A DNA stretch of 64,000 nucleotides from Litorihabitans aurantiacus (GTDB lineage Bacteria; Actinomycetota; Actinomycetes; Actinomycetales; Beutenbergiaceae), in contig NZ_BSUM01000001.1 in NCBI RefSeq assembly GCF_030161595.1, positions 744,001 through 808,000 of the forward strand, given 5' to 3'. Under the pieces are notes generated by a model. The model made no database searches. It was not told the DNA's origin and saw only the letters and a program-made list of their open reading frames with translations. Each line of letters begins with the position of its first letter. Positions within the stretch are counted from its first letter, which is position 1. Position numbers and translations under genes: made by a program. Shown piece by piece: positions 1-64,000 of the stretch.

Positions 1-212
1 TCCGGGCGCGTGAGTACCAGCGTGGCGGCGACGGCGTCGTGCCCCTCGCGGAACACGGTCGCCCGGATCGGGACGACCTCGCCCACGACGGCCTTGGTCG
101 GCCATCGGCCGTTCTCGATGGTGGGGCCGACGTCGACCACCGGGATGCGACCGATGGGCGCGGACGGCGTGGGCTGCGGGGTCGTCGAGTTCGCCTGAGT
201 CGTCGAAGTCAC
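1..212 (-). CDS. glgE: Alpha-1,4-glucan:maltose-1-phosphate maltosyltransferase, N-terminal fragment (cut by window edge)
   Basis: Only the first 70 codons are present; the gene runs off the left edge. GlgE transfers maltosyl units from maltose-1-phosphate to alpha-glucan in the cytoplasm. The reverse strand from the GTG at 212-210 encodes a short polar leader and then [20 protein letters not shown], followed by [20 protein letters not shown], which matches the start of the GlgE N-terminal domain. The GTG is chosen because a TAGGTT hexamer (219-224 on the reverse strand) lies 6 nt upstream, the pattern of a leaderless actinobacterial transcript. The debranching enzyme gene glgX lies 3 kb away on the same strand, so alpha-glucan genes are clustered here. 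The identification rests on motif memory, not on an alignment. Confidence 0.85.
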
Positions 213-218
213 GGTACG

Positions 219-224
219 AACCTA
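219..224 (-). promoter_or_regulatory. Probable -10 hexamer of glgE (leaderless)
   Basis: On the reverse strand TAGGTT ends 6 nt before the GTG start. The same arrangement (TANNNT, 6-7 nt, start codon) occurs before many genes in this window. No clear -35 box is seen. Confidence 0.5.
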
Positions 225-382
225 GCCGGGGAGAGCCAGTGGGGTCACTGATCCTGTCGCGGGGCGCGCCGTGCGGCGTCGCCCTGGCGGCCGTGCTCGG
301 CCCGGCCCGCCGGCCGACCGCCACCACCTGCCCCCCGGCCCTCCGACGTCGCCCGACCCAGCCCGCCCGGCGGCCCGAGGGC

Positions 383-433
383 GCTCGTGGGGAAGTTCCG
401 GACGGCTCCGGCATCCGAAAGTTCCCCACGAGC
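383..433. repeat. Palindromic repeat, copy 1
   Basis: A 51-nt inverted repeat with arms GCTCGTGGGGAAGTTCCGGA and the near reverse complement ending CTTTCCCCACGAGC-like sequence, around a short CTCCGGCATC loop. A second copy lies at 537-587. Both sit in the 436-nt stretch 213-648 between the divergent glgE start and the 3' end of the AbiEi-like gene. I see no convincing gene in that stretch; the reading frames there have no recognisable product. The element could be a REP-like extragenic palindrome or a terminator without a U-tract. Confidence 0.75.
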
Positions 434-536
434 GGCCTGTGGCGTCAGGTGGGGTGGTCGGGCGTCGAGATGGGCGCCAGCAGGTGCGTCGCCGTCGACG
501 TTCACCGTCGCGCTCGCCGCCGCGCCCGCCGGGGGC

Positions 537-587
537 GCTCGTGGGGAAGTTCCAGACGGCCCCGCCGTCCGGAACTTCCCCACGAGC
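537..587. repeat. Palindromic repeat, copy 2
   Basis: Second copy of the 383-433 element. The arms GCTCGTGGGGAAGTTCC and GGAACTTCCCCACGAGC pair perfectly, with GACGG/CCGTC extending the stem inward. Both copies follow a GGGCGCTCGTGGGG context, so the duplication includes a few flanking bases. Confidence 0.75.
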
Positions 588-648
588 ACTCTCCGGGTGC
601 TGGGAGGGGATCCAGCGGCAGGCATCGGGCGCGGAGGAACGGCGGCGG

Positions 649-1599
649 TCACCGACTGTTCACGGTGCACCCCGGGCCGCAGGGAAGCGGTCGTCCGGCC
701 CACCCGCCGCGGCGGATGGCGCCCGCCGTGAGCGCCGCGCTCCGGCAGGGTCGGCCGACCACGTGCCGGTAGCGCAGGCGCAGGGTGAGGTGCCCGGAGT
801 CGACCGCCACCCAGTCGTCACGCCACACGTCGTCGTCGGTCAGCGCCTCGTGCAGCCGACCGTCCAGCTCGACCCGCGTGCCGTACTCCTCGAACACGGC
901 GTCGCTGCGGATGCGTCGACCCTCCACCACGTCCGTGTGCTGCATCCTCGGGATCGGGAGGCCGTGGGCGCGCACCACACCACGCACGTAGCGGTGCTCG
1001 AGGACGGACTCGATCCCGCGAGTGACGAGCAGATCCTGCAGCACCGCCCGGTGGCGCACCGTCCGCCGTCGTGCGAGCTCGCGTCGCAGGTGCCCCGTGC
1101 CCCGCTGGAGCCTCGCGGCGGAGGTGATCAGTCCGATGACCGTGTCGACGTCCTCGGTCTCGTCGCACAGGTCGAGCGCCGTGACCTCGGCGGGGGTGCG
1201 GGCCGGGCTGCCGCCCCACGAGAGGGGCCGCCGCTGGCGTGACACCTCCATCCAGGACGGAGCGGCGACACGGCGGGCGTGCGGCACCACGACCTGGATT
1301 CTCGGCGACGGAGGATGCTCGAGCCCGAGGAGCCGGGCCGCCGTGGACCGGCACAGGGTCGCGCCCTCGCCGCAGTGCAGGAGCGTCGCCCAGCACCGCT
1401 CGCGGAAGCCGATCCGCCCGGTGTGGGTGAGGTACACCCCGTCCAGGATCCGGCGCCACCGCCCGGCCACCACGCGGTCGTGGCCATGGCGGTCGGACAG
1501 CCCCGCACCGATCAGCTGGTCTCGTGAGACGACCCCGTCCTGCGACGCGGCGAGCGCGTTCAGGTGGCGCCGTTGGTCGGTCGTCAGGGCTCGCGTCAC
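649..1599 (-). CDS. AbiEi-like antitoxin-domain protein (type IV toxin-antitoxin family), no toxin partner
   Basis: About 316 residues. The N-terminal 60 residues (ALTTDQRRHLNALAASQDGV, then VSRDQLIGAGLS) look like the winged-helix domain of AbiEi-type proteins, followed by a section with RRILDGVYLTHTG. The C-terminal half resembles the DUF559/endonuclease-like tail common in actinobacterial members (SDAVFEEYGTRVELDGRLHE). The longest frame opens at a TTG (1635); I prefer the GTG at 1599, which gives the family-like start VTRALTTDQRR. The gene stands alone: the divergent neighbour is grpB and no AbiEii nucleotidyltransferase toxin is seen. In actinobacteria this family is common as orphans, so a toxin-antitoxin role is not shown. 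Confidence 0.7.
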   Translation of the reverse strand: MTRALTTDQRRHLNALAASQDGVVSRDQLIGAGLSDRHGHDRVVAGRWRRILDGVYLTHTGRIGFRERCWATLLHCGEGATLCRSTAARLLGLEHPPSPRIQVVVPHARRVAAPSWMEVSRQRRPLSWGGSPARTPAEVTALDLCDETEDVDTVIGLITSAARLQRGTGHLRRELARRRTVRHRAVLQDLLVTRGIESVLEHRYVRGVVRAHGLPIPRMQHTDVVEGRRIRSDAVFEEYGTRVELDGRLHEALTDDDVWRDDWVAVDSGHLTLRLRYRHVVGRPCRSAALTAGAIRRGGWAGRPLPCGPGCTVNSR

Positions 1600-1675
1600 G
1601 GGACGACCGTCCCGGGCGTCCCCACTCGCGTGCAACCGTCCCCGCCGCCCTGTGGACGGGACCTACCGTGGGCGG

Positions 1676-2290
1676 GTGACGACGCCGTCGAACCCCGCCG
1701 CCCTGAGTCCGCCCGATCCCACGTGGCCGGTGCGCGCCGAGGGCGTGCTCGCCGTCGTCCGCGCGGCGCTCGCGGACCTCCCGGGCGGTGGCGCGATCGT
1801 CGCCGACCACATCGGGTCGACGGCGGTGCCCGGCCTGGCCGCGAAGCCGTACCTCGACCTCCAGGTGCGGATCCTGCCCCTGCCCGACGACGCCGCCGTC
1901 GCCGCGCGCCTGGTGCCGCTCGGGTGGGCCCGGGCCGAGGGCTCGCGTCCGGACTCGCCCGGCGTGAACCACGACGTGCCCCGGGGCAGCGCGCAGGTGC
2001 CCGCGAAGGTGTGGGCGAAGTCGCTGTGGTTCCACGCGGAGGAGGCGGCCGTGCTCCACGTGCGCCGCACCGACTCCCCGTGGGGCCGGTACACGGTCGC
2101 GTTCCGCGACTGGCTGCGCGCGCACGACGGCGAGAGGCGGCGCTACGAGACGGTCAAGCGCGAGCTCGCGGCGCGGGAGATCGGCAAGGCCGACTACGAC
2201 GACTACACGCGGGCCAAGACCGCTCACCTCGACGAGGTGCAGGCCGCGTTCGAGGTGTGGGCCGGCCTCCGGCCCGACGGCCCGCGCTGA
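1676..2290 (+). CDS. GrpB family protein (nucleotidyltransferase-like)
   Basis: 204 residues. The family signature is clear: VADHIGSTAVPGLAAKPYLD near residue 42, then a conserved arginine/aspartate region and a C-terminal helix containing YEAVK-like YETVKRELA and a final KTAHLDEVQAAFEVW. GrpB/UPF0157 proteins have a nucleotidyltransferase-like fold; their substrate is not established. The start is the GTG at 1676, 6 nt after TACCGT, so the mRNA is probably leaderless. It is transcribed divergently from the AbiEi-like gene with 76 nt between the two starts. Confidence 0.85.
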   Translation: MTTPSNPAALSPPDPTWPVRAEGVLAVVRAALADLPGGGAIVADHIGSTAVPGLAAKPYLDLQVRILPLPDDAAVAARLVPLGWARAEGSRPDSPGVNHDVPRGSAQVPAKVWAKSLWFHAEEAAVLHVRRTDSPWGRYTVAFRDWLRAHDGERRRYETVKRELAAREIGKADYDDYTRAKTAHLDEVQAAFEVWAGLRPDGPR

Positions 2291-2311
2291 CGCCCCGGCG
2301 CCCCGCGCGAC

Positions 2312-3441
2312 CTATCGCCGCACCAGCGTGAGGTAGTGCTCGCGTACGCGAATCACGTCCTGCAGCTGCGCCGCGACGTCCTCGACGAGCTCGGTCCGGT
2401 AGGCGGCGTCGACCTGGACGTTGATCGCGTAGTACAGCCCGTTGAAGGTCGCGAGGGCCACCGCCACTCGCACCAGGGTCTGGTCGATCATCAGGGACGC
2501 GCCGAGGAACGGCAGGTCGCGCACCTGCCACGTCCCGCCCGCCACCGCCCACGCCTCCCGGGTCTCGGGCGTGATCGTCAGCACCCCGAGCAGCACGAAG
2601 AAGACGCCGGTCGCGAGGCTCACGACGAGCACCTGCAGCAGCTGCGAGGCCGCCACCATCGCCACGATGTTGCGGCGCTGCGCCACGCTGAAGGTGGTCG
2701 CCGCGGGGAGGCGTGCGGGGCGGCGTCGAGGATCACCGCCTCGGCCTCGCGCCGCGCCCCCACCGCGGTGAGCGCCACGATCCCCGCCCCGAACAGCACG
2801 CCGAGCGCGATGTCGGCCTGCCCCGAGACGCGGTCGAAGACCTGCCACACCTCGGTGGTGAAGAACAGCACGATCGAGAAGATCAGCACGAGCGGCAGCA
2901 GCCGCACCAGCCGCCGCAGGGACGACCCCAGCTCGTCCGTCACGCGGGAGAGCCCCCAGCCGAGGGTCGCCAGCAGCCCGAGCCCCACGAGGAAGCGGAC
3001 GGCGAGCAGCAGGAGCACGTTGACGACGGCGAGCGCGAGCGCCGTCCGCCAGCCCGCCACGAGCGCGAGCGCCACGGCCGGCGGGGCGAGCACGACGAAC
3101 GCGAGCTCGGGCCAGCGCACGGACTGCGGCGCCGTCGCCCACGGCCGCCCGCGCACCACGTTCAGCAGCGCGTAGAGCCCCAGCACCGCCACGAGGCCAC
3201 CGCCGACGGCGAGCAGGTTCTGCCACCAGGTCCACTCCCGGTCCACCAGCGTGATCGTTTCCAGGAGCACGACCGCCACCAGGAACGGCGCCGAGCGTCC
3301 GAAGACGTCGCGCGCGACGCTGTGGGAGTCCACGAGCAGCGGCAGCCCCTGGCGGCGGAAGAACCGCTCGCACTGCCGCCTCGTCAGGTGGGTGACGCGC
3401 TCGCCCGACGGCGGCAGGTGGGGCACGGGCGCGTCGGTCAC
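2312..3441 (-). CDS. Integral membrane protein of unknown function, with an apparent frameshift
   Basis: About 376 residues if the two parts are joined. The first frame (3441 down to about 2720) starts MTDAPVPHLPPSGER and carries five or more hydrophobic segments (for example FLVAVVLLETITLV and LVLIFSIVLFFTTEVW). The second frame continues with TTFSVAQRRNIVAMVAASQL, a further membrane segment and a polar C-terminus ending YLTLVRR. Neither half makes sense alone: the first loses hydrophobic pattern and the second has no start. The break lies near 2700-2725, where a CCCC run could have lost one C. The gene sits 7 nt downstream of glgX on the same strand. I do not recognise the family. Confidence 0.7.
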
Positions 3442-3448
3442 CGGGGCC

Positions 3449-5773
3449 TCAGCGCGAGAGGTAGTAGCGGATCGAGAGCGCCTCGAGCGGGACGCGAGCG
3501 CCGCCGTCGACCTCGACGAGACCGGCGGCCGCCGCCTCGGCGACCTCGCCCGGCGTGTCCCACACGGAGTCCCACACCAGCTCCCACCCGTCGGTGCGCG
3601 ACGGCGCGAGCGCCACTTCGACCTCGTTCAGCGACCCGTTGATCACCACGAGCAGGTCGCGGGGCGAGGACGCGGCGCCCGACGGCGATGCTGCAGCCAC
3701 GCCGTCGGCCGAGCGCGGGTGCAGCGCGGCACCGCCCGAGCGGCGCATCTGCAGGACGCGACGGTAGGGGTCGTGCCACGCGTCGCCGTCGACCTCCCCG
3801 CCGTCCGCCGCGAACCACGCGAGGTCGATGAACGGGTCGCTGGAGCGGCCGCGGCCGTAGGCGAACCGCGCCGGCCGCAGCGCCGGGTGCTCGCGCCGCA
3901 GGGCGAGCAGGTGGGAGGTGGTCTCCTTCAGCTCGCGCTGCCAGGGCGCGAGGTCCCAGTCCACCCACGAGATGTCGGAGTCCTGGCAGTAGGCGTTGTT
4001 GTTGCCGCGCTGGGTCCGGGCGAACTCGTCACCGGCCGTGATCATCGGGGTGCCGGCGGAGGCCAGGAGCGTCCCGAGCACGTTGCGCATCGAGCGGCGT
4101 CGGACCGGCCGCACCTCCGACCCCGGCGCCCCGGCGGGCACACGCCCCTCGACCCCGTGGTTCCAGGACAGGTTGTTGTCGCTGCCGTCCCGGTTGTCCT
4201 CGAGGTTGGCCTCGTTGTGCTTGTGGTCGTAGGTGACGAGGTCCGCGAGCGTGAAGCCGTCGTGCGCGGTGACGTAGTTGATGCTCGCGGCGGGCCCGCG
4301 GTCGAGGTGGTGGAACATGTCGGCCGACCCCGCCAGGCGGGTCGCGAGGTCACGCATGTCGTGCGGCGTGCCGGACTGCCCGTGCGCGAGGGCGCGCGCG
4401 TCGGCCAGCCAGAACCGCCGCACGCTGTCGCGGAAGCGGTCGTTCCACTCGTGCATCGGCGGCGCGAACTGCCCGGTGCGCCATCCCGAGGGCCCGACGT
4501 CCCACGGCTCGGCGATCAGCTTGACGTCCGCGAGCACCGGGTCGCTCGCGAGCGCCACGAGGAAGGGGTGGTCGGGGTCGAACTCGCCCGCGCGGCGCCC
4601 GAGGGTCACGGCGAGGTCGAACCGGAAGCCGTCGACGCCGACCTCCCCGGCCCAGTACCGCAGCGAGTCGAGTGTGAGCTGCACGACGCGCTGCCGGCGG
4701 AAGTCCAGCGAGTTGCCCGTGCCGGTGACGTCGGCGTAGCGGGCGGGGGAGCCGCCGTCGTGCAGGTGGTAACCGGTGTTGTCGAGGCCGCGCAGGCTGA
4801 GCAGCGGGCCGTCGAGGCCGCCCTCGCACGTGTGGTTGTAGACGACGTCGAGGATCACCTCGATACCCGCCTCGTGCAGCGCGTCGACCATCGCCCGCAC
4901 CTCGGCCACGACGGCGTCCGCCCCCGCCTCGCGTGCGGCGGCCGTGGCGTAGCTCGGCTCGGGCGCAAGGTAGCCCAGCGTGGAGTAGCCCCAGTAGTTG
5001 GGCAGGCCGCGCGCCGCGATGGCGTGCTCGGTCACGAACGCGTGGATCGGCAGCAGCTCGATCGCAGTGACCCCGAGGCCGCGCAGGTGCGCCACGACGG
5101 CGGGGTGCGCCAGGCCCGCGTACGTGCCGCGCAGCTCCTCGGGCACATCCGGGTGCAGCAGCGTGAACCCGCGCACGTGCGCCTCGTAGACCACGGTCCG
5201 CGACCAGGGCGTGCGCGGCCGGGCCGCCTGGCGGCGGGCGGTCTCGGCGGGGTCGGACGGGGCCAGGACGACGCCGTGCGGCACGAAGGGCGCGCTGTCG
5301 CGGTCGTCGCGCACCTCGAGGCCGGTGTGCGTCTCACGGGCGTCGGCGACCACGTGGCCGAAGATCTCCGGCACATACGCGATCTCGCCCTCGACGCCGC
5401 GTGCGTAGGGGTCCAGCAGCAGCTTGGCCGGGTTGTGCATCTGGCCCGACGCCGGATCCCACGCGCCGTGCACGCGCAGCCCGTAGCGGGTGCCCGGGGC
5501 GACGTCGGGCACGTGCGCGTGCCACAGGCCGTGCCGTGCGCGGAGCAGACCGACGCGGCGCTCGCCGTCGGGCTCGCCCTCCGTGGCGCGAAGGAGCACG
5601 AGGTCGACGGCGTCGGCCTGCGACGCGGCCACGACGACGTCGACGCCGTCGCCCACCACGTGCACCCCGAGGCGCGCCAGGCTGCGTGCGCCGCGCTCGG
5701 CGGGCGGGGCGGGCGCGGGGGCGCCCGGGCCGGCGGGGTCGGCGGCGGAGGCGTGATCGATAGTCTCAGTCAT
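3449..5773 (-). CDS. glgX: Glycogen debranching protein GlgX (GH13)
   Basis: 774 residues, normal length. It hydrolyses alpha-1,6 branches of glycogen or limit dextrins. An N-terminal CBM48-like domain (RYGLRVHGAWDPASGQMHNP, residues about 105-125) precedes the GH13 barrel. Catalytic motifs are visible: DVVYNHTCEGG, GVDGFRFDLAVTLGRR (nucleophile Asp), KLIAEPWDVG (acid Glu) and VTAHDGFTLADLVTYDHKHN (transition-state Asp); GDEFARTQRGNNNAYCQDSD is typical of GlgX. The start is the ATG at 5773 (MTETIDHASA); the upstream extension of the frame is very arginine/serine rich and unlikely to be coding. The gene is divergent from etfB. Together with glgE at the window edge it belongs to alpha-glucan metabolism. 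Confidence 0.93.
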   Translation of the reverse strand: MTETIDHASAADPAGPGAPAPAPPAERGARSLARLGVHVVGDGVDVVVAASQADAVDLVLLRATEGEPDGERRVGLLRARHGLWHAHVPDVAPGTRYGLRVHGAWDPASGQMHNPAKLLLDPYARGVEGEIAYVPEIFGHVVADARETHTGLEVRDDRDSAPFVPHGVVLAPSDPAETARRQAARPRTPWSRTVVYEAHVRGFTLLHPDVPEELRGTYAGLAHPAVVAHLRGLGVTAIELLPIHAFVTEHAIAARGLPNYWGYSTLGYLAPEPSYATAAAREAGADAVVAEVRAMVDALHEAGIEVILDVVYNHTCEGGLDGPLLSLRGLDNTGYHLHDGGSPARYADVTGTGNSLDFRRQRVVQLTLDSLRYWAGEVGVDGFRFDLAVTLGRRAGEFDPDHPFLVALASDPVLADVKLIAEPWDVGPSGWRTGQFAPPMHEWNDRFRDSVRRFWLADARALAHGQSGTPHDMRDLATRLAGSADMFHHLDRGPAASINYVTAHDGFTLADLVTYDHKHNEANLEDNRDGSDNNLSWNHGVEGRVPAGAPGSEVRPVRRRSMRNVLGTLLASAGTPMITAGDEFARTQRGNNNAYCQDSDISWVDWDLAPWQRELKETTSHLLALRREHPALRPARFAYGRGRSSDPFIDLAWFAADGGEVDGDAWHDPYRRVLQMRRSGGAALHPRSADGVAAASPSGAASSPRDLLVVINGSLNEVEVALAPSRTDGWELVWDSVWDTPGEVAEAAAAGLVEVDGGARVPLEALSIRYYLSR

Positions 5774-5849
5774 CGCGCCCCATGCTTCCACCCCTGCTCC
5801 CACACCTGAGCCGCGCCCCGCGCGCGCCCCCAGGTGGCAGGGTAGGGGC

Positions 5850-6683
5850 ATGCGCGTCGTCGTCCTCGTCAAGCAGGTGCCAGACATCACGTCCGAGCGG
5901 GGGCTCGACGCCGAGGGTCGCCTCGAGCGCACCCCCGAGGCGGCGGTGCTCAACGAGCTGGACGAGGGCGGCCTCGAGACGGCGCTGCGCGCGGCCGACG
6001 CCCTGGGCGCACGCGTCGTCGCCGTCACGATGGGCCCGGAGCAGGCCTCGGCCGCCGCCCGCAAGGCGCTCCAGGTGGGTGCCGCGCTCGGGGTCCACGT
6101 GTGCGACGACGCGCTGGCCGGCTCCGACGCCGTCGTCACCGCGCGCGTGCTCGCCCGGGCGATCAGTCTCCTCGACGACGAGGACCCGACCGACCCCGTG
6201 GCGCTCGTCGTCGCGGGTATGTCCTCGCTCGACGGTCTCGGGTCCGTCGTCCCGGCGCTCGTGGCCGCCGAGCTGGGGTGGCCGGTGGCCTCCTACGCGG
6301 GCACCGTCGAGGTGACGGCGGGGGAGGGTGGTGACGGCGTCGGCGCCACCGTCACCGTCACGCGCGCCACCGACCACGGCCGCGAGGAGCTGCGCACGTC
6401 GCTGCCCGCCGTCGTCGGCGTCACCGACACCATCGCGGCCCTGCGCGTCCCGAGCTTCCCCACGATGCTCGCCGCGCGAAGCGCGACGCTGCGAACCCTG
6501 ACCGTCGCCGACCTGGGCCTGGACGAGGGCGACGTCGGCGCGGCCGGGGCGCGCGCCGTCGTCGCGACCGCGCAGGAACGACCGGCGCGGCCACCGGCCC
6601 GGATCGTCACGGACACCGGCGCGGCGGGCGTGGCGCTCGTCGACTTCCTGACCGAGCGCGGCCTCGTGGAGGTGTCGGCATGA
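5850..6683 (+). CDS. etfB: Electron transfer flavoprotein, beta subunit
   Basis: 277 residues, typical for EtfB/FixA. The start MRVVVLVKQVPDITSERGLD is characteristic, and VAGMSSLDGLGSVVPALVAAELGWPV matches the conserved AMP-site region (LVxGxxSxDGxxG). The subunit forms a heterodimer with EtfA that carries electrons from acyl-CoA dehydrogenases and related enzymes to the membrane quinone pool. It overlaps etfA by 4 nt (ATGA), so the two are translationally coupled. Confidence 0.95.
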   Translation: MRVVVLVKQVPDITSERGLDAEGRLERTPEAAVLNELDEGGLETALRAADALGARVVAVTMGPEQASAAARKALQVGAALGVHVCDDALAGSDAVVTARVLARAISLLDDEDPTDPVALVVAGMSSLDGLGSVVPALVAAELGWPVASYAGTVEVTAGEGGDGVGATVTVTRATDHGREELRTSLPAVVGVTDTIAALRVPSFPTMLAARSATLRTLTVADLGLDEGDVGAAGARAVVATAQERPARPPARIVTDTGAAGVALVDFLTERGLVEVSA

Positions 6684-7558
6684 GCGCGGTGACGGTGGCC
6701 GTGACGGTGACCGACGGTGCCGTGGACGCCGGACGCGTCGCGGCGCTCGCGGCCTTCGCGGCCGGGGCGGGCGAGGACGTGCGGGTCGTGGCGGTCGACG
6801 CCGCGTGGACCTCGGCGCAGCAGGCGGCGGCGCTCGTGGCGCACCTGGAGGCCGATGGCGACGGCGCGGCCGAGGTGCTCGTGCTCGCCTCCTCCCACCC
6901 CGCCAAGGAGCTGGCGGCGCTGGTGGCGCACGCGCGCGGCGCCGGGATCGTAGTTGACGCGCACGCGGTCGAGCGCGACGGCGAGCGCCTCCTCGGCCAC
7001 AAGCGCGAGCTGGGCGGCACGTGGGACGTGACGTGCGCGGTGACCGGACCCGCCATCGTGATCGCGAAGCCGGCGCCCGCGCCGGAGACTGACGTCGAGG
7101 TGACGGTGCTGCCGCCCGCCGCGGTCGCCGGGCGCGACGTCGAGGTGCTCGGGCGCACGCACCACGACGGCGACGGCCGGCCCTCGCTCGCCGAGGCGAC
7201 CGTGGTCGTGGCAGCCGGGCGCGGGCTCGAGGGCGACCTGACCCCGGTGCAGGAGCTCGCGGACGCGCTGGGCGGTGCCGTCGGCGCGACGCGCGACATC
7301 GTGGAGGAGGGGTGGATCGGCCACGAGACGATGGTCGGCCAGACCGGCACGATGATCTCGCCGCGCCTCTACATCGGTGCCGGCATCTCGGGCGCGCCGC
7401 ATCACCGGCTGGGGATGCAGGCCTCGGAGGTGGTCGTCGCGATCAACCAGGACGCCGACGCGCCGCTCATGGAGATCGCCGACCTCGCGATTCAGGGCGA
7501 TGCCGCCGACGTGCTGCGCCAGGCGAGCGCCGAGCTGGCCGCGCGCCGGGCGCGCTGA
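6680..7558 (+). CDS. etfA: Electron transfer flavoprotein, alpha subunit
   Basis: 292 residues. The N-terminal half is the alpha/beta nucleotide-binding domain; the C-terminal half has the FAD-binding signature of EtfA: AAGRGLEG, GATRDIVEEGWI, VGQTGTMISPRLYIGAGISG and VVVAINQDADAPLMEIADLA. The start ATG overlaps the etfB stop. The acyl-CoA dehydrogenase partner is not in this window. Confidence 0.95.
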   Translation: MSAVTVAVTVTDGAVDAGRVAALAAFAAGAGEDVRVVAVDAAWTSAQQAAALVAHLEADGDGAAEVLVLASSHPAKELAALVAHARGAGIVVDAHAVERDGERLLGHKRELGGTWDVTCAVTGPAIVIAKPAPAPETDVEVTVLPPAAVAGRDVEVLGRTHHDGDGRPSLAEATVVVAAGRGLEGDLTPVQELADALGGAVGATRDIVEEGWIGHETMVGQTGTMISPRLYIGAGISGAPHHRLGMQASEVVVAINQDADAPLMEIADLAIQGDAADVLRQASAELAARRAR

Positions 7559-7586
7559 CCCTCCCGCCTCGACCCCGCCGACGACC

Positions 7587-8024
7587 GTGACCGACGACCT
7601 GCGTGTGACCGCCACTGTCGTCATCCCGGGCGGTGAGCTGCTGGAGCGGTTCTCCCGCTCGTCGGGACCGGGCGGCCAGGGCGTCAACATCACGGACAGC
7701 CGTGTCGAGCTGCGCCTCAACGTCGCCCGCACGACGGCGCTCCCGGAGCCGTTGCGGGAGCGGCTGCTCGCCCGCCTGGCGCCGCGCCTGGTCGACGGCG
7801 TGCTCACCGTCACCGCGAGCGAGAACCGCGCGCAGCTGTCCAACCGGCGGGCCGCCCACGAGCGGATGACCGCCATCCTGGCCGAGGCGGCACGGCCGCC
7901 CGGCCCCCGCCGTCGGGCGACCCGGGCCACGCGCGGCTCGCAGGAGCGGCGCCTGGCCGGCAAGAAGCAGCGCGGTGCGGTGAAGCGCAACCGAGGCAGG
8001 GTGGGCGGCCGCGGCGACTGGTAG
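7587..8024 (+). CDS. arfB: Alternative ribosome-rescue factor ArfB (peptidyl-tRNA hydrolase, RF1-like)
   Basis: 145 residues, the usual size of ArfB/YaeJ. The GGQ catalytic loop is present as SSGPGGQGVNITDSRVELRL (residues about 25-45). The C-terminal tail is strongly basic (SQERRLAGKKQRGAVKRNRG), as needed to insert into the empty mRNA channel of a stalled ribosome. Start is the GTG at 7587, 28 nt after etfA. This is the last high-GC core gene before the accessory block. Confidence 0.92.
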   Translation: MTDDLRVTATVVIPGGELLERFSRSSGPGGQGVNITDSRVELRLNVARTTALPEPLRERLLARLAPRLVDGVLTVTASENRAQLSNRRAAHERMTAILAEAARPPGPRRRATRATRGSQERRLAGKKQRGAVKRNRGRVGGRGDW

Positions 8025-8249
8025 CACCTCCTCGGCGGGGGCATGGCCATCTTTGGGCGTCCGGAACTCGTCGCGCTCGGCGTTGTGGAGTGATGAGTTC
8101 CGCACACGAGTTGTGGACGAAAGCGCGTCGGCGTGTCGGCTGTCGCAAGCGGACGTCCGGAACCGACCGAATACGTCCAGCTGTAGAGCACCTCCAACTT
8201 GGCTACTCACGACACTTAGCGAGCAGAGTTGGGGATCGTCCGAGAGACT

Positions 8250-8495
8250 GTGACGGTGCAGCCCCTCCCCGAGAACGAGCCGGCAACCTCTCCAGGCCCA
8301 CCGCGATGGACGTGGATCTTCCCCGGAGTGCTGATCGTTCTAGGGGTCTACGACCTCGCCGTCCTCAACGCTGGGGATGAAGGGTGGGAACGGTGGTTCT
8401 CAGGCCCGCTCGTGGCCGGCGTACTGACGGCACTCGTACTGCTGCGAGTCCGACAGCTCGCCCGCCGCCCCAGCAAGGGAAACTTCGAACGCTAG
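8250..8495 (+). CDS. Small membrane protein of unknown function
   Basis: 81 residues from the GTG at 8250 (a TTG at 8229 would add 7). A proline-rich N-terminus is followed by two hydrophobic segments (WIFPGVLIVLGVYDLAVL and PLVAGVLTALVLLRV) and a short basic tail. It lies in the lower-GC accessory block, upstream of another gene of the same strand. I know no family for it. Confidence 0.5.
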   Translation: MTVQPLPENEPATSPGPPRWTWIFPGVLIVLGVYDLAVLNAGDEGWERWFSGPLVAGVLTALVLLRVRQLARRPSKGNFER

Positions 8496-8549
8496 CGAAC
8501 CGACCAAAACGACGGGCGTCGGACGACTGTCCGTGCGTAAGTTGAGCAG

Positions 8550-9113
8550 ATGGCCTACGACGCTCTGGCTGAAAGCCTTCGGTTGATCGAGACCGGCACG
8601 CTGGCGCCGCGGGCGTCGCTGAGCCGCAGCTGCCGGCACCTCGCTATGGCTGTTGACGTGGCGGGAAACTACGCCGTCACGATGTTCGCGCGCCGGAGCG
8701 TGGGCCGCACTGTCATCGATTCATGGGTACTAGCGCGCCGCGACGGGTCGTGGTCGATGATCTGCGGCGAGACGGGGTCGAACGCTGCTGAGCACCGCCT
8801 CCAGTATCGCCCGGCACGTCTTGACGTAGGCCTGCCGCCCGAGCTGGGCTTGAGTTCCCACATCGCGACCTCGCACACGGGTATGGCCCGGGACACCGGG
8901 GTAAGGAGCGTTTTTCGGCCTACCGGGCGGTGGGTCTACTTCACCTCGGTAAAGGTCAGCGCCGAGGTGGCTACGGTGTCGATCAGCGGCCGTCAGGTGA
9001 TCGTCCCGTGGCACGGCGAAGTCCCGTTTGTATGGACAGGGCGCAGACCACAGATCGAGGCCCGAGCCGAGGATGGGACCCTCCTCGGCCAGGACCGACC
9101 GTGCGCCCCCTGA
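8550..9113 (+). CDS. Hypothetical protein
   Basis: 187 residues, starting MAYDALAESLRLIETGTLAP. TAAGTT ... is not present, but TAAGTT-like TAAGTT at 8538-8543 lies 6 nt before the ATG, so the start fits the leaderless pattern of the window. No signal peptide or membrane segment is visible. The middle contains FARRSVGRTVIDSWVLARRD and the end VPFVWTGRRPQIEARAEDG, suggesting a beta-rich fold. The codon use is less GC-biased than that of core genes, consistent with acquisition. A palindrome follows 34 nt after the stop. No function can be proposed. Confidence 0.65.
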   Translation: MAYDALAESLRLIETGTLAPRASLSRSCRHLAMAVDVAGNYAVTMFARRSVGRTVIDSWVLARRDGSWSMICGETGSNAAEHRLQYRPARLDVGLPPELGLSSHIATSHTGMARDTGVRSVFRPTGRWVYFTSVKVSAEVATVSISGRQVIVPWHGEVPFVWTGRRPQIEARAEDGTLLGQDRPCAP

Positions 9114-9146
9114 CGGTGAAGGACCCGCGACCGAGTGCAAGTGGAC

Positions 9147-9163
9147 ACAAACGGTCGTTATCG
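9147..9163. repeat. AAACGGTCGTT palindrome, copy 1
   Basis: Contains AAACGGTCGTT, an interrupted palindrome just downstream of the 8550-9113 gene. Related copies lie at 9519-9544, 10752-10770 and 12661-12680, all between genes of the accessory block. Confidence 0.5.
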
Positions 9164-9191
9164 AACAGTTCGCCGTGCGGGTGAGGGCAGG

Positions 9192-9455
9192 ATGCGGCAG
9201 GGTGTGTGGGTGAGCGAGCAGCGCGAGTGGCCGTGGAGCGGGCGAGCGACCTTCTTCCTCGTGGTCATGATCGTTTTATCGCTTCTAGGCGCGCTACAGG
9301 TCGTCATACAGGCCGTCGGCGACGGACCGGATGGGACCGACTGGGTTCAGCTCGTCTTCGGCGCAGGTCAAGCTGTTGCAGGAGCGGGCGGGGCAGCAAG
9401 CGTCGTGGTGCAGCGTCGTCGCGAGCGGCGCGGCGCCCCGCCGCGCAGGCCGTAG
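9192..9455 (+). CDS. Small two-segment membrane protein
   Basis: 87 residues from the ATG at 9192 (MRQGVWVSEQREWPWSG). Two hydrophobic segments are seen: ATFFLVVMIVLSLLGALQVV and a glycine/alanine-rich one (VFGAGQAVAGAGGAASVVV), followed by an arginine-rich tail. The frame remains open upstream to 9135, but that part is charged and unlikely to be translated. No family is recognised. The stop is 64 nt before the strongest copy of the AAACGACCGTTT palindrome. Confidence 0.55.
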   Translation: MRQGVWVSEQREWPWSGRATFFLVVMIVLSLLGALQVVIQAVGDGPDGTDWVQLVFGAGQAVAGAGGAASVVVQRRRERRGAPPRRP

Positions 9456-9518
9456 TACATGACCGCCTGGGCTCCGGGCGGCGGGTAAACGCGCGTGGCG
9501 CGTGAGCGCCCGGGACAA

Positions 9519-9544
9519 GTGCCCGCAAACGACCGTTTGCGCAC
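9519..9544. repeat. AAACGACCGTTT palindrome, copy 2 (hairpin)
   Basis: The best copy of the family: GTGC-CCGCAAACGACCGTTTGCG-CAC, a nearly perfect inverted repeat located after the stop at 9455. It has no U-tract but could act as an intrinsic terminator or as a protein-binding site. Confidence 0.65.
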
Positions 9545-9662
9545 GTCCCTCGGCGCCGTGAGACACGCCGGCGGACGTCCGTAACAGATCACCGGTAGTA
9601 GAGGTTGGCGCGCAGCCCGCTTCTAGCGCGCGGTGCCGATGAGTAGATGGCACTATCTGAGA

Positions 9663-9899
9663 ATGCGACGACGCTCTCTAGTGGCCGTAGCCGCCCTAGC
9701 TCTCCCGCTTGTAGCGTGTACCCCTTCCTCCGAACCCGCCGATAGCGAACTGCCGTGGTCACGTCGCACCGACCCGTATGTTCACGGGAGGGTGACGGCA
9801 ACAAATCGACCTACTCGGCCGCGTCAGAAAGGTCGGCGGGAGGAGCACTACCGCACTGGCCGGGCGGGGGTGCAAACCGGCGCCGCCATTCGTCGCTAG
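9663..9899 (+). CDS. Possible lipoprotein, probably truncated
   Basis: 78 residues. The first 24 residues form a convincing lipoprotein signal: MRRRSLVAVAALALPLVACT, with the lipobox LVAC. After about 45 residues the sequence turns into an arginine-rich stretch without pattern (NRPTRPRQKGRREEHYRTGR), so the frame may break near 9790-9800 or the gene may be a remnant. It faces the lipoprotein gene on the opposite strand. Confidence 0.35.
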   Translation: MRRRSLVAVAALALPLVACTPSSEPADSELPWSRRTDPYVHGRVTATNRPTRPRQKGRREEHYRTGRAGVQTGAAIRR

Positions 9900-9918
9900 G
9901 CTCACGCGGGCCGGGCGC

Positions 9919-10464
9919 TTAATCGGCCGCCCGAGTCCTCTCGATCACGTCGATAACCTCCGCGATCGACGGATCGACCCGCGAATCTGGGAATCCATCG
10001 ACAATATCGGCTAGCGGTCCGCACTCTTCGTCTCGGAATGCAGGAGGTTCGCTGTCGGTGATAGTAATGGAGAAACAGGAGGCAGCGACAACCTTTAAGT
10101 TTGTTATATCTGGCGCATGACCAACCCCCGTGGTAGTCACTGACGCCTTGTAGGACGCGCTAAAACTTGTTATCGACGTCACCCATCCCCACCCGTCTGG
10201 ATAAGAAACGTCCGACACCTTAGTCCCCTCGGGGACGCCCGACGCGAAACTTAGATCGAAACACTGATCGAAGAGACTGCTAGCATTTCCGCCTCTTGTT
10301 GCTTCGAAATCGAGCGCGTCGACACACTCAACCGCACCTTCGTGCTTGAATGCAACCTCGACCAGAGCGCTTTCCCTTGCCAAAGATTCGCCCCTCAGGC
10401 TCCCGCATCCCGCAACCGCCGCAAGCGTCGCGACAACGATCAGGCAGTGTTTTAGGCGTCGCAT
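9919..10464 (-). CDS. Putative lipoprotein of unknown function
   Basis: 181 residues from the ATG at 10464. Signal peptide MRRLKHCLIVVATLAAVAGC with a lipobox (AVAGC), so it is predicted to be anchored on the outer face of the membrane. The mature part has several cysteines (AVECVDALDF, FDQCFDLSFASG, DEECGPLADI) that could form disulfides. A TATAGT box ends 6 nt before the ATG, a very clear leaderless promoter. Codon use is markedly AT-richer than in neighbouring core genes, suggesting horizontal acquisition. No family recognised. Confidence 0.7.
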   Translation of the reverse strand: MRRLKHCLIVVATLAAVAGCGSLRGESLARESALVEVAFKHEGAVECVDALDFEATRGGNASSLFDQCFDLSFASGVPEGTKVSDVSYPDGWGWVTSITSFSASYKASVTTTGVGHAPDITNLKVVAASCFSITITDSEPPAFRDEECGPLADIVDGFPDSRVDPSIAEVIDVIERTRAAD

Positions 10465-10515
10465 GGCCAAACTATAGCCCTTCTTTGGCGGTGCGTGACC
10501 GGGGGCGAGCCACGC

Positions 10516-10629
10516 TCACGCCCTGCCGGTGCGGTAGTGCTCATACCGGTAGATCACGTGCACGGCGACTTTGGTCCAGTCGTCGGCCTCACCGTCGAAC
10601 TGGGTTGAGCCGAACCGAGCTCGGGGCAT
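10516..10629 (-). CDS. Possible small protein or gene remnant
   Basis: A 37-codon frame, starting MPRARFGSTQFDGEADDWTK and ending YRYEHYRTGRA, with a natural residue composition. It lies immediately downstream (in its own direction) of the 8-nt tandem repeat at 10653-10724, so it may be the 3' end of a gene broken by the repeat. The 513-nt stretch 10471-10983 otherwise holds only the repeat, a palindrome and one more doubtful short frame. Confidence 0.25.
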   Translation of the reverse strand: MPRARFGSTQFDGEADDWTKVAVHVIYRYEHYRTGRA

Positions 10630-10652
10630 CCGCACCCGCACCGGGAGCATCT

Positions 10653-10724
10653 CATCGCCTCATCGCCTCATCGCCTCATCGCCTCATCGCCTCATCGCCC
10701 CATCGCCCCATCGCCCCATCGCAC
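10653..10724. repeat. 8-nt tandem repeat (CATCGCCT), about nine units
   Basis: Units start at 10653, 10661, 10669, 10677 and 10685 as CATCGCCT; the next three read CATCGCCC and the last CATCGCAC. The period of 8 is not a multiple of 3, so a copy-number change would shift any frame across it. It lies between genes of the accessory block. Confidence 0.9.
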
Positions 10725-10751
10725 CGGCTGACCGCAGCACCTGGAGGCGTT

Positions 10752-10770
10752 CGGAAACGACCGTTTTCGG
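10752..10770. repeat. AAACGACCGTTTT palindrome, copy 3
   Basis: CGGAAACGACCGTTTTCGG, an imperfect inverted repeat of the family described at 9519-9544. It follows the 8-nt tandem repeat. Confidence 0.55.
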
Positions 10771-10842
10771 CCGCCATGGTGGTGAGGCTCTACCGTTCCG
10801 TGGGTAGATGCTTGCGGTTCAGCGACCCCGCAGGCTTGACCG

Positions 10843-10944
10843 GTGGACCACGAACCGTTCGTCGGCGATTCCATGGAGGAGTTCAACGGTGACGAGACCG
10901 TGGAGGTCGGTGGCGCTCGACGGGTCGACGGGTCGATCGGCTAG
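10843..10944 (+). CDS. Doubtful 33-residue frame
   Basis: GTG start, acidic peptide beginning VDHEPFVGDSMEEFNGDETV. The composition is natural but there is no ribosome binding site or family evidence. It is listed only because the stretch is otherwise empty. Confidence 0.15.
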   Translation: MDHEPFVGDSMEEFNGDETVEVGGARRVDGSIG

Positions 10945-10983
10945 CGCGCAGGTGCGTCTAACTCGTGAGAGCGCATCTTTCGG

Positions 10984-11745
10984 CTACCAATGAGCCAGGA
11001 GTAGCTCGTCGGCTCCGGGTGGAACGATTTCGAAGGCTGCACCCCAAGAGTGCAGTGTCGTCACCTCGAGGTCGCCCCAGAGGTCCCGTTCAACGATACG
11101 TAGATGGTTGTCCTCGTCGAACCAGAAGTCGGCGTTGATCTCGTAGAAGGCGGGCAGGGTGCCCAGATCTTCGTCCGGGAGTATCTGTCTCAGGTCGAAG
11201 GTTGCGGAGTACCGGCCAAGGTCCATGCCGTCGACGTTCTCGATACCGAGGTAGCGAGCCCTGGTGATCGCGGTCAGGGCGTCGGACCAGAGGTTTAAGG
11301 GGTCGGCCGCGGCGAGGAGTTCGTCGGCGCTACCCCACGGGGAGCCCTCCGCGGGGTCGATGATGTAATACTTGCCGCGGCTGTCGCCGACGCCGAAGTA
11401 CACGACACCATCGACAGACCGGGTCACCGTCGGTTTGGTGGGGTCGCCCGAGTCATCGAGCGAGACGTCGAGCTCTACCGGCTCGGTGGAGGAGTCGACA
11501 CGGCCGTTCATCAGCTGCACAGGGTTCGTGCCTGGCGAGGTCATCTCGACCTCGAACTCGAAGGTCCGCTCTGCGTTGAGTGACCGTCCGAGTCGATCGG
11601 CAAACGTGTCTTCGTCTCCGCCTTCGGCGGTTGCTGCGGGATCCACGGGGTCAATCGAAGGTTCAGCCGTATCAGCATCGACGCCGCACGCCATGAGCGG
11701 AAGTGGGAGGACGCTGAGGGCCAGGAGCCTGGGGAAAAACTTCAC
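10984..11745 (-). CDS. Putative lipoprotein (LppX/LprG-like appearance)
   Basis: 253 residues from the GTG at 11745, which gives the signal peptide VKFFPRLLALSVLPLPLMAC with a lipobox; the longer frame adds 24 residues without signal character. The mature protein begins with a linker (TAEPSIDPVDPAATAEGGDE), then a region with alternating strands (RTFEFEVEMTSPGTNPVQLM, VDGVVYFGVGDSRGKYYIID) and ends with EDNHLRIVERDLWGDLEVTT. This pattern resembles the LppX/LprAFG fold of actinobacterial lipoproteins, but I cannot verify it. It lies in the accessory block, downstream of the AbiV gene on the same strand. Confidence 0.7.
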   Translation of the reverse strand: MKFFPRLLALSVLPLPLMACGVDADTAEPSIDPVDPAATAEGGDEDTFADRLGRSLNAERTFEFEVEMTSPGTNPVQLMNGRVDSSTEPVELDVSLDDSGDPTKPTVTRSVDGVVYFGVGDSRGKYYIIDPAEGSPWGSADELLAAADPLNLWSDALTAITRARYLGIENVDGMDLGRYSATFDLRQILPDEDLGTLPAFYEINADFWFDEDNHLRIVERDLWGDLEVTTLHSWGAAFEIVPPGADELLLAHW

Positions 11746-11863
11746 GTTCGCGATCCTCGCACGTGTGACGAGCCCGTCTGCCCCGTGCCCGATGACTGCC
11801 GGGTCCGGTTGGGTCACCGGGGGCGGGCCGGGTGCGGAGGTGCGGCCTGCAGGAGTGCGCAGT

Positions 11864-12600
11864 TCACGTTGTCGGGGACGTTGGCTCCCCGTTTCCGTCC
11901 CTGTCCGCGTTGGGGTCTTCAGTCAGTTGGTCCATGAACCCGGCGAACTCCGCAGGGTGGGCGTACTGAAGCATCACCCAGTGGAGGTCTTGGACTGAGT
12001 CGATCAGCGAGGCGTCGGGAGTGTCCTGCTGCCGGGTGTGGTCCTCGATCAGGTGCATCTCGACAACCTGGGCGATCCACCCGAGGCTCTCCGGGACGCC
12101 GTCAGCGGTGATCTCGAGCGGAGTAGTGATAGATGAACCTGCCCGGTCGACGTAGAAGCCGGCTTGCTTGTCGCGGTTGCGTTGGCTGGCGGTTGCTTCG
12201 AACGAGGCGGCGTCGGGCGGTTCGTAGTACTCGGCGCGCCGGCTCATGTCCCAGAAGCCCCCAGCCCTGAGGCGAACTGCTCGGCGACCCTCAACTTCTC
12301 GGCGTGAGGTCGGCGAGCGCTGCGCAGCCCCTCGGGCACCATGACGTCGCCGGCCGGGCTAGGGGGAATAGCGTATAGGCCCAGGGGTTTGCACCACTCC
12401 CACTCGCTGGCCTCGTACAGCCATCGCGCCTTCGCGAGCTCCTCCATCGCGAGAACAAGCAGCGAGTGCGCGCGGCCGTTGCTGCCCTGTGCCGCGAGCG
12501 TTGCAGCGTCCTCAATCAGCGCTACGGTGTTGCCCATAAGCGCCTTCCACCACGTGCGCGCAAAGGTCGCTGTGACGTACTCCGGTTCTGAGGCTGCCAT
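11864..12600 (-). CDS. AbiV family abortive infection protein, with an apparent frameshift
   Basis: About 245 residues when the two frames are joined. The first part (12600 to about 12260) has the family signature AHSLLVLAMEELAKARWLYE, preceded by a helix with ATLAAQGSNGR. The second part contains NRDKQAGFYVDRAGSSITTP, the conserved K..G.YVD element of AbiV. As written the first frame stops (GLGASGT) exactly where the second could begin (ATGA overlap), but adding one C to the CCCCC run at 12258-12262 gives a continuous GGFWDMSRRAEYY. AbiV proteins are linked to phage abortive infection; the lactococcal one blocks phage translation. In this setting defence is plausible but not proven. Confidence 0.75.
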
Positions 12601-12660
12601 GGAGCCATTCTCGATCCACTAGCCGACCGAACAGTACTTCGAGCTGTTTACCTTTGGTTG

Positions 12661-12680
12661 CCGGAAACGATCGTGTGCGG
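12661..12680. repeat. GGAAACGATCGTGTGCGG palindrome, copy 4
   Basis: A diverged copy of the accessory-block palindrome, between the stop of the AMIN-like lipoprotein gene (12688) and the start of abiV (12600), a terminator-like position. Confidence 0.4.
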
Positions 12681-12687
12681 TCAGAGG

Positions 12688-13389
12688 TCAGGGTCGGACG
12701 TCGATGACGACGCGGTAGGGGTCGGTGAGGGTGAAGGCGCGGAACTGGCTGGCCTCGCCCAAGCCGAGTAGGAGGGCGGCTGAGCCGCCGGTGGGGCCGG
12801 ACCATAGAGCACCCGTGAAGGCGCCTCCTTCGTCGATGGGTGTTTCGGGCGTCTCGGGGGTCACATCATCATCGGGAATCCAGGCCACCCCGTTCAGCGA
12901 GATGGTCAGGATCGAGTCGCCGGCAAGATCGACCGTCTCGCCTGTTTCCAGCGCTGCGGAGTCGGTTCGTTCGGCCCACAGGCCCAGCTCACCGGGAGCA
13001 TCATCGGCCTGGGGGGCGAGGGTGACGACGACTCGATGTGACCCGTCCGGACAGACGGAGGAGTCGAAGGCTTCGAACAGCATGGAGGGCGACTCTGCGG
13101 GGCGCTGCTGTAGCTCTGGGGCGTCGGGGAAGTTGAGGTCGATGAAGTCGACGTCCACGCTGTCATCCAACGCCGGGCACGCATCCCTCCGTAGTCACGG
13201 AGGAGGACTCAGCGGGCGTGGTGGTTGGCTCCGCAGGTGTGGACTCTTCGGCGGTGGGGCCGGTGTTTTCGTACCGGTGCTCGAGGTGGGGCTGGTGGGA
13301 TCGGGGGCAGGGGTGGGTGTGCATGCAGCCAACGCCAGCATCAGCGTCCCGACCAGGACAGGGCCTCTCGCGCGGGTTCGGTTCGTCAT
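12688..13389 (-). CDS. AMIN-like-domain lipoprotein, with two apparent frameshifts
   Basis: About 233 residues if three frames are joined. Frame one begins MTNRTRARGPVLVGTLMLAL and has a lipobox (LALAAC) followed by a Pro/Thr linker. Frame two continues the linker (ENTGPTAEESTPAEP). Frame three carries the folded domain from LDDSVDVDFIDLNFPDAPEL and ends FRAFTLTDPYRVVIDVRP, the ending I associate with actinobacterial AMIN-like domains. The breaks lie at about 13265-13280 and at the CCC run 13185-13187; adding one base at the latter gives EGDACPALDDSVDVDF. The start ATG follows the stop of the small frame upstream by 5 nt. Confidence 0.6.
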
Positions 13390-13394
13390 CAGTC

Positions 13395-13548
13395 TTACTG
13401 CGCGCGCGTGGGAGTGAGCTCGTCCGCCGACAGGCCCGGTGCCGGCGGCTCGATCGACTCCGGTGTGAGCGGGGGAGGGGGTGCCGGTCGCGGGCCCGGT
13501 GGTGAAGCGCCGGCCGAACAGCCGGCGGCGGGTACGTGCGTCCTTCAT
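13395..13548 (-). CDS. Small protein, apparent frameshift
   Basis: About 51 residues after adding one base in the C-rich run near 13471-13480: a basic start MKDARTRRRLFGRRFTTGPA and an acidic end PESIEPPAPGLSADELTPTR followed by AQ and TAA. Its ATG overlaps the upstream TGA (ATGA), and the lipoprotein ATG follows closely, so the three look like one operon. As written the frame runs through into the lipoprotein frame. No family recognised. Confidence 0.35.
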
Positions 13549-13959
13549 GTGGTTCCCCCCTGGGGTGTTGTCCTCCTCGGCCGTGTACCAGAGGGGTCTT
13601 GGAGCTGATCGATCGGGCGTAGGCCGGCTCTGATGGTGGCGGCGAGGTCGCCGCCGGTTCGTGCGGTTTCGCGTAGTGCGAGTGCGCGTCCGCGTGCTCC
13701 GCGTTGGTCGCGGATGGGGCTGCCGAGGGTGTGCCGGCGTTGACCACGGTTCGCGGGGGAATCCGCTCGGTCATCACTTCGATCAGCGCGCTCCCGCGCT
13801 GGACCGGCGGACCCACGTACAGGTCGGGGCGACCCGCACCACCGACCCCGGGGGTCGTCGAACTCCGGCACGTAGAGGCAGGTGATCCACCATCGCGTGC
13901 ACCACGTCCTCGCGGGTAGTTCCGTGCCGCGCAGCGCTATCCGCCCCGACGACCGCCAT
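13545..13959 (-). pseudogene. Degraded or frame-damaged toxin-like gene
   Basis: The first 27 codons from the ATG at 13959 read MAVVGADSAARHGTTREDVV and HAMVDHL, like the N-terminus of a small toxin family. The other frames then supply VPEFDDPRG and RPDLYVGPPVQRGSALIEVM followed by TERIPPR, which fit as the continuation of the same small protein. At least two frame changes would be needed, and the C-terminal third has no clear frame, so this may be true decay rather than a single assembly error. The preceding palindrome (13966-13986) would suit an autoregulated toxin-antitoxin promoter. Family assignment is tentative. Confidence 0.35.
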
Positions 13960-13965
13960 CGAGAT

Positions 13966-13986
13966 ACCGCACTATTAATTAGCGGT
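13966..13986. promoter_or_regulatory. AT-rich palindrome, candidate operator/promoter
   Basis: ACCGC, an 11-nt AT-rich centre containing TATTAATTA, then GCGGT. It lies directly before the toxin-like frame (start 13959) and overlaps a TAATTAATAG-like -10 sequence on the reverse strand. Confidence 0.45.
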
Positions 13987-14148
13987 TTCTGGGGTGGCGG
14001 TCTGATATGTCAGCGGACCGCTTGTCCGCGAACCGGACGCGGGGATGGGGTTGAGTGAGGTGGCTGGCCTAGTCGATGCATCCGCCTGAGCCGGGTGGCG
14101 GGGCTCGTAGCCTCGGTGTGTCGGGTGCCCCCTTCCTAGACTGGGCCG

Positions 14149-15330
14149 GTGACCTACCTCGACCACGCGGCGACCACCCCGGTGCTGCCCGAGGCGCTCG
14201 AGGCGTTCGCCCGCGAGGCGCAGGTCCTCGGCAACCCGTCCTCGCTGCACGCCGACGGCCGCCGCGCCCGCGCCAGTCTCGAGACCTCGCGCGAGCGGAT
14301 CGCCGCCGCGCTCGGCGCCGAGAGCGCCGAGGTGATCCTGACCGGTAACGGCTGTGAGGCGGACACGCTCGGCGTCGTCGGTGCCCACCGGGCCGCGCGC
14401 GCCGCGAACTGGGGCCGGACGCGCGTGGTGACCTCCGCCGTCGAGCACCACGCCGTGCTTGAGGCGGCGCACACGCTCGTGGGGGAGGGCGCGGAGCACG
14501 CAGCGATCGGCGTCGAGCGCGACGGCGTGCTCGACCTCGGCGCGCTCGAGGCCGACCTCGCGGCGCACGCCGCGCGCACGAGCCTGGTCAGCGTGATGTG
14601 GGCGAACAACGAGACGGGTGCGATCCAGCCGGTCGAGGACGTGGTGGCGCTCGTGCGCCGGTACGGCGGGAACGCCGTCGCGGTCCACTCCGACGCGGTG
14701 CAGGCCGTGGGGCACGTACCGCTCGACTTCGGCGCCAGCGGGCTCGACGCGCTCAGCCTCTCCGGGCACAAGCTCGGGGCGCCCGCCGGGATCGGGGCGC
14801 TGATCGCGCAGCGCACCCTGCCGCTGGCGCCGATCGTGCTGGGCAGTGGCCAGGAACGGGGCGTGCGCTCGGGAACGGTGCCGGTGGCGCTCGCGGCCGC
14901 GCTCGCCGTCGCGGTCGAGCACTCGGTCGCGGGTCTGGCCGCCGAGCGCGAGCGGCTGACCGGGTTGCGGGACGCTCTCGCGGAAGGCGCGCTCGCGCGA
15001 CTCGACGGCGCCCGGCTTAACGGTCCGGCGGGGGACGGGCGGCTGCCCGGGCACGTGCACCTGTCGATCGCTGGGGTCGACGTCGACGCGCTGCTGTTCG
15101 CGCTCGACAGCGCCGGGGTCGCCGCCTCGGCCGGGGCGGCGTGCGTCGCCGGGGTGACCCAGCCCTCGCACGTGCTGCTCGCGGCGGGCGACGACGAGGT
15201 GGCTGCCCGCGGGGTGCTGCGGCTGACGCTGGGTCGGACCAGCACCGCGGCCGACGTCGAGCGCGTGCTGGTGGTGCTGCCCGAGGCGGTGGCGCGGGCG
15301 CGTGCGGTGGCGGGGCTGGCCCGTCGCTGA
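14149..15330 (+). CDS. Cysteine desulfurase (NifS/IscS family)
   Basis: 393 residues, the normal size of class V aminotransferase-fold desulfurases. The protein starts TYLDHAATTPVLPEALEAF, a family hallmark. The PLP-binding region has ALSLSGHKLGAPAG (Lys of SGHK) and SVMWANNETGAIQPVED; the catalytic cysteine is in SAGAACVAG near residue 330. The enzyme removes sulfur from cysteine for tRNA thiolation or Fe-S clusters. mnmA, a thiolase that takes such sulfur, is 2.5 kb downstream. The GTG start lies 6 nt after TAGACT (leaderless type). Confidence 0.92.
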   Translation: MTYLDHAATTPVLPEALEAFAREAQVLGNPSSLHADGRRARASLETSRERIAAALGAESAEVILTGNGCEADTLGVVGAHRAARAANWGRTRVVTSAVEHHAVLEAAHTLVGEGAEHAAIGVERDGVLDLGALEADLAAHAARTSLVSVMWANNETGAIQPVEDVVALVRRYGGNAVAVHSDAVQAVGHVPLDFGASGLDALSLSGHKLGAPAGIGALIAQRTLPLAPIVLGSGQERGVRSGTVPVALAAALAVAVEHSVAGLAAERERLTGLRDALAEGALARLDGARLNGPAGDGRLPGHVHLSIAGVDVDALLFALDSAGVAASAGAACVAGVTQPSHVLLAAGDDEVAARGVLRLTLGRTSTAADVERVLVVLPEAVARARAVAGLARR

Positions 15331-15347
15331 CGGGACGCCGCTCGGCC

Positions 15348-16382
15348 TCAGAGGTGCGTCGGACCCGGCTCGCGCCGGCGCGACAGCGCGGGCGTCCAGC
15401 CCTCGCGGCGGTCGGCGATACCGCGCGCGGCCGCCCGCAGCACGTCCGAGCCGTCCCACCGGGGCCTGACCCCGAGTAGATCGTGCGCGCGACTCGAGTC
15501 CAGGACCGGCACGGCGCGCAGCACGTCGAGCCAGTCCGGACGCGCGCGCACCGTGCGGGTCCACCACGCGACGTCGTGCCCGGTCTGCGCGAGCGCCGGC
15601 GAGATCGTCACGGTCCGGTGCGCACCGATCGCCTGGGCGACGTCGCCCGCGTGCAGCACCTGCGGCGAGGCGATGTTGTAGGCACCCGGGGCGCGGCGCT
15701 CGATCGCGGCGAGGAAGGTAGCGGCGACGTCGTCGGCGTGAGCGACCTGCAGCCGCAGCCCCTCGGGCCACAGCAGCGTGGGCACGGCGCGGCCGAGACC
15801 GAGCGCGAGCGGCCCGAGGTGGCGTCGCGCCAGCTCGGCCCCCGCGGACTCCTGCAGCACGAGCGCCGGTCGCACCCGCGTCACCACGACGCCGGGGTGG
15901 CGCCGCTCGAACTCGTCGGCCAGGTGCTCGTGGCCCACCTTGTCCTGCGACAGCGCGACGCCGGTGAGGCCGTCGGTGGCCCAGTCCTCGTCGCGCGCGT
16001 CCTGCGTGTAGGAGGCCGAGTACACGCTCGCGCACGACCCCACGACGAGCTGGCGGGCGCCGCGGGCCGCGCGCAGCACGCCGCGGCTGAGGGCGACGTT
16101 CGCCGCCGTCGCGCGTGAGGCGGAACGGGCGCTCGACCACGCGAGGTGCACGACGGCATCGGCACCGCTCGCGAGCTCGGCCAGCCGCTCGGCGTCCTCC
16201 GTGCCGGCCGGGGCGGCCGCGTCCAGGGCGTGGTGGGCGACGGCGACCGGGCCCGGCGTGGTCAGGCGGCCGGCACCGCGGCGCGAGACGGCGTCGACGT
16301 GGGTGACGCTGCTGCGGTCGGCGGCCGCGCGCAGGAGGGCGGTGCCGATGTTGCCGGTGGCTCCGACGAGGACGATGCGCAT
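15348..16382 (-). CDS. NAD-dependent epimerase/dehydratase family protein
   Basis: 344 residues. The start MRIVLVGATGNIGTALLRAA has the Rossmann glycine motif of extended short-chain dehydrogenases. Further family features are ADAVVHLAWSS, VVGSCASVYSASYTQ (catalytic Ser/Tyr area) and SQDKVGHEHLADEFERRHPG (Lys). VTRVRPALVLQ is the usual RPxxVxG-like strand. Substrate unknown. It is transcribed convergently with the desulfurase and lies downstream of the DUF4921 gene on the same strand. Confidence 0.85.
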   Translation of the reverse strand: MRIVLVGATGNIGTALLRAAADRSSVTHVDAVSRRGAGRLTTPGPVAVAHHALDAAAPAGTEDAERLAELASGADAVVHLAWSSARSASRATAANVALSRGVLRAARGARQLVVGSCASVYSASYTQDARDEDWATDGLTGVALSQDKVGHEHLADEFERRHPGVVVTRVRPALVLQESAGAELARRHLGPLALGLGRAVPTLLWPEGLRLQVAHADDVAATFLAAIERRAPGAYNIASPQVLHAGDVAQAIGAHRTVTISPALAQTGHDVAWWTRTVRARPDWLDVLRAVPVLDSSRAHDLLGVRPRWDGSDVLRAAARGIADRREGWTPALSRRREPGPTHL

Positions 16383-16432
16383 GGCCTCAGTTTTTCACGG
16401 GTCGGGGACGGGTTGGGCTGCGGCGTCGCCGC

Positions 16433-17743
16433 TCAGCCGCGGGCGTAGCGAAGGTCGGCGTCGTCGGGCGAGCACTCGGTGCCGATGCGCAGCGGGGCGA
16501 TCGCGCCACTCTCGCGCAGCGCGAGCAGCTCCTGCGTCATCCGCTGCTTGATCGCCCAGGGGTCGATCGTGTTGACGTAGATCTTGGTGCCACCCTCGAA
16601 CCCCGCCGGCACCTGCAGCCGCCACTTCAGCACGATGCGCCAGGGCATCGGCTCGACGACGTCGGGCGGCCGGTGGTGCCACTCCTCGTTCGTGGCCACC
16701 TGCGGCCCGGTCGCGGCGTGCATCGCGTGCAGGAGGTCGGACACGGCGCGGCGCTGCGCGGCGTCGTGCTCCCACGGCAGCTGGACCGGGGCGGTGGAGT
16801 AGATCTCGATGCTGGGGTGGCGGTGGCCGACCCCGGCGACGGCGACCGCGCCGTCGTTGCTCGCGATCACCAGCTGGTCCGCGCGCACCAGGTCGATGAC
16901 CGCCCGGTTGTACAGGTCGGGCTCCTCGCGCAGCATCGCGATCTCGCGCTGGGTCTGCGGGCCGTGGGCGTCGATGCCGACGAGCTGCTTGTGCAGGTGG
17001 TCGAACGTCGCACCGGCGGCGCGCAGCCAGTTCTGGAACACCGAGACGTAGCGGGCCGCGGGCTGGCGGGCGTAGGTGTCGCGCAGCGCCTCGACCGTGA
17101 AGTCGATGAAGTCGGCGTGCTCGAGCGGGGTGAGCGTGCCGGCGGCGGCGAGGTCCGCCGTCGTGCGGGCGTCGGCGCGCAGGTGGCGGCGGGCGACGAC
17201 GACGTCGTGCGAGCCCGCCATGAAGTCCTCGGTCACGCGCGCGAGGGCGGCCTCGTCGCCGGCCGCGGGCGCCAGCACCCCGCCGGCGGCCTCGCGGGCG
17301 GCCGTCAGGGCGAGGACGTGCTCGCGGCCGACCGGGTCGGCCAGGTAGTCGCGCGCCCACGCCGCGACGTCGGCGGGCGCGACGAACCCGTGGTTCGTGC
17401 GCCAGGAGGCGGCGGGGACGATCTCGAAGAGGTTGGCGAACCGGCGGACGTCGGCGACGTCGTCGGACAGGCGCGGGGCCGAGCGGCGCTCCGAGACGAG
17501 CACCTCCTGCCCGCGACGGACGAGGCGCGACTTCTCGGGCGTGGTCTCGAGGTAGCGCGCGGGGCAGAAGGCGCACAGGTCGTCGGCGTGCTCGGGGTCC
17601 TCGGGGGCGGGCGGGGCGCCGTCGCCGGAGTGGACCGGCAGCGGCCGGTGCGAGCGACCGGGGATGGTCCACACCTGCGTCCCGGTGAGCGGACCGACCT
17701 GACGGACGGTGCCGTCGGCGAGCCGGACGAGGGGGTGGGCCAT
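16433..17743 (-). CDS. DUF4921 family protein (galactose-1-phosphate uridylyltransferase-like)
   Basis: 436 residues. It has an N-terminal [17 protein letters not shown] (zinc-type CxxC with the TPPE-like motif), a central [20 protein letters not shown] with the HxHxQ-like signature of the HIT/GalT fold, and a second GalT-like half with [20 protein letters not shown] and [20 protein letters not shown]. The family resembles nucleotidyltransferases, but no reaction is established. Start ATG at 17743 ([17 protein letters not shown]). Confidence 0.8.
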
Positions 17744-17874
17744 GCCTCAAGGATTCCAGCGCACGAGGCGTGGGAGGGCTCGCCGGTGCCCCGGGGGCGG
17801 TCACAAGGTCACAACGATTCGCGGGTGCGCGTGACGAGGGCCACGCGCACGGGCGCGTTCGTAGACTGGCGACC

Positions 17875-19050
17875 ATGCGAGTGCTGGCCGCCCTGTCCGG
17901 AGGAGTCGACTCCGCCGTCGCCGCCGCGCGCGCCGTGGACGCGGGGCACGACGTCGTCGGCGTGCACATGGCGCTCTCGCGCAGTCGCGCGCAGCACCGC
18001 AACGGCAGCCGCGGCTGCTGCTCGCTCGAGGACGCCTCGGACGCGCGCCGGGCCGCGGACGTGCTCGGCATCCCGTACTACGTGTGGGACCTGTCGGAGG
18101 AGTTCACCGAGACCGTCGTGGCCGACTTCGTGTCCGAGTACGCCGCCGGTCGCACGCCCAACCCGTGCGTGCGCTGCAACGAGCACATCAAGTTCTCGGC
18201 GCTCCTGGACCGGGGGATCGCGCTGGGGTTCGACGCCGTCGCGACCGGGCACTACGCGCGCATCTCGCGCGGCGGTCCGGGCGGCGGTGACGGCGTGGGC
18301 GCCCCGTCGCTGCACCGCAGCCTCGACCCGCTGAAGGACCAGTCGTACGTGCTGGCGGTGATGGGCGCCGAGCGTCTCGCACGCTCGCTGTTCCCGCTCG
18401 GCGACGTCGCCTCCAAGGAGCAGGTGCGCGCCGAGGCGGCCGCGCGCGGCCTGAGCGTCAGCGCCAAGCCCGACTCCTACGACATCTGCTTCGTGGCCGA
18501 CGGCGACACCCAGGGCTTCCTGCGCTCCCACCTCGGCTCGCGTCCGGGCGAGATCGTGGACGACGCGGGCGACGTCATCGGGGCGCACGACGGTGCGTAC
18601 GCGTTCACGGTGGGCCAGCGCAAGGGGCTGCAGCTGCCGCGCCCGGCTGCCGACGGCCGGCCGCGGTACGTGCTCGAGGTCGACACCGAGGCGAACCGCG
18701 TGATCGTGGGGCCGGACGAGCTGCTGTCGGTGCGCGACGTCGTCGGGCGCGGCGTGGTGTGGCTGGCGCCGGACGTCCCCGCGGACACCGAGACCGAGGT
18801 GACCGTGCAGGTGCGCGCGCACGGCGAGCCGCAGGCGGCGACGATCCGGGTCGCGCCCGGCGCCGACGGCGAGGAGCCCGAGCTGCTGGTGCGGCTGCAC
18901 GCGCCGCTGCGCGGGCTCGCGCCGGGCCAGAGCGTCGTGGTGTACGACGGCGACCGCGTGCTCGGGCAGGCGACGGTCGCGCTGACCGGGCGGCGTGCAC
19001 TCGAGCACGGGCGTGCCGCAGCACCGCTCGGCGCTGGCGCCCCGGCGTGA
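17875..19050 (+). CDS. mnmA: tRNA-specific 2-thiouridylase MnmA
   Basis: 391 residues. It thiolates U34 of tRNA Lys, Glu and Gln. The PP-loop is [20 protein letters not shown] at the N-terminus; the two redox/catalytic cysteines sit in [16 protein letters not shown] and [13 protein letters not shown]; the C-terminal barrel contains [20 protein letters not shown]. The ATG follows TAGACT by 7 nt, so the start fits a leaderless mRNA. The downstream gene overlaps it by 4 nt (GTGA). Confidence 0.97.
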
Positions 19051-20156
19051 CCCTCACAATCTCGGGGCTGGGCGCGTGGCCCGGCCGGGACGAGCACGAC
19101 GCGTTCGCCGCGCACCAGGCGATCCTCGAGGTGCTGGCGGCCGCGCCGTCGGGCGTCGACGGGCTCCCGCACCTGGCGGTGCTGCCGGCGCGCGGGCCGT
19201 GGGCGGCGCCGATCGGTCGGACGCTCGCGCTGCTCGAGGCGATGCCGGCGGCGCTCGAACCGCACGGGTGGCGGCTGGCGGGGGCGCCGTCGGCCGAGCT
19301 GGTGCGGGCCGAACGGGTGCTCGCGGCGGACGTGGAGTCGTTCGCTCTCGCCGCCGCCGGCTACGACGGACCGCTCGCGGCGCCCGTGCTGGGGCCGTTC
19401 TCCCTCGCGGCGTCGGTGTGGCTGGGCGTGGGGGAGCGCGTGGTCGACGACGCGGGGGCGACCGCCGACGTCGTGGAGTCGCTCGGTGTGGGGCTGGGGC
19501 GGCACCTGGAGGCGGTGGCGTTCGCCGTGAGCGGCTCGCGTGCGGCGGCGGGGGCGCTGGCCGGAGCAGACGCGGTGCCGGACCCGCGCGATTCCGGTGA
19601 TTCCGGGCCCGCGGCAGTCTCGCCGGAGGCCCTGTCCGACACGGTCCTGGTGCACGAGCCGCTCCTGGCGGACGTGGTGTCCGGCCGCATCGCGACGTTC
19701 ACCGGCTCAGGACGGTTGCGTCCGCCCGAGTCGTCCTGGGTCAGCGCCCAGCTGGGACGCCTGGTCCAGGCGTGCGCGCCTCACCCCTGCGTACTGGTCG
19801 TGCCGCCCGACGCCGCGGCGATCGCGGTCGCCTCGGCCGCGGCCCCGCACGCCCTGGCCACCGACGTCACCGCCCTCGACCCCGCGGGCTGGGAGGCGCT
19901 GGCTGAGGCGGTCGAGTCCGGGCGGCGCGTGTGGGCGGCCTCGGTGCCGCACCGCCGGTCGGACGCCCGCCCGGACCCCGGCGCCGCGGCGCGTGCCGTG
20001 CTGACCCCGTGGCGGGCGATCGGCCTGCCGACGGCGGACCTCTCGTTCACCCTCGCCCCGCGGCCCGGACTGGGGATGCTCACGCCGTCGGCCGCCGCGG
20101 ACACGCTGCGCGACACCGCACGGACGGCGCTGGCGCTCGCGGAGCTCGTGGCGTAG
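19047..20156 (+). CDS. MetE-like (UROD/cobalamin-independent methionine synthase superfamily) protein
   Basis: 369 residues. It begins [19 protein letters not shown] and contains [20 protein letters not shown] and [20 protein letters not shown], the pattern of the actinobacterial 'methionine synthase' proteins that follow mnmA in many genomes. The C-terminus ends with [21 protein letters not shown] do not see the zinc-binding His-x-Cys of a true MetE, so methionine synthesis is doubtful. The GTG start overlaps the mnmA stop, suggesting co-translation and perhaps a link with tRNA or sulfur metabolism. Confidence 0.75.
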
Positions 20157-20171
20157 GAGCCCCTGGCCTCC

Positions 20172-20711
20172 TCAGAACCGCACGAACACGATCCCGGTCG
20201 CCTCGACCGTCAGCGACACCGCCATCGCGAGCACCCCGCACCCGAGCACCAGGTGGACGAGCGCGCGCACCGGGCGACGTCGGCTCCCACCGTTCGCGAT
20301 GACACGTGCGGCGAAGCCGAACGTCAGCACGAGGGTCGCCGCAGGGACCACGAACGACCAGACCGGGTCGATCGCGTCGGGGTAGGTGGCCTTGAGGGTG
20401 AGCACCCCGAGCAGGAACGGGACGACGACACTCATCATCATCAGGAAGACGCCCGGGGCCACGAGCAGGCCGAACGGTGCCGGACGCGTGTCCGCCGAGA
20501 CCGGGACCACGGCGGTCGGAGTGGAACCCTGGGGCGGAACGCGGAGGTCTTGTCGGCGGGGAGAGGCGGGCTCCGCCGTCGACCGGGCCTGAGCCGGGCG
20601 CGGCGGTCCCGGTGACGGCCGCGACGGCGCCGGTCGCGGCCCGGGGCCGGCGGCGCGCGGTGCCGGCCCGCGCTGCTGCCCGTACGGCCCGGAGGGCGAC
20701 TGCCCGCTCAT
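20172..20711 (-). CDS. Membrane protein with proline-rich cytoplasmic N-terminus
   Basis: 179 residues. The first 75 residues are rich in Pro, Gly, Arg and Ser (QQRGPAPRAAGPGPRPAPSR), likely disordered. Three to four hydrophobic segments follow (GLLVAPGVFLMMMSVVVPFL, WSFVVPAATLVLTFGFAARV, ALVHLVLGCGVLAMAVSL). Its start overlaps the stop of the small upstream membrane-protein gene (ATGA), so the two form an operon. No family recognised. Confidence 0.7.
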   Translation of the reverse strand: MSGQSPSGPYGQQRGPAPRAAGPGPRPAPSRPSPGPPRPAQARSTAEPASPRRQDLRVPPQGSTPTAVVPVSADTRPAPFGLLVAPGVFLMMMSVVVPFLLGVLTLKATYPDAIDPVWSFVVPAATLVLTFGFAARVIANGGSRRRPVRALVHLVLGCGVLAMAVSLTVEATGIVFVRF

Positions 20712-20962
20712 CCGGTCACGACCATCGTCACCAGCACGATCGCCCCCGCGATCATGAGCGATGCGAGAGCGGGCCGGCGACGAGCGTCCACGAGCGCACC
20801 GACGGCGAGCGAGAACGCTCCGGCCGCCAGCAGCAGCGGGTCGAGGAGCGCCTGCCGTATCTCCGGCGCCACCGGGCAGTCGAGGTCACCGACCCGGCAG
20901 TCCCCGAGCGCGTCGAGGGCCGGTGCGGCGTCGTTCGCCCAGCGCCACCCGAGCTGCGACAT
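20708..20962 (-). CDS. Small membrane protein
   Basis: 84 residues with two hydrophobic segments in the second half (LLLAAGAFSLAVGALVDARR and ALASLMIAGAIVLVTMVVTG). The N-terminal part has a CRVGDLDCPVAPE cysteine pair that would lie outside the cell if the first segment exports it. TAGGCT ends 6 nt before the ATG (leaderless). It is divergent from the gene at 21057. Confidence 0.65.
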   Translation of the reverse strand: MSQLGWRWANDAAPALDALGDCRVGDLDCPVAPEIRQALLDPLLLAAGAFSLAVGALVDARRRPALASLMIAGAIVLVTMVVTG

Positions 20963-21056
20963 GCTCGGAGCCTAGTCTCGGGCCACTCGCCGCGCCCGGG
21001 TGTCGGCGAACCACCCCACCCGTGGCCCGCGAGACCCGCCGAGGCATACTGGCGAA

Positions 21057-21476
21057 ATGATCGCGATCGCCCTCGCCCAGGAGCTCGCCGGTGCCGGTCT
21101 GCGCTGGCAGCCCCGCTCCGGAGACACCTTCACGATCCCGGGGGAGGCGTTCGAGGGGGAGTCCTTCGCCGTCTCCGAGCTGACGATCGAGGTGCACACC
21201 TACCCCAGCGGTCAGGTGCTCGGCTTCAACGGCACCACCGAGTGGGCGCTGGACTCCGTCGCCGTCGAGGACACGCTGTGGCTCCCGCGCGAGGACCAGC
21301 TGCGCGAGCTGCTCGGCCAGACCTTCATCGCGCTCACGCGGGACGACGCCGCCTACGTCGTGCACGTCGTCGACGCCGTGACCGGGGAGGACGACGCCTA
21401 CTCCGCCGCGACCCCCGTCGACGCCTACGCCCAGGCGCTGCTCGCCCTGCTGGTGCAGGCGGACGCGGCAGGCTGA
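21057..21476 (+). CDS. Conserved hypothetical protein
   Basis: 139 residues, acidic, no membrane segment. It begins MIAIALAQELAGAGLRWQPR and has the conserved look of a small actinobacterial family that databases sometimes label as pilus assembly protein CpaE (GDTFTIPGEAFEGESFAVSE, EVHTYPSGQVLGFNGTTEWA). I know of no experimental role. It is 3 nt upstream of pxpA and may be co-transcribed, although the function need not be related. Confidence 0.75.
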   Translation: MIAIALAQELAGAGLRWQPRSGDTFTIPGEAFEGESFAVSELTIEVHTYPSGQVLGFNGTTEWALDSVAVEDTLWLPREDQLRELLGQTFIALTRDDAAYVVHVVDAVTGEDDAYSAATPVDAYAQALLALLVQADAAG

Positions 21477-21478
21477 CC

Positions 21479-22221
21479 GTGGCCGCGAGCGCTTCCTCGG
21501 CCGTCACCGTCGACCTCAACGCCGACCTCGGCGAGGGTGTGGGCGACGACGCCGCGATCCTGGAGGTCGTCACGAGCACCTCGATCGCGTGCGGCGGTCA
21601 CCGCGGCGACGCCGCCTCCATGCGCGAGGCGGTGCGCCTGGCGCACGCGCGCGGCGTCGTCGTCGGCGCCCACCCCTCCTACGTCGACCGCGAGGGTTTC
21701 GGTCGGCGCCGGCTCGACGTCGCCCCCGACCTCCTGCTCGCCCAGGTGCTGGCGCAGGTGCGCGACCTCGAGACGCACGCGCGCGCCGTCGGGACGCGCG
21801 TGCGCTTCCTCAAGGCGCACGGCGCGCTGTACAACGTCGCGATGGTCGACGACGGCGTGGCTCGCCTCGTGCTCGAGGTCGCCGAGCGGGCGCTGCCCGA
21901 GACCCTGCCGGTGCTCGGGCTGCCGGGGTCCGTGCTGGCACGCCTCGCCGCTGAACGCGGGGTGCCGTTCGCCGCCGAGGCGTTCGCCGATCGCGGGTAC
22001 GCCGCCGACGGCACGCTGCTGCCGCGCGGCGAGCCAGGGGCGCTGCTGACGGAACCGGCGGAGATCGCCGCGCGCGTGCCGGCGCTCGCGGAGCGGGCGC
22101 GGACGATCTGCGTGCACGGCGACTCGCCCGACGCGCTCGCGCTCGCGCGCGCCGCGCGGGACGGGCTCGCGGCGGCGGGGTGGCGCTGCGCGCGTTCGTC
22201 GAGCCCGACGCCGATGCGTAG
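21479..22221 (+). CDS. pxpA: 5-oxoprolinase subunit PxpA (LamB/YcsF family), apparent frameshift near the end
   Basis: 247 residues after correction. The family motifs are clear: VTVDLNADLGEGVGDDAAIL, TSIACGGHRGDAASMREAVR, GAHPSYVDREGFGRR, and ICVHGDSPDALALARA near the C-terminus. PxpA works with PxpBC in ATP-dependent cleavage of 5-oxoproline to glutamate. As written the frame runs into pxpB; adding one C at about 22189 (GGCGCTGC) gives the normal ending GWRLRAFVEPDADA and a TAG at 22219-22221 overlapping the pxpB start. Start GTG at 21479 directly after the previous stop. Confidence 0.88.
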
Positions 22222-22843
22222 CCGCTGCTACGGCGAGCGGGACGTGCTCGTCGACGTCGCGTCCGCCGCGGTCGCGCACGTGCTCGCGGAACAGCTGCGG
22301 GGTCGGGAAGGCGTGCTCGACGTCGTCCCCGCCGCTCGTACGCTGCTGGTCCGGTGCGCGGAGCCGGCGGAGGCGCTGGACCTGGCGGCAGAGCTGGCCG
22401 AGAAGGACGAGCCCGCCGCCGACGTCGGGCCGGGCGGGGGACGCGAGGTCGTGATCGAGGTCGTCTACGACGGACAGGACCTCGCCCGCGTCGCGGACCT
22501 CGCGGGCCTGGGGGTGGACGAGGTGATCCGGCGGCAGACCGGTGCGACGTACACGGCGGCGTTCGCCGGCTTCGCCCCGGGCTTCTGCTACCTCGAGGGG
22601 CTCGACCCCGCCCTCGCGACGCCGCGGCTGGACGTGCCCCGCACCCGCGTTCCGGCGGGCTCGGTCGCGGTCGCCGCCGGGATGACGGCCGTCTACCCGC
22701 GCGCGAGCCCCGGCGGCTGGAACCTGCTGGGCCGGACCGACGCGGTGCTGTTCGACCTCGAGCGGGAAACGCCCGCCCTGATCGAGCCGGGCGACCGCGT
22801 GCGGTTCGTCGACCTCACGGCCCGGCGGCGGGGGCGCGCGTGA
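22214..22843 (+). CDS. pxpB: 5-oxoprolinase subunit PxpB (KipI family)
   Basis: 209 residues. It starts MRSRCYGERDVLVDVASAAV and contains TGATYTAAFAGFAPGFCYLE, RLDVPRTRVPAGSVAVAAGM and YPRASPGGWNLLGRTDAVLF, all diagnostic for the PxpB/KipI domain. The ATG overlaps the corrected pxpA stop. The downstream pxpC start overlaps the stop by 4 nt (GTGA). Confidence 0.92.
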   Translation: MRSRCYGERDVLVDVASAAVAHVLAEQLRGREGVLDVVPAARTLLVRCAEPAEALDLAAELAEKDEPAADVGPGGGREVVIEVVYDGQDLARVADLAGLGVDEVIRRQTGATYTAAFAGFAPGFCYLEGLDPALATPRLDVPRTRVPAGSVAVAAGMTAVYPRASPGGWNLLGRTDAVLFDLERETPALIEPGDRVRFVDLTARRRGRA

Positions 22844-23715
22844 TCGCCGTCGAGCGGATTGCGGGCCTCGGAATCCTGACCGACTTGGGGCGGCCGGGGT
22901 ACGCGCGGTGGGGTGTGACGCCGTCGGGCGCGTTTGACGTCGGGGCGCACCTGGCCGCGAACGCCGTGCTCGGCAACGCCCCGGGCGCCGCGACGATCGA
23001 GCAGCTGCTGGGGCCGCTGGTGCTGCGGGCGCGCCGCGCGTGCGTGCTGGCGGTGACCGGCGCCGAGGGTGACGTGCTGGTCGACGCGCTCGCGGTCGCG
23101 TCCGGGCGACCGTTCACGCTGCTGCCCGGGCGCGCGCTCACGATCGGCGCGCCGCGCGAGGGGCTGCGGCGCTACGTCGCGGTGCGCGGCGGGTTCGACG
23201 TCCCGCGCGTGCTCGGGTCACGCTCGCGCGACACGCTGGCCGGGCTCGGTCCGGCGCCGCTCGCGGTCGGGGACGTGCTCGCGGTGGGACAGGAGGTGGC
23301 GGGGCCGCTGCGGCCGCCGCCGGGGACGGACCTCGGCGGTGCCGTGGGCCGTGGCGGCACGGACGCCGCCGTCGCCCTCGACGTGCGGCCGGGCCCGCGT
23401 CCGGAGATGTTCGTGCAGGGCGCGTTCGAGGCGCTGGCGGAGCACGTGTTCACCGTGAGTCAGGAGAGCGACCGCGTCGCGGTCCGCCTGCTCGGCGCGG
23501 CCCCGGACCGTGCGGGGGCTGCCGAGCTGCCGTCGGAGGGGCTGGTGCCGGGTGCGGTGCAGGTCCCGCCGTCGGGCAGCCCCGTGGTCATGGGACCGGA
23601 CCACCCGCTCACGGGCGGCTACCCGGTGCTCGCGGTGCTGACGCGCGACGCGCTCGACCGCCTGGCGCAGCTGCGGCCCGGGACCCGCGTCCGCCTCGTG
23701 CCACGTCCGACCTGA
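22840..23715 (+). CDS. pxpC: 5-oxoprolinase subunit PxpC (KipA family)
   Basis: 291 residues. It starts VIAVERIAGLGILTDLGRPG and contains GVTPSGAFDVGAHLAANAVL, RYVAVRGGFDVPRVLGSRSR and PPSGSPVVMGPDHPLTGGYP, standard for the biotin-dependent carboxylase-like PxpC/KipA domain. With PxpA and PxpB it forms the prokaryotic 5-oxoprolinase complex. Arrangement and overlaps indicate one operon. Confidence 0.92.
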   Translation: MIAVERIAGLGILTDLGRPGYARWGVTPSGAFDVGAHLAANAVLGNAPGAATIEQLLGPLVLRARRACVLAVTGAEGDVLVDALAVASGRPFTLLPGRALTIGAPREGLRRYVAVRGGFDVPRVLGSRSRDTLAGLGPAPLAVGDVLAVGQEVAGPLRPPPGTDLGGAVGRGGTDAAVALDVRPGPRPEMFVQGAFEALAEHVFTVSQESDRVAVRLLGAAPDRAGAAELPSEGLVPGAVQVPPSGSPVVMGPDHPLTGGYPVLAVLTRDALDRLAQLRPGTRVRLVPRPT

Positions 23716-23784
23716 CGCCGCGGCACCCGTCGGCGGCCCGGATCCACTTCCCCACGCGTACGCCGACCCACCTAGCCTCGGCGG

Positions 23785-25166
23785 ATGCAGAGGGCGACGG
23801 CGGTGCGGTGGGCGGGGTGGGTGACGGCGGCGGCCGTCGTGGTCGGGGGCGTGATGCTGTGGCAGCGGCAGACCGCGCTCGTGGCGGGCGACGTCGCGTG
23901 GACGGCGACCGCGGAGGACCTCGATCTCGAGGGTTTCGGCGGGCTGAAGTTCGCCGCGCGTGCCGGCGACGCCGTGGCGCTGACCGGGCACGGTGGGACC
24001 CGGGTGATCGACCGCAGCACGGGTGAGCTCCTGGCTTCGCCGGATGTGCATGAGGTCCTGTGGCTGCGCCCGGACGGCTCGGGGGTGGGGGCGAGCCGGC
24101 CTGCCGAGGACGGGGTGCACACCGACGAGGTGGCGCTCCTGGGGTGGGACGCCGGGGGGCGCGAGACTGTCGAGCTCCTGGGCAGCGACATCGCGTCGAT
24201 CGTGGCCGGCGGCTCCTCCGAGGACGGCGGACTTGCCGCGACGTCGGTCGCCACGGTGGGGGCGACCGACGACGTCGTCGCCTTCTCCGGTTGCGTGCAT
24301 CCCCCTGTCCAGGGTTCCGAGGCGTGGTTCACGCCGCCTGGCGCGTGGCTGGTCGTGGTGGGGCTCGACGCGCGCACCGGTGCCGAGGTCTGGCGCACCG
24401 AGGGTGAGTCCCTGGGGCCGGGGGAGTGCCGCATCGGCACGACCCGAGTCCCGTCCGTCCTGTCCGAGTACGCGCTCGGGCTCGTCTCGACGCCTGATCC
24501 GGCGGACTTCCGCGACCGGAGCGGCTCGGTGGTCGTGCTCGACGTCGACTCCGGGGAGGTCGTCCTCCGCCGCGAGGCGAACGAGAAGCCGGGTCTCGAC
24601 CACGTCGGTGCGACCGTGGTGGTGCATGACGGGCGCGAGGTGGTGGCGTACGACATCGCCGCCGACGCCGAGCTCTGGCGGACCGCGCCGTGCACCGATC
24701 GGGTCGAGTTCGTCCATGTCGGGTCGGGGCGGGTCGACGTCTCGTGCGCGGACGGACCCCAGCCGGCGCTTGACGTCGGGACCGGTGAGACCCTCGTGGA
24801 GGAGGGCCTCGTCCTCGCGCGCTATGACCGCGCGATTCTCACCACCGAGGGCACACCGGAGGTGACGGCGGTCGACGCCGTCACGGGTGATCCGGTGTGG
24901 TCGCGCGACTTCTCGGTGCCGGACGGGTGGTCGCCGGACCTCGCGGCCAACCCGAGCGGCGAGCTCCTCACCGTCTCGGCGCGCGAACCGCAGATCGGCG
25001 ACAGGGTCGCCGACGACCGTCGCCTCTGGGCCCTTGATGTCGTCACGGGCGAGGAGGTCCTCGCGACCCGGGGGAGCGTCGCGTCGACCTGGTCGGCCTC
25101 GGCGGCCGCGGCATCGCCGTCGCCGACATCGAGAACGGCCGCCTGCACGCCGTCCTCGACGACTGA
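23785..25166 (+). CDS. PQQ-repeat-like beta-propeller protein, membrane-anchored, apparent frameshift near the end
   Basis: About 460 residues. An N-terminal anchor (WAGWVTAAAVVVGGVMLWQR) is followed by repeats of the type DRSTGELLASPDVHEVLWLR, LDARTGAEVWRTEGESLGPG and VTAVDAVTGDPVWSRDFSVP, the quinoprotein-like propeller pattern. Two cysteine pairs (FSGCVHPP, PGECRIG; APCTDRVEF, VDVSCADG) would lie outside the cell. Adding one G to the GGGGG run at 25070-25074 restores ERRVDLVGLGGRGIAVADIE and a TGA at 25164. Start ATG at 23785, 6 nt after TAGCCT. Ligand unknown. Confidence 0.75.
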
Positions 25167-25201
25167 GCGACGACTGAGCGACGACTGAGCGACGACCGAG
25201 C
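25158..25201. repeat. 11-nt tandem repeat (GACGACTGAGC), four units
   Basis: Units begin at 25158, 25169, 25180 and 25191 (the last is GACGACCGAGC). The first unit contains the corrected stop codon of the propeller gene, so the repeat multiplies TGA codons downstream in different frames. Confidence 0.9.
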
Positions 25202-25229
25202 GCCCCGCACCCCCTCTAGACTCGGGGCC

Positions 25230-25529
25230 ATGCCCACGTTCAACTCCGAGGAAGTCGCGCGCCTCGCGGCGCTCGCGCGGATCGACCTCACCCCCGACGA
25301 GCTGACGCGGTTCGCGGGCGAGCTCGAGGTCATCGCGCAGGCCGTCGAGAAGGTCAGCGCGATCGCGACCGACGACGTCCCCGCGACCAGCCACCCGATC
25401 CCGCTGACGAACGTCTACCGGGAGGACGTCGTGTCCGACGTCGTGGACCGCGACGAGGTGCTCGCCTCGGCACCCGCGTCGCAGGACGGCAAGTTCCTCG
25501 TCCCGCAGATCCTGGGGGAGGAGGCGTGA
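25230..25529 (+). CDS. gatC: Glutamyl-/aspartyl-tRNA amidotransferase subunit C
   Basis: 99 residues. Typical Gat[21 protein letters not shown] at the start, [20 protein letters not shown] in the middle, and [20 protein letters not shown] near the end. It stabilises GatA and GatB in the complex that converts Glu-tRNA(Gln) and Asp-tRNA(Asn). ATG 7 nt after TAGACT (leaderless type). The stop overlaps the gatA start. Confidence 0.96.
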
Positions 25530-27034
25530 GCGCGAACCTCACCCGCACCACCGCCGCCGACCTCGCCGCGCTGCTGAGCACCGGCGACGTCTCCGCCGTC
25601 GAGGTCGCGCAGGCGCACCTCGACCGCATCGCGGAGGTCGACGGCGACGTCCACGCCTTCCTGCACGTCGACGCCGCCGACACCCTCGCCCAGGCACGCG
25701 CCGTCGACGACGCCCGCGCCGCCGGCACCGACCTGCACGAGCTGGCCGGCGTCCCGATCGCCGTCAAGGACGTCGTCGTCACGCGCGGCACGCCCACGAC
25801 CGCCGGCTCCCGCATGCTCGAGGGCTGGATCCCGCCCTACGACGCCACGCTCGTGGAGAAGCTCCGCGCCGCCGGTCTGCCGATGCTCGGCAAGACCAAC
25901 ATGGACGAGTTCGCGATGGGCTCCAGCACGGAGCACTCCGGCTACGGCCCCACGCGCAACCCGTGGGACCTCACCCGCATCCCGGGCGGATCCGGCGGCG
26001 GCAGTGCCGCGGCGCTCGCGGCCTTCGAGGCCCCGCTCTCGATCGGCACCGACACGGGCGGCTCGATCCGCCAGCCCGCCGCGGTCACCGGCACGGTCGG
26101 CGTCAAGCCGACCTACGGCTCCGTCTCGCGCTACGGCCTCGTGGCGCTCGCGAGCAGCCTCGACCAGGCCGGCCCGTGCGCGCGCACCGTGCTCGACGCC
26201 GCCCTGCTGCACGAGGTCATCGGCGGGCACGACCCGCGCGACTCCACCTCGCTGCCGCAGCCGGCCACGGGCTACGCCGACGCCGCGCGCCTGGGCGCCT
26301 CGGGCGACCTCACCGGCGTGCGCGTCGGCGTCGTGAAGGAGCTCGCGGGTGAGGGCTACCAGCGCGAGGTCAGCGAGGCGTTCGCGCGCAGCGTGCGCGA
26401 GCTCGAGGCCGCCGGCGCCGAGGTCGTCGAGGTGTCCTGCCCGTCCTTCGAGGCGGCGCTCGCCGCCTACTACCTGATCCTCCCGGCCGAGGCGTCCAGC
26501 AACCTGGCGAAGTTCGACGGCATGCGGTTCGGCCTGCGCGTCGAGCCGAGCGAGGGCCCCGTGACCGCCGAGCGCGTCATGGCCGCCACACGCGGTCAGG
26601 GCTTCGGCGCCGAGGTCAAGCGCCGCATCATCCTCGGCACCTACGCGCTCTCGGCCGGCTACTACGACGCCTACTACGGCAGCGCGCAGAAGGTTCGCAC
26701 GCTGATCCAGCGCGACTTCGCCGCCGCCTACGAGCAGGTCGACGTGCTCGTCTCGCCGACCGCCCCCACCACGGCGTTCAAGCTCGGCGAGAAGCTCGAC
26801 GACCCGCTGGCGATGTACCTCAACGACGTCGCCACCATCCCCGCCAACCTCGCGGGCGTGCCCGGCATCTCGGTCCCCAACGGGCTCGACGACGCCGGCC
26901 TCCCCATCGGCGTCCAGGTGCTCGCCCCGGCCCGCGCCGATGACCGGCTCTACCGCGTCGGCGCGGCGATCGAGCACCACGTCCGCTCGTCCCAGGGCGA
27001 TCTCCTCGCCCGCATCCCGGAGGTCCACCGATGA
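25526..27034 (+). CDS. gatA: Glutamyl-/aspartyl-tRNA amidotransferase subunit A
   Basis: 502 residues, amidase-signature enzyme that releases ammonia from glutamine. The triad region is visible: [14 protein letters not shown] (Lys), [20 protein letters not shown] and [20 protein letters not shown] (cis-Ser and nucleophile Ser). [20 protein letters not shown] is also diagnostic. GTG start at 25526 overlaps the gatC stop by 4 nt; gatB overlaps its stop by 4 nt. Confidence 0.97.
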
Positions 27035-28542
27035 GCGCCCGTACCACCACCGCGCTGGTCGACTTCGACGAGGCCGTGCGCCGCTACGACCCCGTCCTCG
27101 GCATCGAGGTGCACGTCGAGCTCGGCACCACCACCAAGATGTTCGACGGCGCGCCCGTCACCTTCGGCGCAGAGCCGAACACGCAGGTCACGCCGGTCTC
27201 GCTCGGCCTGCCCGGTGCGCTGCCGGCGGTCAACCGCAAGGCGGTGGAGTCCGCGATCAAGATCGGCCTCGCGCTGAACTGCTCGATCGCGCCGCTGTGC
27301 CGCTTCGCCCGGAAGAACTACTTCTACCCGGACGTGCCGAAGAACTTCCAGACGTCGCAGTACGACGAGCCGATCGCCTTCGACGGCTGGCTGGACGTCG
27401 AGCTGGCCGACGGCGAGGTCGTGCGCGTGGAGATCGAGCGCGCCCACATGGAGGAGGACGCGGGCAAGAACACCCACGTCGGCGGGCACGACGGTCGCCT
27501 CCAGGGCGCCGAGTACTCGCTCGTGGACTACAACCGCGCCGGCATCCCGCTGGTGGAGATCGTCACGCGCCCGATCCCGGGCACGGGCGCGCGCGCCCCC
27601 GAGGTCGCGGCCGCCTACGTGCGCACGCTGCGCGACATCTTCCGTGCGCTGGACGTCTCCGAGGCACGGATGGAGCGCGGCAACGTGCGCGCCGACGTCA
27701 ACCTCTCGCTGCGCGCCACGCCGGACAGCCCGCTCGGCACGCGCACCGAGACGAAGAACGTCAACTCCTTCCGCAGCGTCGAGCGCGCCGTGCGCTACGA
27801 GGTCTCGCGGCAGGCCGCGGTGCTCGACGGCGGCGGCGCCGTCGTGCAGGAGACGCGCCACTTCCACGAGAGTGACGCCACCACCTCCCCCGGCCGCGTG
27901 AAGTCCGACGCGGAGGACTACCGCTACTTCCCCGAGCCGGACCTCGTCCCCGTCGCGCCCGCGCGCGAGTGGGTCGAGGAGATCCGCGCGACGCTGCCGG
28001 AGCTGCCGGCCGCGCGCCGTCGTCGGCTCGACGCCGAGTGGGGCTTCGCGGAGGCCGAGATGCGCGACGTCGTGAACGCCGGCGCCCTCGACCTCATCGA
28101 GGCGACCGTGACCGCCGGGGCCACCCCCGCCGCGGCCCGCAAGTGGTGGATGGGTGAGCTCGCACGCGTCGCGAACGCGGGCGAGGTGGCGCTCGAGGAC
28201 CTGAGCATCACGCCGACCCAGGTGGCGCAGCTCCAGGCGCTCGTGGACTCCGGGCGCCTCAACGACAAGCTCGCGCGCCAGGCGCTGACCGGCGTCCTGG
28301 CCGGGGAGGGCGACCCCGAGCAGGTCGCGGCCGCACGCGGCCTCGAGATCGTGTCCGACGACGGCCCGCTGCTCGAGGCGATCGACGCCGCGCTCTCGGC
28401 CCAGCCCGACATCGCCGAGAAGATCCGGGGCGGCAACCTCGGCCCGATCGGTGCGGTCATCGGCGCGGTCATGAAGGCGACGCGCGGCCAGGCCGACGCC
28501 GGGCGCGTGCGCGAGCTCGTGCTCGAGCGGGTCCAGGGCTGA
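27031..28542 (+). CDS. gatB: Glutamyl-/aspartyl-tRNA amidotransferase subunit B
   Basis: 503 residues. Family motifs: [76 protein letters not shown] and [17 protein letters not shown]. The tail domain ends with the YqeY-like segment ([20 protein letters not shown]). The subunit holds the tRNA and phosphorylates the misacylated residue. It is the last gene of gatCAB. Confidence 0.97.
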
Positions 28543-28570
28543 TCGGGGGTCGCACCCTACCCTCGAGACC

Positions 28571-29320
28571 ATGACCACGCCGCAGCCGTCCCCGCCGTCA
28601 CGGCTGGGGGACCTCAGCGCCGTCGCCCAGGACTACCTCAAGGCGGTGTGGAACGCGCAGGAGTGGTCGAGCCGCCCCCTCAGCGTGAAGGAGCTGGCCG
28701 CGCGCCTCGGGCTCACGGCCGGGACGGTGTCGGAGGGGGTGCGGCGGCTCGCGGACGCGGGCCTCATCGACCACGCGCGCTACGGGCAGATCGCGCTGAC
28801 GCCCCAGGGACGGCACGCCGCCCTCGCGGTGGTGCGCCGGCACCGCCTCGTGGAGACCCTGCTCGTGCAGACCTTCGGGTACTCGTGGGACGAGGTGCAC
28901 GACGAGGCCGAGGTGCTCGAGCACGCCATCTCCGACGAGCTCGAGCGGCGGATCGACGCCCACCTGGGCCACCCGAGCCACGACCCGCACGGCGACCCGA
29001 TCCCGAGCGCGGAGGGTGACATCTCGATCCCGGCCGCGCGCCACCTGAGCGATCTCGGCACGGGGGAGTGCGGCGTCGTCACCCGCGTGTCCGACGCCGA
29101 TCCCGAGCTCCTGCAGCGCCTCGCGCAGGTGCGCCTCGTGCCGGGCGAGCACGTGGTCGTCACGGACCGCGACGGCGCCTCGGCCGTCACGTTCGTCGCG
29201 GCGCGCGCGCACGACGACGGCGGCGAGGGCGAGGGCGACGGCGGGACCGCGCCGTCGCATGCCGCGCCCGTCCCGTTCGGTCAGCCGGCGCTCGCGCACG
29301 TGTGGGTGGTCCCCGGATGA
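28571..29320 (+). CDS. DtxR/MntR-type metal-dependent transcriptional regulator
   Basis: 249 residues. The N-terminal winged helix (AVAQDYLKAVWNAQEWSSRP, then LSVKELAARLGLTAGTVSEG) and the dimerisation/metal domain (RRHRLVETLLVQTFGYSWDE, VHDEAEVLEHAISDELERRI) are characteristic. The residues H and E of the metal site lie in EAEVLEHAIS and LGHPSHDPHG. A C-terminal FeoA/SH3-like domain follows. I cannot decide between iron and manganese. ATG 7 nt after TACCCT; the stop overlaps the next gene (ATGA). Confidence 0.88.
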   Translation: MTTPQPSPPSRLGDLSAVAQDYLKAVWNAQEWSSRPLSVKELAARLGLTAGTVSEGVRRLADAGLIDHARYGQIALTPQGRHAALAVVRRHRLVETLLVQTFGYSWDEVHDEAEVLEHAISDELERRIDAHLGHPSHDPHGDPIPSAEGDISIPAARHLSDLGTGECGVVTRVSDADPELLQRLAQVRLVPGEHVVVTDRDGASAVTFVAARAHDDGGEGEGDGGTAPSHAAPVPFGQPALAHVWVVPG

Positions 29321-30101
29321 TCGTGGCCACCCTGCCCGCCATCGCGATCGGCGCCCTGTGCGTGCTGGGGGTCAACCTCTACGCGGCCGCGATGATCGTG
29401 CTGCGCGCCGTGCGCTACCGCACCCCGCTCTACCGGCCGATGCTGCTGAACATCGTGCTCTCGATCGTGCCCATCGTGCTGGCGGTGGCCGGGTTCGTGG
29501 TGGTGCTCGTGGCCCAGGCGTCCTTCTTCGGCGACCCGAGGTTCGGGTGGATCGGACCGACGTCGTTCGCCCTCGCCGCAGCGATGTTCCTGGCGTTCTT
29601 CCCCAACTCGGCCTACCTGATCACCGAGCTGAACTTCTCCCACCGCAAGGAGGGGACGGCGTGCCGATGTGGTTCGACATCGTCATGACGCTGACCCTGA
29701 CGATGTCGGGCATCCTCAACGCGATCGTGTCGCTCGCGCTCGTGCAGACGTTCCTGATGTTCGGTTTCGACCTGCGCGACGGGATCCCGGTCGTGCCGCC
29801 CGCCTGGACGTGGGGCGTCGCGGCGGCGGCGCTGCTTCTCGCGTGCGTCGGGGTGTGGATGGGGCGGATGATCCGCCTGAACAGCTGGGACCTGATCCTG
29901 CCGTGGCGGCTCGCCGTGAAGCTGGTGCGACACCTGGCCCAGCGGGGGAAGGTCCGCGAGCTGATCGGGTTCACGCTGAGCCACTTCGTCCTGCTCGCGC
30001 TGCTGTACACCGCGGTCTACGCCCCGGTCTCGATGCTGGTGCTGTCGGAGATCAGGATGAGCCAGGAGGTCGCCGCCGGGCAGGTCGTCGACGTCGGGTG
30101 A
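29317..30101 (+). CDS. DUF1361 family membrane protein, apparent frameshift
   Basis: About 261 residues when joined. The first frame has three hydrophobic segments and the family motif FLAFFPNSAYLITELNFSHR; the second continues VPMWFDIVMTLTLTMSGILN and further membrane segments (MFGFDLRDGIPVVPPAWTWG). DUF1361 proteins typically show PNxPYLxTDL then PxWYD, so the joint is natural. The break is in the GGGG run at 29652-29655; one more G restores KEGDGVPMWFD. The start overlaps the stop of the DtxR-like gene, so they may be coexpressed. Function unknown. Confidence 0.78.
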
Positions 30102-30175
30102 GTCGCGTCCCTCGCGCATGAGCGGCGCGGTCCGCCGCCTGGCGGACCACGTGGCGGACGCCGTCGGGCGCGCCA

Positions 30176-30193
30176 CCTACGCAGGCGTAGGTT
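30176..30193 (+). promoter_or_regulatory. Palindrome overlapping a -10 element before ilvD1
   Basis: CCTACG-CAGG-CGTAGG is a perfect inverted repeat with a 4-nt centre; it overlaps TAGGTT (30188-30193). The ilvD1 start is about 75 nt downstream with its own ribosome binding site (CTGAGGAG). Position and symmetry suggest a repressor site. Confidence 0.45.
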
Positions 30194-30268
30194 GGACGGC
30201 GGTCCGACGCGCGGCAGCGGCGTCGCCCCGCCGATCCCGGCCAGTCGGAGCTGCCTGAGGAGCACCGC

Positions 30269-32128
30269 ATGTCCCGTCCCCTGCGCTCGCGCACCTCCAC
30301 CCACGGCCGCAACATGGCGGGCGCGCGCGCCCTCTGGCGCGCCACGGGGATGGGATCGGACGACTTCGGCAAACCGATCATCGCGATCGCGAACTCCTAC
30401 ACGCAGTTCGTGCCGGGCCACGTCCACCTGAAGGACATGGGCGACCTCGTCGCCGGCGCGATCCGCGAGGCCGGGGGCGTGGCCAAGGAGTTCAACACCA
30501 TCGCCGTCGACGACGGCATCGCGATGGGTCACGGCGGCATGCTCTACTCGCTGCCCAGCCGCGACCTCATCGCCGACTCGGTCGAGTACATGGTCAACGC
30601 GCACTGCGCCGACGCGATCGTCTGCATCTCCAACTGCGACAAGATCACGCCCGGCATGCTGAACGCCGCGATGCGCCTCAACATCCCGGTCATCTTCGTC
30701 TCGGGCGGGCCGATGGAGGCCGGCAAGGCGGTGATCGCCGACGGCGTGGCGAAGACGCCCCTCAACCTCGTCAACGCGATCAACTACGCGGCCGACGACG
30801 CCGTGGACGACGCCGCGCTCGCCCAGGTCGAGGAGAACGCGTGCCCCACCTGCGGCTCGTGCTCGGGCATGTTCACGGCCAACTCGATGAACTGCCTGAC
30901 CGAGGCGCTGGGGCTGTCCCTGCCCGGCAACGGTTCGACGCTCGCGACGCACGCCGCGCGCAAGGAGCTGTTCCTCGAGGCCGGCCGCACGATCGTCGAC
31001 CTCGCGCGCCGCTACTACGACGACGAGGACGACTCCGCCGCGCCCCGCGGCATCGCGACAAAGGCGGCGTTCGCGAACGCGATGGCGCTCGACGTCGCCA
31101 TGGGCGGCTCGACCAACACGGTGCTGCACGTGCTCGCCGCGGCCCAGGAGGGTGAGGTCGACTTCGACCTCACCGACATCGAGCGCATCTCGCGCGCCGT
31201 GCCGTGCCTGTCCAAGGTCGCCCCCAACCACCCGCGCTTCCACATGGAGGACGTGCACCGCGCCGGTGGCATCCCCGCGCTGCTGGGCGAGCTCGACCGC
31301 GCCGGGCTGCTCGACCACGACGTCACCTCCGTCCACACGCCCACCCTGCGGGCGTGGCTCGACGAGTGGGACGTGCGGGGTGGGAGCGCGAACGAGCGCG
31401 CCGTCGAGCTCTTCCACGCCGCGCCGGGCGGGGTGCGCACGACGCACGCGTTCTCGACCTCGAACCGGTGGGAGTCGCTCGACGTCGACGCCGCCGACGG
31501 GTGCATCAGGGACCTCGCGCACGCCTACACCGTGGAGGGCGGCCTCGCCGTGCTGCGCGGGAACCTGGCGGAGGACGGCGCGGTGTTCAAGACCGCCGGC
31601 GTCGACCCGGACGTGTTCCACTTCGTCGGCCGCGCGCTCGTGTGCGAGTCGCAGGACGAGGCCGTGGAGAAGATCCTGACGAAGCAGGTCGAGCCGGGGC
31701 ACGTCGTCGTCGTGCGCTACGAGGGCCCCTCGGGCGGTCCGGGGATGCAGGAGATGCTGTACCCGACGTCGTTCATCAAGGGTCGCGGGCTCGGCAAGGT
31801 CTGCGCGCTCATCACGGACGGGCGGTTCTCGGGCGGTTCCAGCGGCATCTCGATCGGGCACATCTCGCCCGAGGCGGCCGCGGGCGGCACCATCGCGCTC
31901 ATCGAGGACGGCGACGAGATCGAGATCGACGTCAACACGCGTCTGATCCGGCTCAACGTGCCCGACGCCGTGATCGCCGAGCGCCGCGCGAAGATGGAGG
32001 CGTCGGAGCACCCGTGGCAGCCCGTGGACCGCGACCGCTACGTCTCGCCCGCGCTGCAGGCCTACGCGGCGATGGCGACGTCGGCCGACCGCGGCGCCGT
32101 GCGCGACGTGTCGCTCATCCGGCGCTGA
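30269..32128 (+). CDS. ilvD: Dihydroxy-acid dehydratase, long type
   Basis: 619 residues, the length of the E. coli-type enzyme. It dehydrates 2,3-dihydroxy-isovalerate and -methylvalerate in valine/isoleucine synthesis. The cluster ligands lie in [19 protein letters not shown] and [20 protein letters not shown]; further motifs are [39 protein letters not shown] and [20 protein letters not shown]. By family knowledge this class usually carries a 4Fe-4S cluster. The start ATG at 30269 follows CTGAGGAG. A second, different dehydratase follows 38 nt later. Confidence 0.95.
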
Positions 32129-32166
32129 TCGAGCTCAACCCGCCCGAAGGTTCCTAAGGTGGAGGC

Positions 32167-33874
32167 ATGAGCGAGACGGTGAACGCAGGCGTCGACATCA
32201 AGCCGCGGTCGCGGCAGGTGACGGACGGGATCGAGGCGACGGCGTCGCGCGGCATGCTCCGCGCCGTCGGGATGGGCGACGACGACTGGGTCAAGCCCCA
32301 GATCGGCGTCGCCAGCTCCTGGAACGAGATCACGCCGTGCAACCTCTCCCTGGACCGGCTCGCGAAGGCGGTCAAGGAGGGGTGCACGCCGGGGGCGGCT
32401 ACCCGCTCGAGTTCGGCACCATCTCGGTGTCCGACGGCATCTCGATGGGTCACGAGGGGATGCACTTCTCGCTCGTCTCGCGCGATGTGATCGCGGACTC
32501 GGTGGAGACCGTCATCTCGGCGGAGCGGCTCGACGGCTCGGTGCTGCTCGCGGGCTGCGACAAGTCGCTGCCGGGCATGCTGATGGCCGCCGCGCGGCTC
32601 GAACTGTCCTCGGTGTTCCTCTACGCCGGCTCGATCATGCCGGGCTGGGTGAAGCTCGAGGACGGCACCGAGAAGGACGTGACGCTCATCGACGCGTTCG
32701 AGGCGGTCGGGGCGTGTCAGCGAGGGCTGATGAGCAAGGGGGACCTCGACCGCATCGAGCGGGCGATCTGCCCGGGCGAGGGTGCCTGCGGCGGGATGTA
32801 CACCGCGAACACGATGGCCTCGGTGGCCGAGGCGATGGGGATGTCCCTGCCGGGGTCGGCCGCTCCGCCGTCGGCCGACCGCCGCCGTGACATGTTTGCG
32901 CGCAAGTCGGGCGAGGCGGTGGTGGAGCTGCTGCGGCGCGGGATCACCGCGCGTCAGATCATGACGAAGGAGGCGTTCGAGAACGCGATCGCCGTCGTGA
33001 TGGCGTTCGGCGGCTCGACGAACGCGGTGCTGCACCTGCTCGCGATCGCGCACGAGGCCGAGGTCGAGCTGACGCTCGCGGACTTCGACCGCGTCGCCTC
33101 CCGGGTGCCGCACCTGGGTGACCTCAAGCCGTTCGGGCGGTACGTGATGAACGACGTCGACCGGATCGGTGGCGTGCCGGTGGTGATGAAGGCGCTGCTC
33201 GACGCCGGGCTGCTGCACGGTGACGCCCTGACGGTGACGGGCCGGACCGTGGCCGAGAACCTGGCCGACATCGACCCGCCGGACCCCGACGGCAAGATCC
33301 TCCGCGCGCTCGACAACCCCATCCACCACACCGGCGGCATCACGATCCTGCACGGGTCGCTGGCCCCCGAGGGCGCCGTGGTGAAGTCGGCGGGGTTCGA
33401 CGAGGACGTGTTCACCGGGACGGCCCGGGTGTTCGAGCGCGAGCGTGCGGCCCTCGATGCGCTCGAGGACGGGACGATCACCGACGGCGACGTGGTGGTC
33501 ATCCGCTACGAAGGCCCGAAGGGCGGGCCCGGGATGCGCGAGATGCTCGCGATCACGGGGGCGATCAAGGGTGCGGGGCTGGGCAAGACGGTGCTGCTGC
33601 TGACCGACGGTCGCTTCTCCGGGGGACGACGGGCCTGTGCGTCGGGCACGTGGCGCCCGAGGCGGTCGATGGCGGGCCCATCGCCTTCGTGCGCGACGGC
33701 GACCCGATCCGGCTCGACGTTGCGAACAAGACCCTCGACGTCCTGGTGCCGGACGAGGAGCTCGAGGCGCGGCGGTCCGGGTGGGAGCCGCTGGCGCCCA
33801 AGTACTCCCGGGGCGTGCTGGCGAAGTACGCAAAGCTCGTGCAGTCCGCGTCGCGCGGCGCGATCCTCGAGTAG
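32167..33874 (+). CDS. ilvD: Dihydroxy-acid dehydratase, short type (paralogue), two apparent frameshifts
   Basis: About 569 residues after joining three frames. Frame one: [20 protein letters not shown] to [14 protein letters not shown]. Frame two, from [20 protein letters not shown], holds [40 protein letters not shown] and [20 protein letters not shown]. Frame three ends with the normal C-terminus ([20 protein letters not shown] to SRGAILE). The breaks are at GGGG (32379-32382) and GGGGG (33621-33625); one more G at each repairs the gene. The motifs are those of the 2Fe-2S-type enzyme. TAAGGT and GGTGGAGG precede the ATG. Confidence 0.85.
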
Positions 33875-33883
33875 ACGGCGATC

Positions 33884-33920
33884 CTGCGGGCGCCGGTGCC
33901 CACGGCGCCGGCGCCCGCAG
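33884..33920 (+). terminator. GC-rich hairpin after ilvD2
   Basis: CTGCGGGCGCCGGTGCC pairs with GGCGCCGGCGCCCGCAG around CAC, starting 10 nt after the stop. No long U-tract, as is common in actinobacteria. Confidence 0.7.
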
Positions 33921-34148
33921 CCGTTCTCGAAGGGGCTCGGTCTGGACGCGGCCGCAGAGGAGCGGCGTTCGCGAACGGTGCCGGTGACGCAGGCCACACG
34001 AAGGTTACTCGCGGCCGTTGCTGTCGCGCTGCGAGGACCGTCCGCCGCTGGGAGGGGGCGAGAACGGCGGAATTTCGCGCCTGAACGGCGGTCGTCGTGA
34101 CTGATGCGAGAGACGGAGCTCGAGAGGGATCCGCAGGATCGCAACGTT

Positions 34149-34177
34149 TTGCCAGCACGCACACGCTCACGTAATGT
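34149..34177 (+). promoter_or_regulatory. rRNA operon promoter
   Basis: TTGCCA, 17 nt, TAATGT: a good -35/-10 pair about 435 nt before 16S. The 738-nt stretch 33875-34612 holds the ilvD2 terminator, this promoter and a T/G-rich leader with GTTTGAGAACTCAACAGTGTG (34407-34427), the antitermination/processing-type sequence usual before 16S in actinobacteria. I see no gene in it. Confidence 0.65.
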
Positions 34178-34612
34178 TCTTGTCACACGGGGAAGCGAGC
34201 CGGACCGAGAGGGCCGGGCTGACCGTGAATCCCCGGCGAAGAGTCGCGATCCACTGGGTGGGTTGTGGGGCCACTGCTGTGGGGTCATCCTTCTTGGTTT
34301 GCTGGTCGGGCTTCGGTTTGACGGTGTGCTGTGGGGGGTGTAGGTTGGAGAGGTTGCCCCGGTGGGGCTGGCCCGGTTCGGGTTGGTCTGGCTGGTGTGG
34401 TGTGTTGTTTGAGAACTCAACAGTGTGTTTGTGAACTTGATGCCATGTGTTGATCGCATGCCTGTGGGTGTGTGGTTGATGTTGATAGTTTTTGGCTCTC
34501 GTGCTGGTTGCGCCTTCGACTTTTGGGTTGGGGGTGTGGTTGGTGTGGGGGTTTTGTTGGGGTCATTCCCGTTGTATGGATTCCCGCTCCTTTTTGGGGT
34601 TGGGGTTTGTTT

Positions 34613-39727
<5,115 letters not shown>

Positions 39728-39851
39728 CACAACAACAAAGACTCAATACATGTTGCGACGCGTCCACTGTGCGGTTCCCGAACCACCAACGCACCACCAC
39801 CCCACCCGCAAGGGCCCGGGGCGAGGCAGTGAGTGTTGACAGTTCGATAGA

Positions 39852-39970
39852 GTTACGGCGGCCATAGCGAGGCGGGAAACGCCCGGCACCATTCCGAACC
39901 CGGAAGCTAAGCCCCTCAGCGCCGATGGTACTGCCCTGGAGACGGGGTGGGAGAGTAGGACACCGCCGAA
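39852..39970 (+). rRNA. rrf: 5S ribosomal RNA
   Basis: 119 nt: GTTACGGCGGCCATAGCGAG at the 5' end, CATTCCGAACCCGGAAGCTA (loop B/C) inside and GAGAGTAGGACACCGCCGAA at the 3' end. The two ends pair (GGCGG with CCGCC). Confidence 0.96.
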
Positions 39971-39982
39971 CACCCATTAAGC

Positions 39983-40020
39983 CGAAAGGCCCCACACCCA
40001 CCCGGGTGCGGGGCCTTTCG
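39983..40020 (+). terminator. rRNA operon terminator
   Basis: CGAAAGGCCCCACACCC pairs with GGGTGCGGGGCCTTTCG (one mismatch) around a short loop, 13 nt after 5S. Confidence 0.9.
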
Positions 40021-40072
40021 CACACCCAGAAGCGCGCGCCAAGATCACCCCAAGAGGGCACCGACGCTTGCC

Positions 40073-40292
40073 GAGACGATCCCCGACCCCAGGCGAGAGG
40101 ATCGCGGACCCTCGCCGAGCGGATTGCCGACCCTCCCCGAGAGGATCGCGGACACTCGCCGAGAGGATTGCCGACCCTCCCCGAGAGGATCGCGGACCCT
40201 GGCCGAGAGGATCCCGGACCCTTGGCGAGAGTATCCCGGACCCTCCGCGGGGAGATCGCTGGCACCTGTCGAGAAGATTGCCGATCTGCACT
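40073..40292 (+). repeat. 22-nt tandem array, left arm (about ten units)
   Basis: Units of exactly 22 nt start at 40073 and every 22 nt to 40271. The consensus is GAGAGGATTGCCGACCCTCCCC, alternating with a GAGAGGATCGCGGACCCTSGCC variant. The last two units are diverged. All six frames stay open because 22 nt is read three ways, giving false ORFs with repeats such as ERIADPPRED. A 62-nt unique centre separates it from the inverted right arm. The stretch 39971-40687 otherwise holds only the rrn terminator and the leader of the next gene. Confidence 0.92.
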
Positions 40293-40354
40293 CGAGATCG
40301 CTGCGGGCGTTGCTCTATCGGGTCCGCTTGGGTCACCTGATCGTGCGCCCTCGC

Positions 40355-40618
40355 CGGAGGCGTCGCCAATTCTCTCCGCGAGGATCTGCAGTGTTCTGGG
40401 GGAGCGTCGGGAGTGCTTCCGGAGCGCGTCGCCAATCCTCTCCGCGAGGTTCGGCAATCCTCTCGGGGAGGGTCGGCAATCCTCTCGGGGAGGGTCGGCA
40501 ATCCTCTCGGCGAGTGTCCGCGATCCTCTCGGGGAGGGTCGGCGATCCTCTCGGGGAGGGTCGGCAATCCTCTCGGGGAGGGTCGGCAATCCTCTCGCGG
40601 AGGGTCCACAAAGCTCTC
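40355..40618 (-). repeat. 22-nt tandem array, right arm (about twelve units, inverted)
   Basis: The same 22-nt unit in the opposite orientation, read on the + strand as GGGGAGGGTCGGCAATCCTC plus TC. Clean units start at 40443, 40465, 40487, 40509, 40531, 40553, 40575 and 40597; the four units at 40355-40442 are diverged. Each unit also contains a tiny internal stem (CCTC...GAGG). The two arms could pair into a hairpin of more than 200 bp. Confidence 0.92.
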
Positions 40619-40687
40619 GCGAAGGGTTGGGCGGGCGGGGGTGGGGCCTGCTGGCTAGGGTGGGTGGTACCGACCGAGAGGGCATCG

Positions 40688-41545
40688 ATGCTGCGTGTGA
40701 CCGTGAGTGGGTCAGGTGCACCCCGGGTGGTGCTGGGGCCGGGAGAGACGCTGCTGATCGGTCGTGCGCCGGACCAGGCGCTCCCCGAGCGGGACGCCAC
40801 CGAGCAGCTCCGGACGACCGCCCTGGCTCTTCCTCGTGTCGCGGGCCACGTGTCGCGGCTCCTGGGCGAGGTCGCCGTCGGCGAGGAGGTCGTGCGGCTG
40901 CGCTGGCGGGGGAGCACAGGCGCCCAGCTCTCCAGCCTCTTCGACGCGCCTGGCGGAGCACGACGAGTCACGCTGTCGGACGGGATGGTCGCGCTCCTGG
41001 ACGAGGGCGACAACCAGCTCCTCCTCCTCCAGGGCCGCCAGCAGCCCGACGGTACGTTCACCGACCTCCTCGTCTCCATCGACGTCGAGCTCGTCAGCAC
41101 GCCTGACGTCCGGACCCCGTGGGTGCCGCTCCCCGATCCGGAGTCCGCACCGACCACGGAGGCACCTCGCCTCGAGCCGTGGTCCCGCGAGTGGTACGTG
41201 GCCCTCGCCCTGGCGGAGCCGTGGCTCAGCGGTGAGGACGACTACCCGCGCCCGGCGTCCAACCGCGAAATCTACGAGCGCATCCTGGCCTGGCGGGGAC
41301 ACGCGTGGAACCTCGAGCGTGCCCAGCGGGTGGACGACGCCATCCGCGTCGTCGCCCGCATGGCGTTCGGCATCGCGGACGACCCCTTCACCCAGGGCCA
41401 GGGACGCGTGCAGAACGTGCGCTTCGCCGTCGGGCGCCGCTCGGCCGAGGTGCAGCTCGTGACCGCGAAGGACCTCGCCGCCGTCCTGAGCGCCCAGGCG
41501 CGGGGGACGGGGCTGCGCCCGGCCGAGGACCCCGCCATCACCTGA
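40688..41545 (+). CDS. FHA-like protein of the secretion-like cluster
   Basis: 285 residues from the ATG at 40688. The N-terminal 110 residues fit a degenerate forkhead-associated fold: VVLGPGETLLIGRAPDQALP, LALPRVAGHVSRLLGEV, VTLSDGMVALLDEGDNQLLL. The C-terminal half is helical, with ASNREIYERILAWRGHAWNL and ARMAFGIADDPFTQGQGRVQ, and resembles a winged-helix-type tail. No membrane segment. FHA proteins bind phosphothreonine; a Ser/Thr kinase is encoded at the other end of the cluster (56395-58404), which suggests a pair. A strong terminator follows, so it is a separate unit. Confidence 0.7.
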   Translation: MLRVTVSGSGAPRVVLGPGETLLIGRAPDQALPERDATEQLRTTALALPRVAGHVSRLLGEVAVGEEVVRLRWRGSTGAQLSSLFDAPGGARRVTLSDGMVALLDEGDNQLLLLQGRQQPDGTFTDLLVSIDVELVSTPDVRTPWVPLPDPESAPTTEAPRLEPWSREWYVALALAEPWLSGEDDYPRPASNREIYERILAWRGHAWNLERAQRVDDAIRVVARMAFGIADDPFTQGQGRVQNVRFAVGRRSAEVQLVTAKDLAAVLSAQARGTGLRPAEDPAIT

Positions 41546-41575
41546 CGCACCGCCCGCCTCCCACTCCACACCCCA

Positions 41576-41609
41576 CGCCCTCCCGAGCGCTCCGGCGCAC
41601 GGGAGGGCG
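41576..41609 (+). terminator. Hairpin after the FHA-like gene
   Basis: CGCCCTCCCG and CGGGAGGGCG form a perfect 10-bp stem, 31 nt after the stop. Confidence 0.8.
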
Positions 41610-41693
41610 TCGTCGTGCTGCCCGAACGTTCCGCGACGACGCCCTGACCTCGCCCCCGAGCCCCCGGATCGGCCTCCCAGCCACCCACGGGGC

Positions 41694-41747
41694 GGAACCT
41701 TCCACCCCCGCCGAGGTGGTCGCGCGCGCGCCCCGTCCCTAGCGTCG
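41694..41747 (+). promoter_or_regulatory. Shared promoter motif, copy 1 (before WXG100 gene 1)
   Basis: GGAACCTTCCACCCCCG (41694), then CCTAGCGTCG (41738), 44 nt from start to start. TAGCGT fits a -10 hexamer (TANNNT). The ATG of the WXG100 gene is 34 nt further. The same pair occurs at 42060 and 44288. Confidence 0.65.
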
Positions 41748-41781
41748 TCAGCACCAGTCACCGACGTCGAGAGGCAGCGCC

Positions 41782-42057
41782 ATGTACGACAGGAACACCT
41801 TCTACGGGATCGACCCCGAGTACTCCCGCAACGCCTCACGAGGCATGGAGCAGGGCGCCGGGGACCTCGGCAGCCTCGTGGGCTCCATCTCCGCGATGCT
41901 CGACTCCATCACCTGGGAGGGGGCCGGCGCGAAGCGCTTCCTCGGCGACTGGAACGGCGCCCTGCGCCCGGAGCTCCAGGCCGTCACCCAGTCGCTGACA
42001 GAGTCCGCGCACGAGCTGCGCCGCCGCGCCGAGATGCAGGAGCAGGCCAGCAGCTAG
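41782..42057 (+). CDS. WXG100 family protein
   Basis: 91 residues, the standard size of WXG100 proteins. Helix-turn-helix with the turn ITWEGAGAKRFLGDWNGALR (Trp-Glu-Gly for WxG) at mid-length, preceded by LGSLVGSISAMLDS and followed by QAVTQSLTESAHELRRRAEM. Such proteins are substrates or partners of type VII secretion. Neighbours 42234 and 43912 are of the same kind. The protein ends QEQASS, close to the ending of the second one (QERASS). Confidence 0.88.
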   Translation: MYDRNTFYGIDPEYSRNASRGMEQGAGDLGSLVGSISAMLDSITWEGAGAKRFLGDWNGALRPELQAVTQSLTESAHELRRRAEMQEQASS

Positions 42058-42059
42058 GC

Positions 42060-42114
42060 GGAACGTTCCACCCCCGACGGGGGTGCGGACGGCGCACCGG
42101 CCGGCCTAGCGTCG
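42060..42114 (+). promoter_or_regulatory. Shared promoter motif, copy 2
   Basis: GGAACGTTCCACCCCCG (42060; the first ten bases are a perfect palindrome), then CCTAGCGTCG (42105), 45 nt apart. It starts at the last base before the preceding stop region and lies 120 nt before the ATG at 42234. Confidence 0.65.
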
Positions 42115-42233
42115 ACGCCACACCCCAGCGGCAGGCTCCCCAGCCGGCGCCGCGGAGAGCACCACCCGGGCCCGCCCGGCACAGCGATCACCAGCACACC
42201 AACCATCACGACACGAACGAGAGGAGGCGGGAG

Positions 42234-43761
42234 ATGTCCTTCCAGGGAGCCGACGTCAGCGCACTCGACAAGATCGCCACCACCTGCCAGGAGGGGGCCG
42301 ACTTCGCGCAGCAGGTCGTCGTCGCCCTCAAGGTCGTCGTCGCCGCGCTCAAGGCGATGTCCTGGACGGGGTGGGCCGCGGCGTACGCGGCCTACCTCGA
42401 GGCCACGGTCATCCCGTGGGTCCAGGCGACCGGCCGCTACCTCGAGAACGCGGCACGCATGCTGTCGCTCGTCTCGCAGATCCAGAAGTCCACCAGCGAG
42501 GACTCGCCCACCGTCGTCATCCCGAAGGGCGGCTACACCCCGGTGCAGCTGCCCGCAGGCACCGCGACGAACCCGCCGAAGCTCTCCACGCCCGACGTCC
42601 GCATCACCATCACCGTGGCGGGCGGCGGCGCCGAGGGGGCCGGGGCGACCGTCTCCACCCCGGGCGCCATCGGCGCCGGGTCCGCCGCGGGCGGAGGTTC
42701 GGCCGGTGGCGGCGCGGGGGTCGCCTCCCCGACGACGCCGTCCGTCAGTGGTGCGGGCGCGACGTCGTCGACGGCGAGCGACGGCTCCACCTCCATCGGC
42801 GGGTCGATCGCGCAGGCGGGCGCCGCGATCTCCGCGATCGGCAAGGGGATCACCGGCATCGGCGACGGCGTGTCCCAGATCGGCGCCGGCATCGATCAGA
42901 TCCGGGGTGGGATCGAGCAGCTGACCGGCGGCTCGAGCGCCGCGGGTGCAGGCGGCTCGGGTGCGGGCCTGCCCGCTCTCGGCGCGGGCGGCGCGGCGAT
43001 CGGCGCCGGCAGCCTGGGCTCGCTCGGCCTCGGCAGCGGCGGCACCGGGTCGACGTCCGTCGGCGGCGTCGGCAGCGTGGGGGTGTCGGCCTGCCCGGTC
43101 TCACCGGCGGTTCCGGCCCGGCCTCGGGCGCGGACGTCGGATCGGCGTTCCAGATCGCCCCGGGTGCCGGCAGCGTCGGCTCGGGCGGCCTGGCCTGCGC
43201 GCCCGGCTCCTCGTCCGGCGGGGCGAGCCTGCCCGGCACGACGGCGGGCACCGGCTCGGGCGGCGGGCTCGACCTGGGCGGGGCGGCGGGTTCGTCCGGT
43301 TCCGTCACGCCGACCCCGATCGCGCCGGCCAGCACGTCGGGTGAGACCGGGGCAGCCTCGGGAGGATCCTCCGGGGGTGCGGCCGCGCCCGGCGGTACCT
43401 CGGGTGCGGGCACGGGCGGCGGCTCGACCGGTTCCGGCGGCGGATCGCCGGCCGGTGCTGGTGCCCCCGGGGCGGCACCAGCGGTCGGCGCGGGCGATGC
43501 CGCCGATGCAGCGCACGCTGCGCCCGCCCCGGTCAGCGCCTCGGCGACCTCCGCGACGCCGTCGTCCCTCGGCACCACGATCGACCCGCCCGTCACCGCG
43601 ACGCTCTCCACGGGCTCCCTCGCCGAGAGCGGGGAGGACTCCCGGCGGCGGCGATGGCCGCACCGCTGGGCCTCGCCGGGCTCGGGGCCGCCGGCCTCGG
43701 GGCGCTGCGCGGCCGCGCCCGCCGGGCCGACGAGGGGGAGCTCGCACCCGACGAGAACTGA
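42234..43761 (+). CDS. Large WXG-like protein with glycine-rich region and hydrophobic C-terminus; two apparent frameshifts
   Basis: About 509 residues. The N-terminal 90 residues are WXG100-like: FQGADVSALDKIATTCQEGA, AMSWTGWAAAYAAYLEATVI (Trp-Thr-Gly), RYLENAARMLSLVSQIQKST. A long Gly/Ala/Ser-rich region follows (IGKGITGIGDGVSQIGAGID then runs of GGS/GAG), and the C-terminus reads APLGLAGLGAAGLGALRGRA followed by RRADEGELAPDEN. Frame breaks: GGGGG at 43079-43083 and CCC at 43641-43643; one base added at each gives a continuous protein ending at TGA 43759-43761. It could be a secreted substrate with a repetitive passenger, or a membrane-tethered cluster component. RBS GGAGGCGGGAG precedes the ATG. 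Confidence 0.72.
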
Positions 43762-43911
43762 CCGGCACCCCCACGCGATCCGGCACCACTCCAGCACCAC
43801 CCCAGCAGCACCCGAACCATCAGAAGAACCGGCACCACCTGATCGACCGCCGACCGGCAGCCGACCACACCTCACCGCCACCCTCGTGGCACCGACGAAA
43901 GGACCACTCTC

Positions 43912-44181
43912 ATGAGCACCACCGTCTACGGCATGGACATCAACGCGGCCCGCGATCTCGTCCGGGTGATGACGACCGACGCCGACACGATCACGCAGCT
44001 CACCGCCCGCCTCACCCAGCAGCTCGAGGCCACCCCGTGGCAGGGCCCGGACTCGCAGCGCTTCCGCGGCGACTGGCAGGGCCAGTACGTGCCGGCCCTC
44101 AACAGCGTCGTCCAGGCGCTGCAGGAGAACGCGCAGATCCTCGCGGCCCAGGCCGACGACCAGGAGCGCGCCTCCAGCTGA
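43912..44181 (+). CDS. WXG100 family protein
   Basis: 89 residues. MSTTVYGMDINAARDLVRVM, then the turn ATPWQGPDSQRFRGDWQGQY (Trp-Gln-Gly) and VVQALQENAQILAAQADDQE. RBS GAAAGGA lies 8 nt before the ATG. There is no copy of the shared promoter motif directly upstream, so it is probably co-transcribed with the 42234 gene. It may form a heterodimer with the 41782 product. Confidence 0.9.
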   Translation: MSTTVYGMDINAARDLVRVMTTDADTITQLTARLTQQLEATPWQGPDSQRFRGDWQGQYVPALNSVVQALQENAQILAAQADDQERASS

Positions 44182-44210
44182 CGCCCAGCCCGGGCCCTGC
44201 CCGGGTGCCC

Positions 44211-44251
44211 GACGACGGCGGCGGTGACCGGGGAGGTCACCGTCGTCGTCG
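44211..44251 (+). terminator. Long hairpin after the WXG genes
   Basis: GACGACGGCGGCGGTGACC pairs with GGTCACCGTCGTCGTCGTC (one mismatch). A smaller hairpin CCCGGGC-CCT-GCCCGGG lies just before it. Confidence 0.75.
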
Positions 44252-44287
44252 TCGCACGTCCCGCCCGAAGCGCCCGGCAGACGCCCC

Positions 44288-44341
44288 GGAAGGTTCCACC
44301 CCCGTCCGCGTGGACGCGCGCGCGGCCCCTCCCTAGCGTCG
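44288..44341 (+). promoter_or_regulatory. Shared promoter motif, copy 3 (before the ATPase gene)
   Basis: GGAAGGTTCCACCCCCG (44288), then CCTAGCGTCG (44332), 44 nt apart; the ATG is about 34 nt further, the same geometry as copy 1. Confidence 0.65.
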
Positions 44342-44375
44342 GGGTGGTCAGGGACGAGGACCGAAGGAGTGCCGC

Positions 44376-47300
44376 ATGTGGCGACTGAGCGTGGTGCCGA
44401 GCACCGAGAGCGCGCTGGAGGCCGTCGACGTCGTGGTCGACGCCGCACCGCACGGGCGGGTCGCCGACCTGGCCGCCAGCCTGGGTGACCACCTCGCCGG
44501 CCCCGGGTCGCGCGTGCTCCTCGCGCCCGTCACCGACGGGCGGCCCTGGCCCGCGCAGCAGCGGCTGCTCGACTCGCCGCTGCGCGACGGCGGCCTGCTG
44601 CACGTGGCCTCTGTCCCGAGCGACTGGCTCACCCGTCCGCAGGCGCACCGGCGCCCCCGCGCGATCCTCCGCGTCGTCGACGGCCCCGAGGCGGGCCGCG
44701 AGGTCGAGCTGCACGGCGACGTCGTGACGATCGGACGCGCGGCGGGCGTCGACGTCCGTCTCACCGACCCGCTCGTGAGCCGGACGCACGCGCGCCTCGT
44801 GCTCGCGGCGACCCCGTCCGTCGTCGACCTCGGCTCCGCGCACGGGACGCGCGTGGCCGGTCGCGAGGTCCAGGCGGCGCAGCCGCTGGCGTGGGGCGAG
44901 ACCATCGAGCTCGGCGGCACCCGCCTCACGCTGCGCGACGTGCGCGACGGCGGCCGCGCCACGACGTCGGGCGTCACGGGCGCCGGCGACGGCGCCGCGG
45001 ACCGCGAGCAGGGCGTGCTGCGGACGCCGCGGTTCGGCACGGGCGTCGTCGAGACGGAGCTCGACCTGCCGGCCCCGCCGGCGTCGGTGCGCAAGACCCC
45101 GTTCCCGTGGCCGATGATGCTGATGCCGGTCCTGATCGGCGGGGGCATGCTCGCGATGAGCCGCAGCCCGATGTCGCTCATCTTCATGATCGGGTTCCCG
45201 CTCATGATGGCGATGACGAACCTCGTGCAGCGCCGGCAGGCCCGCAAGGAGTTCGAGGCCGAGCGCGACCTGTGGCGCGGCGACGTGCGCGAGGTCCTCG
45301 CCACCCTCGACGACTCGGCCGCCACCCAGCGCGCCAACGCGTTCGACGACGAGCCCGACCTCGACGCCGTCGTCGTCCGCGCCCGCACGCGCCACCACCG
45401 CCTGTGGACGCGGCAGCAGGACGACGCCGACTTCCTCACCGTCCGCTCGGGGCTGGGGGAGCGGCCCGCCCTGGTGACCGCCAAGAAGCCGAGCGGCGGC
45501 GACCGCGGCCTGCGCGCCGAGGCCACCCGGGCGCTCGCGACCCGCGGCACGCTGCCCGACCTCCCGGTGCCGCTCGACCTCGGCGCCCCGCTCAGCGCGG
45601 TCACCGGTCCGGTCGACGACGTCGACGCCTGGGTCCGCGCCGCGATCGTCCGGCTCGCCGTCACGCACTCGCCCACCGACCTCGCCATCACCGCCGTCCT
45701 CGGCCACGACCGGGGCGCGCTCGAGACGTGGCTGCGGTGGCTGCCGCACGTGAGCTCGGCCGGCCCCGCGCCCGTCGCGATCGGCGCTGCCGCGGGGCAG
45801 GCGCTGCTCGAGCAGCTCACCCTGGCGACCGGCACCGGCCACACGCTCTGCCTCGTGGACGCGGGTGCGGGTCTGACGCGCCGCCACGTCGAGGCCGTCG
45901 CGCAGCACGCCGCCCGCGCGGCGCAGGAGGGCGGCCCCGGCCTGCACCTGCTGTGGCTCGGCGAGCGGACGGAAGAGGTCCCGGCGGCCACCGCGCGGCT
46001 GGTGGACCTGCGGGTCGGCTCGCTCGAGCACGCCCGCCGCGGCGGTGTCGAGCGCATCGACGCGCCCGAGCGGCTCGACCTCGCCACCACGTGGCACACG
46101 GCCCGCTCGCTCGCCGGCTACCGCGACGAGGCCGCCGTCGGCGCGGCCGAGGCGCTGCTCCCGGCCATGGTCCGCCTGCCGGACCTCACGGGCTGCGGGA
46201 GCGACGACGTCGAGCAGGTGCTCGAGCGCTGGTCCACCAGCCGCGGGCTGCGCGCCCAGCTGGGCGCCGGCACCGACGGCGCCGTGACGATCGACCTGCG
46301 CGAGGACGGCCCGCACGGTCTCGTGGCCGGCACCACCGGCGCGGGCAAGAGCGAGCTGCTGCAGTCCCTCATCTCCTCGCTGGCCGTCAACAACCCGCCG
46401 AGCCGAATCACCTTCCTGCTCGTGGACTACAAGGGCGGCGCGGCGTTCCGCGAGTGCGCGCAGCTCCCGCACACCGTCGGCTACATCACCGACCTGACCC
46501 CGGCCCTCGTCCAGCGTGCGCTCGTCTCGCTGCACGCCGAGCTGACCGCGCGTGAGCACCTCCTGGAGCGCTACGGTGCCAAGGACCTCCCCGACCTCGA
46601 GCGCAAGCACCCCGAGGCCGCCCCGCCGAGCATGCTGATCTGCGTCGACGAGTTCGCGGCGCTGCTGGCCGAGGTCCCCGACTTCGTCGACGGCATGGTC
46701 TCGATCGCGCAGCGGGGCCGCTCGCTCGGGATGCACATGCTGCTCGCGACCCAGCGCCCCGCCGGCGTCGTCACGCCCCAGATCAAGGCCAACACCGATC
46801 TGCGCATCGCGCTGCGCGTGGCCTCCCCGGACGACTCCACCGACGTCATCGACGCCCCCGACGCCGCACAGCTCTCGCGCCGCAACCCCGGCCGGGCCTG
46901 GCTGCGCCGGACCGGCCACGGCACGCGCGAGCTCGTCCAGGTCTCCTGGGTCGGTGCGCGCGAGATCCGCCGCGAGGCGGCCGCACCGGTCGAGGTGCGC
47001 CCCTTCGACGCGCGCGGCGGCGCGGACGCGGCCGCGGCGCTCGCGGCGGGCGACGCCGACCGCCTCCACCCCCGCACCGACCTCGAGCGGTTGGTCGAGA
47101 CCATCACGACGGCGCACCTGCGCACCGGAGTCGCCCCGCCGAGCAGGCCGTGGCTGCCCCAGCTGGCCGACGTGCTGCCGCTCGCCGTCGCCGGGCCCGG
47201 ACGCCTCCTCGTCGGCGCCGACGCGACGCAGGCCGCGCTGGTCGACGGCGCGGGCGCGTCGCAGGCGCGGACGGTCGAGCCGGGCGGGGGCCAGGTCGTG

Positions 47301-48856
47301 CTCGGGATGATCGACGACCCCGCGGCGCAGACGCAGGAGCCGTGGGTGCTCGACCTCACCCGGTCCGGGCACCTGCTCGTGCTCGGGTCCTCCGGCGCCG
47401 GCAAGACCGAGCTGCTGCGCACGCTCGCCGTCGCCGTGACCGCCGGTGGCGACGCCGCGGCTCCGCTCGTCTACGGGCTCGACTGCGGCGGGGGCGGCCT
47501 GGCGGTGCTCGGGCTGCTGCCGTCCGTGGGCGCCGTCGTCGTCGAGGCGCAGCGCGAGCGGATGCAGCGCCTCGTGCGGATGCTGCACCGCACCGTCACC
47601 GAGCGGAACGCCGCGATGGCATCGCGGGGGTGGCCGACCTCGCGGCGCTCGCGGCCACGGGGGTCGACGTGCCGCGCGTGCACGTGCTGATCGACAACCT
47701 GCCGGCACTGCTGGAGTCCTTCGAGGGCGGCGGCTCGATGCGCCGCCAGCACGCCGACATGCTCGTGGCGATCCTCCAGGAGGGGCGCCGCGCGGGGGTC
47801 CACGTGAGCGCGACGGCGCCGCAGCGCACCGGCGTGCCGGCCCCGGTCGCGGCGGCGTTCGGGCAGCGCCTCGTGATGCGCATGACGATCCCGGACGACT
47901 ACATGATGCTCGGCGTGCCCGCGGGGGTGCTCGACGCCGACAGCCCCGCGGGCCGTGCACTGCTGGGGAAGCACGAGGTCCAGGTGGCCACGATCGGCGG
48001 CGCCGGCACCCCGCTCCAGGCCGAGCGGCTCGCCGCGATCGCGGCGCAGGTCGCGGGTCGCTATCCCGACGGCGCCACCACCGTCCCCGCGATGCCCGGC
48101 CGGCTGCCGCAGGAGGCGGCACCGCAGCCGGTGCGCGACGAGGTGACGGTTGGCGTCGAGGAGGACATGGTCGCCCCGGTGACGCTCGCCCTGCTGGACG
48201 GGCCCGTGCTCGTCACCGGACGCACCCGGACGGGGCGCAGCACCCACCTGCTCGCGCTCGCGCAGCTCGCGGCCCGGGCTCAGCAGCCCGTGGCGGAGGT
48301 GGTCCTCGCGGGGCCGCGGGCTGCCGCGACGGCGTCGACGCTCGGCGGCGGGCTGCCGCTGACGGTGCTGGCGAGCCCCGAGGAGGTGCTCGCCTGGCTC
48401 GAGGGACCCGGGGCGAGCGCGCCCGACGGCGACACCCTCGCGGCGCCGTCGGGCTCCGCGCCGTGGCGCCTGGTCCTCGCGGACGACGTGCACGAGTGGG
48501 AGCGTGCCTGGGAGGCCGCGGGCGCCGAGCGACGCGCCGTCGAGGCGCTCGCGGCGTGGGCCCCGCGGGCCGCAGGCCTGGGTACCGCGCTCGTGGTCGC
48601 GACGGACGCCGACGACGCCCGCACGCGCCAGCACATCCCCGGTCTGGTCTCCGTGGTGCGGCGCTCGCGGCGCGGTGTGCTGCTGAGCCCGGAGATGGGT
48701 GACGGCACGCTGCTCGGCGCCCAGGTGCCGATGGCGAGCCACGAGGCGCTCACCGGACCCGGCCGCGGGCTCCTCGTCGCCGGCGGAAAGTTCCACCTCG
48801 TGCAGACCACCGCGGCGTCGATCACCGTGGAACAATCGGCGGCAGGACGGGGCTGA
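44376..48856 (+). CDS. FHA-FtsK/SpoIIIE-type ATPase of type VII secretion (EccC/EssC-like); apparent frameshift
   Basis: About 1493 residues. Order: ubiquitin-like/N-terminal domain; FHA domain near residues 95-190 (VELHGDVVTIGRAAGVDVRL, LVSRTHARLVL); two membrane segments near 242-280 (FPWPMMLMPVLIGGGMLAMS); first ATPase with Walker A GTTGAGKSELLQSLISSLAV (about 652) and Walker B CVDEFAALLAEV; second ATPase VLGSSGAGKTELLRTLAVAV (about 1004); third, degenerate nucleotide site LVTGRTRTGRSTHLLALAQL. The frame breaks near 47618-47635; the other frame carries on with GVADLAALAATGVDVPRVHV. The FHA-containing N-terminus is more like Firmicutes EssC than mycobacterial EccC. It is the predicted motor of the cluster. 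Confidence 0.87.
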
Positions 48857-48922
48857 GCGGCCCTATCGGGCACCGGACGGGGCCCGATCGACATGACGGC
48901 ACGACCGACGGAAGGGGTCGGC

Positions 48923-51900
48923 ATGCGCAGGTGGCGGAGGCCGAACGGCGAACGTGGAGCCGTCGAGGTCGGGGTCGCGATGGCCGGAGCCCTCCTCGTG
49001 GTGGGTGCGATCGTCGGCAACGGCGTCGCGAGCACCCTCGTGGACATGTCCGACGGCACCACCTGGCTGCCCGAGGACGACCAGGGGACGGTCGTGCAGA
49101 TCAACCCCGCCACCGGTGAGCCCGAGCGGCGGCTGCAGATCGCGGCGGGCGAGGCCGAGCTCGAGCTCGCGCAGCGCGACGGCCGCCTGATCGTCACCGA
49201 CCGCCTGACCGGCGAGATCACCGCTGTCGACCTCAGCACGCTGCTCGCCAGCGGGCAGCGGACCGCGGCCGACCCGGCCGACACCCGCGTGCTCGTCGGG
49301 GGTGGTCACGTCGCGCTCGTCGAGCTGGGTGAGGGCCTCGTCCGCGCCGTCAGCCCCCTCACCCTCGCCGACATCGGCACCCCGTACCGGACCGACGCGC
49401 TCGCCGACGCCACGATCGACGACGCCGGGCGCGTCTGGGTGATCGGGCAGGACGGCCGGCTCCAGGAGCTCGAGTACCGCACCGAGGCGCGCGAGCACGC
49501 GGTGCGCACCGACGTCCCCGTCGAGGCGGCGGGCCCGGCCTCGCGCCTGGTGCCGCACGCGCGCGGCGTGACGGTGTTCGCACCGGACCGCGGCGCCGTC
49601 GTGCAGATCGGGTCCGGCAGCGACGTGAGCGCGGGGGTGCCGCAGCTCGAGGGAGCCCTCGAGGTCGCGCCGCGCTCGCCGTCGGACCTCGTCCCGGCCT
49701 CGATCCCCGAGCGCGGGCGCGTGGTGGTGCTGAGCGGGCGCGACGTGCTCAGCGTCGACGTCGCCGCGATCGGGTGCGAGCGGCCCGCGCAGCCGCAGAC
49801 GTTCTCGGGGCGGATCTACGTGCCGTGCACCGGCGCCGGCAAGGTCGTCGTGCTCAACTCCGACGGCAGCCGCGGCGCCGCCGACATCATCGTCCCGGGC
49901 GGCGGTGACCCGCGCCTGACGATCGACGAGGGTCGCCTGGTCGTGCACACGAAGGACCGCTCGGGCGGGTACGTGCTGGTCGACGGCGGTGGCACCACGC
50001 GCGTGGTCGAGCCCGAGCCGACGGCGGTCACGCCCGTCCCGGTGGATCGCCCCCTCCCGCCGCGACCGGCCCCGCCGCAGCCCCAGGTGCCCGGGGCGGG
50101 CGGTCCGACCGCGCCGCAGCCGCCCGTACCGACGACGGACGCGCCCGCGGCGCCGACCGACACCCCGACGGGTGCCCAGCCGCCCGAGGTGCCGGGCGTG
50201 CCGACGCCGCCGGTCCCCACGACGCCGCCCCCGGGTCTGCCGTCCGTGCCGGTGCCGACGGACCTGCCGACCGACGTCCCCACCGACGGCGGCACGGTCG
50301 TCCCGCCGACGACGGGCGGGCCCACCGACACCGGGACCGGCACCGGCCCCGTGCAGGAGTACGCACCGACGAACATCCGTGTCACCGCCGCGAACGACCC
50401 GGCGACGGCCCGCGTGACGTGGCAGGCCTCGGAGGTCCCGGCCGTGCGCTACCAGGTGACCGCGTCGGTGGGCACCGGGGCCGAGGTGGCGGCCACCGCG
50501 CCGCTCGAGTCGACGCTGACCGAGCTCGTGTGCGGCCGCGAGATCGAGGTGCGCGTGACGGCGGTGCACGTCCCGGCGGTGACGCAGCCCGTGACGCGCG
50601 AGACGACGTACACGCCGGAGTGTGCTCCCGGCTCGACGCCCCCGACCGAGGATCCGACGTCGCCGAGCCCCACCGAGACCACGCCGAGTCCGACCGAGAC
50701 CACGCCGAGTCCGACCGAGACGACGCCGAGCCCGACGGAGACGACGCCGAGTCCGACGGAGACGACGCCGAGCCCGACCGGGACGACCCCGGCTCCGACC
50801 CCAACGGCGGACCGCCCCACGGCGGCGACGGGCGTGTCCGCGACGGCGCGGCCGGACGGCACCGTCATCGTCACCTGGAACGCCGCGACGCGGGCGGATC
50901 GGTACAGCGTCCGACCCGCCGGGGGTGGGCAGCTGACCGATGCGGGTACGGCGACCAGCGCGACGGTGCCGGCGGCGGCCGGCAGCACCGTCGCGTACGA
51001 GGTGGTCTCGCACGTCGGCACGGAGACAGCGGTCTCCGCCGCCAGCGGTTCCGTGACCGTCCCTGCGCGCCCAGGTGCACCCGGGGTGGGGGTCACCGTC
51101 ACGCGGAACTCGCCGCAGCAGGTGGCGCTGTCGTTCGCGATCACGCCACCGGCCGATGGCGGTTCGCCGATCATCGACTACACCTTGAACTTCTCCGGCC
51201 CGTCGGTGACCCCGACCCAGGTCCCGCTCGGTGGCCAGACGACACACGCGGTGACGATCGACTGCAACGCCCAGGGGCTGTGCCGTGACGGCGGCACCGT
51301 CAGCGCGACGGTCACGGCCACGAACGCGGCGGGGGAGGGGGCGGCGGGTTCGGGCAGCGGCAGCCTCGCGGCCCTCCCGGTGCCGAGCGACAACGACGGT
51401 GTGCTGACTGGCCGCAACTCCACGGGCACCAACACGGTGACGGCGGCGGTCGACTACGCGCCCATCGCGAGCTGGGTCGAGACGCCCGGCACGTGCACCA
51501 CGGGCGGTCAGGTGATCGACTGCGCGACGCCGACGACGATCGCCGAGCAGCGAGGCGCCCGCAACGTCGGTGCGTGGGCGAGCGGCGAGGTGACCTTCAC
51601 CGGCAGCGGGTGGGCCGCGGGTATCACGGCCACCGTCTCCGGCTACGCCGACGCCCCGGGTGAGGCCTACTGCGAGCCGGGCGGGCCGTGCTACCAGATC
51701 GCGTCGCTGCCCCCGACAGAGGTCCAGGTCGTCCCCGTTCCGTGGACCGCACCACAGATCCCGCACCCGCCCGCCGTCGCGGCCGGCGTGCTGCTCCTCG
51801 GCACGGCCGGCGCCATGCGGCTGAAGCGTCGTCGCACGTCCCTCGCCGAGGCGACGGATACGTCCGATGCCGCCGCGACGACCGCCCCCACCACCTCTAC

Positions 51901-51931
51901 GACCCGCACCCCGTCCCCGGAGGACCGATGA
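48923..51931 (+). CDS. Large secreted/membrane-anchored protein with propeller-like region and fibronectin type III domains
   Basis: 1002 residues from the ATG at 48923, which follows GGAAGGGG; the frame is open 30 nt further up. Membrane segment at the N-terminus (VEVGVAMAGALLVVGAIVGN). Residues 35-370 show propeller-like repeats (GTVVQINPATGEPERRLQIA, DDAGRVWVIGQDGRLQELEY). A Pro/Thr linker follows, then fibronectin III-type domains around residues 480, 640 and 720 (APTNIRVTAANDPATARVTW, ATGVSATARPDGTVIVTWNA, SPQQVALSFAITPPADGGSP). TPSPTET is repeated six times between them. A C-terminal anchor (HPPAVAAGVLLLGTAGAMRL) and basic tail end the protein. It may be the surface component of the cluster. 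The stop overlaps the MoxR start. Confidence 0.82.
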   Translation: MRRWRRPNGERGAVEVGVAMAGALLVVGAIVGNGVASTLVDMSDGTTWLPEDDQGTVVQINPATGEPERRLQIAAGEAELELAQRDGRLIVTDRLTGEITAVDLSTLLASGQRTAADPADTRVLVGGGHVALVELGEGLVRAVSPLTLADIGTPYRTDALADATIDDAGRVWVIGQDGRLQELEYRTEAREHAVRTDVPVEAAGPASRLVPHARGVTVFAPDRGAVVQIGSGSDVSAGVPQLEGALEVAPRSPSDLVPASIPERGRVVVLSGRDVLSVDVAAIGCERPAQPQTFSGRIYVPCTGAGKVVVLNSDGSRGAADIIVPGGGDPRLTIDEGRLVVHTKDRSGGYVLVDGGGTTRVVEPEPTAVTPVPVDRPLPPRPAPPQPQVPGAGGPTAPQPPVPTTDAPAAPTDTPTGAQPPEVPGVPTPPVPTTPPPGLPSVPVPTDLPTDVPTDGGTVVPPTTGGPTDTGTGTGPVQEYAPTNIRVTAANDPATARVTWQASEVPAVRYQVTASVGTGAEVAATAPLESTLTELVCGREIEVRVTAVHVPAVTQPVTRETTYTPECAPGSTPPTEDPTSPSPTETTPSPTETTPSPTETTPSPTETTPSPTETTPSPTGTTPAPTPTADRPTAATGVSATARPDGTVIVTWNAATRADRYSVRPAGGGQLTDAGTATSATVPAAAGSTVAYEVVSHVGTETAVSAASGSVTVPARPGAPGVGVTVTRNSPQQVALSFAITPPADGGSPIIDYTLNFSGPSVTPTQVPLGGQTTHAVTIDCNAQGLCRDGGTVSATVTATNAAGEGAAGSGSGSLAALPVPSDNDGVLTGRNSTGTNTVTAAVDYAPIASWVETPGTCTTGGQVIDCATPTTIAEQRGARNVGAWASGEVTFTGSGWAAGITATVSGYADAPGEAYCEPGGPCYQIASLPPTEVQVVPVPWTAPQIPHPPAVAAGVLLLGTAGAMRLKRRRTSLAEATDTSDAAATTAPTTSTTRTPSPEDR

Positions 51932-52911
51932 CCACGCCCGCCACCGACGTCGCCCCCGCCCGGATCGCCGAGGTCCGCGTGCTGCACGACCGGATCGTCG
52001 ACGCCGTCGAGCAGGCGCTGCGGGGCAAGCGGCCCGTCGTCGAGCTCGCGATCGTCTCGCTCCTCGCGGGTGGGCACGTGCTGCTGGAGGACGTCCCGGG
52101 CACCGGTAAGACGACGCTCGCGCGCGCGGTCGCGGCCGCGCTCGGCGGGAGCTCGCGCCGCATCCAGTTCACCCCGGACCTGCTGCCCTCCGACGTCACC
52201 GGCACGTCCGTCTTCGAGCCGGGCACCGGTGAGATCACGTTCCGCGAGGGGCCGGTCTTCACGCACGTGCTGCTCGCCGACGAGATCAACCGCGCCGCCG
52301 CCAAGACGCAGTCGGCGCTGCTGGAGGTGATGGCCGAGCGCACGGTGACGACCGACGGGATCGGACGCCGCGTCCCCGACCCGTTCCTGGTCATCGCCAC
52401 CCAGAACCCCGTCGACCTCGACGGCACCTACCGCCTGCCCGAGGCGCAGCTCGACCGCTTCCTCGTCAAGGTCGAGATCGGCTACCCCGACGCCGAGCAC
52501 GAGATCGAGGTGCTGCGGCCCGGCAGCCGAGCCGGCTCCGTGGAGCACGTGCCCCAGGTGACGACGCCGGACGAGGTCGCCGCGGCCGCCGCCACCCTCC
52601 GCGGCGTCCACGTCGCCGAACCGATCCTCGGCTACGTGCGCGCCGTCGGCGCCGCCACCCGCGAGGACGCCCGGTTGCGGCTCGGCGCCTCGACACGCGG
52701 GCTGCGCGGGCTCGTGGGCGCCGCCCAGGTCTGGGCCGCGACGCAGGGCCGGCACTACGTCGTCCCCAGCGACGTGCAGCGGCTCGTGGTCCCCGTGCTC
52801 GGCCACCGCGTCATCCTGACGCGCGATGCCGTGCTCGCCGGGACGACCACGGAGCAGGTGCTGCTCGACGTGCTCGACCGCGTCGAGGTGCCGCGCCCCG
52901 GCGCGGCCTGA
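51928..52911 (+). CDS. MoxR family AAA+ ATPase
   Basis: 327 residues. Walker [21 protein letters not shown], Walker [21 protein letters not shown], and [20 protein letters not shown] (sensor 1) with EAQLDRFL; the C-terminal lid domain contains [20 protein letters not shown]. MoxR ATPases act as chaperones for proteins with von Willebrand-like or DUF58 partners. The ATG overlaps the stop of the fibronectin gene, and a DUF58 gene follows after 3 nt, the classical pair. Confidence 0.95.
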
Positions 52912-52914
52912 GCC

Positions 52915-54198
52915 GTGCCGCCGCTCGACCCCACCGGCGCGGCCGACGGGACCGCCACCGGCGCGGGGTCCGACACGGGCGCCGACACCCACGCCGACAC
53001 CCACGCCTGGGGACCGCCGCGCCTCACGGCCCGCGGCACCGCCGTCCTCGCCCTCGCGCTCGCCCTGCTCGCGGGTGGCCTGCTCGCCCGGTTCCCCTCC
53101 GTCGTCGCGCTCGGCACGGGTCTCGTGGTGCTGCTGGCGATCTCGCTCGCCGGCGTGCTCGCGCGCGTCCCGGTCGACGTCGAGCGCCGCACCAGCCTCA
53201 CGCGCGTGACGCGCCTGGCGGACTGCACGGCCGAGATCACGGTCACCAACCTCTCCTCGTGGGCCTCGCTCCGGCTCGAGGGCCTCGACCGCGTCGGTGA
53301 CGAGCTGCGGCCCGTCGCCCTGCCACGGCTCGCGCCGGGGGAGCGCGGGACCGGGCGGGAGGTCATCCCGACCGACCGGCGCGGCCGGGTCGTCTTCGGG
53401 CCGCTCCTCTTGCGCCGGTCCGGGGTCGCGGGCCTGGTGGTGCGCACCAGTCGGCACGGCGAGGCCACGAGCGTGCTCGTCGAGCCGCGCGTGCTCGACG
53501 CGCTCTCCCTCGCCCCCGGCCTGCGCCGCGGGCACACCGGGGCGCAGGAGCGCATCGAGCACGGCGGGACCGACCTCGTGGGCCTGCGCGAGTACATCGC
53601 GGGTGACGACCTGCGCCGCCTGCACTGGGCCACCAGCGCGCGCCGCGGTCAGCTCATGGTCCGGCAGGACGCCGACCCCGCCCTGCCCTTCCTCACCGTG
53701 CTGCTGGACGACCGCCTCGCGAGCTACGCCTCGCCCGCGGATCTCGAGGAGGCGGTCGACGTCGCCGCGAGCCTCCTGGCGACCGCCTCCGAGCGCGAGA
53801 GCCCGGGGCGGCTCGTGACCGCCGTCGGCGGCCTCGACCTGGACAACCCCGTCTCCCGCGTCGGCGACGGCGGCGCCGAGCTCGCCCGGGACGTCCGCGA
53901 GGCGCTCGCGCTCCTGCGCGGGGTCGGGAACGGCGACAGCGACGCCGACGACGCAGCAGGTGGCCCCGCCGACCTGCCCCTCACCACCGGCGCGCCCGAC
54001 GTGCTCGTCGTCGTCACCGGTGCCCAGGCCGACCTGGGCGTGCTGCTGCTCGAGGCCGCCGCCGCACCGACCGCGGTGATCGCCGTCGTCGACCCCGATC
54101 CGCGCGCGCTGGTCTCGGCCGTCCAGGGTGTGACGGTGCTGCGCGGCCCGCGCGCGGACGACCTCGTGCACGGGTGGCGGACGGCGGTGGCCCGGTGA
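52915..54198 (+). CDS. DUF58 domain protein
   Basis: 427 residues. Two membrane segments in the first 90 residues ([40 protein letters not shown]), then the DUF58 region with [20 protein letters not shown] and the signature [24 protein letters not shown]-like C-terminal part ([20 protein letters not shown]) ends the protein. GTG start at 52915, just after the MoxR stop. The next gene overlaps the stop (GTGA). Confidence 0.92.
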
Positions 54199-56371
54199 CG
54201 GCGTCGACGACGGCTCGCGGCACCCCCGCGCCTGGTGGGTGCCCGTCTGGTCCACGACGCTCCTGCTGCTCGGCTGCGTCCCGTTCGCGTCCGCCTACGC
54301 GTGGTGGGCGGTGCCGCTGGTGCTGGCCGGCGTCGTGCTCGCCGGTGTCGGCGTGGTCGTGCTCGGGTCGCTGCTGCGACTGGCGCGCTGGGTGGTCGCG
54401 GTCGCCGGTGTCGGCCTCCTCGCCGTCGTGACCTCCACGATGGCCAGCAGCGGTCTCGAGGCGGTGCCGGCCGGCGCCCGGTCGGTGGTGCCGCTCCTGG
54501 ACGCGCTGCCGCGGCTCCTGACCGCGCCGCGTCCCGCGCCGGCCGGGGTCGGGCTGCTCGCACCGACGGTGCTGCTCGTCGGGGTCGTGGCGCTGGCGGT
54601 CGCGCTCGCCGTCGTCCCGCGTCGCGGCCTGGCCCCGCGCCGGGCGGGTGTCGCCGGGCTGCTCGGCTCCGTGGTGCTGCAGGCCGCCGCGGCCGTGCTG
54701 GTGGCGGGCCAGGACGCGACCGCGGTCGTCGTCGCGATCCTCACGCTCGCCGTCGCCGGCCTCGGGTGGGTGCTGGGGGAGGCCCCCGCCCGCGCGCAGG
54801 ACGGACGGCGCCACGGCGTGGTGCTCCCGGGCGCGCTGGTCCTCGCGGCCGCGGGCACCGCCGTCGTCGCCCTGGCGGTGCCGACCGCCGGGGCGTTCGA
54901 GGCCCGCCGGTACGTGCCCCCGCCGGTGCTGCCGGCCGAGGCCGTGAACCCGGTGCCCGACGTGACGGGCTGGCTGCGGGGCGGCGAGACGACGCTGTTC
55001 GACGTCACGGCCCACGGCACCCCGCTCCCGCAGCGGCTCTCGCTCGCGGTGCTGCCGGACTTCGACGGGTCGACCTGGCGCCTCGCGGCGCGGCTGCGTG
55101 CCCCTGGCGTCGTGGACGAACCCGACCTGCCGGCCGGCACCCGCCGCGACGTCCTGGAGCTGAGCGTGCAGGTGCGCGAGCTCGGGACGGCGTGGCTGCC
55201 GAGCCTCGGCCACGTCGAGACGATCACGGGTGTCGCTCCGCTCGCGGACGTCGACACCGGCACGCTCGTGCTGGAGGGCGCCCGGACCGATGCGGAGCCG
55301 CCGAGCTACCGCGCCCGGGTCACCGTCGACGCCCCGCAGCCCGACCTGGCGGCGCGCGCCGGGGTCCCCGACGCCGCCAGGGCCGCCCGCTACCTCGAGG
55401 TTCCGCGCATCAGCGACGACCTGCGAGCCGAGGCCGCCGCCCTCACGGAGGGCGCGACGTCGCGGCTCGAGCAGGCGACGCTGCTCGCGGAGGGGGTGCG
55501 GGCGGGACGCACGCTGGAGGACGCCGCCGCCAGCGGCTCCTCCTACGGCCGGTTGGCGGAGTTCCTGTTCCTGCCCGAGGAGGAGGGTGGGCAGCGGGGG
55601 ACGCAGGAGCAGTTCGCGGGCGCCTTCGCCGTGCTCGGGCGCACGCTCGGGCTCCCCACCCGGCTCGTGGTCGGGTTCGAGGTGCCGGGAGCCGCGGAGG
55701 GTGCCGAGGCGGCGACCGTGAGCGGCGCCGACGCCGCGATCTGGGCCGAGGTGTACCTCGCGGAGGCGGGCTGGGTCGCGTTCGACCCGAGCCCCGACGC
55801 CTCGTCGGGTGACGGCTCCGGGGCCCAGCCGTCGCCGTCGCCGACCGGGGACCCCGGTCTCGACGGTGAGGAGAGCCCGGTGCCGAGCGAGCCCGAGACG
55901 CTGCGCGACGACGCGGCGCCGCAGGGCGGTGACGACGCCGCGAACGGGGGCGGCGGGGTGGCCGGGCTCGTCGCGTCGGTCGCGGGCGCGTCCCTCGCGG
56001 CGCTCGCCCTCGCGTCGGTGGCGCTGCGAGCCGTCCGACGGCGGCGGTGGCGCGCCGCGGGGGTGCGCGGCGCCTGGCAGCACGTCACCGACGCCGCGTG
56101 GCTCGCGGGCCTCGAGCAGCGACCGGGGCAGGACGCGCTCGCGACCGCCGAGCTGCTGGTCGGAGCCGGTGCGCCGGCGTCGGTCCGGGCGCTCGCACGC
56201 CGGGCGGAGGCCGCGGAGTTCGCGCCCTCGTCCCACGACGTCGACGGCGGGCAGTCGCCGTCCGGCGAGGACTGGCGCCTCGCGCGCCACACGTCCCGCG
56301 CCCTGCGCCGGACGCTCCCGTGGTTCCAGCGGCTGTGGTGGGGCGTCTCGCCGGCGGTGCTGCGGCGCTGA
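54195..56371 (+). CDS. Transglutaminase-like membrane protein without visible catalytic triad; apparent frameshift at the start
   Basis: About 725 residues. At least six membrane segments (SAYAWWAVPLVLAGVVLAGV and following) in the first 230 residues; an extracellular domain with TLFDVTAHGTPLPQRLSLAV; the transglutaminase-fold region near residue 468; a further membrane segment (GLVASVAGASLAALALASVA) and a cytoplasmic tail. The expected Cys (GxCxxFA) is replaced in RGTQEQFAGAFAVLGRTLGL and the expected His (HAWVEV) in ADAAIWAEVYLAEAGWVAFD. The GTG at 54195 overlaps the DUF58 stop; one base is missing near 54232, so the frame beginning [12 protein letters not shown] must shift into WWVPVWSTTLLL. 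Confidence 0.85.
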
Positions 56372-56394
56372 TCCGGGGGTGACGGGGGCGGGTC

Positions 56395-58404
56395 TCAGCG
56401 CTCTAGGCAGCGCTGCGCCGAGGCGCCCCGGTCCAGGGCGCCGTCGACCATGCCCAGCCCGACGACGGCGAAGCACACCCGCACCGACGGGTCCAGACCC
56501 TCGGCGAGGAAGCTGGTGGAACCGGCGGGAAGGAGCTCGTAGGCGAGGGCGGGGGAGCCCTCGACCTGGCTCACGACGATGACCTGCACCTCCTCGTCGG
56601 CCGGCGCGTTCCAGGTGATCTCGGCCGATGTGCCGCGATCGACCGCCGCGACACCGGTCGGGGCGAGGTCGGGGTTGCCGGTCTGCGCCTCCTGGAGGTC
56701 GGCGGGCAGGTCGCCGCCGAACTCCGGCACCGCCCCCTCCGTGGCGACCTGCCCCGATCCGGCCGGCGTCTCCCCGGGCTCGCCGCCCGTCCCGTCCGTG
56801 CCGGTCCCGCCCGACGTGTCGCCGCCGCCCGTGCTGGTCTGCTGCGTCGGCTCCTGGCCGGAACCGCCGCGCACCAGGTCGACGACGACGGGCCCGACGC
56901 CGATCGCCGCCCCCACGAGCAGAGCGCCTCCGAGGAACGCCGCGCCACGGCGCCAGGCGGTGGAACGGCCGCCCCCGTCGTGCTCGCCGCCGGTCGTGCC
57001 GCCGCGCCGGGACGCCCGGGACACCCCGACCAGCTCGTCCGGGTCGGAACCCCCGCCGGGCTCGATCGGGCCGCGCCCGGTCGCCTCGTCGGGAGCGAGT
57101 CCGGTCGCGTCGTCGGTGGCGGCAGGTGCGGCACCGGGACGCCGCTCGCCGCGGCCGAGGTGGCTGAGGGCCGAGCGCGCGAGGGGCGCGTCGGCGGCTG
57201 CGGGACGAGGGCCGTCGGCGGGGGTGGCGGGCAGTGTGGCGGGCGACCCGGGAGTCTCGGCCCCGGGGGCCACGAGCGACGGCCGCTCGCGCGTGACGTC
57301 GTCGGACGCGGGCTCCGCGGGTGCGGAGGGCGACGCCGACGACGCCGTCGACACCTCGCCGCGCGAGATCGCGTCGGGATCCCACCCGCGCGCCTCGGTC
57401 GGCACCGTTCGCAGGGCGGCGAGGACGTCGGCCGCGCCGGGCGGACGGCCGGCCGGGTCGGGCGCGAGGCACGCCGAGATGAGCGCGGCGAGCACCGGCG
57501 GGACGTCCTCGCGCGTGAGCGCGCGCCGACCACCGAGCCGAACCCGGCGAAGGTAGGCCAGGGCCGTGTCCTCGTCCGGGTCGTCCGCGGCGAACGGCGC
57601 CCGGCCGTCGAGCAGCGTGAAGAGGGTGGAGCCGAGCGACCACACGTCGTCGGCCGGGGTGGGGGACGCGCCGTCGAGCACCTGGGGCGAGGCGTGGCGG
57701 TAGCTGAACCGTTCGAGCGAGGCGGTGCGCCCGGCGTCGACGGTCCGGGCGATGCCGAAGTCGGCGAGCACGTACGAGGTCGGCAGCAGCAGGACGTTCT
57801 GCGGCTTGACGTCGCGGTGCAGCACGCCCTGGGCGTGGGCGTAGGCGAGCGCGTCGGCGATGGCGGTCCCGGCGGCGACCACCTCGGCGACGGGGAGCGG
57901 GCCGTGGTGCCGCAGCCGGTCGTGCAGGGACCCGAGGTCGTGGAAGTCCATGACGAGGCACGGGCGGCCGTCGGTGGTCTCGGGGGTGGCGAGCACCGTG
58001 ACGATGTGGGGGTGCGCCCGCCCGAGCCGCACGGTCAGGGCGACCTCGCGCTCGAAGCGCGCTCGCACGTCCGGCTCGGCGAGGTCGACGACCTTGATCG
58101 CGACCTCCCGGTCGACGGCCAGGTCGCGGGCGCGGAGCACGACGCCGTCGCCGCCGCGCGCCACCTCGACCAGGTCCGCGTACCCGGGAACGGAGATCCC
58201 CGTGTGGGAGACGCCCCGCCCCTGGTCGGAGTCGGCGGACGGGACGGTGGCGGGTGCGCCGTCCACGGGTCCGGCGGGCGCACCGGCACCGGCGGCACCG
58301 ACGCGCGCGTGGGCCCGCAGGGACCGGGGGTCGAGGTCGACGCCGACCGCCTCGGCGAGGTCGTCGCGCGGCGGGGGTGCCCAGGCCTCGTCGTCGTCCG
58401 CCAC
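56395..58404 (-). CDS. Membrane-bound Ser/Thr protein kinase
   Basis: 669 residues from the GTG at 58404, preceded by GGGAGGTG. Kinase domain at about residues 75-340 with the glycine loop [20 protein letters not shown], the lysine in [15 protein letters not shown], the catalytic loop [14 protein letters not shown] and [21 protein letters not shown] Pro/Ala/Asp-rich linker, one membrane segment ([20 protein letters not shown], about 487) and an extracellular tail with a fibronectin III-like domain ([20 protein letters not shown]) follow. It is convergent with the transglutaminase-like gene. The kinase is a natural partner of the FHA proteins. Confidence 0.92.
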
Positions 58405-58600
58405 GCGCGACCCACCTCCCTCGTCCGTCGCCCTGCGCGCCCGTGGCCGGGTGGCCCCGCGCGGGTCAAGTATCACGGTCCGGGGGCCCGCCCGCGCGGA
58501 ATGGTCGGGAATCGGGGGTGCTCACACCTGTCGCACCACGGGGCATCTCCAGCATCTGAGACAGTGATTCCACCGACTGGTACATTCGTGAGCACGGGTC

Positions 58601-58606
58601 TACTGT
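58601..58606 (+). promoter_or_regulatory. -10 hexamer of the ilvBNC leader transcript
   Basis: TACTGT, 6 nt before the ATG of the leader peptide. The leader is thus predicted to be translated from the very 5' end of the mRNA. The stretch 58405-58746 between the kinase and ilvB holds this promoter, the leader peptide and the attenuator. Confidence 0.6.
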
Positions 58607-58612
58607 GGTCGC

Positions 58613-58657
58613 ATGCAGACCGTCGTGCTCGTCGTCGTACCTCCCCAGGGCGACTAG
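58613..58657 (+). CDS. ilvBNC leader peptide
   Basis: 14 residues: [14 protein letters not shown]. Six of eight residues from position 4 are Val or Leu. Low charged Val- or Leu-tRNA would stall a ribosome here. This is the attenuator layout of actinobacterial ilvBNC operons (known from Corynebacterium and Streptomyces). The stop TAG at 58655 lies 19 nt before the terminator stem. Confidence 0.85.
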
Positions 58658-58676
58658 ACGATCCGACGATCCCAGC

Positions 58677-58710
58677 GCCCCTCAGCAGCCGCCAGGCTCG
58701 AGGGGCTTTT
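58677..58710 (+). terminator. Attenuator terminator of ilvBNC
   Basis: GCCCCTC (58677-58683) pairs with GAGGGGC (58700-58706), with an inner AGC/GCT extension, followed by TTTT. It is one of the few hairpins in the window with a U-tract. ilvB starts 37 nt further. Confidence 0.85.
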
Positions 58711-58746
58711 GTGTGTTCCGCGAGTGTTCGAGACGAAGGAGTGACG

Positions 58747-60618
58747 ATGACCAGGAGTTCCGGCTCGGTCCCGTCCCGCGGCCCCGCCGCCCCCCATCGC
58801 ACGCCGGCCCCCGGCCGACCGCGCCTGGCGCCGACGCCCGGTCCCGTCGCCGTCCCCGCCTCGCCGGGGGAGCGCATGACCGGGGCGGCCAGCATCGTCC
58901 GTTCCCTCGAGGCCGCGGGCACCGAGGTCATCTTCGGGCTCCCGGGTGGCACGATCCTGCCGACCTACGACCCGCTGCTCGACTCGGAGAAGATGCGGCA
59001 CATCCTCGTGCGGCACGAGCAGGGCGCCGGTCACGCGGCCTCCGGCTACGCGCACGCCACCGGCCGCGTCGGGGTGTGCATGGCGACGTCGGGCCCCGGA
59101 GCCACGAACCTCGTCACCCCGCTCGCGGACGCGAACATGGACTCCGTGCCGATGGTCGCCATCACGGGTCAGGTCGGCGCCGCGATGATCGGCACCGACG
59201 CGTTCCAGGAGGCCGACATCGTCGGCATCACGATGCCGGTCACGAAGCACTCCTTCCTCGTGACGAACCCGGACGACATCCCGGCGCGCATCGCCGAGGC
59301 CTTCCACATCGCGAGCACGGGGCGCCCCGGCCCCGTCCTCGTGGACATCGCCAAGAGCGCCCAGCAGGCCGAGACCACCTTCCGGTGGCCCACCGAGCTC
59401 GACCTCCCTGGCTACCACCCCGTCACCAAGCCCCACCTCAAGCAGGTGCGCGAGGCCGCCCGGCTGCTCGCGACGGCGCGGCGCCCGGTCCTGTACGTCG
59501 GCGGCGGCGTCATCCGTGCGGGCGCGAGCGACGCGCTGCGGAAGCTGACCGACCTGTCGGGCGCGCCCGCCGTCACGACCCTGATGGCCCTCGGTGCGCT
59601 CCCGGACTCCCACCCGCAGCACCTGGGGATGCCCGGCATGCACGGGACGGTCCCCGCCGTCGCCGCCCTCCAGCGCGCGGACCTCGTGGTGGCGCTCGGC
59701 GCCCGCTTCGACGACCGCGTCACCGGTCAGCTCTCGAGCTTCGCGCCCGGCGCGACCGTCGTGCACGCCGACATCGACCCCGCCGAGATCTCGAAGAACC
59801 GCCGCGCCGACGTGCCGATCGTCGGCGACCTGCTCGAGGTCATCACCGACCTCGCCGTCGAGCTCTCCTCCGAGCACGCCCACCACGGCCTGCCCGACCT
59901 CGAGGCGTGGTGGACCCAGCTGGACAAGCTGCGCGAGACCTACCCGCTCGGGTGGACGCCGACCGACGACGGGCTGCTCGCCCCCCAGCACGTGATCTCC
60001 CGCATCGGCGAGGTCACCGGGCCGGAGGCCACCTACGTGGCCGGCGTCGGCCAGCACCAGATGTGGGCCGCGCAGTTCATCCGCTACGAGCGCCCGCGCT
60101 CGTGGATCAACTCCGGCGGCCTCGGCACCATGGGCTACGCCATCCCCGCCGCCATGGGCGCCAAGGTCGGCGAGCCGGACCGCGACGTGTGGGCGATCGA
60201 CGGCGACGGCTGCTTCCAGATGACCAACCAGGAGCTCGCCACGTGCGCGCTCGAGGGCATCGGCATCAAGGTCGCCGTGGTGAACAACTCCTCGCTCGGC
60301 ATGGTGCGCCAGTGGCAGTCGCTGTTCTACGACGGCCGCTACTCCAACACCGAGCTGAACACGGGGCACTCCTCGCGCCGCATCCCGGACTTCGTCAAGC
60401 TCGCGGAGGCCTACGGCTGCATCGGGCTGCGCTGCGAGAACCCCAAGGACGTCGACGAGACCATCCGGCGGGCGAACGAGATCGACGACGTCCCCGTCGT
60501 GGTCGACTTCGTCGTGAGCCGCGACGCGATGGTGTGGCCGATGGTGGCCGCCGGCGTCTCCAACGACGCGATCCAGTACGCGCGGGACATCACCCCGAGC
60601 TGGGACCGGGAGGACTGA
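58747..60618 (+). CDS. ilvB: Acetolactate synthase, large (catalytic) subunit
   Basis: 623 residues. ATG at 58747 with AAGGAG 6 nt upstream; a GTG six bases earlier is possible. After an actinobacterial-type Pro/Arg-rich extension of about 40 residues the ThDP enzyme begins: [40 protein letters not shown] (catalytic Glu), [20 protein letters not shown], and the ThDP/Mg site [20 protein letters not shown]. It makes acetolactate and acetohydroxybutyrate, the first common step of valine, leucine and isoleucine synthesis. ilvN follows after 5 nt. Confidence 0.97.
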
Positions 60619-60623
60619 GAACC

Positions 60624-61148
60624 ATGAGCCGCCACACGCTGTCCGTGCTCGTCGAGAACAAGCCGGGTGTCCTCACCCGCGTCTCGGCGCTCTTCGCGCG
60701 CCGCGCGTTCAACATCCACTCCCTGGCCGTCGGCCCGACGGAGCACGAGGACGTCTCGCGCATCACCGTCGTCGTCGACGTCGAGGAGCTGCCGCTGGAG
60801 CAGGTGACCAAGCAGCTCAACAAGCTGATCAACGTCATCAAGATCGTCGAGCTCGAGGAGAAGGCCTCGGTGCAGCGCGAGCTGCTCCTGGTCAAGGTCC
60901 GGGCCGACGACGCCTCCCGCACGGCCGTCCTGCAGGTCGTCGACCTGTTCCGCGCCCACGTCGTCGACGTCTCGTCCGAGGCCGTCACGATCGAGGCCAC
61001 CGGCGGTCCGGAGAAGCTCTCCGCGCTGCTGACGTCGCTCGGTCCCTACGGGGTCCGGGAGATCGTGCAGTCCGGTACCGTCGCGATCGGCCGTGGCAGC
61101 CGCTCGATGACGGAGCGGGCGCTGGACCGCGTCGCGCGGTCCGCCTGA
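60624..61148 (+). CDS. ilvN: Acetolactate synthase, small (regulatory) subunit
   Basis: 174 residues. ACT domain at the N-terminus (HTLSVLVENKPGVLTRVSAL, FNIHSLAVGPTEHEDVSRIT), then the ALS-small C-terminal domain (SVQRELLLVKVRADDASRTA, PEKLSALLTSLGPYGVREIV). It binds valine and gives feedback control of IlvB. Co-transcribed with ilvB and ilvC. Confidence 0.96.
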   Translation: MSRHTLSVLVENKPGVLTRVSALFARRAFNIHSLAVGPTEHEDVSRITVVVDVEELPLEQVTKQLNKLINVIKIVELEEKASVQRELLLVKVRADDASRTAVLQVVDLFRAHVVDVSSEAVTIEATGGPEKLSALLTSLGPYGVREIVQSGTVAIGRGSRSMTERALDRVARSA

Positions 61149-62228
<1,080 letters not shown>

Positions 62229-62259
62229 TCTGACACGCTGCGACGCCGAGCACGGCTCG

Positions 62260-62293
62260 CGAACGCCCCGACCCCACCGGGTCGGGGCGTTCG
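62260..62293 (+). terminator. Terminator after ilvC
   Basis: CGAACGCCCCGACCC and GGGTCGGGGCGTTCG form a perfect 15-bp stem with an ACC(G) loop, 32 nt after the stop. Confidence 0.9.
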
Positions 62294-62338
62294 TGCGTCC
62301 GCCGCCCGTCCGCCGTCCACCGCTGGTTCAATGGGCCC

Positions 62339-62892
62339 ATGACCCAGGCGCCGCGCGATGACGAGACCAGGACCGCCGTCGAGCACCGGGGGAGGCGTTC
62401 GACCAGGCCGAGGCGATCCAGCTGTACTGGGAGGCCGTGCGCGCCAAGGCACGCATCGGCAGGCTCGCGGTGTACATGGGGACCGACCTCGCCGCCGCGG
62501 TGTCGCCGCCGGCGTGGTCCTTCGGCGACGACCCGCGCATCGCCGACGAGCTGCTGGGGCACGTGCTGAGCGGGCGCAAGAGCGCGACGTCGTCGGCGCG
62601 CGCGGAGTACGGGCCCGACGAGCCCCTCCCGCGGGTCGGGGAGCTCTCGATCCTGCTCGACGGCGAGGGGCGCCCCCGCGCGCTGGTGCGGACGACCGCC
62701 GTCGACCTCGCGCGGTTCGACGAGGTCGACGAGGCGTTCGCGGCGGCCGAGGGCGAGGACGACCTCAGCCTCGGCTCGTGGCGCGAGCAGCACGAGATCT
62801 ACTGGCGCCGGGTGCTCGGCGACGACGGGTTCGACCCGGGTATGGAGGTCGTGCTCGAGCGGTTCGAGCTGCTCGACCCCCGCGTCGGCTGA
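62339..62892 (+). CDS. ASCH domain protein, apparent frameshift near the start
   Basis: About 184 residues. The ATG at 62339 opens TQAPRDDETRTAVEHRG, and after one added G in the GGGGG run (62388-62392) the frame goes on EAFDQAEAIQLYWEAVRAKA. The body has the ASCH/PUA-like pattern: WSFGDDPRIADELLGHVLSG, RKSATSSARAEYGPDEPLPR, GELSILLDGEGRPRALVRTT, SLGSWREQHEIYWRRVLGDD. ASCH domains bind RNA or modified nucleosides; the biological role of this one is unknown. Confidence 0.8.
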
Positions 62893-62901
62893 GGCGCGGA
62901 C

Positions 62902-63690
62902 GTGTCGCAGCCGGGACCTGAGGGGGTCGACGGATCCGACGGGCGCCACGGGTCCGACGTCCCCGCCTGGCGCGACACCCCCGAGGTGGCGCCGGACCGG
63001 TCGCCCGCCTTCGCCGACGGCGTCTCGGCCGTGCTGAACGGGGCGGACGACGCCGTCGGGCGCGTGCTCGACGCCGTCATGGCCGGGGTGGGTTCGGCGC
63101 CGGGTCCGGCGGTGACGCCGGAACGCGTGCAGCTGCTCCACGAGCGCGCCACGCAGGTCGTGCCCCCGCTCGCGCGGACGCTGCGGTGGACGCGGTGGCC
63201 CTCCCTGCTCCTGCTGGTGGTCGGTGCGGTCGCACCGCTGCCGCTCCTCGTGCTCGCGCTGACGTGGGACGGCGTCCCGCGCCTGGTCGGCGTCGTCGCC
63301 TCGCTCGGGGCGATCGTGCCCGCGCTGCTGTTCGGCATCTCCCGCCGCGGGACGCTGCGCGCGGCCGCCGCGCCCGGTGCCGTGGTGGAGGAGCTGACGG
63401 CGTTCACGAGCCACCTCACCGACGGGCTCGGGATCATGGACCGCATCCACGCCGTCACCGAACGTGGAGGCGGGGTGCGTCTGCTCTCGCGGCTGCGCGC
63501 GATCTGGAACGTGCTGCAGCTGCCCGCCGACGCGCTCGACCACCTCGACGCCCAGGAGCACCTGCGGTGGCTCGTACCGCCGCGGGTGGGGGAGACGTGG
63601 GCCCGACTGGTGGCGATGCTCTGGACGGCCGTGGGGTGCGTGGTCCTCGCCGTCGCGCTCGGCGCGGTGTCGCTGACCGGTGTCCTCTGA
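62902..63690 (+). CDS. Membrane protein of unknown function
   Basis: 262 residues, GTG start, 9 nt after the ASCH gene. Acidic, disordered N-terminus of about 90 residues, then two adjacent membrane segments (WPSLLLLVVGAVAPLPLLVL, VGVVASLGAIVPALLFGISR), a cytoplasmic helical domain (VVEELTAFTSHLTDGLGIMD) and a last membrane segment (VAMLWTAVGCVVLAVALGAV). No family recognised. Confidence 0.75.
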   Translation: MSQPGPEGVDGSDGRHGSDVPAWRDTPEVAPDRSPAFADGVSAVLNGADDAVGRVLDAVMAGVGSAPGPAVTPERVQLLHERATQVVPPLARTLRWTRWPSLLLLVVGAVAPLPLLVLALTWDGVPRLVGVVASLGAIVPALLFGISRRGTLRAAAAPGAVVEELTAFTSHLTDGLGIMDRIHAVTERGGGVRLLSRLRAIWNVLQLPADALDHLDAQEHLRWLVPPRVGETWARLVAMLWTAVGCVVLAVALGAVSLTGVL

Positions 63691-63722
63691 CCCGACGGCG
63701 TCGCGCGCTTCTGTCCGACGCC

Positions 63723-63765
63723 GGCCCTCGCTCACAGCGGCTGGGCCCTCGCTGACGGCGGCTGG
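63723..63765 (+). repeat. Long inverted repeat, left arm
   Basis: GGCCCTCGCTCACAGCGGCT followed by GGGCCCTCGCTGACGGCGGCTGG. It is complementary, with a few mismatches, to 63836-63877. Within the arm GGCCCTCGCT-ACRGCGGCT occurs twice in tandem. The stretch 63691-64000 has no visible gene. Confidence 0.85.
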
Positions 63766-63835
63766 GGGTGACGGCTCGGACTCCTCGGTCGCGTTCGTGC
63801 AGGTCAGAAGGTGGGGCTGCGAGGCAGGTGCGCCA

Positions 63836-63877
63836 CCAGCCGCTGTCAGCGAGGCTCCGCCGCTGTGGGCGAGGGCC
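63836..63877 (-). repeat. Long inverted repeat, right arm
   Basis: CCAGCCGCTGTCAGCGAGGC and then TCCGCCGCTGTGGGCGAGGGCC, the inverse of 63723-63765. Arms of about 42 nt with a 70-nt loop. It could be a terminator for the 62902 gene, a REP-type element or the remnant of a mobile element. Confidence 0.85.
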
Positions 63878-64000
63878 GAGCGGCTCCCGCGCCGGGACCG
63901 GGCGGCCGATGACGACGGACGGGGCCGCCCGCCGTCGGGACCTCGTCCGGCCACCATCGATGTGGTCCGCTCAGCGAGACGGCAGTTTCACCACCTGGGA

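Follow-up and report, generated by a model that had tools for sequence, protein, structure and literature searches.

A palindromic, operator-like element with promoter-like hexamers ahead of T7SS genes of Litorihabitans aurantiacus and related genomes

The T7SS cluster and its three copies of the element

The analysed DNA of Litorihabitans aurantiacus (64 kb, hereafter the window) carries a locus at which an EccC/EssC-type FtsK/SpoIIIE ATPase is adjoined by WXG100 proteins, which marks it as a type VII secretion system (T7SS) cluster (Table 1). Three of its units, previously described only as secretion-like, belong to this cluster: the first consists of a WXG100 gene, the second of a Gly-rich WXG-like gene and another WXG100 gene, and the third of the FHA-EccC/EssC gene. 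Compared with relative L040, the Gly-rich gene is out of frame beyond the 237 aligned residues, and the ATPase gene, present as two reading frames in the window (the first at 44376–47690), shows a frame change; this frame-broken copy matched TIGR03928 with an E value of 2.3e-130 and 436 bits against a cut-off of 778. Downstream follow genes for a large membrane protein, for which no Pfam family was found in the window (FN3 was detected in L041 only), a MoxR-type ATPase, a DUF58 protein and a TgpA-like transglutaminase. A Ser/Thr kinase gene converges on the cluster, and its relatives occupy the same cluster end in seven of eight other loci.

Table 1. Coordinates of the genes and of the putative operator and promoter features in the window
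Feature	Position	Strand	Basis
Candidate regulator, 285 aa	40688..41545	+	Alignment with 12 relatives
Putative operator copy 1, GGCGGAACCTTCCACCCC	41691..41708	+	Exact match; 49.3 bits with its -10
Putative -35 of copy 1, TGGTCG, 17 bp before -10	41717..41722	+	Promoter role inferred
Putative -10 of copy 1, TAGCGT	41740..41745	+	Conserved at 36/37 nt
WXG100 gene 1	41782..42057	+	PF06013 E 3.4e-5, TIGR03930 E 2e-6, both under curated cut-offs
Putative operator copy 2, GGCGGAACGTTCCACCCC, perfect ten-base palindrome	42057..42074	+	Exact match; 47.4 bits
Putative -10 of copy 2, TAGCGT	42107..42112	+	Gap 37
Gly-rich WXG-like gene	42234..43761 (end approximate)	+	82.7% identity over 237 residues to L040
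WXG100 gene 2, in unit of Gly-rich gene	43912..44181	+	TIGR03930 E 4e-6, under cut-off
Putative operator copy 3, CCCGGAAGGTTCCACCCC	44285..44302	+	Exact match; 41.5 bits
Putative -35 of copy 3, TGGACG, 17 bp before -10	44311..44316	+	
Putative -10 of copy 3, TAGCGT	44334..44339	+	Gap 36
FHA-EccC/EssC ATPase gene	44376..48856	+	FtsK_SpoIIIE (PF01580) E 3.7e-45, above cut-off; FHA E 1.2e-10
Large membrane protein	48893..51931	+	L041 relative has FN3 domains (PF00041 E 6.9e-25)
MoxR-type ATPase gene	51928..52911	+	AAA_3 E 7.7e-59
DUF58 gene	52915..54198	+	PF01882 E 1.2e-6
TgpA-like transglutaminase gene	54239..56371	+	Transglut_core E 1.1e-14, TgpA_N E 3.1e-10
Ser/Thr kinase gene, converging on cluster	56395..58404	-	Pkinase E 6.8e-38

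Each of the three units is preceded by one copy of a two-block element. As the sequence-only reading had proposed, GGAANNTTCCACCCCCG occurs exactly at 41694, 42060 and 44288 on the forward strand, and CCTAGCGTCG, found as an exact match in the window only at these copies, begins 44, 45 and 44 nt later, respectively, so that 36, 37 and 36 nt lie between the end of the palindrome and TAGCGT. Ahead of WXG100 gene 1, GGAA lies 88 nt before the ATG. The ten-base palindrome also proved as described, being perfect in copy 2 only. The sequence between the blocks had been called unconserved, which holds overall except that copies 1 and 3 share GTGG at +22, the corresponding T of copy 2 coming one base later.

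Searching the whole genome (3,845,079 bases) for the motif 17-mer with at most one mismatch returned just the three copies, and hence no random occurrences inside genes, while the reversed control gave no match. In the window, with up to three mismatches, enrichment was mild (six matches vs 2.07 expected; four shuffles reached six). GGAANNTTCC was found four times in the window vs 0.19 expected, a number reached by none of 100 shuffles. Its fourth occurrence (48785) was rejected as an operator, lying inside the 3' part of the EccC gene with no -10 at the right place; genome-wide, the palindrome is present at eight places. Taken alone, CCTAGCGTCG with one mismatch was no commoner in the window than expected by chance (10 matches vs 11.1). 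With a two-block weight matrix, whose training set included the three copies, no other position of the window scored above 5.3 bits (scores of the copies in Table 1).

Recurrence and architecture of the element in related genomes

At least four families of the class have the element ahead of the same T7SS genes. The element was found in all three genomes of the genus and in 11 of 24 genomes of the family, the same 11 that have a close EccC homologue (>1300 bits). Of 16 loci retrieved by way of EccC, 14 contain it. No site of at least 14 bits was detected in L048 (short contig), in L055 (distant EccC) or in four T7SS-like loci of another genus of the family (L085–L088), in which EccC is more distant and the 285-aa protein absent. 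The copy before EccC was seen in 13 loci only; it is lacking in four Cellulomonas/Xylanimonas loci (L049, L050, L052 and L053) and in the Actinotalea soli locus (L051), though all of these have element matches. Gene calls made with our own caller were missing or wrongly placed for the Gly-rich gene in L083 and L122, the EccC start in L092 and some long WXG genes.

We trained the matrix on 40 sites picked by GGAAnnTTCCACCC and TAnnnT, a choice that itself imposes conservation of these letters, and the remaining columns are also favoured since sites were picked by score. Allowing gaps of 30–43 nt, 63 matches of at least 14 bits were obtained in 658 kb of loci. At least 25 bits with a gap of 36 or 37 nt were reached by 58 sites in 27 loci, 18 of which, in 11 loci, lie outside the training loci, while reversed locus sequences (1.5 Mb, both strands) peaked at 16.4 bits. 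Although the three copies of the window are crowded into 2.6 kb, as might result from chance or if one promoter had recently been duplicated, this low peak speaks against chance, and both explanations are refuted by the differing bases between the blocks and by the recurrence in other families and loci, leaving them a negligible probability. The earlier statement that no recent duplication is involved thus stands.

The full element consists of GGCGGAAnnTTCCACCCC, cTGG at +22, and finally CCTAGCGTC, whose TAGCGT is separated from the palindrome by 36 or 37 nt. The slack of one nucleotide falls between cTGG and TAGCGT, whereas the distance from palindrome to cTGG is constant: over the 58 sites, T+23 was conserved at 91% when anchored on the palindrome vs 59% when anchored on the -10. 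Since cTGG, which is outside the matrix, is locked to the palindrome, this arrangement fits an operator phased to a -35 with a 17/18-bp spacer to the -10; the intervening bases are without conservation in the 58 sites. Features of a sigma-A-type promoter are thus present, with TAnnnT at constant distance and TGG from +23 as -35 element 17/18 bp upstream. A generic consensus promoter scan of 40600–44600 found no promoter, because the -35 of the element is far from TTGACA. In six sites of relatives, counted among the 16 WXG-unit sites considered below, the ATG follows 7 nt after the hexamer in a leaderless-like arrangement, which supports the hexamer as -10; in L183, L207 and L215, the ATG lies 59–60 nt after GGAA. 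The proposal of TAGCGT as a -10 box therefore gains support from these ATG positions and from the constant spacing in 58 sites, a spacing that could partly stem from common descent.

Promoters of ECF type drive WXG100 genes in mycobacteria via SigM, and GGAAC and CGTC, which could serve as -35 and -10 of such an alternative sigma factor, are both contained in the element. ECF promoters have about 16–18 nt between these words, whereas about 44 nt separate them in all three copies, and it is another block, cTGG, that occupies the fitting distance, so that we rejected this reading as very improbable.

Sites were also identified ahead of likely cargo genes. Outside the core cluster, 12 of 52 palindrome places in eight relatives precede units with WXG-domain proteins, six of them within 17 kb of the core cluster and six elsewhere. 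One place in the genome of the window lies 143 kb away, before the gene of a WXG100/VgrG3-like protein. The pattern nAnnnT at 36/37 nt was present in all 16 WXG-unit sites examined vs 6 of 44 oriented control sites, and CTGG at +22 was found in seven loci, all among the 12 WXG-preceding places (P 5.9e-6). Nevertheless, 6 of the 16 cargo sites lack cTGG, and some lack the first T of the -10. Cargo WXG domains were detected with our own HMM, built from 56 sequences; for several of these domains, Pfam and NCBIfam give weak matches or none. Altogether, the element almost certainly defines an operator/promoter regulon.

Candidate regulator and proposed mode of action

The gene directly before WXG100 gene 1 encodes a protein of 285 aa, both in the window and in most of the loci whose flank is long enough. 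Among 396 genomes of the order, 15 encode this protein, as do 9 among 394 of the class, and nearly all of these carry the operator. Searched class-wide, CGGAANNTTCCACCCC was present in 17 of 394 genomes, seven of them with the 285-aa protein; among these seven, G541 has its match, of score 6.0, away from the cluster. Lone matches were found in the remaining ten genomes, nine below 17 bits and one of 25.2 bits, the latter and one of the nine being antisense in 16S rRNA. Since its gene is linked to the cluster, co-occurrence with the operator is no proof of binding by the 285-aa protein.

The protein matched no Pfam or NCBIfam family and no HTH family by sequence, and searches of PDB sequences, plasmids and viruses were all empty. 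An FHA domain, apparent by eye from the familiar pattern of GR and SR residues, was not supported by Pfam, NCBIfam or hhalign (3% probability against the FHA region of EccC), the N-terminal structure model being unreliable. The C-terminus is predicted to be helical (pLDDT about 54–87) and gave weak VIA-align hits (Z at most 5.7) to VqmA (5.7/5.5/4.5), Orc1 (4.1), a human CST/polymerase-alpha chain (3.7) and a Mn repressor (3.5). Foldseek with the whole model returned no E value below 0.1, and hhalign of the C-terminus against five LuxR-type ends gave 0.1%. Its DNA binding is no more than weakly supported, and we regard the protein as a candidate binder of the operator with somewhat less than an even chance.

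Some other reader of the element is also conceivable, again short of an even chance, e.g., a global factor or the regulators encoded beside some clusters. In L082 and L083, NB-ARC/TPR proteins are encoded amid the T7SS genes with further palindromes nearby, and L041 and L047 have a LuxR-type protein at the cluster. Such genes are, however, absent from the other loci examined, and a global factor is made less likely by the rarity of the palindrome in the genome of the window. Because its target genes form a narrow set, a dedicated regulator is supported, as the sequence-only reading had suggested.

Such a regulator could also be a repressor, since short perfect or near-perfect palindromes beside a promoter suit repressors just as well, the constant spacing then arising from descent or from steric overlap with polymerase; EspM, a regulator of mycobacterial T7SS, is described in passages of PMC7002343 as repressing whiB6. 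Here, though, the operator stands upstream of the -35 and leaves the core promoter uncovered, its distance to the -35 is kept despite changed intervening sequence, and the weak -35 (TGG only), with some -10 hexamers lacking their first T, suits a promoter in need of help. We therefore consider repression unlikely and activation probable.

The sequence itself shows the element with its constant spacing, that it is nearly restricted to T7SS genes, and that it co-occurs with the 285-aa protein. A dedicated operator with an activator is fairly likely, whichever protein binds. GGCGGAAnnTTCCACCCC would be the operator of one dedicated DNA-binding regulator, phased to the weak -35 (TGG from +23) with the -10 (TAGCGT) 17/18 bp on. 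From about -54, this regulator, probably an activator and with the 285-aa protein as leading candidate, would contact RNA polymerase and turn on the separate T7SS units and other units with WXG-domain proteins, likely cargo; the Ser/Thr kinase of the cluster may serve as its input. More tentatively still, a T7SS-wide promoter code might exist in several families, in which an unstudied family of 285-aa proteins reads the palindrome through a fixed polymerase contact and coordinates the machine with scattered, partly leaderless cargo, possibly gated by the kinase.

Significance and comparison with known systems

Genes co-regulated with a T7SS and its cargo are otherwise hard to tell from sequence, while in the present case a single short element both marks machine genes and predicts distant cargo genes. 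If the proposal is true, the operator would reveal the cargo set of a genome, giving a sequence-only route to T7SS cargo, and the system would be a simple one for studying how secretion machine and cargo are jointly switched on. Searching the literature by topic and by literal motif strings (titles and abstract starts, few subscription papers), we did not find the operator described.

The response regulator DegU also has roles elsewhere, whereas the operator described here is nearly confined to T7SS-type genes. The title of PMC3701619 reports phosphorylation-dependent T7SS activation by DegU for the Ess system of Bacillus subtilis.

Closer in layout is ESX-1 of mycobacteria, where, according to the passages on EspM in PMC7002343 and PMC11005418, the regulator gene likewise lies beside the T7SS, and T7SS genes are tuned by EspM, which binds to a promoter region. 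As given there, EspM has an N-terminal FHA domain and a C-terminal HTH, whereas the 285-aa protein has no FHA or HTH family match by sequence. Further, the operator here stands before the secretion genes themselves, whereas EspM acts on whiB6, and the passages on it name no palindromic operator.

The downstream part of the cluster resembles the bifidobacterial PFNA cluster, in which, as outlined in parts of PMC8430577, genes for a Ser/Thr kinase, an FN3 protein, an AAA ATPase, a DUF58 protein and a transglutaminase lie together, as they do here (with FN3 seen in L041 only). The passages concerned mention neither secretion genes nor such an operator for PFNA. In contrast to the bifidobacterial order described there, the genes here are preceded by those for EccC and WXG100 proteins, with the kinase gene placed at the far end and pointing the opposite way.

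The element ahead of the T7SS units and its distribution

The sequence-only reading had proposed that three units of a secretion-like cluster, here the type VII secretion (T7SS) cluster, share a promoter motif, and all three of its blocks were present in the window at the positions listed in the table. The exact string CCTAGCGTCG occurs at three places in the window, each 44 or 45 nt past the start of a palindrome, and GGAANNTTCC was found four times in the 64 kb, compared to 0.19 expected occurrences. A genome-wide search with the 17-mer, permitting up to one mismatch, matched only the three copies in the 3.85-Mb genome. The three-copy finding is real, and there is good support for reading it as a regulated promoter common to the three units.

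Features of the T7SS region (window coordinates)
Feature	Position	Remark
22-bp tandem array	40063-40245	8.3 copies
22-bp tandem array	40356-40627	12.3 copies
285-aa protein gene	40688-41545 (+)	precedes copy 1
Element copy 1	41694 (+)	
WXG100 gene (WXG1)	41782-42057	downstream of copy 1
Element copy 2	42060 (+)	
Gly-rich WXG-like gene		downstream of copy 2
Second WXG100 gene	43912-44181	follows the Gly-rich gene
Element copy 3	44288 (+)	
FHA-EccC/EssC ATPase gene	from 44376	downstream of copy 3
Ser/Thr kinase gene	56395-58404	convergent with the T7SS cluster

The FHA-EccC/EssC gene is followed by genes for a membrane protein, a MoxR ATPase, a DUF58 protein and a TgpA-like transglutaminase, and relatives of the kinase were found at the matching cluster end in seven of the eight other loci examined (two of these Pfam-checked). 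EccC showed 85% identity to that of the Serinibacter arcticus locus L040. Compared to this intact locus, both the Gly-rich gene and EccC (near 47.6 kb) change frame within window positions 42234-48856, which reflects either assembly errors or real breaks; the L040 match of the window membrane gene also stops early. The interval from the 5S rRNA gene to the 285-aa gene contains both 22-bp arrays, whose units look mutually reverse-complementary.

Three copies were detected in all three genomes of the genus. The two-block pattern was present in 11 of the 24 genomes of the family, the same 11 that encode a close EccC homologue (>1300 bits, compared to at most 279 bits in the remaining genomes), and in 14 of 396 genomes of the order, with G342 as a lone match. 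Among the 16 loci fetched with EccC, 14 carried the element, namely those of Serinibacter, Occultella (2), Actinotalea (2), Pseudactinotalea (2), a Georgenia MAG, Microbacterium luticocti, Cellulomonas (3), Xylanimonas and Nakamurella. The class sample added full sites in like clusters of three more genomes from two other families, and four additional class genomes with full sites were reached via the 285-aa protein. This reach over several families is new; a description of the operator was not found by topic or literal motif string in titles and abstract starts, a scope outside which most subscription journals lie.

Layout of the element

Forty sites from 16 loci, picked by GGAAnnTTCCACCC and TAnnnT, served to build a weight matrix of the palindrome and the putative -10. 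In columns not fixed by this choice, a C preceded GGAA in 97% of the sites, CC stood ahead of the -10 (97% for the first C, 87% for the second), and values of 85-92% were reached by G, C, G within the -10 and by the C after it. Scanning 35 loci (658 kb, both strands, gaps of 30-43 permitted) resulted in 63 matches of at least 14 bits; the maximum on reversed loci was 16.4 bits (1.5 Mb, both strands). Nearly all matches stand before WXG1, the Gly-rich gene, EccC or long WXG-like genes, while for four our home-made gene caller placed no such gene directly downstream. At L092:9620, homology puts the EccC start 98 nt downstream, and L083:9173 and L122:13032 are expected to precede a Gly-rich gene by comparison with L082, leaving L124:3000 (19.3 bits) as the unexplained match. 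Palindrome plus ACCCC also occurs antisense in the 16S rRNA genes of two genomes (L067, L069), one reaching 25 bits by chance.

Altogether, 58 of the 63 matches, from 27 loci, scored at least 25 bits with a gap of 36 (24 sites) or 37 nt (34 sites), including 18 sites in 11 loci outside the training loci. The EccC copy, found in only 13 loci, had gap 36 in all of them. Where a start was called, GGAA lies exactly 88 nt ahead of it at nine sites, including two in the window. The cTGG at +22, the putative -35, is no part of the matrix. With the 58 sites aligned by their palindromes and similar ones down-weighted, its T at +23 reached 91%; alignment by the -10 gave no more than 59%. The palindrome and cTGG thus behave as one rigid unit, and the slack of one base falls within the 17/18 bp ahead of TAGCGT, as would be expected of a -35/-10 spacer. 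Since the bases between palindrome and cTGG revealed no conservation, fixed sequence does not account for their fixed length, and from this rigid unit we infer an activator that would touch the polymerase near the -35. The rigid operator/-35 layout, as read from these alignments, is likewise new.

Putative further targets

In the own genome, CGGAANNTTCC gave nine rows at eight places: copies 1-3, one place within EccC, three in identical repeats inside one gene (short-chain dehydrogenase-like by eye), and an intergenic one 143 kb off (L147, near 931 kb). The latter lies 60 nt upstream of the ATG of a gene for a 336-aa protein (L147:1562-2572), with CTGG exactly at +22. This protein combines an N-terminal WXG100-like domain (TIGR03930, E 2e-4, below cut-off; 45% identity to the second window WXG100 protein over 87 residues) with a C-terminal VgrG3-like domain (PF21277, E 1e-40) and is likely a T7SS cargo.

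The palindrome was searched in 11 relatives, and for eight of them every place beyond the core cluster was fetched, giving 52 places; G470, G657 and G588 were left out, G588 having 64 CGGAANNTTCC rows versus 33 in its reversed control, far above the other genomes. Twelve places stand before a unit with a WXG domain (own HMM), six within 17 kb of the cluster and six either over 1 Mb off or on a separate contig, and all seven loci with CTGG at +22 fall within these 12 (hypergeometric 5.9e-6). At four far places (L183, L207, L215, L221), the first gene, leaderless-like, encodes a 167-172-aa protein of unknown family, at whose stop codon the WXG gene begins; as a guess, the two are perhaps a chaperone-cargo pair. 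Together with the own-genome place and three sites in extended clusters (L045 two, L046 one; picked for preceding WXG-like genes), the 12 places form a set of 16, all of which showed nAnnnT at gap 36/37, compared to 6 of 44 oriented sites elsewhere; 10 of the 16 had CTGG at +22. Six sites (L183, L200, L207, L215, L221, L147) have an ATG 7 nt after the hexamer, which argues for the latter as a -10 and fits leaderless transcripts. The first T is missing from several hexamers of this set of 16 (e.g., GACGAT, CAGGAT). The extension to other WXG units, suggested by these sites, is also new. A CGGAACCTTCCACCCC match at L120:7280 (-) in G541, with a matrix score of only 6.0, lies about 96 nt before a gene whose 905-aa product has, by eye, an AAA-like N-terminus.

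A candidate regulator and comparison with known systems

The 285-aa protein shared 56-91% identity with its homologs in 12 relatives, with a highly conserved C-terminal half, and revealed no convincing family match in Pfam or NCBIfam. An FHA domain suspected by eye was without support in hhalign. The protein was identified in 15 of 396 order genomes, namely all pattern-positive ones except G342 (13), G163, whose gene has one in-frame TAG and which retains one 30.8-bit site before a WXG100 gene, and G358, with a gene fragment and no cluster seen. It also occurred in 9 of 394 class genomes, each with at least one site of at least 25 bits; the C-terminal half alone (E 0.01) hit 8 of 355 genomes, every one among those nine. 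An AlphaFold2 model displayed a helical C-terminus at fair confidence and an unreliable N-terminus. Its closest structural neighbours include the DNA-binding VqmA, Orc1 and Mn repressor (Z 5.7 to 3.5), but an unrelated chain also reached 3.7; such values are too small to establish a fold. NB-ARC/TPR or LuxR-type proteins beside some clusters might be the binders instead, but they are not common to the other loci. NB-ARC/TPR proteins are inserted between T7SS genes at L082:9693-14866 and L083:1963-7285, with extra GGAAnnTTCC palindromes near their upstream ends. Since linkage alone would yield co-occurrence, the 285-aa protein, newly named here, is a candidate regulator only.

Next to ESX-1, mycobacteria have the two-part regulator EspM, which binds to the promoter region of whiB6 and represses this gene (PMC7002343, PMC11005418); by analogy, the present system may work similarly. 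In the window, the MoxR-DUF58-TgpA-FN3-kinase set is similar to the PFNA cluster described for bifidobacteria (PMC8430577), and the genes after EccC (48893-58404) match the PFNA set given there (FN3, MoxR, DUF58, transglutaminase, kinase), which ties that cluster type to a T7SS.
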